From Flavobacteriales bacterium (GTDB lineage: Bacteria; Bacteroidota; Bacteroidia; Flavobacteriales_D; Sanyastnellaceae), in contig JAGYJM010000002.1 in NCBI GenBank assembly GCA_018402085.1, positions 2,309,501 through 2,373,500 of the forward strand: 64,000 nt of DNA, in the 5' to 3' direction. A program made the position numbers and the translations under genes. Shown piece by piece: positions 1 to 64,000 of the stretch. Position 1 is the first letter of the stretch. Every line of letters begins with the position of its first letter. Below the pieces are notes generated by a model. That model ran no database searches and had not been told where the DNA came from. It saw nothing but the letters and a program-made list of their open reading frames with translations.

Positions 1-443
1 AGATAATCCCCCTCGAAGGCGATGCTGACATCACCCGTTCCGTGATTGATGATTTCAAGCGCTGCGGTCGTGATCGTGCCGCTGGAGCGAATATCAGCAC
101 TGCCGTCATTGATGATCTTTTCGAGGTTGGATACGATGACTACGGCTTTTAGCTCATCCGTGGAGGTGATACAGCCGTCTGTTTCAATGACAAGCTGTCC
201 GCTTCGCACCTCAGCTTTGATCTTTGGCATCAGATTCGACTGAGCGGTGATGATCACTTTAGGTGAGGCCCCAGGATCGGCGTTTGTGAGCGTAACATCC
301 ATCGCACTGCGCACATCGATGCTGGTGAACGGTTCTACAATGCGCGATTCATCAAGTGATTCGCCTGTTCCTTGTACGCAATCAACGCATCCTGTGAAAA
401 GGAGGGTGACAGCAAAAACCGATGTGAAGAGTAGAGTTTTCAT
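1..443 (-). CDS. DUF2807/GIN-domain putative lipoprotein (partial, runs off left edge)
   Basis: Reverse-strand reading from ATG at 443: MKTLLFTSVFAVTLLFTGCVDCVQGTGESLDESRIVEPFTSIDVRSAMDVTLTNADPG...IINDGSADIRSSGTITTAALEIINHGTGDVSIAFEGDY. Lipobox LFTGC and head-GIN-like beta-repeat sequence; open to position 1. Absent from the ORF track because there is no stop in the window. Confidence 0.75.
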   Translation of the reverse strand, partial: MKTLLFTSVFAVTLLFTGCVDCVQGTGESLDESRIVEPFTSIDVRSAMDVTLTNADPGASPKVIITAQSNLMPKIKAEVRSGQLVIETDGCITSTDELKAVVIVSNLEKIINDGSADIRSSGTITTAALEIINHGTGDVSIAFEGDY

Positions 444-614
444 AGGGTATGCAATTCGTTCGTTCAGGATGCCATGATCGCATCCACGCCTTTTGGCGTG
501 ACATAAAAGGTAAAGATACGGTCAATGACAACAACAGAAGTATACGGAAAGAGTGTTAAAAAACGAACCGAATTCATAGAAAGCCGTATCTTCGGAGGAC
601 GAACGTGTTTAACC

Positions 615-1067
615 ATGAAAATTAATCTGATGAAAAAAGTACTGACACTGCTCGGCTTCGTAGCGTTGTTCGCAACGGCTGCTTCAGCTCAAACCACTAC
701 TGAAACGGAGACCAAAGCGAAAACTTCCTGCACTGAGGCGAAAGCTGAAAAAGCCTCTTGTTCAGAATCTACCGCAGCTAAAAAATCATGCTGCTCAAAG
801 TCTTCAACTGCTACAGCTGAGAAGAAAGATGGTTGTTGTTCTTCAAAAACTGCGGCCTCTGCAGACGGGAAGTCTTGCAGCGACAAAACTTCGACTGCCA
901 GCGCTAAGCAATCTTGCTCTGGTCAGAAAGACGGCAAGTCTTGCTGTTCTAAAGACAAAACCGCTGAAAAAGGCGAAACGAAAGAAGAGATCAAAACAGC
1001 ATCTCAGGAAAAGCGCGATAAAGCACGTGCTCAGCGCACTACCAGCTCAACGCTCGGGAGCAAATAA
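615..1067 (+). CDS. Small secreted Cys/Ser/Lys-rich low-complexity protein
   Basis: Start chosen at MKINLMKKVLTLLGFVALFATAASAQ (signal peptide); mature region carries repeated SC/CC motifs (KSCCSK, DGCCSS, KSCSDK, QSCSGQ, KSCCSK). Confidence 0.65.
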   Translation: MKINLMKKVLTLLGFVALFATAASAQTTTETETKAKTSCTEAKAEKASCSESTAAKKSCCSKSSTATAEKKDGCCSSKTAASADGKSCSDKTSTASAKQSCSGQKDGKSCCSKDKTAEKGETKEEIKTASQEKRDKARAQRTTSSTLGSK

Positions 1068-1089
1068 TCTACGAGTAGATATCCCATTT

Positions 1090-1117
1090 AAAAGCCTCCT
1101 TTGCGGAGGCTTTTTTT
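1090..1117 (+). terminator. Rho-independent terminator
   Basis: AAAAGCCTCC TTTGC GGAGGCTTTTTTT directly after the Cys-rich ORF. Confidence 0.85.
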
Positions 1118-1154
1118 ATGCCCATCATCAACAACTACCAGCCACCAACTACCA

Positions 1155-2408
1155 TCAACCAACCATAAACTGCTTCTCGGCCATTTCTGCCACCTGTTCT
1201 CCAATGGCGAGGGCAGCAGTAGCAGCCGGTGAAGGTGCATTGAGGACGTGAATGCTGTGATCGGTGTATTCGATGCGGAAATCATCACGCGTGTCGCCAT
1301 CCTTGCTGAGGAGCAGCGCCCGCACACCCGCACGACCGGGTTTAATATCATCCATCGTTAGCGACGGGATAAGCCGCTGAAGGGTCTTCAGGAACAACCG
1401 CTTCGAAAATGCCCGTCTGTACTCATTGACACCGAAACTGATGTTATTAAAGAAGAGTTTCCAGGTGCCGCCGTAGGTAAGCGCATCCGCTGTATCTCTG
1501 AGATCAAAGTCTGTTTTGCCATAGCCTTCTCGTTTGAAGGTAAAAACAGCATTCGGCCCGCATTCGATCTCTCCGTTGGTCATTCGGGTAAAGTGGACAC
1601 CCAGGAATGGGAAATCAGGATTTGGCACAGGGTAGATCAAATGGCGCACTTTGTGCTTTGCCTGCTCTGTAAGCTCGTAGTAATCACCGCGGAAACCGAC
1701 AATTTGCTCTTTGAGCTTGACCCCATCTTTACGCGCCAGCCGATCCGCCTGGAGTCCGCTGCAAAAGACAAGAAATTTCGCACGGTATCGGTTCTTATCG
1801 GTTGTGACCACCGTTTCTGAGCCTTCACGCATGAAATCCTGCGCTTCTTCACCCAGCACGACCTTGCTACCATCGTGCATACCTAAGGCTACTTCCGCAA
1901 GTTTCTCAGTGGCTCCCCTGTAGTCGATGATACCTGTGCACCCTACATGAACTCCACCGATTGATTCACAAAAGGGCTCAATCTCTTTAATCTCTTCAGC
2001 CGTCACCTTACGAAGGTTCTCAATACCGTTCTCTTGTCCGTGCTTAAAAATCTTCTCGAGATGCGGCAACTCCTTTTCTTCGGTTGCAGCGATAACTTTG
2101 CCGCATATATCGTGTTTCACCCCGTAATCTTTGGCGAACTTGACCAGTTCACGACGTCCTTTGACGCAGTTCACTGCCTTCAGGGATCCCGGCTGGTAGT
2201 AAATACCTGAATGTATTACCCCGCTATTGTTGCCTGTCTGGTGATCCGCCAGTCCTTTTTCTTTCTCAATCAGCAAGATATTGAGGTCTGGATGGCGACT
2301 CTGCAGTTTGTAGAGCGTAGCTGCTCCTACAATGCCTCCGCCGATGATAATGACATCAAATACTCGTTCCACGGTCTTCGAATTTCGGGCAAAGGTAACA
2401 CAGCGCAC
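1155..2408 (-). CDS. lhgO: L-2-hydroxyglutarate oxidase (FAD-dependent)
   Basis: FDVIIIGGGIVGAATLYKLQSRHPDLNILLIEKE...ADHQTGNNSGVIHSGIYYQPGSLKA; typical LhgO. The exact start may be internal. Confidence 0.88.
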   Translation of the reverse strand: MRCVTFARNSKTVERVFDVIIIGGGIVGAATLYKLQSRHPDLNILLIEKEKGLADHQTGNNSGVIHSGIYYQPGSLKAVNCVKGRRELVKFAKDYGVKHDICGKVIAATEEKELPHLEKIFKHGQENGIENLRKVTAEEIKEIEPFCESIGGVHVGCTGIIDYRGATEKLAEVALGMHDGSKVVLGEEAQDFMREGSETVVTTDKNRYRAKFLVFCSGLQADRLARKDGVKLKEQIVGFRGDYYELTEQAKHKVRHLIYPVPNPDFPFLGVHFTRMTNGEIECGPNAVFTFKREGYGKTDFDLRDTADALTYGGTWKLFFNNISFGVNEYRRAFSKRLFLKTLQRLIPSLTMDDIKPGRAGVRALLLSKDGDTRDDFRIEYTDHSIHVLNAPSPAATAALAIGEQVAEMAEKQFMVG

Positions 2409-2451
2409 TTCATATTGCCTGAATCGGTGAATCAGATTACCTTGCCGGGTA

Positions 2452-3819
2452 ATGGAAAAGAAAGAAAAACGCTCACTTCAACGGGCGTGGGCGTTTTATG
2501 ACTGGGCGAACAGCGTTTACGCATTGGTCATCTCTACGGCAATTTTCCCGATATACTTCAACGCGGTGACTACCCGTAAGGAGGGTGACCAACTCATTGA
2601 TAAGGTTGATTTTTTTGGTTTCGAGCTGGTGAATACCCAGCTTTATTCCTATACCATAGCTGTCTCGCTTCTTGCGGTAATCGTGCTTTCGCCTATGCTT
2701 TCGGGTATAGCTGACTATGCCGGAAAGAAAAAGTTCTTTTTACAGCTTTTCTGCTATGTCGGCGCCACAGCCTGTGCAACCCTGTTTTTTTTCGATCGTG
2801 ATATGCTCGAATACAGCATGGCTAGTGTCTTCTTCGCTAGTCTGGGCTATTGGGGAAGCATTGTTTTTTACAACGCCTACCTGCCTGAAGTTGCCAAACC
2901 CGAAGAGCAAGATCGACTGAGTGCGCGGGGATACGTATGGGGTTACGTGGGCAGCGTATTGCTACTGGTCATCAATTTGGCAATGATTCAGGGTGTTAGC
3001 GACAGCCTCACACCCTGGGCATTTGTAATGGTCGCCGTGTGGTGGGCCGGGTTCGCCCAAATCACTTTCCGCAAGCTGCCGGCAAACCCGCATCATCGCA
3101 AGCCCACTGGAGCGTTGTGGAAAATGGGATTTCGCGAGCTTCGCGGCGTATACCGCCAGCTTACGGCACTACCGAGACTCAAGCGCTATTTACTGGCCTT
3201 TTTCGTGTTCAGCATGGCCGTGCAAACGATCATGCTGATGGCGCAGTTCTTCGGCATGAAGGAGGTTTTTGTCATCGATGACCCGGCAGGAATGGGCTAC
3301 GGGATGCAGCCTCCATTACTACAGCGTACAGTTGGACTCGATACCGGACAGCTTATCATTGCGATTATTCTGGTTCAGTTGATCGCGGTGCCCGGAGCCT
3401 GGCTTTTTGCGCGTGGTTCTGGAGTCTTTGGCAACATCCGCATGCTGATGGTGGCGCTGATCAGTTGGATTGCCGTATGTCTTTTCGCCTTTTTTGTGGT
3501 CGATACTCCTCATGAATTCTTCGTTGCCGCGGGCTGGATTGGCTTCATGATGGGAGGTACGCAGTCATTAAGCCGCTCAACTTATTCGAAGATGCTTCCG
3601 GAAACGAAAGACCATGCCTCGTTTTTCAGCTTCTATGATGTCACTGAAAAGCTGGGAATCGTGATAGGAATGTTCGTGTATGGTTATATTGAAGGGATTA
3701 CCGGTTCAATGCGCACTTCGGTGCTTTCACTTGTGGTCTTTTTCTCGATTGGCTTACTGCTCTTATTCTGGATTCCTAAGAAAGGTTCGAAGAAAGCTCT
3801 CGCGATACAAAAGTCATAA
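2452..3819 (+). CDS. MFS transporter, UMF1/Atg22-like
   Basis: MEKKEKRSLQRAWAFYDWANSVYALVISTAIFPIYF; multi-TM, AFYDWANS motif of the UMF1 family. Confidence 0.85.
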   Translation: MEKKEKRSLQRAWAFYDWANSVYALVISTAIFPIYFNAVTTRKEGDQLIDKVDFFGFELVNTQLYSYTIAVSLLAVIVLSPMLSGIADYAGKKKFFLQLFCYVGATACATLFFFDRDMLEYSMASVFFASLGYWGSIVFYNAYLPEVAKPEEQDRLSARGYVWGYVGSVLLLVINLAMIQGVSDSLTPWAFVMVAVWWAGFAQITFRKLPANPHHRKPTGALWKMGFRELRGVYRQLTALPRLKRYLLAFFVFSMAVQTIMLMAQFFGMKEVFVIDDPAGMGYGMQPPLLQRTVGLDTGQLIIAIILVQLIAVPGAWLFARGSGVFGNIRMLMVALISWIAVCLFAFFVVDTPHEFFVAAGWIGFMMGGTQSLSRSTYSKMLPETKDHASFFSFYDVTEKLGIVIGMFVYGYIEGITGSMRTSVLSLVVFFSIGLLLLFWIPKKGSKKALAIQKS

Positions 3820-4281
3820 TCACGCTGTGTTCTCAGCGGAGATGTGCAGCCGGACAGTTGACCAGACCGCGCATAGTGCATCGATAAAGTAAAATGATGC
3901 ATTCGTAAAACAGCGAGGTGATGTGCTTGGATGCTATGCGAATAGAGGCGAACTTCACGCCACGCAGTTGGCCGGAAGGCCGACGGAGATCAAACGCGCG
4001 GTGGTGGCGGGGGCGGGCCCACTATCGAGGAGAATTTTCGAGATCAGACCGAAATGCCGCATGTAAGAGCCCCCCTTCGAAAATCCACTGACCAAAACCT
4101 ACCTTACACCAAACCCTCCTACCCGTTCACGGTTCAGGCACTCATGAAGCCTCACCCGATCGGGTAAAAATGATCACCTGTCGTATCGTCGACGGAATAC
4201 TAAAAAGCCGGAAACGACTTATCGACCTATCAAGCTTTCTCCTCTTCCGACCTCACAGAGCATGCAGCGGTGCCAATGGCC

Positions 4282-5457
4282 TTAGTCGTCGGCTATAACA
4301 AATTCCCGTCTGAGCACCTCAAAATCAACCCTCCGATTCTGGGCACGCCCCTCGGCCGTGGTATTTTCGGCCACGGGGATTTCACTGCCAAACCACTGCA
4401 ATTCGAGACGCTTGTGATCAATGCCCTTATAATGCAGGTAATTGATCACGGCTCGGGCGCGGTTGGCGCTTAGCTCTTCATTGTAGCCTTCTCTGCCAAC
4501 AATATCGGTGTGACCCTTCACCCGAACAAATAAGAAACGATTCCCTCTCAGAAGATCGGCCACCGCATCTAGCTGAAAGTGGGCCGAATCGGTAAGGGTG
4601 CTGTCATCAAAAGCGAACTGCACCGTTTCAAGTTGAAGCTGCGTATACTCAGAAAGCTGCAGCGGCGGATCGTGCAAAGTCTCTTTGATTTTGTCATTGA
4701 TACAGCTGCACTCGTCACGGGCTTGCACCGGACGCACTACCACGTCATCCACATAAATGTAAGACCAGTTACTCGAAGATGCTCTTCCTTCCAGGGACGT
4801 CCGTCTGAGCTTTGACATCAGGTGATCGGGGTGAAAGTTCCCGATGGTGATGTGATCCTCGCCTCCTTCAGCGATGAAGACATCTGAGAGTTTGACCCAG
4901 TCGTTCACATTATCGAGGATATGCAACCGGGGGTTAACAATCTGCGGATGTGCTTCGATTCGTTTCTCGCCTTTCGGTTTCACTTTTCCTTTTGAAAAAT
5001 GTACACCAAAGCCATCGGTGACATATCGGGCGAGATCTCCGCATGAGACCCAGAATTCTACACAGATCATTTCACCAGCTCCGAGCGGCCGGGATAATTT
5101 GCTCTGCACATATTCACGGTAATTGCGTTTGGTACTGGTGTAAGTTACCAATCCGATGTAAGACTCTCCTTTCAGGGCGTCCTGACTCCCTCCGATGTTC
5201 TCGGGCACACCAGCCTTTCCTTTACTGCAAGTTGCGAAATGATCAGGGGTGGCGCTGCCGGGCTGCGTCCACCCAACGGCCGTTTTCAAGGTCTGCTGGT
5301 TATAGCTGACCGGGCAATATGTGAACTCCTCGAAGCTACCGTTTTTCACCAGGTTTTGTGACATCCCGCGCTTTTGCGCGGTGCAAAACACCAGGCAAAA
5401 AAACAAGGACGCGATGATACGCGCCCTTATTGTTATATCTGTAAAAACGAGATTCAT
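4282..5457 (-). CDS. OmpA-family protein with N-terminal NLVxNGSFEE galactose-binding-like domain
   Basis: N-term NLVKNGSFEEFTYCP...; C-term VKGHTDIVGREGYNEELSANRARAVINYLHYKGI...GRAQNRRVDFEV (OmpA peptidoglycan binding). ORF extends to 5544; start placed at the signal peptide. Confidence 0.8.
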   Translation of the reverse strand: MNLVFTDITIRARIIASLFFCLVFCTAQKRGMSQNLVKNGSFEEFTYCPVSYNQQTLKTAVGWTQPGSATPDHFATCSKGKAGVPENIGGSQDALKGESYIGLVTYTSTKRNYREYVQSKLSRPLGAGEMICVEFWVSCGDLARYVTDGFGVHFSKGKVKPKGEKRIEAHPQIVNPRLHILDNVNDWVKLSDVFIAEGGEDHITIGNFHPDHLMSKLRRTSLEGRASSSNWSYIYVDDVVVRPVQARDECSCINDKIKETLHDPPLQLSEYTQLQLETVQFAFDDSTLTDSAHFQLDAVADLLRGNRFLFVRVKGHTDIVGREGYNEELSANRARAVINYLHYKGIDHKRLELQWFGSEIPVAENTTAEGRAQNRRVDFEVLRREFVIADD

Positions 5458-5527
5458 ATAATTGGTCTCCCTGTATGGAACGTAAAAGGGTTTACGCAAC
5501 GTATACGGGGACCGAATGAAATCCGGG

Positions 5528-6706
5528 TTACTTGCGAATTTCAAAGACTACGCGTCTGTTTTGCGCCATGCTGAGCGGCGTAGGCCGTGTACTTGCAGGA
5601 TCGGTATTCTCTTTGGTCAGAATGATCAGGCGATCAGCGTTGACACCGGCGGCAACGAGGTATTTGAAGACCGCTTCGGCGCGTTGCTTGCCCATATCGA
5701 GGTATCGGTCATTAATTTTTGACTCATTGAACTCATCGTTGTCGCAATGACCAATGATTTCGAGTTTCCAATCAGGGTTTGCCTGCATCAATTCAGCGAC
5801 TTTATCGAGGTTTTGTTGTCCGACCTGAGTCACATTGGTTTTCAGGAAGGCGTAATACACGGCGCTATTCGAAACGACATCACCGTCGCTCATATTTTCG
5901 TCTTGCACCCGTGCGGCACCGTAGATCAAATCGGGCTCCGTTCTCGCTGAGGGGTCACAACTGCACTGTGATTTGGCATCAATCGGGAATACCTTGATGT
6001 CATCAATGAAGTAGTAAGCGTCATAGACCTGTGATCCGACCGCGCCGCGAGGGCGTTTCATCTTTTCAATTTCCATATTACGGTCACTACCGAAGCAGCC
6101 GATCATCATGTATTTTTCGCGGCCTCCTCCAATCATGGTTCCGCAAACGGTTTCCCACTGATCGCGCGCTTTCATAACCTTATTGCTTCGGTGACGCACG
6201 TCAATATCATTGACATCCTTCACGATGTCACCGGTATTTGGCTGAATGGTTTTACGATCGCTGAAGCTTACGCCAATAAAATTGGTTGCGTATTTCGACA
6301 TATCTGCGAGGCTGATCTTGAACTCTACGCAGTACATCTGGTTTTTCTCGAGTTCATCTTTCAGTTGCACCATCAGATAGGTGCGGTTCAGTTTTTTGTC
6401 TTTGGTGTAGGCTCTGAAACCTGCATAATGGTCTCCGTCAGCGGCATCTTGTTCGCCGTATTCATTTTTCGGAATATTGGTTTTTTCCGATTTCATGTCT
6501 CGGGCAAAGAGGTCTGCCTGTGCTTTAGTCGCAGTGTACCAGTCTTCGCAGAGTTCTTCGAGGTAACCATATTTTTTCAGGCTACGTGTTTCTGCATTTT
6601 CAAAGCTCGGGTTCGGCACGAGGTTTTCCTCTTCTCCATCCTGCGCTTTTGCGCAGAAAACGAAGGCGAAAAATGCCGTAAAAAGAATCAGGGTCTTCGT
6701 ATTCAT
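5528..6706 (-). CDS. OmpA-family protein with N-terminal NLVPNPSFE domain
   Basis: [39 protein letters not shown]...; C-term [34 protein letters not shown]...[10 protein letters not shown]. Confidence 0.8.
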
Positions 6707-7734
6707 CGTTGTTGGTATTCTTTCACTGTTTTTATAAACGTTTTCACTTTCTCCGGATCCATATCCGGATAAACACCGTGGCCCAAGTTAGCAATATGGC
6801 GGGTGCCTCCAAAGCGCTGCAGCATTCGGTTCGTCTGTTCGCGCACCTCATCATGACCGGCATACAACACGCTCGGGTCTAGATTACCCTGCAGGGTTTT
6901 GCCCGCACCCACGGCCTTTCGAGCCTCCAGCGGGTCGACGGTCCAGTCAAGGCCCAGCGTTTCGCAGTTCAGAGATGCGAGGTCTTGAAGGAAATGACCT
7001 CCGCCCTTCGCAAACACCGTCAGGGGCACCTCATCGATGGCATCGCAGATACGCTCCATACAAGGCAGTGCGAACTTCGCGTATAACTCACGGCTCAACA
7101 CACCGGCCCAGCTGTCAAAAACCTGCACAAGGTCTGCGCCCGCTTCAATCTGCGCTTTAAGGTAGGCAATGGTGGCGTCTGTGATCTTATCAAGCAAGCT
7201 TCGTGCCAAAGATTCTTCCTGCCAGAGAAAACGCCTCGCTTTCGACCACTCTTTTGAGCCTTTTCCTTCAACCATGTAGCAGAAAATGGTCCATGGCGCG
7301 CCGGCGAAACCGATCAAAGGCACACGTCCATTCAACTGTTTTTTCGCGATACGAATGGCCTCGATGGTATAGAAAAGGTCTTTTTCAGGTTCCACCTCTT
7401 TCAAGCGGTCTACGTCTGACTGAGCATGAATAACCTGAGGAAACCTCGGCCCCACTTTTTCAACCATTTCATAGGTGAGCCCCATAGCTTCGGGTATCAC
7501 GAGGATATCAGAAAAGATGATGGCAGCATCCACGTCAAGCAAGTCAACCGGTTGAATGGTCACTTCTGCCGCCTTCTCCGGTGTCTCAACGAGTTCTTTG
7601 AAGCCGCTCAACTCCGCACGTACTGCGCGGTATTCAGGAAGAATACGTCCGGCCTGACGCATGAGCCATACAGGAGGACGTTCAGTTTCTTCGCCACGGG
7701 CGGCGCGCAGGAGGAGGTCATTACGGAGTTCCAT
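6703..7734 (-). CDS. hemE: Uroporphyrinogen decarboxylase
   Basis: [66 protein letters not shown]. Confidence 0.97.
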
Positions 7735-7757
7735 AGACCGCAAAAGTACGGTTTCAC

Positions 7758-8792
7758 TTAATTCATCATCTTCAAAATGAGTTCACGCATCAGTTCACCT
7801 TCAGAAGCGGCAGAATAGGTGACCCCTTTGATCTTCCGGTCACAGTCGCGAAGTAATCCGAACCAGCGCATCACCTTTTGATGTGGGTGATTCGCTGCGG
7901 CCACACGATAGCTGTCAACCACGAAGGGCGGAATACTCATTGCTCGCGCTGCATTTTGATTTGATTTATCGCTCAGTTCATGATACATCAGGAGCTTAGT
8001 GGCAAATGAATTGAGGAAGCCGACGAGCATAAAAATGGAGTTTTGCTTCGGATTGGCAGCGAAATAATTAAGGATTTTGTGAGTGCGCAAGACATCGCGC
8101 CGAGAGAATGCATCCTGCAGCTCAAAGATGTTGTAGTCTTTCGATATGCCAATGTACTTTTCAACATCTGCCGGAGTGACCGTTTTTCCCTTTCCGACCA
8201 TAAACTGGAGCTTTTCAATGGCATGAATGAGCTTACCAAGGTCGCTGCCCAGGTATTCTGCTAGAACCTGCACCACAGCGGGGTGCAGTTCAATGCCGAG
8301 TGCATTGCCCCGTTCGGCAATCCATCCGGGCAGGTTTCGCTCTCCAATTTTTACTGAGTCGAAAACGACTCCGGCGGCATCCAAAGCCTTATACACCCTG
8401 GTATTGCCGGCGAGTTTTTTGTACTTATGAGCGATGACCAGGGTGGTGGTACTCTGTGGTTGCGCAAAATACCTTTCGAAGCGGCCACGATCTTCTTCAC
8501 GTCGCCAGCCTTCAAGCTCCTGCGCTTCCTTGACAATGATTAGTTGTCGCTCAGCCATCATTGGAAAGCGCTTCGCAGCATTTACGATGTCTTCTACGCG
8601 CGAGTCTTTTCCGTAGAACACTTGCAGGTTAAAATCGCGCTCATGCTCTTCGAGTAAATGTTCATCAAATGCCTTGACCAGCTCATCAATGAACCAGGGT
8701 TCTTCACCGTGCAGGAGGTAGAGTGATCCTACTCTTTTTTCGCGGATAGCTTTCAACAAGTCTGAATATGACAGCGCAGCTTTTTTTGCCAT
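7758..8792 (-). CDS. holA: DNA polymerase III subunit delta
   Basis: [42 protein letters not shown]; HolA-like length and sequence. Confidence 0.9.
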
Positions 8793-8807
8793 GACAGCTT
8801 TTTTAGA

Positions 8808-9581
8808 TCAGTCCCACCGAAGGTGACGGATGGAACGTCCTTCGTTCTGAATTTCTTCCAGTGCTTCGATACCGATTCTCAGATGGAGATCGACAAAGTT
8901 GCGGGTAATCTTCAAATCACTTTGATCCGTTTTTACCCCATCGGGCACCATAGGCTGGTCGCTCACCAGCAAGAGCGCACCAACCGGCAACTTATTGTAG
9001 AAAGCAACTGAGAAAAGGGTCGCCGTCTCCATATCAATTGCCATGGCACGCACACGACGGAGGTACTCTTTAAACTCTGTATCATGCTCCCATACCCTAC
9101 GGTTGGTGGTGTATACCGTTCCCGTCCAGTAATCAATATCGTGATCTCTCACAGTAGAGGATATAGCCCGCTGCAATGCGAATGACGGCAAGGCAGGCAC
9201 CTCCGGGGGGAAGTAGTCGCCAGAGGTCCCCTCACCTCGGATACCGGCAATGGGCAGGATGATGTCACCCAGTTTATTCTTTTTCTTCAAGCCTCCGCAT
9301 TTTCCTAAAAAAAGTGTGGCCTTTGGCGAGATAGCTGAGAGGAGATCCATGATCGTGGCAGCATTTGCGCTTCCCATGCCAAAATTGATGATGGTGATAT
9401 TATCAGCCGTGGCATTGGGCATAGATTTATCCAGGCCTTCTACTTCAACGCCTTTCCATTCAGCAAACTTCTCTACGTAGTTATCGAAGTTGGTGAGGAG
9501 GATGTATTCGCCGAAATCGGACAGTTCTTTTCCGGTGTATCGGGGCAGCCAGTTGGCTACGATGTCTTCTTTTGATTCCAT
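8808..9581 (-). CDS. amn: AMP nucleosidase
   Basis: NWLPRYTGKELSDFGEYILLTNFDNYVEKFAEW; FLGKCGGLKKKNKLGDIILPIAGIRGEGTSGDYFPPEVPALPSF; phosphorylase superfamily. Confidence 0.9.
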   Translation of the reverse strand: MESKEDIVANWLPRYTGKELSDFGEYILLTNFDNYVEKFAEWKGVEVEGLDKSMPNATADNITIINFGMGSANAATIMDLLSAISPKATLFLGKCGGLKKKNKLGDIILPIAGIRGEGTSGDYFPPEVPALPSFALQRAISSTVRDHDIDYWTGTVYTTNRRVWEHDTEFKEYLRRVRAMAIDMETATLFSVAFYNKLPVGALLLVSDQPMVPDGVKTDQSDLKITRNFVDLHLRIGIEALEEIQNEGRSIRHLRWD

Positions 9582-9609
9582 TTATCTCATTCAGGTGTAC
9601 CTTTGGAAG

Positions 9610-10050
9610 GTGCAAGAGTTGAACCTTCCTTCATATTCGTTCAAACTTAAACGGCTTGGCGAGCATACACAAATTTACGACGACATTCGACGTAAATGGT
9701 TGGTGTGTACCCCCGAAGAATGGGTACGCCAGCATGTGGTAAAATGGCTCGAAAGTCAGGGCTATCCGCAGGCGCTGACCGCAGTAGAGCACGCACTCAA
9801 GCTGAACGGCATGACCAAACGTGCTGACGTTGTGGTGTTTGACCGTAAAGGCAAACCTTTCTTGCTCGTAGAATGCAAAGCGCCTGAAGTTGCTGTGAAC
9901 CAGCAGGTGCTCGACCAGGCTGCCCGCTACAACCTGACGTTGGGCGTACCGTACCTGCTCCTTACCAATGGATTACAGCACTTTTGTGTCGCAGTGCCGC
10001 TTGATGGTCAGCCATCAATGCTCAAAGAGCTGCCCTCATTTCCGGTTTAG
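9610..10050 (+). CDS. HsdR N-terminal-like PD-(D/E)XK domain protein (stand-alone)
   Basis: IYDDIRRKWLVCTPEEWVRQHVVKWLESQGYP...KRADVVVFDRKGKPFLLVECKAP; type I RE HsdR N-terminal domain. Start uncertain (GTG 9610 or TTG 9619) after TACCTTTG at about 9597. Confidence 0.8.
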   Translation: MQELNLPSYSFKLKRLGEHTQIYDDIRRKWLVCTPEEWVRQHVVKWLESQGYPQALTAVEHALKLNGMTKRADVVVFDRKGKPFLLVECKAPEVAVNQQVLDQAARYNLTLGVPYLLLTNGLQHFCVAVPLDGQPSMLKELPSFPV

Positions 10051-10058
10051 TCAGCCGT

Positions 10059-10390
10059 CTGCCGCTTGCCGTCTGCGGTCTGCGGTCTGCGGTCTGCGGT
10101 CTGCGGTCTGCGGACGCGATAAATCGCGTCCCTACGGAACCCGCCCATTATCATTCAGCAGCGCAATGACGCGCTGCTCGAACTGCCCGGAATCCCTAAC
10201 GCCTGACAACGATCCCCGATCCCTGATCCCCGATCCAATCAGGTCTTTGACCCCACGCCTCGGACGCCAATATGGCGTCCCTCTCTGATGACGCATTCAA
10301 CCGTCAAAGGCGCGCAAGTATGCGCGCTGCTCGAACTGCCCGGAATCCCTAACGCCTGAAAACGATCCCCGATCCAAGATCTTCCAACGA
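10059..10390. repeat. Intergenic cluster of (TCTGCGG)n plus hairpin modules and GATCCCC words
   Basis: TCTGCGG repeated about 5x; GGACGCGATAAATCGCGTCC (10112-10131); GGACGCCAATATGGCGTCC (10262-10280); direct repeat GCGCTGCTCGAACTGCCCGGAATCCCTAACGCCTGA.AACGATCCCCGATCC present twice. Confidence 0.85.
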
Positions 10391-10427
10391 AAAAAGAACC
10401 TTACTTTTGCAACGCAAAACAGAATGC

Positions 10428-10952
10428 ATGGAATTGACAGAAGTTCTTTCAATCAGCGGTAAACCTGGTCTGTACCGCATGCTCAGCAACAACGGTTCAC
10501 GCCTGATCGTTGAATCAATGGTTGACGGCAAGAAGTTGCCCGTTTCGGCAACTGCGAAAATCAGCAGCCTTGGTGATATCGCCATTTTCACCGTTGAAGA
10601 AGACGTGCCTCTGGCCGATGTTTTCGCGAAAATTCACGACAAAACGGGTGGAACCGCTGCACCAAATCACAAGAGTGATCCCAAGGTGCTGCGCAGCTAC
10701 ATCGATGAATTGCTGGATGACCTCGATCACCAAAGGGTATACGATTCTGATCTGAAAAAGCTGTTTCAGTGGTTCAATATTCTGCTGGCGAACGGATTTT
10801 TTGATGAAGCTGAAGCTTCGGAAGGCGACGCAAAAGCGCCGGATGAAAGTAATGCAGACACTCAAGAAGTCGAAGCTGAAGCTTCGGATGCAGTACAGGC
10901 CGGGGAAGAAGCTCCTGCAGAAGAACAAAAGCAAAAAGATGGCGATAGCTGA
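10428..10952 (+). CDS. DUF5606-like domain protein with acidic C-terminal tail
   Basis: MELTEVLSISGKPGLYRMLSNNGSRLIVESMVDGKKLPVSATAKISSLGDIAIFT; Ala/Glu/Asp-rich tail. Confidence 0.75.
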   Translation: MELTEVLSISGKPGLYRMLSNNGSRLIVESMVDGKKLPVSATAKISSLGDIAIFTVEEDVPLADVFAKIHDKTGGTAAPNHKSDPKVLRSYIDELLDDLDHQRVYDSDLKKLFQWFNILLANGFFDEAEASEGDAKAPDESNADTQEVEAEASDAVQAGEEAPAEEQKQKDGDS

Positions 10953-12651
10953 AAAGAAAGCACGTACCTACCTGCCGGAGCAATTCAAGCTCGAAAGCTG
11001 GGATGACCTGGCAGCATATTTTACCGAACTCAACTCGCGCGAAGTGGCCTCCAAAGAGGCCTTCGTTGCTTTTCTGAAAGACCTCAGCGAACTCGAGGCA
11101 GCGATTTCAGAAAATGCGGGCTGGCGTTACATCCGGATGACGATTAACACGGCAGACGAAGAGGCGGCCAACCGCTACAAAACCTTCGTCACAGAGATTC
11201 AACCGTTGATGGCTCCGGAGGGCGACAAGCTCAACCGCAAGATCAAAGCGCTCTTTGAGCAGTTCCCGATCGATGGTGAGGCCTACCAAATCTACATCCG
11301 CGCGATTCGGAAGTCGATTGAGTTGTACCGCGAGGCCAATATCCCGCTGCAGACCAATATTCAGGAACTAGCGCAAGAGTACAGCGGTATCATCGGCGGA
11401 ATGAGCGTCGAGCTTGACGGACAAACCTACACGCTGCAACAAGCTGCACTCAAACTCAAAGAGACCGACCGCTCAGTGCGTGAGGCCACCTACCGCGCCA
11501 TCAGCGAAGAGCGTCTGTCGAAGAAAGAAGAACTTGAAGCCATCTTTGATCAGATGGTAGAACTGCGTCAGCAAATCGCCGAAAACGCTGATTATCCCAA
11601 CTTCGTTGCGTACAAGTGGGACCAGATGGGGCGCTTCGACTATACACCCGAAGATTGTGAGCGCTTTCATGCATCCATCGCTTCTGCGATGCTGCCCATC
11701 GGCAAAGACATCCTTCAAAAACGACGCGAACGCATGGGCGTCAATGCACTTCGTCCGTGGGACCTCCAGGTTGACCCTGAAGGGCGCAAAGCCATTACGG
11801 CTTTTGAGGGCGAAAGTGAGCTGGTCGATAAATCCATCCGCGCTTTTCAGCGCGTAGATGACCTCTTCGGTGAAACGCTTGAGCAGATGCAACAACGCGG
11901 ACACCTTGACCTCGAATCAAAGAAGGGAAAGGCACCGGGCGGCTACAACTACCCGCTGTACGAAAGCGGACTACCGTTTATTTTCATGAATGCCGTGGGC
12001 AGCCCGCGTGACCTCGTGGTGATGATGCACGAAGGCGGACATGCCGTGCACAGTGTGCTCACTCACCCGCTTGAACTGACCTCGTTCAAAGGTTGCCCGT
12101 CTGAAGTGGCCGAGCTTGCCAGCATGAGTATGGAGCTGATTTCAATGGACCACTGGGAGTTGTTCTTCGAGAATGAAGACGATCTCGTGCGGGCCAAACG
12201 TGAACACCTTGAAGACATCCTGAGCATGCTGCCATGGATTGCGCAAATTGATGCCTTTCAGCACTGGCTGTATCAAAACCCGAAGCACAGTCGCGATGAG
12301 CGCCGTGCTGCCTGGGAAGAGCTTAATAAGCGTTTCGGCACCGGCGAAGTTGATTACAGCGGATTTGAAGATGCGCTCGCCTACAGCTGGCACCGTCAAT
12401 TGCACCTGTTTGAAGTGCCGTTCTATTACATTGAGTACGGAATGGCGCAATTGGGAGCGATTGCCGTGTGGCGCAACTACAAAAACGACCCGGAGAAGGC
12501 CTTGAAAGATTTCAAAGCTGCGCTTGAACTCGGCTACACCCGTTCGATAGGCGACATCTACGCTACAGCGGGCATCCGATTTGATTTTTCTGAAAGCTAC
12601 CTGAAAGAGCTGGCGGCCTTTGTGCAGTCAGAGCTCGATCAGTTGAGCTGA
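10939..12651 (+). CDS. pepF: M3 family oligoendopeptidase F
   Basis: MAIAEKKARTYLPEQFKLESWDDLAAYF...; MHEGGHAVHSVL zinc-binding HExxH-type motif. Confidence 0.92.
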   Translation: MAIAEKKARTYLPEQFKLESWDDLAAYFTELNSREVASKEAFVAFLKDLSELEAAISENAGWRYIRMTINTADEEAANRYKTFVTEIQPLMAPEGDKLNRKIKALFEQFPIDGEAYQIYIRAIRKSIELYREANIPLQTNIQELAQEYSGIIGGMSVELDGQTYTLQQAALKLKETDRSVREATYRAISEERLSKKEELEAIFDQMVELRQQIAENADYPNFVAYKWDQMGRFDYTPEDCERFHASIASAMLPIGKDILQKRRERMGVNALRPWDLQVDPEGRKAITAFEGESELVDKSIRAFQRVDDLFGETLEQMQQRGHLDLESKKGKAPGGYNYPLYESGLPFIFMNAVGSPRDLVVMMHEGGHAVHSVLTHPLELTSFKGCPSEVAELASMSMELISMDHWELFFENEDDLVRAKREHLEDILSMLPWIAQIDAFQHWLYQNPKHSRDERRAAWEELNKRFGTGEVDYSGFEDALAYSWHRQLHLFEVPFYYIEYGMAQLGAIAVWRNYKNDPEKALKDFKAALELGYTRSIGDIYATAGIRFDFSESYLKELAAFVQSELDQLS

Positions 12652-13595
12652 CCTGCGGCGCGACGGAGGCGATCCATCACCGCTGCACCGAGTCCGGCTT
12701 CATCAATCGCCTGCACCAGGATGTGATCTACCTTGTCGTGATCGGCCTTGCGCAGCAGTGCAAACAGCTGTTTGGCATAATCGCGCGCGTCGTTTTCAAG
12801 ATGGTATTTTTCAGCCGCATCGCACGGTTCATAGCCGATGTATGCGGTGCGTCCCTCCTTTTCAAGGTGGTTCTCCGGAAGTTCACCAAGCGGTACGATG
12901 GTCACTTTGGCATTCGGACTGTAATGCCGGTAGCGCGTTCCCGGTGCCCGTTTACGTTGTTCGTCGGTGGGTGATTGCAGATTGGGTATGAAGTTGCGCA
13001 GCTCTTCTTCTGTGACTGCGCCAAAGCGCAGGATGGCAGGGTGCTCGCCGCTCAGATCGAGTACGGTAGATTCCATCCCGATACGCGTCGGTCCGGCATT
13101 GAGGATTGCCGCAATTTCACCGTCAAGGTCTTCAATTACATGCTCCGCCCGGGTTGGACTGGGTCGTCCGCTCTTGTTGGCGCTTGGTGCCGCCAATGGA
13201 AAACCGCAAGCGGCGATGAGCTCCAACGCTACCGGATGTGCGGGCATTCTGACGGCAACGGTGGTAAGTCCGCCGGTACTGGCATCCGGAACGATCGACT
13301 TCTTTTTAAGCACGAGGGTAAGTCCGCCAGGCCAGAATTCAGTCATCAACGTGTGGGCAAGTTCGGGCACCTCTTCAGCGATATCCTCGAGCATTTCAGT
13401 GCTGGCCACATGCAGAATAAGCGGGTTGTCTGAGGGGCGTCCTTTCGCGGCGTAGATCTTCTCAGCAGACCGTGCATCGAGTCCGTTGCCTCCCAATCCG
13501 TAAACCGTCTCCGTGGGAAAAGCCACGAGTTCGCCGCGTTTGAGCAGCTCGGCGGCTTCATCGATTTCATCGGTATGGAGGAGGCGGGTGTGCAT
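12639..13595 (-). CDS. tsaC/sua5: L-threonylcarbamoyladenylate synthase
   Basis: AAELLKRGELVAFPTETVYGLGGNGLDARSAEKIYAAKGRPSDNPLILHV; SANKSGRPSPTRAEHV; KRAPGTRYRHYSPNAKV (Sua5 C-terminal domain). Confidence 0.93.
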   Translation of the reverse strand: MHTRLLHTDEIDEAAELLKRGELVAFPTETVYGLGGNGLDARSAEKIYAAKGRPSDNPLILHVASTEMLEDIAEEVPELAHTLMTEFWPGGLTLVLKKKSIVPDASTGGLTTVAVRMPAHPVALELIAACGFPLAAPSANKSGRPSPTRAEHVIEDLDGEIAAILNAGPTRIGMESTVLDLSGEHPAILRFGAVTEEELRNFIPNLQSPTDEQRKRAPGTRYRHYSPNAKVTIVPLGELPENHLEKEGRTAYIGYEPCDAAEKYHLENDARDYAKQLFALLRKADHDKVDHILVQAIDEAGLGAAVMDRLRRAAGQLN

Positions 13596-13672
13596 GGGGC
13601 GAAGATAATGGATTGGGGATCGAGGATCGGGGGGAAATGCATAATGCATAATTCAAAATGGTTGGGGTAACA

Positions 13673-13760
13673 GAAAGACTTATGGACTTATGGACGGATG
13701 GACTTATCGACCTATGGACTTATCGACCTATGGACTCATCGACCTATGGACTCATCGACT
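13673..13760. repeat. Short tandem repeat, 16-bp unit GGACTTATCGACCTAT
   Basis: ggacttatcgacctat ggacttatcgacctat ggactcatcgacctat ggactcatcgac, read directly. Confidence 0.85.
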
Positions 13761-13842
13761 CGGGGTCATACTGTGAAACTGAATACGTGTGAATAATGAT
13801 TAGTAAATAATAAATCGGCAATCAGCACTCATAAATCGGCAA

Positions 13843-14904
13843 TCAAAAATCCAAGGTCAGCTGCCCACCCTCCGAGCTGCGGTCGGCGTCGAGGTTGCTG
13901 ACAGAGATGCCGAGGAGGCGGAAAGGTTGTTCGCGCGGGTGGGCTTCAAGCAGTTCGATGGCGATGGCGTAGATCTCGGCTTCGGCATCGGTGAAGTGGT
14001 CGATGGAGCGACTTCGGGTGTGGGTGGTAAAGTCGCTGTAGCGTAATTTCACCGTGATGGTTTTGCCCTGGTAGCTGCCTTTCTGCATGCGTTTGCTGAC
14101 CTCTTCGGCGATGTCTTTCAGCGCTGACTTCTGTGCACTCAGTTCGGCCAAATCTTCGCTGTAGGTGCGTTCTGCGCCGACTGATTTGCGGATGCGGTCA
14201 GGGCGCACCGGACGGTCATCGATGCCTCGGCAGATGTGGTAGTAGTAGCTGCCGCTTTTCCCGAACATCTGTACCAGCGCCGGACGCGAATACTTGCGTA
14301 GGTCTGCACCGGTGTGGATGCCCATTCGGTGCAGTTTCTCGGCGGTCACCTTCCCTACCCCAAAGAAACGTTCAACTTCGAGGTGAGCAGTAAAGGCATC
14401 CACCTTTGAAGGATGAATCAGCGTTTGTCCGTTCGGCTTGTTGATATCGGTCGCCACCTTGGCGAGGAACTTATTGATCGAGATGCCCGCACTGGCGGTG
14501 AGCTGCGTTTCATCGAAGATGCGCTGTCGGATTTCCCGAGCGATTTCAGTTGCCCGCGTAATGCCCTGTTTGTTCTCGGTGACATCGAGGAAGGCCTCAT
14601 CGAGGGCGAGTGGCTCCACCAGATCGGTGTAGGCAAAGAAGATTTCTCGGATTTGCTGCGAAACCGACTTGTACACCTCAAAGCGCGGTCGGACGAAGAT
14701 GAGCTCCGGGCATTTGCGCGCAGCTATTGCTGAAGGCATCGCAGATTTCACTCCGAAGGTACGGGCTTCGTAGCTCGCTGCGGCAACTACTCCCCTGGCA
14801 CGTGAACCACCCACTGCCACAGGCTTACCGCGCAGCTCGGGGTTGTCGCGCTGTTCAACCGAGGCGTAGAAGGCATCCATATCGATGTGGAGGATTTTCC
14901 GCAT
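13843..14904 (-). CDS. dinB: DNA polymerase IV
   Basis: MRKILHIDMDAFYASVEQRDNPELRGKPVAVGGSRARGVVAAASYEARTFGVKSAMPS; Y-family polymerase motifs. Confidence 0.96.
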   Translation of the reverse strand: MRKILHIDMDAFYASVEQRDNPELRGKPVAVGGSRARGVVAAASYEARTFGVKSAMPSAIAARKCPELIFVRPRFEVYKSVSQQIREIFFAYTDLVEPLALDEAFLDVTENKQGITRATEIAREIRQRIFDETQLTASAGISINKFLAKVATDINKPNGQTLIHPSKVDAFTAHLEVERFFGVGKVTAEKLHRMGIHTGADLRKYSRPALVQMFGKSGSYYYHICRGIDDRPVRPDRIRKSVGAERTYSEDLAELSAQKSALKDIAEEVSKRMQKGSYQGKTITVKLRYSDFTTHTRSRSIDHFTDAEAEIYAIAIELLEAHPREQPFRLLGISVSNLDADRSSEGGQLTLDF

Positions 14905-15120
14905 GGGGTAAAGATCGGGGATCGGGGATCGGGGTGAAATTCAGAATGCAAAATGCATAATTCAAAATTGCCTGGGCAGACAGAAAGACTTATGGACTCA
15001 TCGACTCATGGACCCGGCGTCTCCGATAATATGTCAGCACTCATCAATCGGCAATCCGCAATGCTCTGCGGGGCTGAGAGGTTGATAGGTGAATTTCCGG
15101 AGAGACTCAAAAAACCCCTC

Positions 15121-15162
15121 TGTCCGCCGCATGCGGCGGACATCTCCCCAAATTTAGGGGAG
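15121..15162. repeat. Two adjacent intergenic palindromes
   Basis: TGTCCGCCGCATGCGGCGGACA (perfect 22 bp, 15121-15142), then CTCCCCAAATTTAGGGGAG (15144-15162). Confidence 0.85.
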
Positions 15163-15332
15163 AATTTTTTATTGATGTATGCTGGTACTGCTCTGCCTAC
15201 ATGACACTCCTATGCCGTTCTGATGTTCGCTCAATTCATCAATCAGCACTCATAAATCCGCAATCGGCAATCATCCCGCGCTTTCGCGCGGTATGCCCTA
15301 CCTTTGTGCGCGAAAACAGAAACCAACGAAGC

Positions 15333-16220
15333 ATGCAGAATATTACCGTTATCGGAGCAGGCACCATGGGGAATGGGATTGCCCACGTATTCGCTCAAAC
15401 CGGATTCAACGTCCACCTTGTAGATGTCTCAGAAAACGCGCTCGAGCACGCCCTGATCACCATCGGCAAGAATCTTGATCGCATGATCAAGAAAGAGAAG
15501 ATTACGGAAGCGGATAAGAGCGACACGCTTGCCCGCATCAAGACCGTTACGAAAATCAGCGACGGCGCCAAGAACGCTGATCTGATTGTGGAAGCAGCAA
15601 CCGAAAACGTTGACCTGAAGAAGAAAATCTTTCACGACATGGATGCGGTGGCACCTGAGCACTGCATCCTGGCAACCAATACTTCTTCCATTTCCATCAC
15701 ACAAATCGCGGCGCACACCAAGCGTCCGGACAAAGTGATTGGGATGCACTTCATGAATCCGGTGCCGGTAATGAAACTTGTTGAGGTCATTCGCGGCTAT
15801 GCGACTTCTGATGAAGTGACCAACAAGGTGATGGAGACCAGCAAGAAGCTCGGTAAAGTACCGGTAGAGGTGAACGATTACCCGGGCTTTGTTGCTAACC
15901 GCATCCTGATGCCGATGATCAATGAAGCCATCATCTCACTGCACGAAGGCGTTGCCGGTGTTGAAGAAATTGACACCGTCATGAAACTCGGAATGGCCCA
16001 CCCGATGGGACCACTGCAGCTTGCAGACTTTATCGGACTCGACGTTTGTTTGAGCATTATGCACGTGCTCTACGAGGGCTTTGGTAATCCGAAGTATGCA
16101 CCTTGTCCGTTGCTCGTCAACATGGTCACTGCCGGCAACCTCGGCGTGAAGAGTGGCGAGGGCTTCTACGACTGGAGCCACGGCACCAAAGAGTTGGTTG
16201 TCGCACCGAAGTTCAAATAA
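15333..16220 (+). CDS. 3-hydroxybutyryl-CoA dehydrogenase / 3-hydroxyacyl-CoA dehydrogenase
   Basis: MQNITVIGAGTMGNGIAHVFAQTGFNVHLVDVSE...; NTSSISITQIA...GMHFMNPVPVMKLVEVIRG. Confidence 0.94.
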   Translation: MQNITVIGAGTMGNGIAHVFAQTGFNVHLVDVSENALEHALITIGKNLDRMIKKEKITEADKSDTLARIKTVTKISDGAKNADLIVEAATENVDLKKKIFHDMDAVAPEHCILATNTSSISITQIAAHTKRPDKVIGMHFMNPVPVMKLVEVIRGYATSDEVTNKVMETSKKLGKVPVEVNDYPGFVANRILMPMINEAIISLHEGVAGVEEIDTVMKLGMAHPMGPLQLADFIGLDVCLSIMHVLYEGFGNPKYAPCPLLVNMVTAGNLGVKSGEGFYDWSHGTKELVVAPKFK

Positions 16221-16249
16221 GCGCAGCTTTAAGAGAAACACTGGAAATA

Positions 16250-16280
16250 AAACCGCCCCTCGAGGGGCGGTTTGCTTTTT
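16250..16280 (+). terminator. Rho-independent terminator
   Basis: AAACCGCCCCTCGAGGGGCGGTTTGCTTTTTC. Confidence 0.85.
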
Positions 16281-16295
16281 CAAGAGTACTTGAGG

Positions 16296-16334
16296 CTACT
16301 TCTTGGTGAATTTCAGCTCAATCAGCTACCCATT
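16296..16334 (-). pseudogene. 3' relic of a third copy of the tandem lipoprotein family
   Basis: Reverse strand NG*LIELKFTKK* versus ...NEELVEVKFTKK* at the end of the 16896-17330 copy. Confidence 0.55.
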
Positions 16335-16390
16335 GTCAGACCCTAATAAAAATCAATTGATAAGCTTATAAATGGTCGTGATTCCAGCAC

Positions 16391-16825
16391 CTACTTTTTA
16401 TTCATTTTAATCTCCTGAAGTTCATCATTCCCATCGAAATCGAAGTCGTCTGAAATCTCAACCCATAGTTCAGAATTGGTCAGGCGGATGATTTTCATGT
16501 CTACACGACCACCGTCATCGTACTCGAGCTCCAACTCTTCTTTGTCGCCGGAAAAGTCCCAGTCGCCTTCAAAGGTGAACGTTTCAAAACCTTCGATTTG
16601 TCCACGCTCCGTAAACTCGTTGTCACTCGTGAATTCGATTTCGTAAAAGTTAATATCGGAGGTGATGTTTTCGTTGTCGATCACCAGTTCATCAAGCTCC
16701 CACTCACCGGTTACACGCATTTTCTTGGTGCGGAGTGAGATACCCGGTCCTTCTTCATACTTGCCACACCCGAAGAGAAAGGCGGCGCCGATAACGAGCG
16801 CAAAAGCTGTTTTTAGGTTTTTCAT
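16391..16825 (-). CDS. Lipocalin-like putative lipoprotein, copy 1
   Basis: MKNLKTAFALVIGAAFLFGCGKYEEGPGISLRTKKMRVTGEWELDELVIDNENITSDINFYEIEFTSDNEFTERG; lipobox LFGC. Confidence 0.75.
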   Translation of the reverse strand: MKNLKTAFALVIGAAFLFGCGKYEEGPGISLRTKKMRVTGEWELDELVIDNENITSDINFYEIEFTSDNEFTERGQIEGFETFTFEGDWDFSGDKEELELEYDDGGRVDMKIIRLTNSELWVEISDDFDFDGNDELQEIKMNKK

Positions 16826-16895
16826 ATCAATCTGTGTCGCACCAACGGTAAACTGATGCTCTGACTCGAGGCAACTCGACAGGAATGCGAATAAG

Positions 16896-17330
16896 CTACT
16901 TTTTAGTGAACTTCACTTCGACGAGTTCCTCGTTGCTATCACCGTCAAAATCAACTGAGAACTCAATCCATAATTCGGTATTTGTGAGGCGAATGATTGT
17001 AAAATCAACCCTTGTACCATCATCATACTCAAGTTCGAGTTCCTCTTTATCGCCACTGAAATCCCAGTCGCCTTCAAAGGTGAACGTTTCAAAACCTTCG
17101 ATTTGTCCACGCTCCGTAAACTCGTTGTCACTGGTGAATTCGATTTCATAAAAGTTAAAATCTGATGTAAAGTTCTCGTTGTCCTCCACATACTCGTCGA
17201 TCTCCCACTCACCGGTTACACGCATTTTCTTGGTGCGGAGTGAGATACCCGGTCCTTCTTCATATTTGCCACACCCGAAGAGAAAGGCGGCGCCGATAAC
17301 GAGCGCAAAAGCTGTTTTTAGGTTTTTCAT
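16896..17330 (-). CDS. Lipocalin-like putative lipoprotein, copy 2
   Basis: Near-identical to copy 1 over the N-terminal ~110 aa; tandem paralogue. Start at ATG 17330, not 17435. Confidence 0.75.
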   Translation of the reverse strand: MKNLKTAFALVIGAAFLFGCGKYEEGPGISLRTKKMRVTGEWEIDEYVEDNENFTSDFNFYEIEFTSDNEFTERGQIEGFETFTFEGDWDFSGDKEELELEYDDGTRVDFTIIRLTNTELWIEFSVDFDGDSNEELVEVKFTKK

Positions 17331-17349
17331 TTTGGTATAGGATGATTGA

Positions 17350-18657
17350 TTATTGCTTGACAATACGTGTGGCAACCGAACCTGCTGCCGAGGTAAACTG
17401 CACGATGTAGCTGCCTGCCGGAAGCGTGCGTACATCTACCTGGTCTGCTTTTGTATTCACCCGCTGCTCTACAACGCGACGTCCCGACAGATCGATCACG
17501 GTGACCCATCCGCTGCTTTCGCAGCGAACATTCAACACGTCAGAAACAGGATTTGGGTACACTTCAAATGCGATGCTTTCAGCTTCGCTCACGTTCACCC
17601 CTTCGAAATCAATCAGCTCAGGACGAAACTCCTCGAGCACGAAGCGCATCATATCAGCCTGTTCTTGGGTGAACATGTTCAGACATGCATCCTGGTTGTA
17701 ATCCATATAGTTCTCACCCTGATCCGGGAGGTCGTCGCCGTCTTCTTCACAGGTGTTCAGTTCGAAATCACAGGTAAAGTTATTGGACGCACTGATGTTT
17801 GGGGTGTCGATAAAACCGTCATCGGCACTGCAGCCGTTGAAGAAGGCATCGCCCCAGGTATGGCGCAGACCGAGGTAGTGTCCGACCTCATGGGTTAGGG
17901 TACGTCCGCCTTCGTTGCCTTCAAAATTGTCATCGAGTCCGGCCGGATTGTTGCTACCCACCGTCGTGTAGTGCACAACCACGCCCTGTACATCGTCTTC
18001 AATGGCGTCAAAGGTTCCTTCCCAGTTAGGCACCTCAGGACTCGGCGGATACGCAAAGCCGAAGATCTGACCGAGTCCGCCCGCGATGGTAACGTTACAC
18101 ACCCATATATTCATGTAGTTGGCAGGATCCCATGCATCCGACCCTCCTGTTTCAGAGAATTTGACCTCATCTACGGTAATGTCATTGCTGAAAATGTCAA
18201 ACTCAAAACTTTCGCGATCGGTTTCCACGCGGTTGATGCCATCGGTGGGGTTGCCCTCCGGGTCAACTGTCGCAAGCACAAACTCGATCTCGGTATCTGC
18301 GGCCACGTCGAGAAATTCTTCGCGGGTGTTCACGGCATCGGGATTGAGGCGGCGGTAATCCTGGTTGAGGATCTCCATCTGGTTGAGGATGACTGAATCA
18401 GGAACATTCTGTTCATCCGTATTCCAGACGACATGAAATACGACCGGCACTTCATACACGGTGCTTGCACGATCGCTCCGCTCGCGCATCCCGCGCAGGG
18501 CATTGTGGTAGTGTTCCGTACATTGTGATTGGAAACCGGGGTTGCGTTCGGCGAGTTTTTGCAGGGCAATGTCGAAACCGCAATAGATGGCATCCTGCGC
18601 TTTTGCGCAGAAAGAAAAAGCAAAAATCACGCTGAATAGAGGCAACAAACGAGTCAT
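17350..18657 (-). CDS. M43-family zinc metalloprotease with T9SS type A sorting domain
   Basis: MTRLLPLFSVIFAFSFCAKAQDA signal peptide; GRTLTHEVGHYLGLRHTWGD (HExxHxxGxxH); C-term FEVYPNPVSDVLNV...LPAGSYIVQF. Confidence 0.92.
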   Translation of the reverse strand: MTRLLPLFSVIFAFSFCAKAQDAIYCGFDIALQKLAERNPGFQSQCTEHYHNALRGMRERSDRASTVYEVPVVFHVVWNTDEQNVPDSVILNQMEILNQDYRRLNPDAVNTREEFLDVAADTEIEFVLATVDPEGNPTDGINRVETDRESFEFDIFSNDITVDEVKFSETGGSDAWDPANYMNIWVCNVTIAGGLGQIFGFAYPPSPEVPNWEGTFDAIEDDVQGVVVHYTTVGSNNPAGLDDNFEGNEGGRTLTHEVGHYLGLRHTWGDAFFNGCSADDGFIDTPNISASNNFTCDFELNTCEEDGDDLPDQGENYMDYNQDACLNMFTQEQADMMRFVLEEFRPELIDFEGVNVSEAESIAFEVYPNPVSDVLNVRCESSGWVTVIDLSGRRVVEQRVNTKADQVDVRTLPAGSYIVQFTSAAGSVATRIVKQ

Positions 18658-18756
18658 GAGCGAACATTTTGGTCGGCAGGCATTCACATTCGACCTTGAA
18701 TGAAAAGTTTTCTGCCGTGGTTTTCGCCTCGAATTTAATTTAAAAATTGCAGCCTG

Positions 18757-19641
18757 ATGAATGATCACCGGAAGAGTCAGCCCGCAAGACGCGAATTTGA
18801 GCCCAGCGACAGCAGTAGGTGGCAACATAAACTGCATGAAGTCATTTTTGAGGCAGACACCCCCGCCGGTAAACGCTTCGATGTAGCCCTGCTGTGGGTC
18901 ATCCTGATCAGTGTTATCGCTGTCATGCTCGAAAGCGTAGCCGACATCAGGGCTGAATGGGGGCATGAACTTGTCATCGTAGAATGGACCTGCACCATTC
19001 TGTTCACCATTGAGTACGTGGCGCGACTGCTATCGGTCAAAAAGCCTCTTCGTTATGTCTTCTCTTTCTTCGGAATCGTTGACCTCGTCTCGATTTTACC
19101 GACCTATCTCGGATTCTTTCTGCACGGCTCAGGATCACTGATTGTCGTCCGTATTCTGCGCCTGCTTCGCGTCTTTAGGGTTCTGAAGCTGATCGGGTTT
19201 CTGGAAGAAGCCCGTGTGCTGAACAAAGCGCTGAAATCCAGCCGCAGGAAGATTGCCATTTTCTTGCTGACGGTCGTGGCATTGGTGGTTATAATGGGCA
19301 CCATCATGTACATCATTGAAGATCCTGAAAGCGGTTTTACGAGTATCCCACGCAGTATCTACTGGGCGATTGTGACGCTCACGACCGTGGGCTATGGCGA
19401 CATTGCACCCGCAACGCCGCTCGGACAGTTCTTTGCGGCCATAATCATGATCATGGGCTACGCCATCATCGCGGTGCCTACCGGTATTGTCACTACGGAA
19501 CTTGCCAAAGGCGAAAAAAGCGCAACAAATACTACCTCATGTCAGAATTGCGGTGCCGAAGGGCACAGCGATGATGCAGTGTTCTGCAAGTATTGCGGGG
19601 CGGATCTGGGGTCGGGGCATTTGCCCGGGGCAGACGCTTGA
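18757..19641 (+). CDS. Voltage-gated K+ channel/ion transporter with C-terminal zinc ribbon
   Basis: VRILRLLRVFRVLKLIGFLEEARVL (S4), TLTTVGYGDIAP (selectivity filter), C-term CQNCGAEGHSDDAVFCKYCGADLG. Confidence 0.9.
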   Translation: MNDHRKSQPARREFEPSDSSRWQHKLHEVIFEADTPAGKRFDVALLWVILISVIAVMLESVADIRAEWGHELVIVEWTCTILFTIEYVARLLSVKKPLRYVFSFFGIVDLVSILPTYLGFFLHGSGSLIVVRILRLLRVFRVLKLIGFLEEARVLNKALKSSRRKIAIFLLTVVALVVIMGTIMYIIEDPESGFTSIPRSIYWAIVTLTTVGYGDIAPATPLGQFFAAIIMIMGYAIIAVPTGIVTTELAKGEKSATNTTSCQNCGAEGHSDDAVFCKYCGADLGSGHLPGADA

Positions 19642-19682
19642 CGCGGGACGCTTGAAGTCTGAGGTCGGAAGTCAGAGGCTGT

Positions 19683-20973
19683 TTATGGAGGGTTGTGTTC
19701 AGTTAAGTGTGTCATTTGAGTCTAAGCCTATCCCTGTGGGTTATCATAAGTGATGCAATAACCCTTGACCAGGATTGTGGTCGACTCCATTTCTTCTGCA
19801 CCTTCTGGGTAACAAGGTACAGCAGTTTGAACAGAGCTCGTTCAGAGGTGAGTGCCCCTTTGGCCTTGGTGCCTTTCCGAACTTGACGATTGAAGCCCTC
19901 AATGGAGTTGGTGGTATACATTACTCGTTTCACATGTTCATCGTATCCGAAGAAGGTGGTGAGATGCTCCCAGTTACGCTTCCATGATTGGATCATTGCA
20001 GGATATTTCTTGCCCCACTTCTCTTCGAAGTTCTCTAGTTCAGTCTCTGCTTGGTCGATGCTATTCGCCCTGTAAATCAGCCTCATGTCTCGGACCACAG
20101 CTCTTTTGTCTTGCCAGTTCACATAGCGTGTTGAGTTGCGGATCTGATGAACTATGCAAAGCTGCACGTCTGTCCTAGGAAAGACTGTTGTTATGACCTC
20201 CTTGAAGCCTTTCAAGTTGTCGATACTGGCGATAATTATGTCTTCTACACCTCTTGCCTCAAGGTCATTCAGTACTCCCAACCAGAAGCCTGAACTTTCT
20301 GTTTCTGATAGATAGATGCCCAAAAGATCCTTCTCTCCTTCAACGTTCATTCCAAGTGCCATGTAAGCAGCCATTTGTTTAACCCGTCCGTCTTGCTTGA
20401 CCTTGAAGAACATAGCATCCATCCACAAGAACACATACACCGAGTCGAGCGGCGGCTTCGCCACTCTTCGATTTCTGGCCATACTCTATCTGTGATGGCA
20501 CTTAGTTGTGCCTTACTCAAGTTCATGTCATACATCTCATCGATATGATCGGAGATGTCTTGATAGCTCATACCTGAACTGTAAAGCCCTATGATTTTCT
20601 TTTCAAGACTATCGCCTAACGCCCGTTGTCGTTTCGGTATAAGACTCGGTTCGTAAGTGCCGTCGCGGTCGCGCGGAGTCTCGATTTCTATCTCTCCAGA
20701 ACTCGTCTTCACACGCTTCTTACCCTTGCCATTACGACGGTTCGGACGAGCTGATTCAACGTGTGCATCCATCTCGCCCTCAAGACTCGCTTCTAGAACG
20801 TGCTTGATCATAGGCGTCAGTGCGCCATCCTTACCCGTTAAAGGCTTGCCTGACTGAAGTGCCGATAAGACCGCTTCCAGTAACTTGTCTGCTTCTGATT
20901 TCTCTTTCATTGTATCAAGGTATTTGTTATTTCATTTGCCTTGACACACTTTTCTGAACAGTCTCTTATGGAG
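19683..20973. mobile_element. IS256-like insertion sequence (19691-20965) with 8-bp TSD TTATGGAG
   Basis: Left IR 19691-19714 GGTTGTGTTCAGTTAAGTGTGTCA; right IR (rc of 20942-20965) GAGACTGTTCAGAAAAGTGTGTCA; TTATGGAG at 19683-19690 and 20966-20973. Confidence 0.9.
19712..20910 (-). pseudogene. IS256-family (mutator-type) transposase, frameshifted
   Basis: MKEKSEADKLLEAVLSALQSGKPLTGKDGALTPMIKHVLEASLEGEMDAH...WPEIEEWRSR / PLDSVYVFLWMDAMFFKVKQDGRVKQMAAYMALGMN...VMYTTNSIEGFNRQVRK. The halves are in different frames, breaking near 20445-20455. Confidence 0.9.
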
Positions 20974-20979
20974 AGTATT

Positions 20980-21965
20980 ACCCACGGATGCCTATGAGGC
21001 ATCCTCCTGTTCTGAATTCCACTCTACGGAAGTCGCCGCGATACGAAGATTCACGGACGGCTGGGAGGCCGTCCCTCCCATTTTTCACCACAACACCTGC
21101 GCCTCGCAAAGATGCGACGCCATGGGATACCATCCCTCTCACTCTCACTCTCACTCTCATTCTCATTCTCACTCTCCCTCTCATTCTCATTTTCATGTAC
21201 GCACTTACAATTTTGTTTCGACTGTAACCCACGGATGCCTATGAGGCATCCTCCTGTTCTGAATTCCACTCTACGGAAGTCGCCGCGATACGAAGATTCA
21301 CGGACGGCTGGGAGGCCGTCCCTCCCATTTTTCACCACAACACCTGCGCGTCGCAAAGATGCGACGCCATGGGATACCATCCCTCTCACTCTCACTCTCA
21401 CTCTCATTCTCATTCTCACTCTCACTCTCATTTCCATGTACGCACTTACAATTTTGTTTCGACTGTCACCCACGGATGCCTATGAGGCATCCTCCTGTTC
21501 TGAATTCCACTCTACGGAAGTCGCCGCGATACGAAGATTCACGGACGGCTGGGAGGCCGTCCCTCCCATTTTTCACCACAACACCTGCGCGTCGCAAAGA
21601 TGCGACGCCATGGGATACCATCCCTCTCACTCTCACTCTCACTCTCATTCTCATTCTCACTCTCCCTCTCATTCTCATTTTCATGTACGCACTTACAATT
21701 TTGTTTCGACTGTCACCCACGGATGCCTATGAGGCATCCTCCTGTTCTGAATTCCACTCTACGGAAGTCGCCGCGATACGAAGATTCACGGACGGCTGGG
21801 AGGCCGTCCCTCCCATTTTTCACCACAACACCTGCGCGTCGCAAAGATGCGACGCCATGGGATACCATCCCTCTCATTCTCATTCTCATTCTCACTCTCA
21901 CTCTCCCTCTCACTCTCACTCTCACTCTCATTTCCATGTGCGCACTGCAGTGCGCACTTACAATT
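20980..21965. repeat. Four tandem copies of a ~247-bp repeat with internal CTCACT/CTCATT hexamer microsatellite
   Basis: CCCACGGATGCC starts at 20981, 21228, 21469 and 21716 (periods 247, 241, 247; difference 6 bp = one hexamer). Confidence 0.97.
21938..21957. repeat. Perfect 20-bp palindrome
   Basis: GTGCGCACTGCAGTGCGCAC. Confidence 0.9.
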
Positions 21966-22033
21966 CCATCCCGCGCTTTCGCGAGGAGAGCATGATTTTG
22001 CATTATCTTAACCGCTGCGAAAAGTGACAAGAC

Positions 22034-23812
22034 ATGGAGAAGCCAACCCGACTGTTCGATTTCCCTTATTACCAGCTCGAGCACAACCCGCTCGACGTGA
22101 TGATGACCTCGAAACTCGAGGATAAATGGACCACCTACAGCACGGGGGAGTTCATTGACAAAATGAATGCGCTTTCGCGCGGATTGATCGAGTTGGGCGT
22201 GCAGCCCGGCGACAAGATCGCACTGATCTCGCACAACAACCGATGCGAGTGGAATGTCTGCGACCATGCGATCCTCCAGATTGGTGCGATCGACGTGCCG
22301 ATCTACCCCACCATGTCTGAAAAAGACTACGAGTATATCTTCAACCATGCCGAAGTCAAGCATTGTTTCGTATCGAACGATGAACTGTACGAGAAGGTGA
22401 TGAACATCAAAGACAAGGTTTCCACCTTGCAGAATGTCTACACCTACGAGCCGGTCAAGAACGCTCCAAGCTGGGAAGAAGTAGTGGAGCTCGGTAAATC
22501 CGACACCCACGCCGTGGAAGTGAAAAAACGTGCCGGGGTGATCAAGCCTGACGACCTGGCGACGCTCATTTATACTTCCGGTACGACCGGATTACCGAAA
22601 GGGGTGATGCTGACACATGATAACATTACCTCGAATGCCATCGACAGCTGCGACCGACTGCCACAGGTGGAATCGAAGGATCTCCGTGTACTCAGCTTCT
22701 TGCCGGTGTGCCACATCTTTGAAAGGATGCTGCATTACATGTACATCTACCAGGGCGCTACCATCTGGTTCGCAGAAAGTCTAGACACCATAAAAGAAGA
22801 CCTCCAGCGCAGTAAGCCTGTTGTGTTTACAGCCGTGCCGCGTCTTCTGGAGAAATTCTACGACGGTATCGTGGCAAAAGGCACATCAGCAGGAGGCATC
22901 AAAGCCAAACTCTTCTCATGGGCAGTGAACCTGGCGCTCGAATGGGAGCCGGATCGTAAGAACGGTGGCTTTTACGAATTCAAACTCGGGATCGCGCGCA
23001 AGTTGGTCTTCTCGAAAGTGAAAGTGGCTCTCGGACTCACTGAAGTTGAAGCTGTAGCATCAGGAAGCGCCGCACTGCAGCCCCGGCTTGCACGGTTTTT
23101 TAACGGAGCCGGGATTCCGGTTTACGAGGGCTACGGCCTCACTGAGACTTCGCCGGTGATCAGCGTAAACACCCTCAATAAGCCGGGTATGCTGCGCATC
23201 GGCTACGTCGGCAAAACCATCGATCATGTACAAATCAAGATCGCGGCAGATGGTGAAATCCTCTGCAAAGGGCCGAATGTGATGATCGGCTATTACAAAG
23301 ATCCTGAAAAGACTTCTGAAGTGCTGAAAGACGGTTGGTTCCACACCGGTGACATCGGTGAAATCCATGATGGTTTTCTGAAAATAACCGACCGCAAGAA
23401 GCAGATTTTTAAAACGTCCGGCGGTAAGTATATTGCACCGCAACTGCTCGAAAATGCGCTCAAGGAGTCGCTATTTATTGAGCAATGTATCGTGGTCGGT
23501 GAAGGCAAAAAGCACCCCGCTGCACTGGTGGTACCTTCATTCGAAGCGGTCGAAGAGTGGTGCCGTCGCCATGACATCAAATACGAGGGCCCAGAGTCTA
23601 TTGCGAACGACGAGCGCATCACTTCGCGCATCCAAAAAGACATTGAGAAATCAATGCAGCCCTTCGGCAACTGGGAACGCGTGAAGAAGGTTACTTACCT
23701 CACCGATCCTTTCACCATTGAAGAGGGCGAGTTGACCCCGACGCTGAAGCTGAAGCGCAAGCCGATCCTCAAGAAATACGGTGATCTGATCGAAAAGATG
23801 TACGCAGAGTAG
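22034..23812 (+). CDS. Long-chain acyl-CoA synthetase (AMP-forming)
   Basis: LATLIYTSGTTGLPKGVMLTHDNI; YEGYGLTETSPVISVN; GWFHTGDIGEIHDGFLKITDRKKQIFKTSGGKYIAPQ. Confidence 0.95.
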   Translation: MEKPTRLFDFPYYQLEHNPLDVMMTSKLEDKWTTYSTGEFIDKMNALSRGLIELGVQPGDKIALISHNNRCEWNVCDHAILQIGAIDVPIYPTMSEKDYEYIFNHAEVKHCFVSNDELYEKVMNIKDKVSTLQNVYTYEPVKNAPSWEEVVELGKSDTHAVEVKKRAGVIKPDDLATLIYTSGTTGLPKGVMLTHDNITSNAIDSCDRLPQVESKDLRVLSFLPVCHIFERMLHYMYIYQGATIWFAESLDTIKEDLQRSKPVVFTAVPRLLEKFYDGIVAKGTSAGGIKAKLFSWAVNLALEWEPDRKNGGFYEFKLGIARKLVFSKVKVALGLTEVEAVASGSAALQPRLARFFNGAGIPVYEGYGLTETSPVISVNTLNKPGMLRIGYVGKTIDHVQIKIAADGEILCKGPNVMIGYYKDPEKTSEVLKDGWFHTGDIGEIHDGFLKITDRKKQIFKTSGGKYIAPQLLENALKESLFIEQCIVVGEGKKHPAALVVPSFEAVEEWCRRHDIKYEGPESIANDERITSRIQKDIEKSMQPFGNWERVKKVTYLTDPFTIEEGELTPTLKLKRKPILKKYGDLIEKMYAE

Positions 23813-23815
23813 GCG

Positions 23816-24406
23816 ATGTTAGAAACGCTTGAACGCTGGGATCAGCAGCTTTTTCTTTTCCTGAATGGTCTCAACGCAGAAGCGTTGGATGGCGTCATGT
23901 TCGTGCTCACCAAAGGTTGGTTCTGGATACCGGTATTTGCCTTCCTCCTCTTCAAACTCTGGAAGAAGTACCCCTCACCCAGGCGATACGGTGCGGTGAT
24001 CCTCTCGGTTGCCCTTACCGTAACTGCCTGCGATATGATCTCTACGCGTGCGCTGAAACAACAGGTGAAACGCTATCGTCCGACCCATCATCTGGAAATC
24101 GGTCAGCAAGTTCACACGGTCACCGATTTCAACGGCAACGAATACCGGGGCGGGAAGTTCGGCTTTGTCTCTTCACATGCCGCCAACTTTTTCGGTATCG
24201 CCACGCTAAGCTTTCTCCTCCTTGGAGATGGTAAGCGCTGGTACTGGCTCTTTGGCTGGGCCGCACTCGTGGCTTACACTCGCATTTACCTTGGGGTGCA
24301 TTACCCTTCTGATCTCATTGCGGGCGGACTACTCGGCGTCATCTGCGGGATCCTTTTCGCGCGTTTTGCAAGGGTGTTGCACCGCTTAATTCCGACGTAT
24401 GCTTAA
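23816..24406 (+). CDS. PAP2-superfamily phosphatase
   Basis: KQQVKRYRP...SSHAANFFGIATL...YTRIYLGVHYPSDLIAG (tripartite PAP2 signature). Confidence 0.9.
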   Translation: MLETLERWDQQLFLFLNGLNAEALDGVMFVLTKGWFWIPVFAFLLFKLWKKYPSPRRYGAVILSVALTVTACDMISTRALKQQVKRYRPTHHLEIGQQVHTVTDFNGNEYRGGKFGFVSSHAANFFGIATLSFLLLGDGKRWYWLFGWAALVAYTRIYLGVHYPSDLIAGGLLGVICGILFARFARVLHRLIPTYA

Positions 24407-24761
24407 GGTACTGGCAGTATTCATTGGCGGCGGACTCGGAAGCGTGGTGCGCTACGCAATCGGACTCGGCACTGCTTCGCTGGCTGGCGATTTTCCGATT
24501 GGCACTTTACTCGCGAATGTTGCGGCAACAGGTTTTATGGCCCTCTCGTTGCTCTGGCTCTCGGGGCGTACTGACCTGCCCTCCTGGCTCTCCCTCCTGC
24601 TGATCACCGGCTTCTGCGGAGGCTTCAGCACCTTTTCTACCTTCAGCGTAGATACGGTGCGGCTCTACCAGCAGGGACTCACGGCGATGGCCGTGACCAA
24701 CGTAGCCCTCAATGTGCTGATTTGTGTGCTTCTTGCTGCAGCCATTGTAAAGAAATTGTAA
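24399..24761 (+). CDS. crcB: Fluoride exporter CrcB/Fluc
   Basis: LKVLAVFIGGGLGSVVRYAIG; GFCGGFSTFSTFSVDTVRL. Confidence 0.93.
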   Translation: MLKVLAVFIGGGLGSVVRYAIGLGTASLAGDFPIGTLLANVAATGFMALSLLWLSGRTDLPSWLSLLLITGFCGGFSTFSTFSVDTVRLYQQGLTAMAVTNVALNVLICVLLAAAIVKKL

Positions 24762-24813
24762 ACAGCTCCGCGATAGCCCCTAAGCCTTCTACCTTTGGTG
24801 CAAAATCTGTCTG

Positions 24814-26526
24814 ATGACCCGTTCACTCCTGTTTCTTGCCTTGATCCTTACTGCATGTTCTTCAACAGCCGATCTACCGCCGGTTCAGACCGAGCCCGTG
24901 GTAAATGATGAACAAGGCGCACAACCTGTGCCGGGCAACCCCGGAACACCGAATGCAAATTTCAATCGACCGAAACTCGTGGTGGGTGTCACCGTTGACC
25001 AGATGCGCCTCGATTACCTCTATCGCTACTGGAACGACTTCACAGAAGACGGGTTCAAACGACTGGTGCAAGAGGGTACCTTCTGCTCGAACAACCATTA
25101 CAGCTTCGCACCTACCTACACGGGCCCCGGGCATGCGTCTATTTATACCGGTACCACACCGGCGATCCATGGCATTATTGCCAATGACTGGTACGATCGC
25201 GAAGAAGGCATGGTGTATTGCGCGCAAGACAGTGCGCAGAGAGGGACAGGCACCGACGGTACGGGCGGACGCATGTCGCCCCACCGTATGCTGAGCACCA
25301 CCTTCACCGATGAACTTCGCCTCGCTACACAGTTTGAAGGCAAAGTGATCGGCATGTCAATGAAAGATCGCGGATCGATTTTACCTGCCGGTCATCACCC
25401 CAATGGTGCGTACTGGTTCATCGGAAACGATGAAGGCAATTTTGTCACAAGCAGCTACTACACCGAAACCTTGCCGCAATGGGTGCAGGATTTCAACGCG
25501 CAGCGGCTGCCGGATGCCTACCTCGCCGAAGGCTGGACTCTCCTGCGCGACACCAGCGCATACAACGAAAGCTACGTTGATAACAACGCCCATGAACAGC
25601 CTTATCCCGGGATGATTCGTGCGGTGTTCCCATACGATTTCAGCGACATTACCAATGAGCGCTATGACCTCATCAAGGCAACACCCCACGGCGCAAGCCT
25701 GCTGGTTGACTTTGCTAAAGCCGCCATTGAAGCAGAGCAACTCGGCGCTGACACAACACCCGATGTGCTCGCATTGAGTTTTTCAAACACCGATTACGCC
25801 GGCCACCAGTTTGGTCCGCAAGCCATGGAGGTGCAAGACACTTACCTCCGCCTTGACGAAGACATCGCCAGGCTTCTCAACTACCTCGATGAGCAAGTTG
25901 GTGAAGGTGCGTACGTGGTTTTCCTGACAGCCGACCACGGAGGTGCCACCGTACCGAGCTACGGCGAAAAATTCGGCATGCCCGGCGGCTACTGGAAACC
26001 ACAAGCCATGCTTGACGTGCTCAATGGTGCTCTGCAAGCCGAATTCGGAGATGGTGAATGGATCAGCAACTACAGCAATGACCAGCTCTTTTTTGATCGC
26101 GAGCTAATGGCTGTCAAGGAGGTTGATCTCGAAGATGCCACCGAAATCGTGGTACGCATTGCGCGCACCTTCCCGGAAGTATACACCGCACTCGCCCTTG
26201 AAGAGTTTCTTGAGCAAGACTACGACGAGCTTCCGCTGCAGACCATTCAGCGGGGCATCCATCCGCAGCGCTCTGGCGACGTGATCATCGTGACGTTACC
26301 GGGCTACATCGAATACGGTTTTCAGGGAACTACGCACGGGTCTCCGTTCAGCTATGACACCCACGTGCCGCTGATTTTCTATGGAGCAGGCGTTCCGGCA
26401 GGGGTTGAAATTGCACGGCGGACGAATATCCGCGATATTGCGCCTACCGTGTCGAACATCCTTCGCATTCCGCAGCCATCCGGTTGCACCGGAAATCCCG
26501 TTTATGAGATGTTCGAGCGGCGTTAA
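24814..26526 (+). CDS. PafA-like alkaline phosphatase (nucleotide pyrophosphatase/phosphodiesterase fold)
   Basis: LVVGVTVDQMRLDYLYRYWNDFTEDGFKRLVQEGTFCSNNHYSFAPTYTGPGHASIYTGTTPAIHGIIANDWYDR. Confidence 0.88.
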   Translation: MTRSLLFLALILTACSSTADLPPVQTEPVVNDEQGAQPVPGNPGTPNANFNRPKLVVGVTVDQMRLDYLYRYWNDFTEDGFKRLVQEGTFCSNNHYSFAPTYTGPGHASIYTGTTPAIHGIIANDWYDREEGMVYCAQDSAQRGTGTDGTGGRMSPHRMLSTTFTDELRLATQFEGKVIGMSMKDRGSILPAGHHPNGAYWFIGNDEGNFVTSSYYTETLPQWVQDFNAQRLPDAYLAEGWTLLRDTSAYNESYVDNNAHEQPYPGMIRAVFPYDFSDITNERYDLIKATPHGASLLVDFAKAAIEAEQLGADTTPDVLALSFSNTDYAGHQFGPQAMEVQDTYLRLDEDIARLLNYLDEQVGEGAYVVFLTADHGGATVPSYGEKFGMPGGYWKPQAMLDVLNGALQAEFGDGEWISNYSNDQLFFDRELMAVKEVDLEDATEIVVRIARTFPEVYTALALEEFLEQDYDELPLQTIQRGIHPQRSGDVIIVTLPGYIEYGFQGTTHGSPFSYDTHVPLIFYGAGVPAGVEIARRTNIRDIAPTVSNILRIPQPSGCTGNPVYEMFERR

Positions 26527-26538
26527 GTCGTAAGAATC

Positions 26539-28254
26539 ATGCCTGAAGAAACCATCCGGTACACCCTTTCCGCTGAGCATACACACCGGCAGATGCTCGA
26601 TTTGCATGCGGTATTTCCAACCGCGCAGAAAGACCACCTCGAGTTGCAGCTCCCCTCCTGGCGTCCGGGCCGCTACCAGCTGGGCAACTTCGCCCAAAAC
26701 ATCCAGCGCTTTTGCGCTGAAAAAACAGACGGCACACCCCTGCCCTGCCGTAAAGTGAGCAAAGATCGCTGGAAGATCGACTGCAAAGGCGAGAGCGAAG
26801 TGGTGGTGCGCTACAATTACCACGCGGCCGAATTGAACGCCGGCTCTACCTGGGTAGATGACCGTCAGGTATACGTGAACCCGGTGAACTGTTTTCTGTA
26901 CATCCCGCAACGCCCAGAACTTGGATATCGTATTGAGCTGAACGTACCTGCGCATTACCAGGTAGCAACCGGAATGCCCAAAGAGAGCGACCATGTGCTG
27001 CTTGCGCGCGACGTGCAGCACGTGATGGATTCGCCGTTTATCACCGCTGATGCACTCTGGCATTGCGATTACGAGGTCGAAGGCAAGACTTATCACATCT
27101 GGATCAACGGACGGCATCGCTTTACTGAAGAGCAGTTGATCAGCGATTTCAAGCCCTTTACAGAAGTCATGGTGAAGCGCTTTGGAAGCATCCCCTGTGA
27201 CGAATACCACTTTATGTTCCAGTTTCCGGATCACGACACGCGCCACGGGGTGGAGCATGAGAACTCAACCGTGATCACAATCGGTCCGGCTGAACTGATG
27301 ATGACCCGACACTGGTATGAAGAACTGCTAGGCATCAGCTGCCATGAGTTGTACCATACCTGGAACATTAAGAACATTCGTCCGGCCGACATGATGCCCT
27401 ACGATTTCAGCCGTGAGAATTACTCGCGCCTGGGCTATGTCGCCGAAGGCGTGACCACCTACTACGGCGACCTCTATTTGTTCCGTTCGAAATTCTTTGA
27501 CGAGCCGGCCTATTTCAAACTGCTTGCCGGTCAGATCGATCGCCACCTGCATAATGCGGGGCGCTTCAATCTGAGCGTGGCCGACAGCAGTTTTGACACC
27601 TGGCTTGACGGCTACCAGCCGGGCATTCCGCACCGCAAGGTATCGATCTACACTGAAGGCTGTCTCACTGCCTTCATGACGGATGTGGCCATCCTTGAGC
27701 ATACCAACAGCGAAAAATCGCTGGATGATGTAATGGTCGCGCTGTACGAACAATTCGGTCAAGCCGGAAAGGGATACACCGAAGCTGACTACCACGAAAT
27801 ATGCGAAGCGACCGCAGGCAGTGACCTTCGTGAAATCTTTGACAGCTACATCTACGGAACCGAAGACTATCTGCCGGCGCTGCAGCGCTCGCTTGATCTG
27901 CTCGGACTACAACTGGTGCTCAAGCAAGGCGATACTTTCGGACAAAAAGCCGGAATGAAATACAAAGAAGTCGGCAATGCGATTGAGGTGCTGACCGTTT
28001 GGCCGGGCAGTGCGGCTGACAGCGCAGGACTTTCACCGGGTGACCGCATCACCGCAGTAGAAGGCATTCAGGCAGACAGCTATGTCTCAGCCACCATCGC
28101 GCTCGCTGAGCGTACTGCCATCGAAGTGGATTTCATCCGCCACCGTCAGCGCCGTCAAACGACGGTGCAATTGACTGACGAGCGCTACTACCCGAAAGTG
28201 GAAATCAAGAGAGTAAAAGACACCGCCATGTACAAGGCGTGGAGTCTGCAATAG
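26539..28254 (+). CDS. M61 family metallopeptidase (glycyl aminopeptidase-like) with PDZ domain
   Basis: GISCHELYHTWNIKNIRPADM; C-term GSAADSAGLSPGDRITAVEG. Confidence 0.92.
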   Translation: MPEETIRYTLSAEHTHRQMLDLHAVFPTAQKDHLELQLPSWRPGRYQLGNFAQNIQRFCAEKTDGTPLPCRKVSKDRWKIDCKGESEVVVRYNYHAAELNAGSTWVDDRQVYVNPVNCFLYIPQRPELGYRIELNVPAHYQVATGMPKESDHVLLARDVQHVMDSPFITADALWHCDYEVEGKTYHIWINGRHRFTEEQLISDFKPFTEVMVKRFGSIPCDEYHFMFQFPDHDTRHGVEHENSTVITIGPAELMMTRHWYEELLGISCHELYHTWNIKNIRPADMMPYDFSRENYSRLGYVAEGVTTYYGDLYLFRSKFFDEPAYFKLLAGQIDRHLHNAGRFNLSVADSSFDTWLDGYQPGIPHRKVSIYTEGCLTAFMTDVAILEHTNSEKSLDDVMVALYEQFGQAGKGYTEADYHEICEATAGSDLREIFDSYIYGTEDYLPALQRSLDLLGLQLVLKQGDTFGQKAGMKYKEVGNAIEVLTVWPGSAADSAGLSPGDRITAVEGIQADSYVSATIALAERTAIEVDFIRHRQRRQTTVQLTDERYYPKVEIKRVKDTAMYKAWSLQ

Positions 28255-28359
28255 TCGTCTGCTGTTGGCTGCTTCGAATAGTTATGGCACGGCACCCGCA
28301 CTGTTCGTTTGCACGATAAGGTATCCGGAACTATCTTGTTCACAGAAAGTTCCCACAAA

Positions 28360-29736
28360 ATGAAGCAATTTCTACTCTCGGTTGGACTGGCCTGCTTGTG
28401 GGTATTGCCGACCCTTGCTCAAATCGGCAGCTACCACAAACCTGCCGAATGGCTTACGCATGAGGCCACCATTCTGCAATGGCCGCACAACAACTTATAT
28501 GGTCCGTGGTACCGCGAAGATGTCAGTCCGACCTTCGTCGCCATGACCCAGGCGCTTTCGCAAAACGAGACCGTCTGGATTCTGGCATATGATTTGGATG
28601 AGTGGGACTTTATTGAAGAAACACTGTTTGATGCCGGAGGTGTAGATTGGGATAACGTTGTGATCTGGAATGTACCCACCGATGACGTCTGGGTGCGTGA
28701 CAATGGTCCGACCTTCGTAGAATATCCGGAAGACAACTGGTATGTTCTCGATTGGGGCTTCAACGGCTGGGGCAACGACACCCCTTACGAACTCTGCGAT
28801 GCGGTTCCTGGGTTGTTTGCTGACTTCTATGGTTACGACTACCTTAACCTGAACGCCATGGTACTCGAAGGTGGTGCCATCGTTCACGATGGCAACGGCA
28901 CCTTGATGGCGACACGCAGCTCGATTGTTCACCCAAGCCGCAATCCGGATCTCACCGAAGAAGAAATCAACGACTACCTGCAGACCTACCTCGGTGTTGA
29001 GCAAATCATCTGGCTCGATGGCGTTTACGGACAAGACATCACCGATCAGCACATAGACGGGTTCATCAAGTTTGCCAATGACAGTACCATCGTAACCATG
29101 AACGAAGCTGACCTCGCCTACTGGCTGGTCGATGCCGATGACCGCGCGCTCATATCCAACGCCCAGAACCTTGAAGGCGAACCTTACAACATCGTCACCC
29201 TGCCGCTCACCGCTGAAAATGTGGTGACTACGTATGATCTCAACCTCGGATACAAAGGTTCATACTGCAATTACTACATCGCCAACGAGTTGGTCATCGT
29301 TCCTACCTACGATGATGTGAACGACCAGATCGCCATTGACATCTTGCAAGAAGTGCATCCTGACCGCGAGGTCATCGGCGTGGATGTTCGCAACCTCTAT
29401 GCTTATGGCGGCATGATTGCCTGCGTGACGAAAGAGATTCCCGAAGGGGTCGTTCCACTTACTGTTTTCGAAGCAGAAGCTTCGGATGCGATGTTGGGCG
29501 CTCCTTACCCAAACCCTGCTGTGAGCGGCACCACCTTCGCACTGAGCGCTCCCCTGCCGGAGTCTGCGGTACTTGAAGTGCATGATACCCGCGGACGTTC
29601 TGTGCGGCGGTTAGTGGTTTCAGCCGGTTCAAATCACATTCTGCTTGACCTGAGCGACGTGGCGACGGGTGTGTATCACTGTACCCTTCGATCCCCGAAG
29701 CGAAACTACGGCATGCAGAAGCTTGTGAATGAGTAA
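28360..29736 (+). CDS. Secreted agmatine deiminase/peptidylarginine deiminase-family protein with T9SS CTD
   Basis: MKQFLLSVGLACLWVLPTLAQIGSYHKPAEWLTHEATILQWPHN; VPTDDVWVRDNGPTF; C-term LGAPYPNPAVSGTTFALSAPLPES...GVYHCTL. Confidence 0.88.
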   Translation: MKQFLLSVGLACLWVLPTLAQIGSYHKPAEWLTHEATILQWPHNNLYGPWYREDVSPTFVAMTQALSQNETVWILAYDLDEWDFIEETLFDAGGVDWDNVVIWNVPTDDVWVRDNGPTFVEYPEDNWYVLDWGFNGWGNDTPYELCDAVPGLFADFYGYDYLNLNAMVLEGGAIVHDGNGTLMATRSSIVHPSRNPDLTEEEINDYLQTYLGVEQIIWLDGVYGQDITDQHIDGFIKFANDSTIVTMNEADLAYWLVDADDRALISNAQNLEGEPYNIVTLPLTAENVVTTYDLNLGYKGSYCNYYIANELVIVPTYDDVNDQIAIDILQEVHPDREVIGVDVRNLYAYGGMIACVTKEIPEGVVPLTVFEAEASDAMLGAPYPNPAVSGTTFALSAPLPESAVLEVHDTRGRSVRRLVVSAGSNHILLDLSDVATGVYHCTLRSPKRNYGMQKLVNE

Positions 29737-29858
29737 ATCTGAGCCTCTTAAAGCAAGGTTTTGTTTGGAATGATTGCGTTTTTTTGCAACTTATACCGCT
29801 AATACGTTTATCAGCCCCGTGTTTGATAAACCCATGTCAAAACTTAAACCTTATTATT

Positions 29859-30101
29859 ATGGAACAACAGGGACAAGCACCCGTAATGAAAACCAGTGAA
29901 TGGGTCGTAACCTTCCTCATCACGGCTATTCCACTAGTGGGACTCATCATGCTCTTTGTTTGGGGCTTCGGCAGTGGAGCCAATCCGAACAAAGCCAACT
30001 GGGCAAAGGCAGCATTGCTGATTTACGCCATTATGATCGTTCTCTACATCCTACTATTCGTGATACTTGGGGTGGCCGGAGCCGCTTCAGGAGCATTTTA
30101 G
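29859..30101 (+). CDS. Small membrane protein
   Basis: MEQQGQAPVMKTSEWVVTFLITAIPLVGLIMLFVWGFGSGANPNKANWAKAALLIYAIMIVLYILLF; two predicted TM helices. Confidence 0.75.
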   Translation: MEQQGQAPVMKTSEWVVTFLITAIPLVGLIMLFVWGFGSGANPNKANWAKAALLIYAIMIVLYILLFVILGVAGAASGAF

Positions 30102-30123
30102 TGTAACTTTAGGAAAACGGAAT

Positions 30124-30155
30124 CTCCTGCCCTCAAAAGGGCGGGAGTTTTTTTT
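30124..30155 (+). terminator. Rho-independent terminator
   Basis: CTCCTGCCCTCAAAAGGGCGGGAGTTTTTTTT. Confidence 0.9.
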
Positions 30156-30414
30156 GGCTACAAAAAGAAAGGAGCTTCAGCTCCTCTCATTACTCAAATC
30201 TTGAAAAAGCAAGTCTCCGCAAACGGAACACTTGGTTGTCTTGGGAATGGACCGCTCTCGTTAGAGCTTGGGAATATTACCGCCTGCAGAGACTTACCCT
30301 CAATTCACGTATTTCTGCGCGAAAAGTGGCGTATTTTTCGTCAGGAGGTGTGAATTCATCGATCACCTGATAGATTCAGCGGTATCGAGGTCACCTTTAT
30401 AGGTACCGTGCGAT

Positions 30415-31077
30415 TTATTCATCCATCCCCATAAGTGCGTACTGCAGAATGTTGGCGCCCATTCTGAAAGCCTCTTCACGCACTTCTTCAGGATCTTTAT
30501 GCACCGCCCAGTCTTCCCATCCATCGCCCAGGTCTGACTCGTAATCGTAAAAACACACTAAACGCCCCTGATAAACCAATCCGAGCCCCTGTGCGGGCCT
30601 GTCATCGTGCTCATGCACCTTCGGCAGCCCGGCTTCAAAATCAAATTTTTGCCGGTATATCGGATGATCAAATGGCAGCTCAATGAATTCGAGATCCGGA
30701 AAGACTTTCTTCATTTGCGGACGAATGAACTTGTCGAGTCCGTAATTATCACTGATGTGCAAAAATCCTCCACTGATGAGATAGCGGCGTAAATTTTCGG
30801 CCTCCGAAGTCGAAAAAACCACGTTGCCATGTCCGGTCATGTGCACGAACGGATAATTGAACAAGTCAGGGCTGCCCACCTCTACATAAGGCACATCTTC
30901 ATCGATTCGGGTACCGAGGCGTTCATTGCAAAACCTGACGAGATTGGGCAAAGAACTGGGGTTACCGTACCAATCACCGCCTCCGTTATACTTGAGAACC
31001 GCTACCTGATACGTAGCATTGCCGCCTCCGAAAGCCACGGCAGCACAGAGAAAAAGTATGATCAAAGTGAAACGCAT
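30415..31077 (-). CDS. DUF4159 domain protein
   Basis: ATYQVAVLKYNGGGDWYGNPSSLPNLVRFCNERLG...FVHMTGHGNVVFS...LRRYLISGGFLHISDNYGLD. Confidence 0.85.
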   Translation of the reverse strand: MRFTLIILFLCAAVAFGGGNATYQVAVLKYNGGGDWYGNPSSLPNLVRFCNERLGTRIDEDVPYVEVGSPDLFNYPFVHMTGHGNVVFSTSEAENLRRYLISGGFLHISDNYGLDKFIRPQMKKVFPDLEFIELPFDHPIYRQKFDFEAGLPKVHEHDDRPAQGLGLVYQGRLVCFYDYESDLGDGWEDWAVHKDPEEVREEAFRMGANILQYALMGMDE

Positions 31078-31203
31078 ACCCCAAAGGTACGTACACGTGT
31101 TGAACTATGGCGCACAAGTACGAATTCCGCTCATACCGTGCGGTAGCAATTCCCGCCCTGAATTTATATATTTGCGCCTCGCTAAAAATCAAACCTTAAA
31201 TCG

Positions 31204-34200
31204 ATGCAGAACAAGAGTGCTGTACTGCTCTTCACAATTGCGCTAGCCTTAGCGACGCTCTACATTCTTTCATTCAATGTAGTAGCCAATCGTTTTGAAG
31301 CACAAGCGGATGAGCAGGGTCGTTTCATTGCAGATTCCCTGCTGCAGGAAGGGGCCATTACCGAAGCCGAGTTTGACTCCGTTGCCACCGCAGAGGCACG
31401 CGAATTTCTTCGCGACTCTGCCAACAAGGAGATCTATCCGGTATTCGGCCACACCTATAAGAAGGTGAAAGAGAACGAGCTGAACCTCGGTCTTGACCTT
31501 CAAGGTGGAATGAGTGTGACCCTTGAGGTCTCTATTCCAGACCTGATCGTTGCCCTCAGTGACTACTCTCAAAACGAGAAATTCCTGAACGCGATTGCCC
31601 AGGCGCGTGAAATGCAGAAGAGCGATAACCGCGACTATGTTTCACTTTTTGAAGAAGCATGGAGCGATCAGAAAGCCGGTGATGATGTGCTCTGGCGCCT
31701 CTTCAACAACATGGAGAATAAAGACCTCTTTCCGGCAGAAAGCACGGATGAAGAGATCATTGAAATCCTTCGCCGCGAAGCAGAAACGGCCATTACCAAC
31801 ACTGAAAACATCATCCGTAAAAGGATTGACCAGTTTGGCGTTGCCCAGCCGAATGTGCAGAAAATGCAGTTCAGCGGACGTATCCTTGTGGAGCTGCCTG
31901 GAGTAGACGACCGCGAACGGGTGCGCACGCAGCTCAAGTCGACCGCTAACCTCGAATTCTGGGAAACCTTCAACAATGACGAGGTATTTCAGCAACTTAG
32001 TGCGGCAAATGACGCCATAGCGCAATCGCTTTACCCGGAGGTCTTTGAAGAAGACGCCGCAGAAGCGGCGGATGATGATGCAGAGGATGCCGACGCAGAG
32101 AATGCTCAAAACGATGACCTTGAAGAGGCACTGGAAGACACCCTCGACATGGAAGAAGCTGAAGCTGACACCACCGAAGAGATGTCTGAAGAAGAGCGTC
32201 GCAAGCGTGCACCACTCTTCGCACTGATGCAGCCACAACTGCAACAGAAAAGCCCGGTCGTAGGCTACGCCCTCGTTACCGATACATCTGATTTCAACGA
32301 GCTTATGGCTCGCCCGGAAGCCCTTGAAGCCCTCGGACCTAACCTTCATCTCATGTGGGAGGCCAAACCACAGGCCAACGTCGCGGCGCTTTATGCCATT
32401 CGAGATGATAGCGGCAAAGGGAAATCAAAGCTTGACGGACGTAACATTGTAGACGCACAAGTAGGCTATGATCAAATCGGCGATGTGGTGGTGAACATGA
32501 CCATGGATGCTGAAGGAACAACCGCTTGGGCGCGTATGACCGAAGAAGCTGCGGCTGACGGTCAACGACCGATTGCAGTGGTGCTTGACAATATGGTATA
32601 TTCTGCCCCGAGTGTGCGCACTGCCATTACCAACGGTCGATCTGAGATTTCTCTCGGCTCAGGCCGTTCTGCAGAACAAAAATTTGAAGAAGCCAATGAC
32701 CTTGCGAGCCTCCTGAAGGCAGGGTCATTGCCCGCTCCTGCGCGTATTGTTGACGAAGTAAGTATTGGACCTGAGCTCGGACAAGAAAACATCAATGCGG
32801 GTCTCATGTCGTTTGCGATTGCACTCTTTGTGATCCTGGTGTACATGATCTTCTATTATAAAGGAGCAGGACTAATCTCTGACATTGCCCTACTTGCCAA
32901 CCTGTTCTTCCTGATTGGTGCACTTGCATCACTCGGTGCAGCGTTGACACTTCCGGGTATTGCCGGTATCGTGCTTACCATCGGTATGGCTGTTGACGCG
33001 AACGTACTGATCTATGAGCGAATCCGTGAAGAAATGCGCAACGGCAAAGGCATGCAACTGGCCATTAAAGAAGGTTATGCAAAAGCCTACTCGGCGATCA
33101 TCGATGCCAACCTGACCACCCTCTTCACCGCAATCGTTCTGTACTCTTTCGGTTCAGGTCCGATTCGCGGTTTCGCCACCACATTGATCATCGGTATCTT
33201 CACTTCGCTGTTCTCTGCGATTGTGCTCACCCGTCTGATTTTCTTCTCCCGCATGGAGGGTAAGAAATCGCTGTCGTTCTACACGAACATGACCAAAGAC
33301 TGGTTCACGAACATGTCGATCGACTTTATTGGCAAGCGTCGTATATTCTATATCGTTTCAGGTATTGTGGTTGTAGGGGGTATCGCTTCTCTTGCCACCA
33401 AGAGTCTTGACTACGGCATTGAGTTCACCGGAGGTACCACTTTCGACGTGAGCTTCGTTGAACCCATAGACGTGCAGGCTGTTCGTGAGTATACTGCGGA
33501 AGCCTTCACAGAAGACGGTCAACGAGGAAACCCGAAGGTGCAAACCAAAGAAAGTGACGCACAACTGCGCATCATGACCAACTTCATGAAAAGCAGTGAC
33601 GATCCTGCCGTTGATGAGAAAATCAATGAGGCGCTGAAGTCTGCACTCGCTAAAACAGGCGTAGATTACACCATCGACCGCTACAATAAGGTCGACTCAA
33701 CGATTTCTGACGACTTCCGGAGGGGCGCCAGCTATGCAACGGTATTTTCACTGTTGGTGATCTTCCTCTACCTGGTATTCCGTTTCCGTAAGTGGCAATT
33801 CGGACTGGGAGCACTCATCGCGATGGCGCACGATGTGATCATCGTGTTGTCGCTCTTCTCGATCTTCTATGGCATCCTACCGTTCACCATGGAGATTGAT
33901 CAGGCCTTCATCGCGGCCATTCTGACGGTGATCGGTTATTCAATTAACGATACCGTAGTGGTATTTGACCGTATACGCGAGTACCTCGGTCTCTACGGTA
34001 AAAAGCACGACGCAAAGTCTATCGTCAATGATGCAATCAACAGCACTCTTGGCCGTACCGTAAACACCTCACTTTCGACTTTTGTGGTACTTCTCACGAT
34101 CTTCATCCTGGGAGGTGACAACATCAAAGGATTTGTATTTGCGCTAATGGTTGGTGTAGTAGTAGGTACCTACTCTTCAATCTTTATAGCGACTCCGGCC

Positions 34201-34275
34201 GTACTCGACCTGAGTAAGAACCTGACCGGAGTGCAGGAAAGAGAGAAAAAAGAACCAGCAGCAGAACAGGCCTGA
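31204..34275 (+). CDS. secDF: Protein translocase subunit SecDF (fused)
   Basis: LNLGLDLQGGMSVTLEVS; IVLTIGMAVDANVLIYERIREEMRNGKG; second half LDYGIEFTGGTTFDV...VIGYSINDTVVVFDRIRE. Confidence 0.97.
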   Translation: MQNKSAVLLFTIALALATLYILSFNVVANRFEAQADEQGRFIADSLLQEGAITEAEFDSVATAEAREFLRDSANKEIYPVFGHTYKKVKENELNLGLDLQGGMSVTLEVSIPDLIVALSDYSQNEKFLNAIAQAREMQKSDNRDYVSLFEEAWSDQKAGDDVLWRLFNNMENKDLFPAESTDEEIIEILRREAETAITNTENIIRKRIDQFGVAQPNVQKMQFSGRILVELPGVDDRERVRTQLKSTANLEFWETFNNDEVFQQLSAANDAIAQSLYPEVFEEDAAEAADDDAEDADAENAQNDDLEEALEDTLDMEEAEADTTEEMSEEERRKRAPLFALMQPQLQQKSPVVGYALVTDTSDFNELMARPEALEALGPNLHLMWEAKPQANVAALYAIRDDSGKGKSKLDGRNIVDAQVGYDQIGDVVVNMTMDAEGTTAWARMTEEAAADGQRPIAVVLDNMVYSAPSVRTAITNGRSEISLGSGRSAEQKFEEANDLASLLKAGSLPAPARIVDEVSIGPELGQENINAGLMSFAIALFVILVYMIFYYKGAGLISDIALLANLFFLIGALASLGAALTLPGIAGIVLTIGMAVDANVLIYERIREEMRNGKGMQLAIKEGYAKAYSAIIDANLTTLFTAIVLYSFGSGPIRGFATTLIIGIFTSLFSAIVLTRLIFFSRMEGKKSLSFYTNMTKDWFTNMSIDFIGKRRIFYIVSGIVVVGGIASLATKSLDYGIEFTGGTTFDVSFVEPIDVQAVREYTAEAFTEDGQRGNPKVQTKESDAQLRIMTNFMKSSDDPAVDEKINEALKSALAKTGVDYTIDRYNKVDSTISDDFRRGASYATVFSLLVIFLYLVFRFRKWQFGLGALIAMAHDVIIVLSLFSIFYGILPFTMEIDQAFIAAILTVIGYSINDTVVVFDRIREYLGLYGKKHDAKSIVNDAINSTLGRTVNTSLSTFVVLLTIFILGGDNIKGFVFALMVGVVVGTYSSIFIATPAVLDLSKNLTGVQEREKKEPAAEQA

Positions 34276-34307
34276 GCCGGCAGCTGACGAAACATATTTG
34301 ATGACCG

Positions 34308-34336
34308 AAAAGGGCGCACTGAGGTGTGCCCTTTTT
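34308..34336 (+). terminator. Rho-independent terminator after secDF
   Basis: AAAAGGGCGCACTGAGGTGTGCCCTTTTTG. Confidence 0.75.
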
Positions 34337-34337
34337 G

Positions 34338-34345
34338 TACCTTTG
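34338..34345 (+). promoter_or_regulatory. Bacteroidota -7-type box TACCTTTG
   Basis: TACCTTTG 5 nt upstream of the ATG at 34351. Confidence 0.6.
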
Positions 34346-34350
34346 CACGT

Positions 34351-34653
34351 ATGGGAGCGACGGAAATCGTGTTCATCTTTGTGATCTACCTCCTGCTCTT
34401 CGGGGCCAAAGGCGTACCCAGTCTTGCACGCACCATGGGCAAGGCGGTGCGTCAATTTCGTGAAGCTTCAAGCGATATTCAACGCGAGATCATGAATACT
34501 GGTAATGATATTCGAAATGAAATCAACCGTGAAACCAAGGCAATAAAAGACAGCGCGACCCCCTCAAAAGATAAGCCTTCAGGAGGTAGTCCCTCAGACG
34601 GCAAACTACCTGACCTCCCGGATCAAAAAGAAGACGAGCAGTCAACCAAATGA
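34351..34653 (+). CDS. TatA/TatB-like twin-arginine translocase protein
   Basis: MGATEIVFIFVIYLLLFGAKGVPSLARTMGKAVRQFREASSDIQREI. Confidence 0.88.
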   Translation: MGATEIVFIFVIYLLLFGAKGVPSLARTMGKAVRQFREASSDIQREIMNTGNDIRNEINRETKAIKDSATPSKDKPSGGSPSDGKLPDLPDQKEDEQSTK

Positions 34654-35627
34654 ACATTCTTCTACTCATTGCAGGTCTGGTGGTACTCGTCGCCAGCGGC
34701 GAGGTTATGGTTCGCGGTGCAGCAGGCATCGCGCTTAAAGCGAGTATTTCACCCCTGGTTGTTGGGCTAACCGTAGTCTCTATAGGCACCTCGGCTCCTG
34801 AGCTTTTTGCTTCTGTCACCGCCGCAATGGAGGGAAACCCAGGCCTCGCCATTGGCAATGTTGTGGGATCGAACATAGCAAACCTGGCCCTTGTTCTCGG
34901 GATCACAGCGTCCATTTACCCCATTCCGGTGAGCCGCGGCTTGCTCATTTTTGATGGCCCCATTATGGTAGCAGTCACTGTTTTGCTCATCTTATTCATG
35001 TGGAACGGCGAACTCAGCCGTTGGGAAGGCGTTGTACTGGTGTTCCTGATGGTCGCTTTCATCGTTGCACAGCTTCTTCGCTCGCGGCAGGAAAAGCGTC
35101 GTGAACGCGCAGCGCGAGCAGCGGCCGTGGCTGACGGTACCGCCTCCGCCAGCGTAGAAGAATTCACAGGATTTGGGGCAAAAAGCTACGGGTACCTGAT
35201 ACTACTTGTTCTCGCAGGATGTGCAGGACTCTACTTTGGCTCAGACTGGTTTGTGGCCGGAGCCAGCGCCATTGCTGATGACCTCGGAGTAAGTGATCAT
35301 GTGATTGGAGTAACCATAGTGGCCTTCGGCACAAGTGTGCCTGAGCTTGCCGCATCGGTGATCGCGGCGCTTAGAAAACAAACCGATATTTCAATTGGCA
35401 ACCTTGTAGGATCCAACATTTTCAATATTCTGAGCGTACTCGGAATTACCACCATCATCAGCGATATGCAGGTCGATCCTATGGTGCTGGCCTCTGACGT
35501 CTGGTGGATGCTCGGTATTGCCCTGCTGATTTTCCCGCTGATCCGCATGGGGTACAAAGTGGTACGCTGGGAAGGTTTTCTCTTGCTTGCTGTCTACGGG
35601 CTTTACATCTACTTCGTCGTCACATGA
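34650..35627 (+). CDS. Calcium/sodium antiporter (YrbG-like)
   Basis: Internal repeat GTSAPELFASVTAA...GNVVGSNIANLALVLG and GTSVPELAASVIAAL...GNLVGSNIFNILSVLG. Confidence 0.94.
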   Translation: MNILLLIAGLVVLVASGEVMVRGAAGIALKASISPLVVGLTVVSIGTSAPELFASVTAAMEGNPGLAIGNVVGSNIANLALVLGITASIYPIPVSRGLLIFDGPIMVAVTVLLILFMWNGELSRWEGVVLVFLMVAFIVAQLLRSRQEKRRERAARAAAVADGTASASVEEFTGFGAKSYGYLILLVLAGCAGLYFGSDWFVAGASAIADDLGVSDHVIGVTIVAFGTSVPELAASVIAALRKQTDISIGNLVGSNIFNILSVLGITTIISDMQVDPMVLASDVWWMLGIALLIFPLIRMGYKVVRWEGFLLLAVYGLYIYFVVT

Positions 35628-36190
35628 ACGGATCGCTCATCATCGATAAAGGTCTATCGAAGGTCCGCTACATCCGGGGCTTTTGCCACGAAATGGACAT
35701 TGACAAACTGATCGGGGGTATCTCGTGGAGGCAGAATCGAATTCGTGTTTTCGGAAAAGAATACGATGAGCCAAGACTGACGGCGTGGTTTGGTCCGCCC
35801 TACACCTATTCAAATATCTCCTGGCCTCAGGCTGACTTCCCTCAGGTGTTGGAACCTATTAAAGAGAAGCTGATACAGACTGCGGGCTTCCCCTTCAACT
35901 CTGTATTGTTAAACCTCTATCGCGATGGCAACGACGCCATGGGCTGGCACCGTGACAATGAGCGTGAAATGGATACCTCATTGATTGCCTCCGTGAGCTT
36001 TGGTGTGACCCGCGCATTTCGCATCCGCCGTTTTCACGGCGAAAAAAAAGAAGGGAAAACCATTGAACTTGAACACGGATCACTGCTGCTGATGGAGCAT
36101 ATGCAGGAGCGCTACGAACACTGCGTACCGAGGCGAAAGCGGATAGACGAGCCACGACTCAACCTGACCTTCAGAAGAATCATCGCATAA
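35624..36190 (+). CDS. AlkB-like 2-oxoglutarate-dependent dioxygenase
   Basis: FNSVLLNLYRDGNDAMGWHRDNEREMDTSLIASVSFGVTRAFRIR...HGSLLLMEHMQERYEHCVPRRK. Start overlaps the preceding stop (ATGA). Confidence 0.93.
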   Translation: MNGSLIIDKGLSKVRYIRGFCHEMDIDKLIGGISWRQNRIRVFGKEYDEPRLTAWFGPPYTYSNISWPQADFPQVLEPIKEKLIQTAGFPFNSVLLNLYRDGNDAMGWHRDNEREMDTSLIASVSFGVTRAFRIRRFHGEKKEGKTIELEHGSLLLMEHMQERYEHCVPRRKRIDEPRLNLTFRRIIA

Positions 36191-36193
36191 AGT

Positions 36194-36201
36194 TACCTTT
36201 G
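36194..36201 (+). promoter_or_regulatory. Bacteroidota -7-type box TACCTTTG
   Basis: TACCTTTG 4 nt upstream of panB ATG (36206). Confidence 0.6.
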
Positions 36202-36205
36202 TCGT

Positions 36206-37021
36206 ATGTCAGTACACTCAAAGAGCAAGCGCGTTACCACGCAGGTCTTGCGCGAAATGAAACATAACGGTGAAAAAATCGCCATGCTCACCGCCTATGA
36301 CTATTCAATGGCGCGTATTGTGGATCAATCAGGGGTAGATTGTATTCTCGTAGGTGACTCTGCGTCGAATGTGATGGCCGGACACGAGACCACCCTGCCG
36401 ATCACCCTTGATCAAATGATTTACCATGCATCAGCGGTCGTGCGGGCGATTCAACGGGCGCTCGTGATCGTTGACCTCCCTTTTGGCACCTATCAGGGGA
36501 ATTCGAAAGAAGCGCTTCAATCAGCCATCCGGATCATGAAAGAAAGTGGGGCGCACGCAGTGAAACTGGAAGGGGGACGCGAAATACGTGAATCGATTGA
36601 TCGTATTTTATCTGCGGGTATTCCGGTTATGGGGCACCTCGGACTCACTCCTCAATCAATTTACAAGTTTGGCACTTATGTGGTGCGTGCGAAAGAAGAA
36701 GAAGAAGCTGAACAACTGATCGAGGATGCAAAAATGCTGGAAGCAGCAGGCTGCTTCGCCATTGTACTCGAGAAAATTCCGGCAAAGCTCGCCGGGAAGG
36801 TCTCTAAAGAAGTGCAGATTCCAACCATCGGAATTGGTGCCGGAAGTGGTGTTGACGGACAGGTACTAGTGCTGCACGACATGCTGGGAATCACACAGGA
36901 ATTCAGTCCGCGTTTCTTGCGTCGCTACCTCGACCTGGGTGATCAGATGCTGAACGCTTGCCGTCAATATGTTGATGATGTCAGAAAAGTCGATTTCCCG
37001 AACGAAAACGAACAGTACTGA
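36206..37021 (+). CDS. panB: 3-methyl-2-oxobutanoate hydroxymethyltransferase
   Basis: [63 protein letters not shown]. Confidence 0.97.
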
Positions 37022-37062
37022 ACCGAATGTCGTTCTCTAAAACACCTCGCGAGCCGATCATC

Positions 37063-37764
37063 ATGAGCAATGAGCACAATCTTCAGGTGCTCTATGAAGA
37101 CAATCACATCATCGCGATCAACAAACGCAACAGCGACATTGTGCAGAGCGATATTTCGGGTGATACCACCCTGTGCGACGTAGTGAAAGAATACGTGCGC
37201 GTGAAGTACAATAAACCGGGTAAGGCCTTCATAGGTACCATCCACAGACTCGATCGTCCGGTCAGCGGTGTCATTCTCTATGCACGCACCACCAAAGGAC
37301 TCAATCGCATGCTCAATATGTTCAAATACAGGGAGGTGCAGAAAACTTATTGGGCATGCGTCAAACCGGGTCCGCCGAAAATGGAAGACCACCTCACCAA
37401 CTACTTGTGGAAAAACGCGAAGCAGAACAAATCGTACGCCTTTGCTGAGCCGGGTGAGGGTCGCAAAGAAAGCGAGCTACGCTATAAAGTGGTGGGCAAA
37501 ACCGATCATTACCACCTGATGGAGGTGTACCCTAAAACCGGGCGACACCATCAGATAAGGGCCACCCTGAGCAGTATTGGGTGTCCGATCAAAGGCGACA
37601 TCAAATACGGTGCAAGACGAACCAATGAAAACGCATCGATTCACCTGCACGCAAGAAAGATCGAGTTTATTCATCCGGTGCAAAAAGTGCCCATCTGTAT
37701 CGTAGCCCCTCCGCCTGAAGACCCTGTTTGGGATGCATTCCTGAGGATTGATCAGGGGGTGTAG
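37063..37764 (+). CDS. RluA-family pseudouridine synthase
   Basis: LQVLYEDNHIIAINKRNSDIVQSD; GTIHRLDRPVSGVILYARTTKG; TGRHHQIRATLSSIGCPIKGDIKYG. Confidence 0.93.
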   Translation: MSNEHNLQVLYEDNHIIAINKRNSDIVQSDISGDTTLCDVVKEYVRVKYNKPGKAFIGTIHRLDRPVSGVILYARTTKGLNRMLNMFKYREVQKTYWACVKPGPPKMEDHLTNYLWKNAKQNKSYAFAEPGEGRKESELRYKVVGKTDHYHLMEVYPKTGRHHQIRATLSSIGCPIKGDIKYGARRTNENASIHLHARKIEFIHPVQKVPICIVAPPPEDPVWDAFLRIDQGV

Positions 37765-37770
37765 GTTCGT

Positions 37771-38089
37771 GGTTGGTGGTTCGTAGTTGGTGGTTGGTGG
37801 TTGGTCAGAAGAGGTAAACAAATGAACTATCCCTATTCCATGATAGGAGGCGTCACACGCCTCCTCCCTTTCCGATGGGATCCCAGCAGAGAGGGATGCG
37901 CGACGCGCATCCGTTATGTTGAACGACGATTCTCGGAATGGGCGCACACTGCAGTGTGTGCCGGCATCATCAAACCGGCTGCAATAGCCGCCGCCACACT
38001 GTAGACACCAATTTGATAAAGCAGCGCAAGTATGCGCTGCACTCCTAACCCGAGACAAACCACCAACCACCAACTACGAACCACCAACC
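37771..38089. mobile_element. Putative MITE-like element: perfect 32-bp inverted repeats enclosing hairpins
   Basis: 37771-37802 GGTTGGTGGTTCGTAGTTGGTGGTTGGTGGTT; 38058-38089 is its exact reverse complement. Interior carries GGAGGCGTCACACGCCTCC, GGATGCGCGACGCGCATCC, CACACTGCAGTGTG and GCAGCGCAAGTATGCGCTGC. Confidence 0.6.
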
Positions 38090-38180
38090 GCAAAGCGCAA
38101 ACCGCAAACCAAGTTACCCTGGTCACAGAACGGTTCAACCGCAAATCTCTACCTTTGCATTCTGAAATAAAGCAAGCCTC

Positions 38181-39146
38181 ATGGAACCAAAAGAACATAT
38201 ACACTGCCTGATCATCGGGTCAGGTCCGGCCGGATATACCGCTGCCATCTACGCTGCACGTGCTGACCTCAAACCAGTGCTCTACCAGGGACTTCAGCCC
38301 GGCGGGCAGCTCACCGAAACCACGGATGTAGATAACTTTCCAGGATACCCAGACGGAATCAGTGGTCCGGAAATGATGGTACAGTTTCAAAAGCAGGCAG
38401 AGCGTTTTGACACTGACGTTCGTTCAGGTTGGGTGACTAAAGTTGATTTCACCGGCCCAAAACACCTTGTCGAGATCGACAATGGAAAGCATGTGGTCAG
38501 TGCGGATGCCGTCATCATTTCAACCGGGGCTTCAGCGAAGTGGCTCGGACTCGAATCTGAGATTCGTTTGCGCGACGCAGGAGGCGGTGTTTCAGCATGC
38601 GCCGTGTGCGACGGTTTCTTTTACCGCGGTCAGGAAGTCGCCATCGTTGGCGGGGGCGATACGGCTGCCGAAGAAGCAACTTACCTGGCCAAGCTGTGTA
38701 AAAAAGTACACATGATTGTGCGCAAAGACCACTTCCGCGCGTCGAAGGCGATGCAGCATCGCATTGAAAAAGCAGAGAACATCGAGGTGCACTTCAATCA
38801 CGAAACAGTTGAGGTGCTGGGTAAAGATGCCGTTGAAGGGGTGCGCGTCATCAACAATGTGACCAAAGAAGAGCAGGTGCTTGACATCACCGGCTTCTTT
38901 GTGGCGATCGGACACAAACCCAATACTGACATCTTTAAAGGGTGGCTGGATATGGATGAAACCGGTTACATCAAAGAAGTTCCGGGTACGGCAAAGACCA
39001 ATATTCCGGGAGTATTCGTGTCGGGTGATGCCGCTGACAAGGTGTACCGACAGGCGGTCACTGCAGCGGGTACAGGCTGCATGGCTGCACTTGATGCAGA
39101 ACGCTACCTCGCTGCGATCAATGACGAGGTTGAGGCGGAAGCCTGA
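38181..39146 (+). CDS. trxB: Thioredoxin-disulfide reductase
   Basis: CLIIGSGPAGYTAAIYAARADLKPVLYQG; SACAVCDGFFYRGQEVAIVGGGDTAAEEATYL; GVFVSGDAADKVYRQAVTAAGTGCMAALDAERYL. Confidence 0.97.
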   Translation: MEPKEHIHCLIIGSGPAGYTAAIYAARADLKPVLYQGLQPGGQLTETTDVDNFPGYPDGISGPEMMVQFQKQAERFDTDVRSGWVTKVDFTGPKHLVEIDNGKHVVSADAVIISTGASAKWLGLESEIRLRDAGGGVSACAVCDGFFYRGQEVAIVGGGDTAAEEATYLAKLCKKVHMIVRKDHFRASKAMQHRIEKAENIEVHFNHETVEVLGKDAVEGVRVINNVTKEEQVLDITGFFVAIGHKPNTDIFKGWLDMDETGYIKEVPGTAKTNIPGVFVSGDAADKVYRQAVTAAGTGCMAALDAERYLAAINDEVEAEA

Positions 39147-39232
39147 TTTCCAATGCATAATGTGGAATGCACAATTCATAATTCATATTTGGTGCGTCAC
39201 TAGCTACTCAACGCGCAACCTTCAATTGTGAA

Positions 39233-39940
39233 TTGTGCATTATGAATTATGCATTCTACATTCATTTGCTGGCCTTTTCTCTTTTTCAGGCGCTAAGTGC
39301 CCCGGCACAACATGTCACCAAGGCCGAGTTGTTGGGTCAGTTCGATCCGTCGGAGCACCCGGATTTTGTGAAGATCGATGCAGCTTACACCACAAAGTCT
39401 GACATCTACATGCGCAGGGAGGCCTATGCGGCTTTTGAGTTGATGTACGCCGCAGCAGCGGCGGATGGTATTCACCTGAAGATCATCAGTGCTACTCGAA
39501 ATTTTGACTACCAGAAAGGCATCTGGGAGCGGAAATGGGGTCGCACCCGATATATGGGTTGGGCTGACTTCGCAAAAGCGAAGGATATTTTGACGTACAG
39601 CTCGATGCCGGGCAGCTCACGCCACCATTGGGGAACCGACATCGATCTCAATGCACTCAGTAACGACTGGTTCTCAACCGGAGAAGGAAAGCAAATCTAC
39701 GACTGGCTCACAGAAAACGGTCCTTCATTCGGATTCTGGCAGGTATACACGCCAAAGGATGACGGTCGTCTTGGCTACAATGAAGAGAAATGGCACTGGT
39801 CATACCTGCCCCTCGCAACCTCCTACCTGCAGACCTATAACGATTCAGTGCAAGCGGTTGACATCCGCCGCTTTCGCGGCGCAGAACTGGCAGACAGCCT
39901 CAGAATCATTAGCGACTATGTAAACGGTATTGAACGTTAG
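39233..39940 (+). CDS. M15-family D-alanyl-D-alanine carboxypeptidase-like protein
   Basis: IKIISATRNFDYQKGIWERKWG; SSRHHWGTDIDL; YNEEKWHWSYLPLA (VanY-like). Start 39233 or 39242. Confidence 0.87.
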   Translation: MCIMNYAFYIHLLAFSLFQALSAPAQHVTKAELLGQFDPSEHPDFVKIDAAYTTKSDIYMRREAYAAFELMYAAAAADGIHLKIISATRNFDYQKGIWERKWGRTRYMGWADFAKAKDILTYSSMPGSSRHHWGTDIDLNALSNDWFSTGEGKQIYDWLTENGPSFGFWQVYTPKDDGRLGYNEEKWHWSYLPLATSYLQTYNDSVQAVDIRRFRGAELADSLRIISDYVNGIER

Positions 39941-39966
39941 TTCGCAACTTTTCGCATCTTAGGGGG

Positions 39967-41087
39967 ATGTCTGAAGAAGCCGACAACGAACACGAAAAGA
40001 GCAGCCGCCACGGTTCTGCCTATGACGACGAGGGCATTGTAGGTGGCGCGCGTAAGGCAGGCCTCCCGCCGGATACACTTGTTTATGTGGGTAAGGCCGA
40101 GAATTTCAAGCCGCAATTTGAAGTGGTGCAATTTGGCAAGGTCAATGCGCACGTGCTGAAACCGAAGAATGTCACGGATGTAAAAACGCAGGCTGAGAAC
40201 GAAGAGGTAGCCTGGGTAACACTTTTCGGTCTTCACAATACCGAGCTTGTGGCAGAAATGGGACAGGCCTTCAATATTCACCACCTCTTGCTTGAAGACA
40301 TTCTCGATACCACACAGCGCCCTACCTCAGAGGTGTTCCCCCACCAATTGTTCTTCTCACTGAAGATGGTGCAGTGGGATAATAAGCGCAAAGGACTGCA
40401 TTACGAGCAGATCAGTGTGGTACTCGCTGACCGGCAGGTCATCCTCTTTCAGGAACGGCCCGGAGATGTATTCGACGGTATCCGGCAGCGCATCGTTCAG
40501 GGAAAAGGTGTCATCCGACAACGGGGGCAGATTATCTGCTTTATAGGCTCATCGATACCGTGGTAGACCAGTATTTCCTGATCGCCGAACAGCTCTCTGC
40601 ACGCATTGAAAAGCTGGAGTCGGAGGTACTGCGCGACCCGCAGGAGCAACACATGACACGGCTGATCAAGACCAAGAAGCAGCTCCTCAAACTCAGGAGA
40701 ACAATTTTGCCACTTCGCGACAATGTTGGGCGCATCGAACGACAGCCACACGATCTGATTCTCGAAGAAACCAGGCCATATTTTCGCGATGTGAGCGATC
40801 ACATCAATGAAGTCATCGAGATGCTCGATATGTACCGTGAAACGGTCACCAGCTTGATTGACCTCTATATGTCGTCAGCTAGCAACCAGATGAATCAGGT
40901 GATGAAAGTGCTGACGGTCATCGCCACGATTTTTATACCTCTGACCTTCATTGTGGGCATCTACGGCATGAACTTCGAATACATGCCGGAACTGCACTAC
41001 AAATGGGCGTACCCGACCGTATGGGTAGTGATGATTGTGATTTCCGTCGGGCTGCTCATCTTCTTCAGAAAGAAGAAGTGGATCTGA
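39967..41087 (+). pseudogene. corA: CorA-family magnesium/cobalt transporter, single frameshift
   Basis: 39967-40566 (HHLLLEDILDTTQRPT...GKGVIRQRG) and 40560-41087 (VVDQYFLIAEQLSARIEKLE...GIYGMNFEYMPELHYKWAYP) join if one G is added to GGGGG at 40523-40527. Confidence 0.9.
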
Positions 41088-41228
41088 TTAAATGCGTCCG
41101 GGGCACTTCTTACACCGCTTGTTCTTCTTGTACTTTTTACAGCACTTCTTCTTTTTGTCGAAGGCACCGACCTGCTCTTCAAGAGCAAAGCACAGACAAC
41201 CGGGCTGCGGTAAAGTGTTCGTTGACAT
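41088..41228 (-). CDS. Small Lys/Cys-rich ORF (46 aa)
   Basis: MSTNTLPQPGCLCFALEEQVGAFDKKKKCCKKYKKNKRCKKCPGRI*; 6 Cys, strongly basic C-terminal half. Below the ORF-track length cut-off. Confidence 0.5.
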   Translation of the reverse strand: MSTNTLPQPGCLCFALEEQVGAFDKKKKCCKKYKKNKRCKKCPGRI

Positions 41229-41368
41229 GATACAAAGATCGGTCAGCAATGTGAATTTCTGTCTACCACAAAAAGGGGATTTTAAGTCAGTCGCTGTTCA
41301 TTTCGTATCTTTATATCGCTGAACAGGTGTCATCATTGATTACTTTAAGACCTGATAAACTCTAGACT

Positions 41369-43603
41369 ATGAAAGCGGAGATTCGACTCTTGGGGGCAAT
41401 GCTTCCCTTCATTCTGTCATTCAACAACCTATACGCACAACTTACTTTTGGTTCTGAACAACTCATTTCAGGGCAGAACGGTGTCGTGACGGTTTATGCT
41501 GCAGATTTTGACAACAATGGTACAACAGACCTCCTCAGCACCTCTACACAGGACGGAATCCGCTGGTGGAGCAATGACGGAAGTGGAAATTTTACCGTTG
41601 GTCAATACCTGCAGCAGACAGGCAACGTACCACTTTCGCTTGCCGCAGCGATCCATGACTTCGATGGAGACGGTGACCTTGATGTCGCAGCAATCATCAA
41701 TACCGAAGTAGCTACATCCCCTACCTCCATTCAGTATTTTGAGAATACCGGAGGGGGCATTTTCGCAGTAGGAGAAGTGCTCGGCTTTACGGGTCCGAGC
41801 GCACAAGAAATTCAATACGCAGACGTCGATTCAGACGGAAACCAAGACCTGCTTTACATCGATCAAGCAGATGATGAAGTAGGCTGGATCCAAAACCTTG
41901 GCGGCGGCAACTGGAGCAGCACCATTCTCATCAACACCGATGCTGACGGCGGACAGTCGATCGCCGGAGGTGATTTCGACGGCGACGGTGACACAGACAT
42001 CATGGTGTCAGGCGAATTTGACGATGAATGGAAATGGTTTGCTAATGACGGAAATGAGAACTTCGGCAGCGCCACACTCATCGGTAGCGGCAACAACCCT
42101 TCAAGCATTGCCATCGGCGACCTTAACAATAACGGCGACATCGACGGCGTGAGCGTCTATGGCATTGACGGAGACGTCGTTTGGGCTGAAAACAACGGAA
42201 GCGGCTTTGATGCCCCACAATTCCTCTACGACGGCCCCGGCTTTCCGGGTAACTTTCCGATCACGGTAGAAATCGTAGATCTTGACCAAGACGGAGATCT
42301 TGACGTAGTGCACTGCAGTATTCTCGACAATACCATCAACTGGTTTCCAAACCTCGGTGGCGGAAATTTCGGGGTGATCGAAGAACTCGTGAGCGGCGCC
42401 TCGAACGTGCGACAGATGGCCTTTGGTGACTTTGATGGTGACGGTGACCTGGATATGGCTGCCGCTAATTTCGGTGCCAATGAACTGGTCTGGTATGAAA
42501 ACACTTCAGGGGTGCAAGTACCCGGTTGCACTGACCCCGATGCCTGCAACTTCGACCCGCTCGCTACCATTGACAATGGGTCGTGCGATTACAGCTGTTT
42601 CGGTTGCACCGATCCGCAGGCGTGTAATTTTGACCCCGTGGCGACGGTGGATGACGGCTCTTGCCAAATTATTGAAGCCTATACCCTGTCTTGGTTTGGC
42701 CCTACCACCTTTTGTATAGGCGACGGACAAGCAGATATTTTCGACCCGGAGGTCGGCACCACGGATAACGACGGCGACAGCCAGGGCTTCGTGATCGTCG
42801 ATGAAGGCGGAACGATCTTTCTCCAGTTGTTCAACTTCTCCTTAGACCTCGAAACACTTGACCCCGGCACATATCATTTTTACAGTGTGAATTACTTCGA
42901 CGGTACCACGGGCGTCTCAGAGGGTCAACCCTTCGATGGTATTGCCGGATGCTTTGAAGCTTCGGCACCCATGGTGCTCACGATTCAAGCCGGCGGATGT
43001 GCCGATCCTATGGCCTGTAATTTTGACCCTGCTGCTGAGTGTTCATTACCCATCTGCGACTTCAGCTGCCTTGGCTGCACAGACGAAACAGCTTGCAATT
43101 ATGACCCTGCAGCAACGGTCGATGATGGTTCGTGCGATTTCAGCTGTCTCGGTTGTACAGAACCGCTGTCTTGTAATTACGACCCTCTTGCCACCCTTGA
43201 TGACGGTAGTTGCCAGTTGTGTGATTGCACCGGCTGCACAGATCAGGATGCCTGCAATTATGAGCCTGATGCTCTCGAAGACGACGGCTCTTGTTTTGTG
43301 GCGCCTCCCGGCTACGACTGCAACGGTGAATGCATCGACGTGAATAATGACGGAATCTGTGATTTCATCATTATTGTCGGATGCACCGATGATACCGCCA
43401 TCAATTACGACCCCACGGCGGGAGAAGATGATGGCAGCTGTATCTACGGTGAGGACTTGTGCGGCGAGGGTACTGTATGGGATGCACAATCACAAACATG
43501 TGTGAGCACCGCTACCTGCCCGGGCGACATCAATGAAGACAATATCGTCAACTCTTCTGACTTGCTTCAGTTTCTCGGGGTATTTGGGACTCCGTGTGAG
43601 TAA
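41369..43603 (+). CDS. FG-GAP/VCBS repeat secreted protein with GCTDPxACN...DDGSC repeats and dockerin-like C-term
   Basis: Repeated DFDGDGDLDV motifs; GCTDPDACNFDPLATIDNGSC repeats; C-term CPGDINEDNIVNSSDLLQFLGVFG. Confidence 0.85.
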   Translation: MKAEIRLLGAMLPFILSFNNLYAQLTFGSEQLISGQNGVVTVYAADFDNNGTTDLLSTSTQDGIRWWSNDGSGNFTVGQYLQQTGNVPLSLAAAIHDFDGDGDLDVAAIINTEVATSPTSIQYFENTGGGIFAVGEVLGFTGPSAQEIQYADVDSDGNQDLLYIDQADDEVGWIQNLGGGNWSSTILINTDADGGQSIAGGDFDGDGDTDIMVSGEFDDEWKWFANDGNENFGSATLIGSGNNPSSIAIGDLNNNGDIDGVSVYGIDGDVVWAENNGSGFDAPQFLYDGPGFPGNFPITVEIVDLDQDGDLDVVHCSILDNTINWFPNLGGGNFGVIEELVSGASNVRQMAFGDFDGDGDLDMAAANFGANELVWYENTSGVQVPGCTDPDACNFDPLATIDNGSCDYSCFGCTDPQACNFDPVATVDDGSCQIIEAYTLSWFGPTTFCIGDGQADIFDPEVGTTDNDGDSQGFVIVDEGGTIFLQLFNFSLDLETLDPGTYHFYSVNYFDGTTGVSEGQPFDGIAGCFEASAPMVLTIQAGGCADPMACNFDPAAECSLPICDFSCLGCTDETACNYDPAATVDDGSCDFSCLGCTEPLSCNYDPLATLDDGSCQLCDCTGCTDQDACNYEPDALEDDGSCFVAPPGYDCNGECIDVNNDGICDFIIIVGCTDDTAINYDPTAGEDDGSCIYGEDLCGEGTVWDAQSQTCVSTATCPGDINEDNIVNSSDLLQFLGVFGTPCE

Positions 43604-46600
43604 TCAAAATTCGATATTTCGGATCAACTTCCACGGATTCAAGCGATCGATGTGGAACTCGAACATAATCAGCTCAGGGATGGTGAAATCTCTTGGATTA
43701 CCGGTGTAAAGCCGTTCGTTCAACAGCGGCACGTGTACCTCTAGCACATCAGCGAGCAGCGGGATCGTTACCCCTGCTGAATACGAGAATTCAGTTGCCA
43801 CTTCTACAACCGGTATGCCACTGTCAGGTATGCTCAGGCGTTGCTCATCATAAAGGGCTGCACCCGCGAATAAGCTGAACGGCAGCTTGATCGGTAGCTC
43901 CCACTCCACCAACGCGCTGGCCATCCATGAATTGGCGACAAAGGGTGCCCGGATACTCCCGTAGGTATCTGTCATCTGACGTTGCAATAAGCTGTTATTG
44001 GCGCCTTCACTGCCGGTGAACTGCGACTCAAAGCCACGCGAGAGCAACAGGTGATCTACAAAGACATCGGTTGCAGGACCAACTCCATAGCCGGTGAGCG
44101 GGAAGTTCAGGTCTCCGAACTGGTCAGTAAACCCTCCGAACACTCGCCAATTGAGGGTGTGTTTTTTCCGGTCATACTTCCATTCACCATCGTAACGGGC
44201 GTAAATGAGCGCTGCCTCGCTCTGAACGTTATCAATCGCGTAACGCGCACCGGCTGAAAAAGCGTGGTCAACAAAGATGCCCTCGCGTTCGGCCAAATAA
44301 CCTACAGACGGAATAAACTGCTCCCGATTCTGCGCACCAACAATCACCGGGTCTTGTGCGCTCAAAGCAGCAGGTACCGCATTGTTCCAGAAGCGGAGGT
44401 GCACGAAATCCACCCAGAGCGAAGACTCCCATGGCGAATTGGGCACCTTGTTGAAGTGGTGCCACACCTCCAGCTCGTTACGCCAGTAGTCGAGCTCATT
44501 GATGCCGCTATCATCGTAGCGGAATGTTTGAGACGTTAAATGAACCTCCATAGGTCCGCGATAAAAGGAAGTCCGACCAAAGCCGGTCAGTCGTTCTGAT
44601 GCGAAACTGTACATGGGCGTAAGGCTGAACTCCCAATCGCGTGGTGGAAGCGTGGTGTTGTGAATATTTGCGCCAAGCATCCAGCGATCCTGGTTGTTCC
44701 AGGCCGCGACCGGTGTCACGAAAAGCTGGGTAAACGCCGGGTCTTCAAAACCGCTAACCGGTCGAATCTGTAAAGGCTCAAGCTTTTTGAACAGCCCCTT
44801 CGTCTTGCTGTAATTGTTCTTACGGTCGTATTCGAGCATGTTCCGCTTCGGATCAATTTGAAACGCGTCGATGTCATCGGCATTGAAATTGGCGAATACC
44901 GATTCAAACTGCCGTCCACCTTTGATCCATTGCGAAGTAACGGCCTCTCCGTCACGGAAACCAACGACCTGAACCGGCCCGGGGATGTCACCTTCATTCT
45001 CGAGTCGTACCTTGTAAACGCCATCCTTCTTCTTCACCGACCGGATCGCATAATCCACATGGTTTGCCGTCTGCACGAGGTCTTCGAAGAACCACAACAG
45101 GTCTTCGCCGGTTTCGCGTTCGAGCACCTTCCGGAGGTCTTTCGGTCCCGGGTGCCTGAACTTCCACTCGTTGAAATAGGCCTGCATGGCGTTGTCGAAG
45201 CGCACTTCTCCCAAATAGGCTTTGAGGTACTCGAAAGCGGCCGCTGTTTTCTTATACACGATGGTTCCGTAGTTGATCGGCAGGTACTCGTCAGAATGGC
45301 ACTGCATCGGCTGGTCAAGGTGCAAGCGAGCCGAAATCAGGTACGTCAACTCATCGAGGTCTTCATAAGGCTTACCATCCAGTCCAATCAATGAGCGCAG
45401 GCCATCGGGAAGCATGCCCTCAAGCAATTCGAGACTGTCGTACTTGGTCGTGAAATACCGGGTCTCATTGAACGAATTAATACCCTCATCCATCCACGCA
45501 TTGGTGCGCTCATTTGAGCCCAGAATTCCATAAAACCAATTGTGCCCAACCTCATGCACGATCACCGTTTCAAGCGATAGGTCATTGCCCACGTTACCGA
45601 TCACCGTGATGTTCGGATATTCCATCCCACCACCGGCGGAGATGGTGCCATCTACGGCGGTCACATGCTTGTACGGGTAGTCGCCATTCCAGAGCGAATA
45701 GTAGTAGGTTCCATCATTGAGGTACTCAATGGCGCGTTTCCAGTATTTTGCATTACGCGGGGTAAACATCGCCCAGGTGGTCACCTTGCGCTTGCTCCCG
45801 GGCAGCTCCACCTCACCTTTCAGCACATGCCAGCGCTTATCAGCGAACCAGGCAAAGTCGTGCACGTTATCCTGCGTATAGCGGAGTGTTTTCTTACGGC
45901 TGCTCGAAGGTGGAAAAGCCGCTTCAGTATCGAGGCCATCGATGTTAGCGGCGGTAGCTTCAGCGAGTGAGTCGAGAAAGGCTTCTTCTTGCGGACAACC
46001 CAGCAGATCACCGGTAGCGCCTACCACATAATTCTCGGGCACAGTGATACTTACATCATACGAGCCGAATTCTGAGTAGAACTCGCCCTGGTTCAAATAT
46101 GGCATTTCGTGCCAACCGTCTTGATCGTACACCGCCGGCTTCGGGTACCACTGGGTGATCTGGTAAGATTGGCCGATATGCCCAAGTCGCGAGATGCTAC
46201 CACTCGGCAAGTCAACGCGGAACGGGGTTCGGATCACGATCACTCCACCCGGACGAAGGGGCTCATTCAGGGTGATTTTGGCAATGTCAGGATGTTCGGG
46301 GTGGAACTCCCACTTCACCTTCTGATTGTTCACACTAAAGTCAAGCGAATCGATGCCTCCCTTCTGCTTATCCATCGCGTAAAACAGCAGCATCTTACCA
46401 TCTCTGAACTGCTGCTTTGCGAGCGCGGTATTTGGTCCGCTGTAGGCATTCGGCCAGAGATGCATCCATATAAACGGCAGCTCGTCAGGCGAGTTGTTGA
46501 TGTACTCAATGCCGATATTGCCCATTAGTTCATGGCGCTCATCATCAAGTACCACGTCAATCTGGTAGTTCACACGTTGCTGAAAATAGCCATCACTCGT

Positions 46601-46675
46601 TTGACCTGCTGCCAGAAATGGCAGGATGGCTATCAGGTTAAAAAGCAAATTCCGAATCATTGTCAAGGTTTTCAA
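43604..46675 (-). CDS. M1 family metallopeptidase
   Basis: GGMEYPNITVIGNVG; TVIVHEVGHNWFYGILGSNERTNAWMDEGINSFNE (HExxH-18-E). Confidence 0.94.
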   Translation of the reverse strand: MKTLTMIRNLLFNLIAILPFLAAGQTSDGYFQQRVNYQIDVVLDDERHELMGNIGIEYINNSPDELPFIWMHLWPNAYSGPNTALAKQQFRDGKMLLFYAMDKQKGGIDSLDFSVNNQKVKWEFHPEHPDIAKITLNEPLRPGGVIVIRTPFRVDLPSGSISRLGHIGQSYQITQWYPKPAVYDQDGWHEMPYLNQGEFYSEFGSYDVSITVPENYVVGATGDLLGCPQEEAFLDSLAEATAANIDGLDTEAAFPPSSSRKKTLRYTQDNVHDFAWFADKRWHVLKGEVELPGSKRKVTTWAMFTPRNAKYWKRAIEYLNDGTYYYSLWNGDYPYKHVTAVDGTISAGGGMEYPNITVIGNVGNDLSLETVIVHEVGHNWFYGILGSNERTNAWMDEGINSFNETRYFTTKYDSLELLEGMLPDGLRSLIGLDGKPYEDLDELTYLISARLHLDQPMQCHSDEYLPINYGTIVYKKTAAAFEYLKAYLGEVRFDNAMQAYFNEWKFRHPGPKDLRKVLERETGEDLLWFFEDLVQTANHVDYAIRSVKKKDGVYKVRLENEGDIPGPVQVVGFRDGEAVTSQWIKGGRQFESVFANFNADDIDAFQIDPKRNMLEYDRKNNYSKTKGLFKKLEPLQIRPVSGFEDPAFTQLFVTPVAAWNNQDRWMLGANIHNTTLPPRDWEFSLTPMYSFASERLTGFGRTSFYRGPMEVHLTSQTFRYDDSGINELDYWRNELEVWHHFNKVPNSPWESSLWVDFVHLRFWNNAVPAALSAQDPVIVGAQNREQFIPSVGYLAEREGIFVDHAFSAGARYAIDNVQSEAALIYARYDGEWKYDRKKHTLNWRVFGGFTDQFGDLNFPLTGYGVGPATDVFVDHLLLSRGFESQFTGSEGANNSLLQRQMTDTYGSIRAPFVANSWMASALVEWELPIKLPFSLFAGAALYDEQRLSIPDSGIPVVEVATEFSYSAGVTIPLLADVLEVHVPLLNERLYTGNPRDFTIPELIMFEFHIDRLNPWKLIRNIEF

Positions 46676-46758
46676 AATGACGAGTCTGTCTACATCGAAG
46701 TTACAAAAGACCTCTAATCCGTTTGTTGCGTCGAGACCCTTATGGTTACCTTGCCCTC

Positions 46759-47028
46759 ATGGAGCACAAGAAATTCACGGTGAAAGGTAAGGTACAGGGA
46801 GTATGGTTTCGCAAGCACACGCTTGAAAAAGCTAACGAACTCGGCTTGAAAGGAACGGTTCGCAATATGGATGACGGCTCAGTGGTGGCTTTCGCTCAAG
46901 GCAGCGCAGAAGCGCTGGATGCGTTCAGTGCGTGGCTTTGGCAGGGCTCCCCGAAGTCAGAGGTTACCGATGTCATCGCAGAAGAACGTGAACCGGAAGA
47001 TTATGATGGATTTGAAATCATTCGGTAA
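46759..47028 (+). CDS. acyP: Acylphosphatase
   Basis: MEHKKFTVKGKVQGVWFRKHTLEKANELGLKGTVRNMDDGSVVAFAQGS. Confidence 0.93.
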   Translation: MEHKKFTVKGKVQGVWFRKHTLEKANELGLKGTVRNMDDGSVVAFAQGSAEALDAFSAWLWQGSPKSEVTDVIAEEREPEDYDGFEIIR

Positions 47029-47038
47029 TCCCTCGTGT

Positions 47039-47834
47039 CAGGAGAATCACCGTTTACACGGAGAGGGACGCCAACTTGGCGTCCGGGAATGTTCGGGTCA
47101 CGTCAATCACCGTTTACACGGATAGGGACGCCAACCCGGTGTCCGTGAATGTTCGCGTCACGGCAATCACCGTTTACACGGATAGGGACGCCAACCTGGC
47201 GTCCGGGAATGTTCGCGTCACGAGAATCACCGTTTACACGGATAGGGACGCCATCCTGGCGTCCGGGAATGTTCGCGTCACGTCAATCACCGTTAACACG
47301 GATAGGGACGCCAACCTGGCGTCCGGGAATGTTCGCGTCACGGCAATCACCGTTTACACGGATAGGGACGCCAACCTGGCGTCCGGGAATGTTCGCGTCA
47401 CGGCAATCACCGTTTACACGGATAGGGACGCCAACCTGGCGTCCGTGAATGTTCGCGTCACGAGAATCACCGTTTACACGGATAGGGACGCCAACCTGGC
47501 GTCCGTGAATGTTCGCGTCACGGCAATCACCGTTTACACGGATAGGGACGCCAACCTGGCGTCCGGGAATGTTCGGGTCACGGCAATCACCGTTTACACG
47601 GATAGGGACGCCAACCTGGCGTCCGGGAATGTTCGCGTCACGAGAATCACCGTTTACACGGAGAGGGACGCCATCCTGGCGTCCGGGAATGTTCGCGTCA
47701 CGTCAATCACCGTTAACACGGATAGGGACGCCAACCTGGCGTCCGGGAATGTTCGCGTCACGAGAATCACCGTTTACACGGATAGGGACGGCCTCCCAGC
47801 CGTCCGTGAATGTTCGGGTTACCCGAATCGCTGT
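47039..47834. repeat. 60-bp tandem repeat array A (13 hairpin-bearing units)
   Basis: Unit ~GATAGGGACGCCAACCTGGCGTCCGGGAATGTTCGCGTCACGNNAATCACCGTTTACACG at exact 60-bp spacing, starting just after the acyP stop. Confidence 0.98.
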
Positions 47835-48062
47835 TAACGCGGATTCGCATCACGAGAATCTCTGTTTACACAAAGAGGAACACCTTCTAGAAAAGAAACC
47901 TTGTGCATACGTGAAATCGAGTATCGTTGCGGATACCCGGACGCCTGGCAGGCGTCCCTATCCGTGAATACCATAAGGATGTTAGGGCGCAATGATGCGC
48001 CCCCGTCACTCCCTCTATGTTCCCTGATTCCAACGATCCTCCATCCCCGATCCCCGATCCAA
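47808..48062. repeat. Array-associated 3' cassette, copy 1
   Basis: Near-identical to 53592-53850: GGGTTACCCGAATCGCTGTTAACGCGGATTCGCATCACGAGAATCTCTGTTTACACAAAGAGGAACACCTTCTAGAAAAGAAACC... Confidence 0.95.
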
Positions 48063-48281
48063 GATCCCCGATCCGCCATCAAATCCACTTCATTCGGCGA
48101 TTTACGGATGCGCTACGCGCATCCCTCTCTGTTCCCTGATTCCAACGGTCCCCCATCCCCGATCCCCGATCAAATTCACCATTCGTTAACACAAATCTCG
48201 TCGAAGCAATACATTTCTCTTGTATATTCAACACATGCTAAGTCATCTGAATGACATACAACCTATGCATTCGGTCGGTTC

Positions 48282-48345
48282 CGTAGAGAGAGAGAGAGAG
48301 AGAGAGAATAAAAGTGAAAATGAGAGTAAAAGGAGAAGGAGGAAA
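48282..48345. repeat. GA-rich microsatellite
   Basis: gtagagagagagagagagagagagaataaaagtgaaaatgagagtaaaaggagaaggagg. Confidence 0.85.
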
Positions 48346-48618
48346 CGGGGTCACCGTTGCGCCGCAATCCGGATGGCTATCGGGATGCGGTCTCAGGGTA
48401 ACGTCGCATCTATGCAACTGCACAGAGACCTGCTCATTCGGTCAAAACCCGAATGGCAACACATAGCGGCTCACTTCACTTAAGGGCGCCTGCCCGAATC
48501 TCTCTTTCACCTTTGCTTTTGGTAAAACCTTCTTTACCTTAAGACACGTTTATTGCGCACGAAAGCGCGGTGGTCAATGGGCAGCCTGATGCCCTTCAAT
48601 AACTTTTAATTTTTCATT

Positions 48619-49632
48619 GTGAAACGATTAATGTTTTGTGTGGCTTGCTGTGGTGTTCTTCTTTTCACCGCAGAAGCACAAGAAGGTAATTTAGTGCCCA
48701 ATCCGGGTTTTGAGGATAGGATTGAGTGCATCTCAAATGACAGTGATGTCTCTGATGCGCCTCCTTGGTTTTCGCCGACTGCTGCAACACCTGATGTTTT
48801 TCATGAATGTGCAATTGTTAATAGCGACCCGTGTCCGTATCCCGAAACTGTTGCTTTAGACCCATGGATGATAGGCATCCCGACCAATTTCATTGGCTGT
48901 CAATCACCACATGATGGAGTCGGTTATGCCGGAGCGTTCTTCATGAACCCTGGTGCATCACCAGAAAACGAATGGCGAGAATACTTGGCGGTTAGATTAT
49001 TGGAACCTCTTGAAAGTAGCTCTATATATTCCATTGGGTACTTTGCCTCTTTGGCCGAGAGGTCAATGGTGGCAACGTGGTCTCTCTCAGTTGGGTTAAG
49101 CAACGATTCATTGATTTTCGATGACAATCACATAGTCCATATATCTCCCCCCATTATTCTCACCAATGATCAAGGTGAATTCATCAATGATACAGATGAT
49201 TGGCATGAAGTATCATTCACTTACGAAGCTAATGGTGGAGAAGAATTTATCTATATCGGAAACTTCGAATCGAATGAAGAAATTGAATTCGAATTTGTGA
49301 TTGATGAATCCGATTGGCCGGGGCATTTTCTTGAAAGTGCTTATTACTACATCGATGACGTATTCGTTGAAAAGATTAGCGATGTCAGTCAACGTGAAAA
49401 GATGACAAGTGAAATAAGGTTTCATCCGACGATTACTAATGGAGCGATCAAAACCAATAGTCCGCGATGTACCGTATTTCAAGTAGTCAACAGTGTGGGA
49501 GCAATTATCCAAACCCTAGATATCCAAGTGGGTAACAATACCTTCGATCTGAATCATTTATCTCCAGGCATATACTTTTTAGTCGAAAGAAACGAACACC
49601 GCAGTAAGACACAAAAAATCATCATGCAATGA
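48619..49632 (+). CDS. Secreted protein, NLVPNPGFED domain plus T9SS sorting domain
   Basis: Signal peptide MKRLMFCVACCGVLLFTAEAQEGNLVPNPGFED; C-term FHPTITNGAIKTNSP...LSPGIYFLVERNEHRSKTQKIIMQ. Confidence 0.8.
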   Translation: MKRLMFCVACCGVLLFTAEAQEGNLVPNPGFEDRIECISNDSDVSDAPPWFSPTAATPDVFHECAIVNSDPCPYPETVALDPWMIGIPTNFIGCQSPHDGVGYAGAFFMNPGASPENEWREYLAVRLLEPLESSSIYSIGYFASLAERSMVATWSLSVGLSNDSLIFDDNHIVHISPPIILTNDQGEFINDTDDWHEVSFTYEANGGEEFIYIGNFESNEEIEFEFVIDESDWPGHFLESAYYYIDDVFVEKISDVSQREKMTSEIRFHPTITNGAIKTNSPRCTVFQVVNSVGAIIQTLDIQVGNNTFDLNHLSPGIYFLVERNEHRSKTQKIIMQ

Positions 49633-49647
49633 CAACATGCAATAATC

Positions 49648-51519
49648 ATGAAAACACTCATAATCACGACAATATTCATATTCATTCAACTTTGCCTTTT
49701 CGGTCAAGAATGGTTAATAAATGGAAACTTTACCTCAACTACGGATTTTCTTGGCTCCACAAACACTGAAGATCTCAGATTTAAAACAGACAACTTACAA
49801 CGTGCAGTAATTGACGCTGACGGCTTCGTCGGCATCGCAACCACAGACCCAGATATGCGCCTGCATGTGGATAGCGGAGGGGTATTGGTTACTGGTACTG
49901 TTGGCAGTAACCCCAACCTCGGTGGAGGACATCGCTTGATGTATATCCCCGAAAACCTTGCCTTCAGAGGTGGACTAGCAATTGGAAACGAGTGGGATGC
50001 ACCAAACATAGGCGATTTTTCCTTCGCTTATGGCGCCGATGTCACTGCCTCAAGTTTATCTTCGTTCGCATTTGGACAAAATTTGGAGATAACAGCAACA
50101 GCCAATTACTCAACTTGCTTCGGTTTTAATAACAGTGCCACGAACTCCCACATAGCCCTTTTCGGTCAGAACAACAACGGTTCAGGTGTATTTAGCTTCG
50201 CTGCAGGTAAAAACCTTGACATGACCGGTAACTTTAACACGGCGTTTGGCTGCTTTATCGATATTTCGTCTGATAATGGAATGGTTTTTGGCTCCGGTCT
50301 AAACGGTAATCCACTGACGAACACCATCAACAATTCCATGATGGTGGGTTTCAATAGCAATCTACCGACCTTTTTTGTAGAAGGAGCAGCCGGTGCAGGT
50401 ACTATTGGTCAAGTGGGGATAGGTACTACGGCACCTGCAGCACGTCTACATGTGAGAAGAGACGAAACCACACTTGACAACACAGCTGCTCGTATACAAG
50501 CCTTCGGCGGTGGTGACGATGTATTCGCCCTGACTGTTGAGGCACTTGCGCAGGCAGCACCAAACTCAGCTAACGTACGTGGTATCAATCTTCGTTCAAT
50601 TGGCGATGCAGGCTTCTCGAACAACATCGGTACGCAGAGCGGTGCCACTGGAGGAGAACTCACTACCGGAGTGTTCGGAACGGCCGGTGGAGCTACCTTT
50701 CAAAATATAGGTGTCGCCGGAAGGGCTTCGATGGATTCAACCATTACGAATATTGGAGTTTACGGTGAAGCCGATATTGCCGGCTACTTCACCGGTCCCA
50801 TAACTACAGGAGCACCACTTACCATCAGCGATCAACAGTTTAAATCAGACGTTCAGGATATTGAAGGGGCCGTCAGCCTGATCAACGAATTACGTCCACG
50901 ATCATATAGTCACAACCAAAGTGGTTTACTTATGAACTTGTCTGAAGGTATGCACTACGGCTTTATCGCTCAGGAGCTGCAGCAGGTATTGCCAGACGCT
51001 GTTGAAGAGGTTACTAAGCCTGAAATTCGTGACCCTGAAACAGGTGACGTCGTATCCCCCGCTTTAGACCACCTGGCAGTCAATTACCAAGAGATTATTC
51101 CGATTCTTGTAAAAGCCACCCAGGAACAACAAGCCACCATCGAGCAGTTGCAAAGCGACCTCGCTGACCTGCAGGCGCAAGTAGCGGCATGTTGTGAAGC
51201 TAAATCTATGAACGGTCAGGGCTCCGGGGAGTCTGATTTCAACCTCGAGGTCATCCCTACCCCATCTGACCTGAAGCAGAACTATCCAAATCCATTTGCA
51301 CAGCAGACTACCATTCAATACACCATTGGCTGCGCCTGTAAGGCGGAGATCGTGGTCTACGACCAATCCGGACGTCTGATTGCCACGCTGGTCAGCGGCT
51401 CTGCCGAACCCGGAACCTATTCAGTGAACTGGGATGCCTCTAACCTCGAAAGCGGTATTTACTTCTACACCCTCATCGTTGACCGACAAGAGTTCGTGAA
51501 ACGAGCGGTGAAGATTTAA
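49648..51519 (+). CDS. Tail-fiber/Peptidase_S74 (endosialidase chaperone) domain protein with T9SS CTD
   Basis: ISDQQFKSDVQDIEGAVSLINELRPRSYSHNQ...HYGFIAQELQQVLPDAVEE; C-term LKQNYPNPFAQQTTIQYTI...LESGIYFYTLIVDRQEFVKRAVKI. Confidence 0.9.
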   Translation: MKTLIITTIFIFIQLCLFGQEWLINGNFTSTTDFLGSTNTEDLRFKTDNLQRAVIDADGFVGIATTDPDMRLHVDSGGVLVTGTVGSNPNLGGGHRLMYIPENLAFRGGLAIGNEWDAPNIGDFSFAYGADVTASSLSSFAFGQNLEITATANYSTCFGFNNSATNSHIALFGQNNNGSGVFSFAAGKNLDMTGNFNTAFGCFIDISSDNGMVFGSGLNGNPLTNTINNSMMVGFNSNLPTFFVEGAAGAGTIGQVGIGTTAPAARLHVRRDETTLDNTAARIQAFGGGDDVFALTVEALAQAAPNSANVRGINLRSIGDAGFSNNIGTQSGATGGELTTGVFGTAGGATFQNIGVAGRASMDSTITNIGVYGEADIAGYFTGPITTGAPLTISDQQFKSDVQDIEGAVSLINELRPRSYSHNQSGLLMNLSEGMHYGFIAQELQQVLPDAVEEVTKPEIRDPETGDVVSPALDHLAVNYQEIIPILVKATQEQQATIEQLQSDLADLQAQVAACCEAKSMNGQGSGESDFNLEVIPTPSDLKQNYPNPFAQQTTIQYTIGCACKAEIVVYDQSGRLIATLVSGSAEPGTYSVNWDASNLESGIYFYTLIVDRQEFVKRAVKI

Positions 51520-51545
51520 ACAACGAATCACTGTAACCGAAAGCA

Positions 51546-51576
51546 AAGCGCCGCATCCTTGCGGCGCCTGCTTTTT
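51546..51576 (+). terminator. Rho-independent terminator
   Basis: AGCGCCGCATCCTTGCGGCGCCTGCTTTTT. Confidence 0.75.
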
Positions 51577-51584
51577 AATGGCAT

Positions 51585-53634
51585 TCGATAGGGACGCCAA
51601 CCTGGCGTCCGTGAATGTTCGCGTCACGAGTATCGCCGTTTACACGGATAGGGACGCCAACCTGGCGTCCGTGAATGTTCGCGTCACGAGAATCACCGTT
51701 AACGCGGATAGGGACGCCAACCTGGCGTCCGTGAATGTTCGGGTCACGGCAATCACCGTTTACACGGATAGGGACGCCAACCTGGCGTCCGTGAATGTTC
51801 GGGTCACATCAATCACCGTTAACGCGGATAGGGACGCCATCCTGGCGTCCGTGAATGTTCGGGTCACGGCAATCACCGTTTACACGGATAGGGACGCCAT
51901 CCTGGCGTCCGTGAATGTTCGCGTCACGAGAATCACCGTTAACGCGGATAGGGACGCCAACCCGGTGTCCGGGAATGTTCGGGTCACGTCAATCACCGTT
52001 TACACGGATAGGGACGCCATCCTGGCGTCCGTGAATGTTCGCGTCACGTCAATCACCGTTTACACGGATAGGGACGCCAACCTGGCGTCCGTGAATGTTC
52101 GGGTCACGTCAATCACCGTTTACACGGATAGGGACGCCAACCTGGCGTCCGGGAATGTTCGGTTCACCAGAATCACCGTTTACACGGATAGGGACGCCAT
52201 CCTGGCGTCCGGGAATGTTCGCGTCACGTCAATCACCGTTTACACGGATAGGGACGCCATCCTGGCGTCCGTGAATGTTCGGGTCACGGCAATCACCGTT
52301 TACACGGATAGGGACGCCAACCTGGCGTCCGGGAATATTCGGTTCACCAGAATCACCGTTTACACGGATAGGGACGCCAACCCGGTGTCCGTGAATGTTC
52401 GCGTCACGTCAATCACCGTTTACACGGATAGGGACGCCATCCTGGCGTCCGGGAATTTCCGGACTACGAGAATCACCGTTTACACGGATAGGGACGCCAA
52501 CCTGGCGTCCGGGAATGTTCGGGTCACGAGAATCACCGTTTACACGGATAGGGACGCCATCCTGGCGTCCGTGAATGTTCGCGTCACGGCAATCACCGTT
52601 TACACGGATAGGGACGCCAACCTGGCGTCCGGGAATGTTCGGGTAACGGCAATCACCGTTTACACGGATAGGGACGCCAACCTGGCGTCCGTGAATGTTC
52701 GGGTCACGGCAATCACCGTTTACACGGATAGGGACGCCATCCTGGCGTCCGTGAATGTTCGCGTCACGAGAATCACCGTTAACGCGGATAGGGACGCCAA
52801 CCCGGTGTCCGGGAATGTTCGGGTCACGTCAATCACCGTTTACACGGATAGGGACGCCATCCTGGCGTCCGTGAATGTTCGCGTCACGTCAATCACCGTT
52901 TACACGGATAGGGACGCCAACCTGGCGTCCGTGAATGTTCGGGTCACGTCAATCACCGTTTACACGGATAGGGACGCCAACCTGGCGTCCGGGAATGTTC
53001 GGGTCACGGCAATCACCGTTTACACGGATAGGGACGCCATCCTGGCGTCCGGGAATGTTCGCGTCACGTCAATCACCGTTTACACGGATAGGGACGCCAT
53101 CCTGGCGTCCGTGAATGTTCGGGTCACGGCAATCACCGTTTACACGGATAGGGACGCCAACCTGGCGTCCGGGAATATTCGGTTCACCAGAATCACCGTT
53201 TACACGGATAGGGACGCCAACCCGGTGTCCGTGAATGTTCGCGTCACGTCAATCACCGTTTACACGGATAGGGACGCCATCCTGGCGTCCGGGAATGTTC
53301 GGGTCACGAGTATCGCCGTTTACACGGATAGGGACGCCATCCTGGCGTCCGGGAATGTTCGGGTCACGAGAATCACCGTTTACACGGATAGGGACGCCAA
53401 CCTGGCGTCCGTGAATGTTCGGGTCACGGGTATCGCCGTTTACACGGAGAGGGACGGCAACCTGGCGTCCGAGAATGTTCGGGTCACGGCAATCACCGTT
53501 TACACGGATAGGGACGCCATCCTGGCGTCCGTGAATGTTCGGGTCACGAGAATCACCGTTTACACGGATAGGGACGCCATCCTGGCGTCCGGGAATGTTC
53601 GGGTTACCCGAATCGCTGTTAACGCGGATTCGCA
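51585..53634. repeat. 60-bp tandem repeat array B (34 hairpin-bearing units)
   Basis: Same unit as array A at exact 60-bp spacing, starting immediately after the terminator. Confidence 0.98.
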
Positions 53635-53850
53635 TCACGAGAATCTCTGTTTACACAAAGAGGAACACCTTCTAGAAAAGAAACCTTGTGCATACATGAA
53701 ATCGAGTATCGTTGCGGATACCCGGACGCCTGGGAGGCGTCCCTATCCGTTACCTCCGAAGTATGTTAGGGCGCAATGATGCGCCCCCGTCACTCCCTCT
53801 CTGTTCCCTGACTCCAACGATCCTCCATCCCCGATCCCCGATCCCCGATC
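53592..53850. repeat. Array-associated 3' cassette, copy 2
   Basis: Near-identical to 47808-48062. Confidence 0.95.
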
Positions 53851-53852
53851 AG

Positions 53853-53887
53853 CAAAAAAAAGGAGAACCGTATGGTTCTCCTTTTCC
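53853..53887. terminator. Rho-independent (possibly bidirectional) terminator
   Basis: AAAAAAAAGGAGAACCGTATGGTTCTCCTTTTCCC. Confidence 0.85.
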
Positions 53888-53909
53888 CTTATGATCTGAT
53901 TATAAACGA

Positions 53910-56384
53910 TCAGCGCACGACGCTGAACCTTTCGGTAGCAATTGCCCGGTCACCGGTGAGCTGCAGGAAGTAATTCCCGCTGCTGAGTGACGAAGTGGCG
54001 ACTACCGTACGTCCGTTAATGCTGGTGCGGTATACTTCGCGACCGGTAGCATCGAGGATGCGCAGCTCAAAGAGCCCTTCCACACCCGGCTCAATCGTGA
54101 TGCTTTCATTGGCTGGATTTGGCCACAGGTCGAGTTCAATGGAGATGATCTCATCTACACTTACACCCTCCTGAATAGTGACAATCAAGGTGACTTCAGG
54201 ACCTTCGCATCCGGCCTCGTTGGTTTCGATCACCGCTACAGAACCTGCACCGGGAGTATCCCACTCAACGGTAATTTCATTGGTTCCTTGTCCTGAAACA
54301 ATCGTTCCGCCGGTGACCGTCCAGTCGTAGGTGCTACCTGCAGTATTCTCGTACGTGTAGGTTTCAGTGCTGCCTTCAACCGGGTTGCCTTCACCGGTGA
54401 TGGAGAATTCTTCGATGTAGGTGCAGCTACCATCGTCATCGGTGGCTTCTTCATCATAATTGCACGCTTCGGGATCGGTGCAGCCCGCGATTTCAAGTTC
54501 ATCACAGATCCCGTCACCGTCGGCATCGTTCAGGCAGTTGCCGTCACAATCGAGGTACTCTTCTTCCGGATAGGTACACGAGCCATCCTCATCCGTCGCT
54601 TCTGCGACGAAATTGCAGGCTTCAGGATCGGTACATCCCGGAATTTCAAACTCATCGCAGACACCATCGTCATCCGCATCGTTCAGGCAGTTGCCGTCGC
54701 AATCAAAGAACTCTTCTGCGAACTCACACGAGCCGTCATCATCCGTCGCTTCTGCGACGAAATTGCAGGCCTCAGGATCGGTACACCCCGGAATTTCAAG
54801 CTCATCGCAAATGCCGTCTTCATCGGCATCATTGAGGCAGTTGCCATCACAATCAAAGAACTCCACTGCGAATTCACACGAGCCATCGTCATCTGTCGCT
54901 TCCGGATCAAAGTTGCAAGCTAGCGGGTCTGTGCAGCCGGCCACTTCAAGCTCATCACAGAGGCCGTCATTGTCAGCATCATTCAGGCAATTACCCTCGC
55001 AATCAAGGTACTCTTCTTCAGGGAAGGTGCAGCTATCGTCATCCACATTAGCTTCCGGGTTGTAGTTACACGCTGTGACATCGGTACATCCATACTGCAG
55101 TGGTATCAAAGTGCAGCCGCTTTCTTCAATATCGAGGACGCGCGTATACGAGAATCCGCCTCCATTGTTTCCACCGGTGAAACTCAGCCAAACCACATTA
55201 AAGTAAAGGTCTTGATCAATGATTCGCAGCCCCAGGAGCGGGTTTTGATTCAGGGTAACTCCGGGTTGGTTGTCAGCGGCCTCAATCCAGGTTTCCCAGG
55301 GTTCAGCGGAGTCAACCCCTCCTATTTTCCATTCAGTATTTGACGGTCCGCCAATTGCATTTCCAGGCCAGCCATTCTGATCAAAGGCATTATAAAGGCC
55401 TTGAATGTCTTGCCTTGTAATCCATACATTATCGGTGATGCGATCCTGGTTTTCTTCGAGGGTCCAATCGGCGAAGTTCTCTTTGGTGAAAGTCAGCCAA
55501 TACTCACCTTCATAAGGGCAATCGAGTATTCCGCAGCTACCGTCGTCGATGGTTGCCTGTGGGTTGAAATTATCAGCATTGGGATCAGTGCAACCGCTGT
55601 ATTCACATGATCCATCGTCTTCAGTAGCTTCAGCATCATAATTGTCTGCGAGCGGATTGGTGCACCCGGCGGGGTCTTCCCCTCCGGCGAAGATACCTGA
55701 TTGAGACAGGGTTTCGTCTTCTTGTTCAAATCCTGTAAGGGTACCGCCGGGGGTATTACATGTCTCAGACCATACGTAATCAACCCTGTTATCCTGATCA
55801 CCTCCCAGAAAGACTTGTATGTTCAGATCGAAAGAAAGCTCTCCGTCTGTAGTAAACTGACCGAGGATTACGCGATTTTGAGGACCAACCGGAAGACTAG
55901 AAGGGCTGGTTGCGAGTGTAAACCAGGCACCGTCATCCATTTGGATGGAATTGGCTGTACCACCAAAGGTCAAGGCTCCATTGTAGGGATCAGGAGGTAT
56001 GTTCGCAATGGCGCTGACATCTCCCGCTCCGGGGCTTGTATTGTTTTCAACACCTACGGTCACCCAGGAGTCTGCCTCTACGGTTGGAAATGCGGGGTAA
56101 AGTGCAGGACTGATCGAAGCCGGTGTAATCCCTCCGAATTCACTATTGAAGAAGCTGGTGGTGGTTGAAATATTCAGGCTATGACAATCCTGAATAGCAA
56201 ATACGGCACTCACCTTGTCGTCAGCCGATGCCATTTCGGCATAGATGCGATACGTAAAAGTTCCCTCCGGCTGCGATTGCTCCGCGTTATCGAATATGTA
56301 CTGTTCAGCAACTACCTGTTGCAACTGAGCGACAGACATGATGGTCAATGTCGCGGCTAAGATTGTTAGAAATGTTTTTTTCAT
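53910..56384 (-). CDS. T9SS-exported multi-repeat protein (GCTDPEACNF...DDGSC repeats)
   Basis: Signal peptide MKKTFLTILAATLTIMSVAQ; multiple GCTDPEACNFVAEATDDDGSCEF..DCDGNCLNDADDDGVCDE repeats; C-term LDLWPNPANESITIEPG...LSSGNYFLQLTGDRAIATERFSVVR. Confidence 0.9.
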   Translation of the reverse strand: MKKTFLTILAATLTIMSVAQLQQVVAEQYIFDNAEQSQPEGTFTYRIYAEMASADDKVSAVFAIQDCHSLNISTTTSFFNSEFGGITPASISPALYPAFPTVEADSWVTVGVENNTSPGAGDVSAIANIPPDPYNGALTFGGTANSIQMDDGAWFTLATSPSSLPVGPQNRVILGQFTTDGELSFDLNIQVFLGGDQDNRVDYVWSETCNTPGGTLTGFEQEDETLSQSGIFAGGEDPAGCTNPLADNYDAEATEDDGSCEYSGCTDPNADNFNPQATIDDGSCGILDCPYEGEYWLTFTKENFADWTLEENQDRITDNVWITRQDIQGLYNAFDQNGWPGNAIGGPSNTEWKIGGVDSAEPWETWIEAADNQPGVTLNQNPLLGLRIIDQDLYFNVVWLSFTGGNNGGGFSYTRVLDIEESGCTLIPLQYGCTDVTACNYNPEANVDDDSCTFPEEEYLDCEGNCLNDADNDGLCDELEVAGCTDPLACNFDPEATDDDGSCEFAVEFFDCDGNCLNDADEDGICDELEIPGCTDPEACNFVAEATDDDGSCEFAEEFFDCDGNCLNDADDDGVCDEFEIPGCTDPEACNFVAEATDEDGSCTYPEEEYLDCDGNCLNDADGDGICDELEIAGCTDPEACNYDEEATDDDGSCTYIEEFSITGEGNPVEGSTETYTYENTAGSTYDWTVTGGTIVSGQGTNEITVEWDTPGAGSVAVIETNEAGCEGPEVTLIVTIQEGVSVDEIISIELDLWPNPANESITIEPGVEGLFELRILDATGREVYRTSINGRTVVATSSLSSGNYFLQLTGDRAIATERFSVVR

Positions 56385-56707
56385 AGTGTAAAATTCAACA
56401 TATGCACTTTGCGTTCATGTAAGCTTCATTCTGATAATTCCACATTCGATGGTGGATTCTTAAAAACGCTTGAAATTAAAGCTTTTCCGCGCAGAAGCGC
56501 GGGATGTTTAAACTTTTCGACCATCGGCAATTTCACCCCAATGAATGAGATAATCAGGCAGGTCAACCAACTCCAATGCCTACCGGTGCGCAAGTATTTT
56601 GATCGTCAAACGGTAAGCGCATCCGGTTTTCAGAACCTCTGTCTTGCCACCTCACTCAATAAACCTGGTTCAGGTTGCGTTCTTCTTCATATCAAACCTG
56701 TAACATC

Positions 56708-57553
56708 ATGATCCTTACCGTAGCATTGCTCCTTTGCCTGGGAGTGAACTCTGCGGGACCTGCTTCTACCTCATCTATTGACCTGTACGATGCCATTGAG
56801 CAAGGTGTTGTGAAAGCCGAGTTTACCTCAAACGGCAGCTCCTCACAGAACAGCATCACCCTGAACCTTTCGAACTTAAGTGACCGTGAATTGAATATCC
56901 GTCTGGAGCCGGGCTTTTACTTGAGAAGTGACCTCTCAAATGAGCAAGACATCATGGTCACACGATCAGATGCTTTTGTATTGCATGGCGGCGAGCGCAC
57001 CTCACAGCCATTGTACGGCTTTTGCACCCAGTCGTTCAAAGCCACCCCTTCTGCAGAAAGCCGGTTTTCGCCGGGTGGCTATGCACAGGGAGAAATGGCG
57101 AAGCTGGCCAATTACCTGAACGCCTCTCCGTGCGATCCGAACCTCGAGCAGAAAGCGATTTGGGCAATGCAGGGCGACATCCCTCTTGCTGCCACCTATT
57201 CGGGCAATCGGGATGAAGACGAATCAATGCGTAAATTTCTGGCAGACCTAAAAGACCAAAACGTACCTGACTACATCGTAGACTATGGAAATGTGCTGAA
57301 TGCACCACTGGAGCGCACAGTGCATCAACTGCGAGGTCGCTTTTCATTTTCACTCGATCGGCCAACGAACGTGACTCTTGTACTGAAGCGACCTGACGGA
57401 AGCGTACTCACTACCTATTATACCGATCGCTTTATGGATATTGGCTACTACACCACAAATTTCACCTATTCAGCCGGGCTCTCTTCAGGCACCTACACCT
57501 TCGAACTATCCATGGCGAACGGTGAAGTGCTGACCACCGCCATAGAAGTCTGA
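56708..57553 (+). CDS. Hypothetical secreted protein
   Basis: MILTVALLLCLGVNSAGPASTSSIDLYDAIEQGVVKAEFTSNGSSSQNSITLNLSNLSDRELNIRLEPGFYL; ORF with signal peptide. Confidence 0.6.
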   Translation: MILTVALLLCLGVNSAGPASTSSIDLYDAIEQGVVKAEFTSNGSSSQNSITLNLSNLSDRELNIRLEPGFYLRSDLSNEQDIMVTRSDAFVLHGGERTSQPLYGFCTQSFKATPSAESRFSPGGYAQGEMAKLANYLNASPCDPNLEQKAIWAMQGDIPLAATYSGNRDEDESMRKFLADLKDQNVPDYIVDYGNVLNAPLERTVHQLRGRFSFSLDRPTNVTLVLKRPDGSVLTTYYTDRFMDIGYYTTNFTYSAGLSSGTYTFELSMANGEVLTTAIEV

Positions 57554-58564
57554 TCAGCGCACACGGATTCGTTGATTGGGATACTTCCCGAGGTACATCA
57601 GACTTATTTCGATCGCTCCGTACCCCCGGGTAACCGGACGAAGACCTGACACATTGAGGTCATAGCTGATGGTTGCCACGAACTGGCGTTCGTATTCATA
57701 ACCTACGAGTGCAATCAGAGCGTCATTCCAGCGATAGTAAGCTCCAAGCAGTAGTTCAGAGGAAGTCTTGCTCGTTGTATAAATCGACTCCTGACCGAAC
57801 CGATAGCGCGCAAGTCCGCCAAGCATCCACTCGGCTGCGGCTGCCTGAAACTGTGCGCGCATGTGATAATCCATACGAACACGATTGAATGCATGACTGT
57901 ACTCGCCGGTCAGTACAGTACGGGTAATCAAAGGGTCTTTCGTATTCTCGAGAAAGCCCTGGTTCAGATAGAGGTGGTGCGCGGCAAGTCCGACGGCAAA
58001 TTGCTGCCGTCGAGACAGAGCCCGTTTCCAAAGAAAACCGGCTGAAGCTTCGGGGAAACCTTTCTGATCTGAAAAAAAAGCCTCACCGGAAGGCAAGGTT
58101 GGATCATACGCCACGCCATTGTGTTGTGCGTCCCAGGCGAGTCCGTCAAAATTAATGCTGCGCTGCCCGTAGCCGGCAGAAAGTCCGAAAGTAAAGCGCG
58201 AAGACTCTACCCTCCCGAGATGGTAGGCTGCGGTAACTGCTCCCCTGATGGTACGCAAACCGGAAGTGCCGGCGACATCCTGTATCACATAGCCACCGAG
58301 TCCGATAAAGCTATTACTGCCTTTCGTTCTATTCAGGGCGATATCGAAGCTACCCGCCATCGTTCGGAAGGTTTCTGTCACCGATGCCCACTGCGTTCGG
58401 TACTGTGTAACCGCGCGGTAATGATCTTCAATGTTACCGGTTTCAGCCGGGTTGATACGAATCGTGCTGCGGTAAAACTGGCTGAACATCGCATCCTGCG
58501 CTTTTGCGCAGAAAGCAAAGGCAATCAGCAACAGCGCAATGCTATATCGGCGAAAGGTCTTCAT
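57554..58564 (-). CDS. PorP/SprF family type IX secretion system membrane protein
   Basis: AQDAMFSQFYRSTIRINPAETGNIEDHYRAVTQYRTQW...GAYYRWNDALIALVGYEYERQFVATISYDLNVSGL. Confidence 0.94.
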   Translation of the reverse strand: MKTFRRYSIALLLIAFAFCAKAQDAMFSQFYRSTIRINPAETGNIEDHYRAVTQYRTQWASVTETFRTMAGSFDIALNRTKGSNSFIGLGGYVIQDVAGTSGLRTIRGAVTAAYHLGRVESSRFTFGLSAGYGQRSINFDGLAWDAQHNGVAYDPTLPSGEAFFSDQKGFPEASAGFLWKRALSRRQQFAVGLAAHHLYLNQGFLENTKDPLITRTVLTGEYSHAFNRVRMDYHMRAQFQAAAAEWMLGGLARYRFGQESIYTTSKTSSELLLGAYYRWNDALIALVGYEYERQFVATISYDLNVSGLRPVTRGYGAIEISLMYLGKYPNQRIRVR

Positions 58565-61500
58565 CGAATCAAGGTGACGTTGCCCTGGCGCTTTTCAGTG
58601 CTGCCATCATTCAGCAGAGCGCGCAGTTGCCATACGTAGACACCCGAAGGTGCCCGCTGCCCCCGGAAGCGACCGTCCCAGCTATGGTCTGGATGATCGC
58701 TGGAGAATACCCGCTGCCCCCATCGGTCATAGACGTGAAACTCGAGGTTTTCAATGCCGCGCCCCCTGACGAAAAGGCGGTCATTCACGCCGTCATCATT
58801 GGGTGAAAAAATATCAGGTACAAAGAGCTTCGCCGGATCGAGCACACAAATTTCTTCGGCGAAATAATCGGTGCATCCGCCGATGTTCTCTACCTGCAGC
58901 TCGATGAAGTACTCTCCGGGAGCGAACTCACGCTCAGGGTTTCCCGCGCCGGTGTATGGCACCGTGTCCGTTTCGTTAAAAACCCAAAAGCCATCAACCG
59001 CATTTTGGCTAAGGTCAATGAAACTGACCGGATTCGATTCAAACGGAATGCAGTCAGCCTCGGGATTCGAACTGAAAAGTGCGGTGATCGGTGGATACGC
59101 AGGAATGAACACGAGGGTATCAAAGGTGCATCCTTCGAGGGTGTCCGCAACGAAAAGATTGTAGCTACCACCGGCAGGCCCAAAAATCTCTGTTCCGGGC
59201 AGCCCTTCCCATTGCACTTCATACTGGTTGCCTTCAGGTAGCGGAGTTGCCTGCGCAAAGCCTTCATCACCGAAACAGAGGGTATCGCTTGTCAGAATCT
59301 CGGCTGACAGCGGTGCCAGAACCTCTACGAAAACACTGTCACTCCATTCGTCACTGCAGTCGTCATTGAGCGTAGCCACATACCAGGTATTCGATTCAGG
59401 GGCTACATTGTGTTGATCCAATGAGATCAGTCCGTTGTTCCACTCGATCACGAGGTCGCTTCCGGGCTCGCCTCCTTCTCCGCTCACGTTGAGCGTGACC
59501 CCTTGCCCCGGACAAATCAGGCTGTCAGTGACGGTGAGCTCGCCCTGAATTGCCGGATAGACGAATGTTTCAACTTCGGTTTCACTGAAGCAATAATCGC
59601 CTTGCCATTCATAGTGAATGGTATGCTGTCCTTCTCCCGCGGTTGCAGGGTTGAAGCCATCGAAGTCAGCGGGGCCTGTGATCGAGCCGTCGTCGGGCTC
59701 AAAAGTCAGGCTGAAGGTTTGATTTTCATAACAGTAGATTGCTTCGAGTCCGCTTACCGTGGCTTGCTCAAACGTTTCTACAATTACTTCAACCTGCCCG
59801 GAGCATCCCGCCGGAGAGACCCAGGAGATATCGAAGATCCCTTGCCCGCTGACATCGGGGTCAAACCATCCACTCGCCGGATCAGTGACGCCGGTACCCG
59901 TCCAGGTACCACCTGGCGGCATCTGTGGATCGATGAAGAAAGCGCCTTCGGAAGAACAAAGGGCGTAGTCTCCAGCGAAAGGCTGTGGGGGATGAACGAC
60001 CATTACGATACTGTCAAGGCAGGTGTTGGCATTGTAGACGAGCGTATGTGCACCAATGGGTACAGAATCGGGATAAAACATCAATCTCCAGGGCTGATCG
60101 GCATTCGGATGGATGCCGTCGCCGGCCCAACTGCCGCCCCACGGGGTTCGTCCGACCCCGTCAAAATCGAGGAATACGGGATCCATTGCTCCCTCGCAGA
60201 AAAACATGGTATCGTTGAGAATTTCAGTTTGTCTGACGTACATCGAGATCGTGTCGGTACAACCATTTGGCGCATGGTATAGGAGGTCATGCCATGAGTC
60301 ATTAGGAGGTATTGACGGATCAAAGACACCGTTAATATCATCAATGATGGCAGTGCCTTCCCAGTAGCCACCGGTGGGCACGAAACCGGGTGCAAGTTCA
60401 TAGGGCAGTTCTTCCGGACAAGTATTTTGGGTGCGGTTGCCAATGTTGATCTCCTTCACGAACACCTCCCATTCCTGGTCGCATCCTTCGGCATCGTAGA
60501 ACAGGGTGATGTCGCCCGGGGTGGCCTCCTCGGGGTTCCATATTCCATAAAAATTATCGGTGATGCCTGAACCACTCCAGACACCACCAAAAGGCTCAAT
60601 GCCTAATGTATCTTCAACCACACTCTGGCAGACCGTATCGAGTGAAAAAGAGGCGACCAGGTTTTCGACATTTACAGTAAGCGAATCGGTGCAGCCATTC
60701 ACTGTGTAGTACACCAGAAAACTACCGGTCTCTTCAGGGTTGAAGAAAAGATCATTTTCAACATGCGGGCCGGTCCAGGTACCGCCTGCGGGTATTGCCT
60801 GGAGCGGAAAGGGATCTGTATCCGGACATGCCGCGGTGGCAATACCGGCGTCTATGGGTTCAATGTCAATGATAAGACTGTCGACGCAGGTTTCCTGAAA
60901 GGTGTAAAATATCCAGTTGGGTCCGGCATCGGCGTCATCGGGTTCGAAAAGGCCGGTATTTTCATTGATGATGCCGTTCCCCTGCCAGGTACCTCCTTCG
61001 GGTTGTCCGAGCAATTCAAATGCGGGTTCGCTCTGGCAGACCGTGAAATTCTCACCGCCCTCGATGAGTGCATTGATCACTTCAATATCGATGGTTTCTT
61101 GCGTTGTATTTCCGGTCTCCAGCTCGGTTACAGTGACGGTATAGGTTTCGGTGATGCTTGAGCAAACCGTATGCGGACCAGGACCATCTCCAACGCCATT
61201 GTCCCATTCATACAAGTAAGTAAAGCAGCCATCGGTGACGGCTTCAATATCCGTACATCCCCCACCGCAGAAGATGAGTCCGTTGCTTATGATTTCAACA
61301 TCGATAGGACATTGATCATAGAGGAAAGCTGTTTGTAGCTGAAAAATCCAGAGGCTATCGCACACATCGCGGATACCCAGCTCCATATCTACGTTATAGT
61401 TGCAGTTGAAGTCGAAACCATCGGTTAAGGTCACAAGAGCTGCGGTGGTGCTGTCATTGTTACAATCCAGCGCTTCTGCGCTGATGACATTGATCTCACC

Positions 61501-62046
61501 ATCGGCATTGACAACGAAGTCATTATCATCAAAAGAACCGCATTCTACAGGAGAAGAAAACTCGAGAATGAAGGAGTTGGTGCCGCATTCGGGCATTTCA
61601 TTGACTGAAATGGCGGGCGGAACGGGCGGTGGCGGGATGGTATTCCAGAATATGGAGAATCCACAGTAAGCAACACTGGGATCAGCGGCAAAGAACAGCG
61701 TCACCGACTCACCGGATGAGGTCACCGGGCCGGGCAGTTCAGTACCGGTCAGTGGACCGGCCAGGAGCGGTGCGCCGGTATCCGGTCCGTCATAAATCAT
61801 GAGTGAATCGAGTCCGTTTTCTACACAAAACTCTTCGAAGAAAGTCAGCTCGACCGGAGCCCCGCTGTTGATGGTAAAAGTGATCATCTCATTGATACCA
61901 TAGATGCCATCTTCCCCACCGCTGTCATATAGAATACCGTCACAATCGACTACGGTGGTATCCGACATATCGAATTCGGGGATATCCTGAGCGCTGGCGG
62001 CACTGACCGCAAGGCTCACGCAGAGAAGTAACCAAAAGCGGATCAT
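58561..62046 (-). CDS. Large secreted protein with CUB-like N-term and gliding-motility-associated (CHU_C, T9SS type B) C-term
   Basis: C-term LFVPDIFSPNDDGVNDRLFVRGRGIENLEFHVYDRWGQRVFSSDHPDHSWDGRFRGQRAPSGVYVWQLRA. Confidence 0.93.
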   Translation of the reverse strand: MIRFWLLLCVSLAVSAASAQDIPEFDMSDTTVVDCDGILYDSGGEDGIYGINEMITFTINSGAPVELTFFEEFCVENGLDSLMIYDGPDTGAPLLAGPLTGTELPGPVTSSGESVTLFFAADPSVAYCGFSIFWNTIPPPPVPPAISVNEMPECGTNSFILEFSSPVECGSFDDNDFVVNADGEINVISAEALDCNNDSTTAALVTLTDGFDFNCNYNVDMELGIRDVCDSLWIFQLQTAFLYDQCPIDVEIISNGLIFCGGGCTDIEAVTDGCFTYLYEWDNGVGDGPGPHTVCSSITETYTVTVTELETGNTTQETIDIEVINALIEGGENFTVCQSEPAFELLGQPEGGTWQGNGIINENTGLFEPDDADAGPNWIFYTFQETCVDSLIIDIEPIDAGIATAACPDTDPFPLQAIPAGGTWTGPHVENDLFFNPEETGSFLVYYTVNGCTDSLTVNVENLVASFSLDTVCQSVVEDTLGIEPFGGVWSGSGITDNFYGIWNPEEATPGDITLFYDAEGCDQEWEVFVKEINIGNRTQNTCPEELPYELAPGFVPTGGYWEGTAIIDDINGVFDPSIPPNDSWHDLLYHAPNGCTDTISMYVRQTEILNDTMFFCEGAMDPVFLDFDGVGRTPWGGSWAGDGIHPNADQPWRLMFYPDSVPIGAHTLVYNANTCLDSIVMVVHPPQPFAGDYALCSSEGAFFIDPQMPPGGTWTGTGVTDPASGWFDPDVSGQGIFDISWVSPAGCSGQVEVIVETFEQATVSGLEAIYCYENQTFSLTFEPDDGSITGPADFDGFNPATAGEGQHTIHYEWQGDYCFSETEVETFVYPAIQGELTVTDSLICPGQGVTLNVSGEGGEPGSDLVIEWNNGLISLDQHNVAPESNTWYVATLNDDCSDEWSDSVFVEVLAPLSAEILTSDTLCFGDEGFAQATPLPEGNQYEVQWEGLPGTEIFGPAGGSYNLFVADTLEGCTFDTLVFIPAYPPITALFSSNPEADCIPFESNPVSFIDLSQNAVDGFWVFNETDTVPYTGAGNPEREFAPGEYFIELQVENIGGCTDYFAEEICVLDPAKLFVPDIFSPNDDGVNDRLFVRGRGIENLEFHVYDRWGQRVFSSDHPDHSWDGRFRGQRAPSGVYVWQLRALLNDGSTEKRQGNVTLIR

Positions 62047-62501
62047 CAGAGGGTATCGCGTATGGTGATCACCGGTGTTTGGATACTGTTGCTCCAGTTG
62101 CCGGCACGATCACGCAGTTGGAGGGTAAGCGTTGTGGTTTCTTCTTGAGTGCTTCCCAGGAGAAAAAGCGGGTTCATAAAAACGCCAATGGCACCTTCTA
62201 CTTTGAGTTCTTCAAGATCAGGGGTAACGGGTGGGATGTGGTAATAATCGGGGTTTTCAAGACGCGCGTCTTTCACAGACAAACAGATGGCATCCGGATC
62301 TTGCTCTCCGATGTCACCATTGCGGTCTTTGTAGCGAAAAACAACTTCAATGGAGTTGCTAAACTCTTCAACTTGACTTGCTGACATGCTCACGAATTCA
62401 ATTTCCGGCACATCGGTCCCCTCCTCTTCTTTGCGGCAAGCGGAGAATACCAGTACAAGCGTAAGAACAGCCAGAATGGATTTCAGTTGGGTCATGCTCA
62501 A
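62046..62501 (-). CDS. Putative lipoprotein
   Basis: MSMTQLKSILAVLTLVLVFSACRKEEEGTDVPEIEFVSMSASQVEEFSNSIEVVFRYKDRNGDIGEQ. Confidence 0.75.
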   Translation of the reverse strand: MSMTQLKSILAVLTLVLVFSACRKEEEGTDVPEIEFVSMSASQVEEFSNSIEVVFRYKDRNGDIGEQDPDAICLSVKDARLENPDYYHIPPVTPDLEELKVEGAIGVFMNPLFLLGSTQEETTTLTLQLRDRAGNWSNSIQTPVITIRDTL

Positions 62502-63454
62502 GGTACTTTCAGGCTGAAGATGGCATTTACAATTGGGCTCGAGCCTTCATTCGGGATGGTTACCGCTTCAGGCTGCACGTTGTCATCGAGCACACAACGC
62601 AGGTAAAAGTGATCTCCGGGCTGGGCCTCTGAAAAATCGATCGTTGCTTTCCAGATGTAAGGTACGTTTTGCCCGCCCAGCGACACTCCTGTCAACTGCG
62701 GCTGTTGCGACATGGTATAACTGGTGGCTTCGGAGAAATCGCTCAGGCTCTCCGAAAGCATCACGACCGGCGGCACCATAGAAGACTGAGCGGTGTTATC
62801 ATCTTCAATATAGATCCACACATCGACCGGGGCAGATTCAATTTCTATAGGTGTAATACCGGCTTCTTCGGGATCGCGTTGGTACGGGTTGGTGGTATTG
62901 CCTTCAGGAAACGCCAACAATCCTTCAACGCCCGGCGGGAAATCTGCACCGGCGGGGGGAGCAGGGGTGCCGAACATATCGGGTGCGCCGGCGGCAATCC
63001 AGTCGTAGATGAGTGAGCGATAATAGGCTTGTTGATCCGGCCAGTCGCTTCCTGCGTCAACGGTAAGGGGCATGATGCCCGAGCTGTTGGGCAAGTCAAC
63101 AGTCATGCGCGCCCACAGCAGTGAATTATCGGGGTCTCCCGGAACGACACGATGTTCGTATGAGTTTTCAAGGTCATTTGATATACCGGGATGATTGACC
63201 AATGAATTGTAAGATGAGCTGATACCGGTAAATGCGGGTTCGAAGGTTCCGTCATGGCAGCCGGAGTTGGCGCAAGTGGGCCTGAACACCTTTTCGTGCA
63301 GGTAAGCAAAATTTCCGGGTTGCAGCGCGCTAAGATCAGCGGTCACCTCAGGAAATTCGTATACGACCTGTTCATAGGGATTTTCAGGTTGCTCCTTTTC
63401 ACATGCGGTCATCACCGCCATTATCATCGCTATGGTCAAGAGAACATTTCTCAT
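62498..63454 (-). CDS. Putative lipoprotein with CxxxxCH motif
   Basis: MRNVLLTIAMIMAVMTACEKEQPENPYEQ...EKVFRPTCANSGCHDGTFEPAF. Confidence 0.7.
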   Translation of the reverse strand: MRNVLLTIAMIMAVMTACEKEQPENPYEQVVYEFPEVTADLSALQPGNFAYLHEKVFRPTCANSGCHDGTFEPAFTGISSSYNSLVNHPGISNDLENSYEHRVVPGDPDNSLLWARMTVDLPNSSGIMPLTVDAGSDWPDQQAYYRSLIYDWIAAGAPDMFGTPAPPAGADFPPGVEGLLAFPEGNTTNPYQRDPEEAGITPIEIESAPVDVWIYIEDDNTAQSSMVPPVVMLSESLSDFSEATSYTMSQQPQLTGVSLGGQNVPYIWKATIDFSEAQPGDHFYLRCVLDDNVQPEAVTIPNEGSSPIVNAIFSLKVP

Positions 63455-64000
63455 ATCTGATCAAGTAGCGACATGGTTCCTGGCGATACCGTTCCGGCAG
63501 CTTGTACTTCGGGTTTCACGCCAAGTAAATCAGCTACTGTCATCATTGTATCGCTGATTCGCCCAACGGGATTGTCTTCGTTGCCCACCATCAGGTTAGA
63601 CGGAATAGTTGGTCCGGCCATCAGAGAGAATATGCGTAAAGCGTTTTCATCAGAGTGGTCATAAGCTCTCCATTCGTTGGTGTCGAGAATTGGGTTTGGA
63701 TCACTGTTGCGACCACATTCGGGGGTGCAGATGATGGCCGTGTTGTTGGCCATATCCGGAACCTGTGACTGGATGTAATTCCAGATATGCCCTACAGCGT
63801 GATCAGCGCGGTGGAGGGCGGCGAGATATCCCGTAAAGTTTGAGTGGCATTGATCTACCGCACCAAGATTGACTACGGTGAGTGCCGGACGGAACCAATT
63901 CATGAGTTCACAGGCATAGCCAACGGTGCGGAGGTCACCGTTATCGCTGACAGCAGGGTGTGCGATACTATTGTTCAAGGTCTTGGCGAACATTTCGTCC
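63451..64000 (-). CDS. Alkaline phosphatase-superfamily/DUF1501-like protein (partial at right edge)
   Basis: LTVVNLGAVDQCHSNFTGYLAALHRADHAVGHIWNYIQSQVPDMANNTAIICTPECGRNSDPNP...; likely starts beyond the window. Confidence 0.55.
   Translation of the reverse strand, partial: DEMFAKTLNNSIAHPAVSDNGDLRTVGYACELMNWFRPALTVVNLGAVDQCHSNFTGYLAALHRADHAVGHIWNYIQSQVPDMANNTAIICTPECGRNSDPNPILDTNEWRAYDHSDENALRIFSLMAGPTIPSNLMVGNEDNPVGRISDTMMTVADLLGVKPEVQAAGTVSPGTMSLLDQI

Follow-up and report, generated by a model that had tools for sequence, protein, structure and literature searches.

A lineage-specific, shape-defined DNA hairpin family in a Flavobacteriales genome and its possible role as a single-stranded-DNA signal

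Known Chi sites, the control sites of RecBCD/AddAB-type helicase-nucleases, are short and linear, lack a hairpin, and are usually biased to the leading strand. Rickettsia palindromic elements (RPE; CGTC families) are inserted extra sequence inside protein-coding genes, tolerated in frame, and HIP1 of cyanobacteria is a highly iterated palindrome, a fixed 8-mer tied to methyltransferases and of debated function. DNA-uptake signals (DUS/USS) are known at copy numbers that include the range of ∼850. Published uptake sequences are not palindromes; their mismatched forms are over-represented in a graded manner, their orientation is without effect, and their spacing is not even (PMC1939737). REP elements, the tagged palindromes associated with RAYT transposases, comprise GTAG and CGTC families (PMC3733652).

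The element that we describe here from a Flavobacteriales bacterium shares features with each of these. Like Chi, it has about one site per 5 kb, many of them genic, a species-specific motif, and recognition, inferred here, on one strand; unlike Chi, it combines a variable stem with a fixed loop and tail, has a specificity of ∼32 bits, far above that of Chi, shows no leading-strand bias, and has no enzyme tied to it. It resembles DUS/USS in being over-represented in place, on both strands and at tolerant coding sites, as a lineage-specific dialect, but differs in being a hairpin with even, strand-specific spacing and without a mismatch gradient, in a genome that lacks a type IV pilus ATPase match. 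The likeness to REP lies in size (a palindrome of 20 to 40 bp), in copy number (in the hundreds, where REP families exceed 100), in the unpaired tetranucleotide tag, and in compensatory stem variants; the family is, however, tagged with GATG/CATC and mostly genic, dimers are not the rule, no insertion signature is seen in genes, the Y1 transposase gene is unflanked, and the stems contain no G-T pairs. As with RPE, palindromic repeats lie within coding genes and are tolerated in frame, but RPE are insertions and the copies here leave length unchanged relative to orthologues. As with HIP1, the palindrome is genic and very abundant, but it is the loop that is conserved and the stem sequence that is free. 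The family departs in part from REP, DUS, and typical Chi alike.

Copies and anatomy of the hairpin element

Within the window, by which we mean the whole 64,000-nucleotide stretch analyzed, an initial annotation had pointed to one palindrome at the signal-peptide ends of four secreted proteins. All four sites are real: TTCTGCGCAAAAGCGCAGGAT occurs exactly three times (6638-6658, 18592-18612, and 58493-58513, all on the minus strand), and the copy at 5362-5381, CCGCGCAAAAGCGCGGGATG, is likewise on the minus strand but lies in another frame and reads ...CTAQKRGMS. The count of four was nevertheless too low. A search for GCGCAAAAGCGC allowing up to one mismatch gave 12 window matches against 0.5 expected, a number that none of the shuffles reached, and a strict structural search gave 21 copies, most of them away from signal peptides, on both strands, and in some cases intergenic. 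These copies and the variant elements of the window are as follows.

481-500, minus: hairpin element CACGCCAAAAGGCGTGGATG, intergenic (strict search)
5362-5381, minus: hairpin element CCGCGCAAAAGCGCGGGATG, the fourth copy of the initial annotation, TAQKRGM near a signal-peptide end
6637-6656, minus: hairpin element at a signal-peptide end (exact match and strict search)
10826-10845, plus: variant element CGACGCAAAAGCGCCGGATG, one stem position unpaired
11672-11691, minus: hairpin element CATCGCAGAAGCGATGGATG, antisense in a gene (strict search)
11835-11854, minus: hairpin element CGCGCTGAAAAGCGCGGATG, antisense in a gene (strict search)
13016-13035, plus: variant element CTGCGCCAAAGCGCAGGATG, loop CAAA, antisense in a gene
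15272-15291, minus: hairpin element CCGCGCGAAAGCGCGGGATG, intergenic (strict search)
17507-17526, minus: hairpin element CGCTGCGAAAGCAGCGGATG, sense in a gene (strict search)
18591-18610, minus: hairpin element CTGCGCAAAAGCGCAGGATG, FCAKAQDA at a signal-peptide end
23872-23891, plus: hairpin element CAACGCAGAAGCGTTGGATG, LNAEALDG close to a gene start, without a signal peptide
26700-26719, minus: hairpin element CAGCGCAAAAGCGCTGGATG, antisense in a gene (strict and mismatch searches)
27708-27727, plus: hairpin element CAGCGAAAAATCGCTGGATG, sense in a gene (strict search)
29469-29488, plus: hairpin element CGAAGCAGAAGCTTCGGATG, sense in a gene (strict search)
32055-32074, plus: hairpin element CGCCGCAGAAGCGGCGGATG, sense in a gene (strict search)
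36022-36041, minus: hairpin element CGCCGTGAAAACGGCGGATG, antisense in a gene (strict search)
39862-39881, minus: hairpin element CGCCGCGAAAGCGGCGGATG, antisense in a gene (strict search)
46609-46628, plus: hairpin element CTGCCAGAAATGGCAGGATG, antisense in a signal peptide (ILPFLAA)
46902-46921, plus: hairpin element CAGCGCAGAAGCGCTGGATG, within an acylphosphatase-like ORF (GSAEALDAF)
54590-54609, minus: hairpin element CGTCGCAGAAGCGACGGATG, inside a GCTD-type 21-residue repeat unit
54740-54759, minus: hairpin element CGTCGCAGAAGCGACGGATG, in the GCTD-type repeat unit adjacent to that of 54590
56487-56506, plus: hairpin element CCGCGCAGAAGCGCGGGATG, intergenic (strict search)
58492-58511, minus: hairpin element CTGCGCAAAAGCGCAGGATG, FCAKAQDA at a signal-peptide end
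61464-61483, minus: variant element CAGCGCAGAAGCGCTGGATT, tail GATT, sense in a gene

The genome comprises 3.775 Mb in two contigs; statistics were taken from three blocks totaling 1.264 Mb, in which the strict search found 267 copies, and genes were called with a simple hexamer gene finder. The unit, C-NNNNN-[RRAA]-N'N'N'N'N'-G-GATG, forms a perfect hairpin of 6 bp whose loop is two purines followed by AA and whose GATG tail is unpaired. Among all perfect hairpins in 864 kb and their enriched 3' neighbors, the combination of a 6-bp stem, a 4-nt loop, and GATG occurred in 202 cases, 24-fold above expectation, with loops that were mainly AAAA, AGAA, or GAAA and with C-G as the outermost stem pair in 197. 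When constraints were placed on the loop-proximal GC pairs, the outer C-G, and GGATG alone, the three free stem pairs matched perfectly at 141 of 146 sites (chance, 1/64) and G·T appeared at none, a pattern that points to DNA and not RNA. Stems vary freely yet pair perfectly, with 60 stem sequences among the 267 strict copies, and a C at position -1, able to lengthen the stem by pairing with the initial G of GATG, is nearly absent (4 of 267). Aligned copies show no strongly conserved flank outside the short unit. In intergenic copies a T-tract does occupy positions -4 to -1 and GATG is followed by a weak CGAACA, and because these copies are free of coding constraint, we take both to be part of the signal and not codon effects. 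Both strands of a model sequence, folded as single-stranded DNA, adopted the expected hairpin, with an energy of about -8 kcal/mol.

Sites with zero, one, two, and three deviations from the unit number 267, 70, 39, and 207, against 0, 2, 27 to 29, and 214 to 253 in the controls (a congener and the reversed genome). The two- and three-deviation classes are therefore close to background, and the clear excess stops at one deviation, mostly at tail positions 3 and 4 or loop position 1. The family is almost all-or-none, which implies either strong selection with a threshold or sites that are written whole. In one place (locus L056, ∼7190-7300; G000:C2 near 1907190-1907300), three elements follow one another in tandem every 45 bp; their spacers have diverged and their hairpins are intact, consistent with strong maintenance.

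Other repeats were also observed in this DNA. The window holds two arrays of 60-bp tandem units (47066-47744 and 51592-53590), where predicted ORFs may be spurious; most units carry the palindrome GGACGCC-AGGTT/AGGAT-GGCGTCC or its reverse, and the 1.26-Mb sample holds 114 copies of this palindrome. Another, distinct hairpin family, CAGCGCA-NNNN-TGCGCTG with loops AGTA, AGGA, AATA, and ATGA, has 44 copies in the same sample, one of them at window 38022-38039; all are intergenic, which makes it a conventional REP- or terminator-like repeat.

Distribution among genomes and spacing on each strand

Genome-wide, the pattern CN5RRAAN5GGATG has 895 matches, 445 and 450 per strand, compared with 47 in one congener, 52 in another, and 31 in a control; we estimate the true sites at ∼850. 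The 14-mer TGCGCAAAAGCGCA has 78 matches genome-wide, and its reversed control has none. The hairpin family is lineage-specific. Searches with a covariance model found it absent from 39 relatives, isolated single matches aside, from 114 genomes of the same family, where one other genome had a single match only, and from all 394 genomes sampled elsewhere in the phylum. The congeners are distant, their AddB-like proteins being 98% identical to each other and 45.5% identical to that of this genome, and a search of one of them (G002) for another hairpin dialect found none. A 20-mer with the CTGCGC stem occurs once among 84,980 GTDB species besides its own, as a single copy in a metagenome-assembled stretch, and 10 single matches on viral contigs are taken as chance. 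GGATG is not over-represented as a restriction site (observed/expected, 1.05). In the literature we found nothing relevant, either on hairpin motifs with even spacing or on uptake sequences in Bacteroidetes.

Along the chromosome, neighboring copies switch strand more often than expected (162 opposite, 102 same). Relative to a uniform expectation, same-strand pairs fall to 0.26-fold at 0.4 to 1 kb, 0.54-fold at 1 to 2 kb, and ∼0.75-fold up to 8 kb, whereas opposite-strand pairs are not depleted (0.96- and 1.07-fold). The coefficient of variation of same-strand spacing is 0.72; reassigning strands while positions stay fixed raises it to 0.91 ± 0.05, and no run came as low. The repulsion recurs in five of six block-strand subsets. 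Spacing is about 9 to 10 kb per strand, or about one site per 5 kb overall, and no leading-strand bias was seen, the strands being nearly equal in the three sampled blocks of either skew. Same-strand repulsion without an opposite-strand effect suggests that the two strands are read independently, and among our observations this spacing is the strongest hint of function, although an indirect one where Chi-like directional action is concerned.

Genic copies and their origin

About 70% of the strict copies (184 of 267) lie wholly within predicted genes, 128 of them sense and 56 antisense, and copy density between genes is about twice the genic density. A single frame, C-NNN-GCA-AAA-GCN-NNG-GAT (xAKAxD), accounts for 116 of the 128 sense copies. 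The association with signal peptides first noticed is genuine but secondary: 26 of the 184 genic copies fall in the opening 60 nt of a gene, against 9 expected, and no other stretch is enriched. The element encodes FCAKAQD in sense or SCAFAQ in antisense, both of which hold AxA, the signal-peptidase motif; signal peptides are hit because either orientation encodes a cleavage site and so is tolerated there. Signal peptides hold a minority of the copies, and a signal-peptide-specific origin is rejected. The earlier suggestion that the DNA and not the cleavage-site residues is under constraint agrees with our results, as the element appears in every frame, in antisense orientation, and in intergenic DNA, and its stems vary freely while staying perfectly complementary. 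Codon usage for AKAQ, named at the outset as what would refute this, does not account for the motif, which is just as strict away from signal peptides and in intergenic DNA. The palindrome looks like a DNA-processing signal, not a secretion feature.

Insertion or recombination, which the initial annotation favored as the source of the copies, was not borne out. Orthologues from congener G002 (n = 57) are gap-free at the site in all but a few cases, with a residue identity of 0.37 inside the site and 0.55 in the flanks and a dip in nucleotide identity that spans about -15 to +35; one example reads ENIDL-DAAKAADV-KVFHSPEGN against ENIDL-AIAESRGI-QVFNSPEGN. Identity within the site is apparently above that of random replacement, suggesting that copies became established at places where comparable residues were already acceptable to the protein. 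A 21-residue repeat family, GCTDxxACN[FY]xxxAxxDDGSC, occurs at 128 places in 1.26 Mb, in long secreted-type proteins (e.g., window 54422-55091), and all 128 GCTD..ACN.. units are exactly 21 residues long with or without the element. Thirteen of them bear it, in the same register and with two different stems, and adjoin units that read DPEATDDDGSC, as does the element-free unit at 54875 that follows the one at 54740. Within these repeats it is the 3' arm that is close to the ancestral sequence, the 5' arm having been altered to pair with it. Together, the gap-free orthologues and equal-length units indicate that the coding copies, to which this result applies, arose by substitution in place at protein-tolerant sites, without lengthening; on the same two lines of evidence, insertion or transposition into genes is ruled out for them.

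A candidate single-stranded-DNA signal and its rivals

We infer that the signal is kept by strong selection or drive. Our leading hypothesis, to which we assign a probability of about 0.4, is that each copy is a site of a lineage-specific single-stranded-DNA recognition signal that works most like a Chi control site. A candidate protein would meet one DNA strand at a time, whether during unwinding or resection at a break, at a replication fork, or on incoming DNA, and this putative reader would recognize the loop, the paired stem, and GATG. It would need no more than one site in several kilobases of each strand, so that a second site nearby on the same strand would not be favored and the other strand would be irrelevant. 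This genome encodes an AddB-like nuclease and lacks RecC, but an AddB-like protein is also present in the congeners without hairpins, so nothing ties AddB to the element. The near absence of intermediate-fit sites also counts against a Chi-like signal, being awkward for slow build-up by point mutation.

Uptake drive, in which preferential import of site-bearing DNA followed by recombination accumulates sites in tolerant places, is the next option, though an unlikely one. It would account for the in-place build-up at tolerant coding and intergenic sites, the about equal strands, and the lineage-specific dialect, and ∼850 copies are within the range of known uptake signals. However, the type IV pilus/type II secretion ATPase family (T2SSE; GspE/PilB/PilT) has no match in this genome (G000), with full-length proteins in both congeners (G001 and G002), any mismatch gradient is absent past one or two deviations, and the spacing is strand-specific. 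Slightly less probable again are REP-like mobile hairpins spread by a RAYT-type Y1 (HUH) transposase, an origin suggested by the size, copy number, tetranucleotide tag beside the hairpin, and compensatory stem variants, together with the one Y1_Tnp gene in the genome; excision of intervening single-stranded DNA could also deplete close same-strand pairs. The genes nevertheless show no insertion signature at the copies, ∼70% of which are genic and not extragenic, and the tag is a 3' GATG (5' CATC on the other strand), neither GTAG nor CGTC. The sole Y1 gene (IS200-like/RAYT-type, 159 aa; L071, G000:C2:1309048-1309395) is not flanked by hairpins, the nearest covariance-model matches lying 1.5 to 2 kb away, which is ordinary at the mean spacing. 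Both congeners and 26 of the 114 family genomes also carry Y1 genes; the hairpin family is confined to this genome.

We consider it improbable, more so than either uptake or mobile hairpins, that mutational writing (template switching, hairpin-templated correction, or similar) generates perfect palindromes and maintains them although the cell gains nothing. Perfect stems of many sequences, the same length before and after, the near absence of mismatched stems, and the GCTD-repeat 5' arm changed to match an ancestral-like 3' arm all fit such a process, but alone it leaves unexplained the fixed 6-bp length, the avoided seventh pair, the RRAA loop, the GATG tail, and the strand-specific spacing. 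An RNA element acting in transcripts, for which the excess of sense over antisense genic copies might be cited, is very improbable: the tolerated frame explains that excess, 56 genic copies are antisense, and intergenic copies between co-directional genes are antisense in 23 cases and sense in 10. The missing G-U pairs and the antisense copies led us to reject an RNA motif.

To our knowledge, no Chi, uptake, or REP family combines definition by shape with in-place origin and strand-specific spacing. We tentatively suggest, with less than even confidence, that the hairpins represent a new class of genome-wide signal, a shape-defined single-stranded-DNA hairpin with loop and tail, overwritten in place at ∼850 mostly coding sites of one lineage, spaced per strand, and read by a putative self-recognition or DNA-processing system. 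A 30-nt single-stranded hairpin, TTTTCTGCGCAAAAGCGCAGGATGCGAACA, would then offer a concrete bait for finding the reader protein. If the Chi-like reading is true, a DNA signal defined by hairpin shape and not by sequence, rather than protein function, would have imposed amino-acid changes on hundreds of conserved proteins in this organism.
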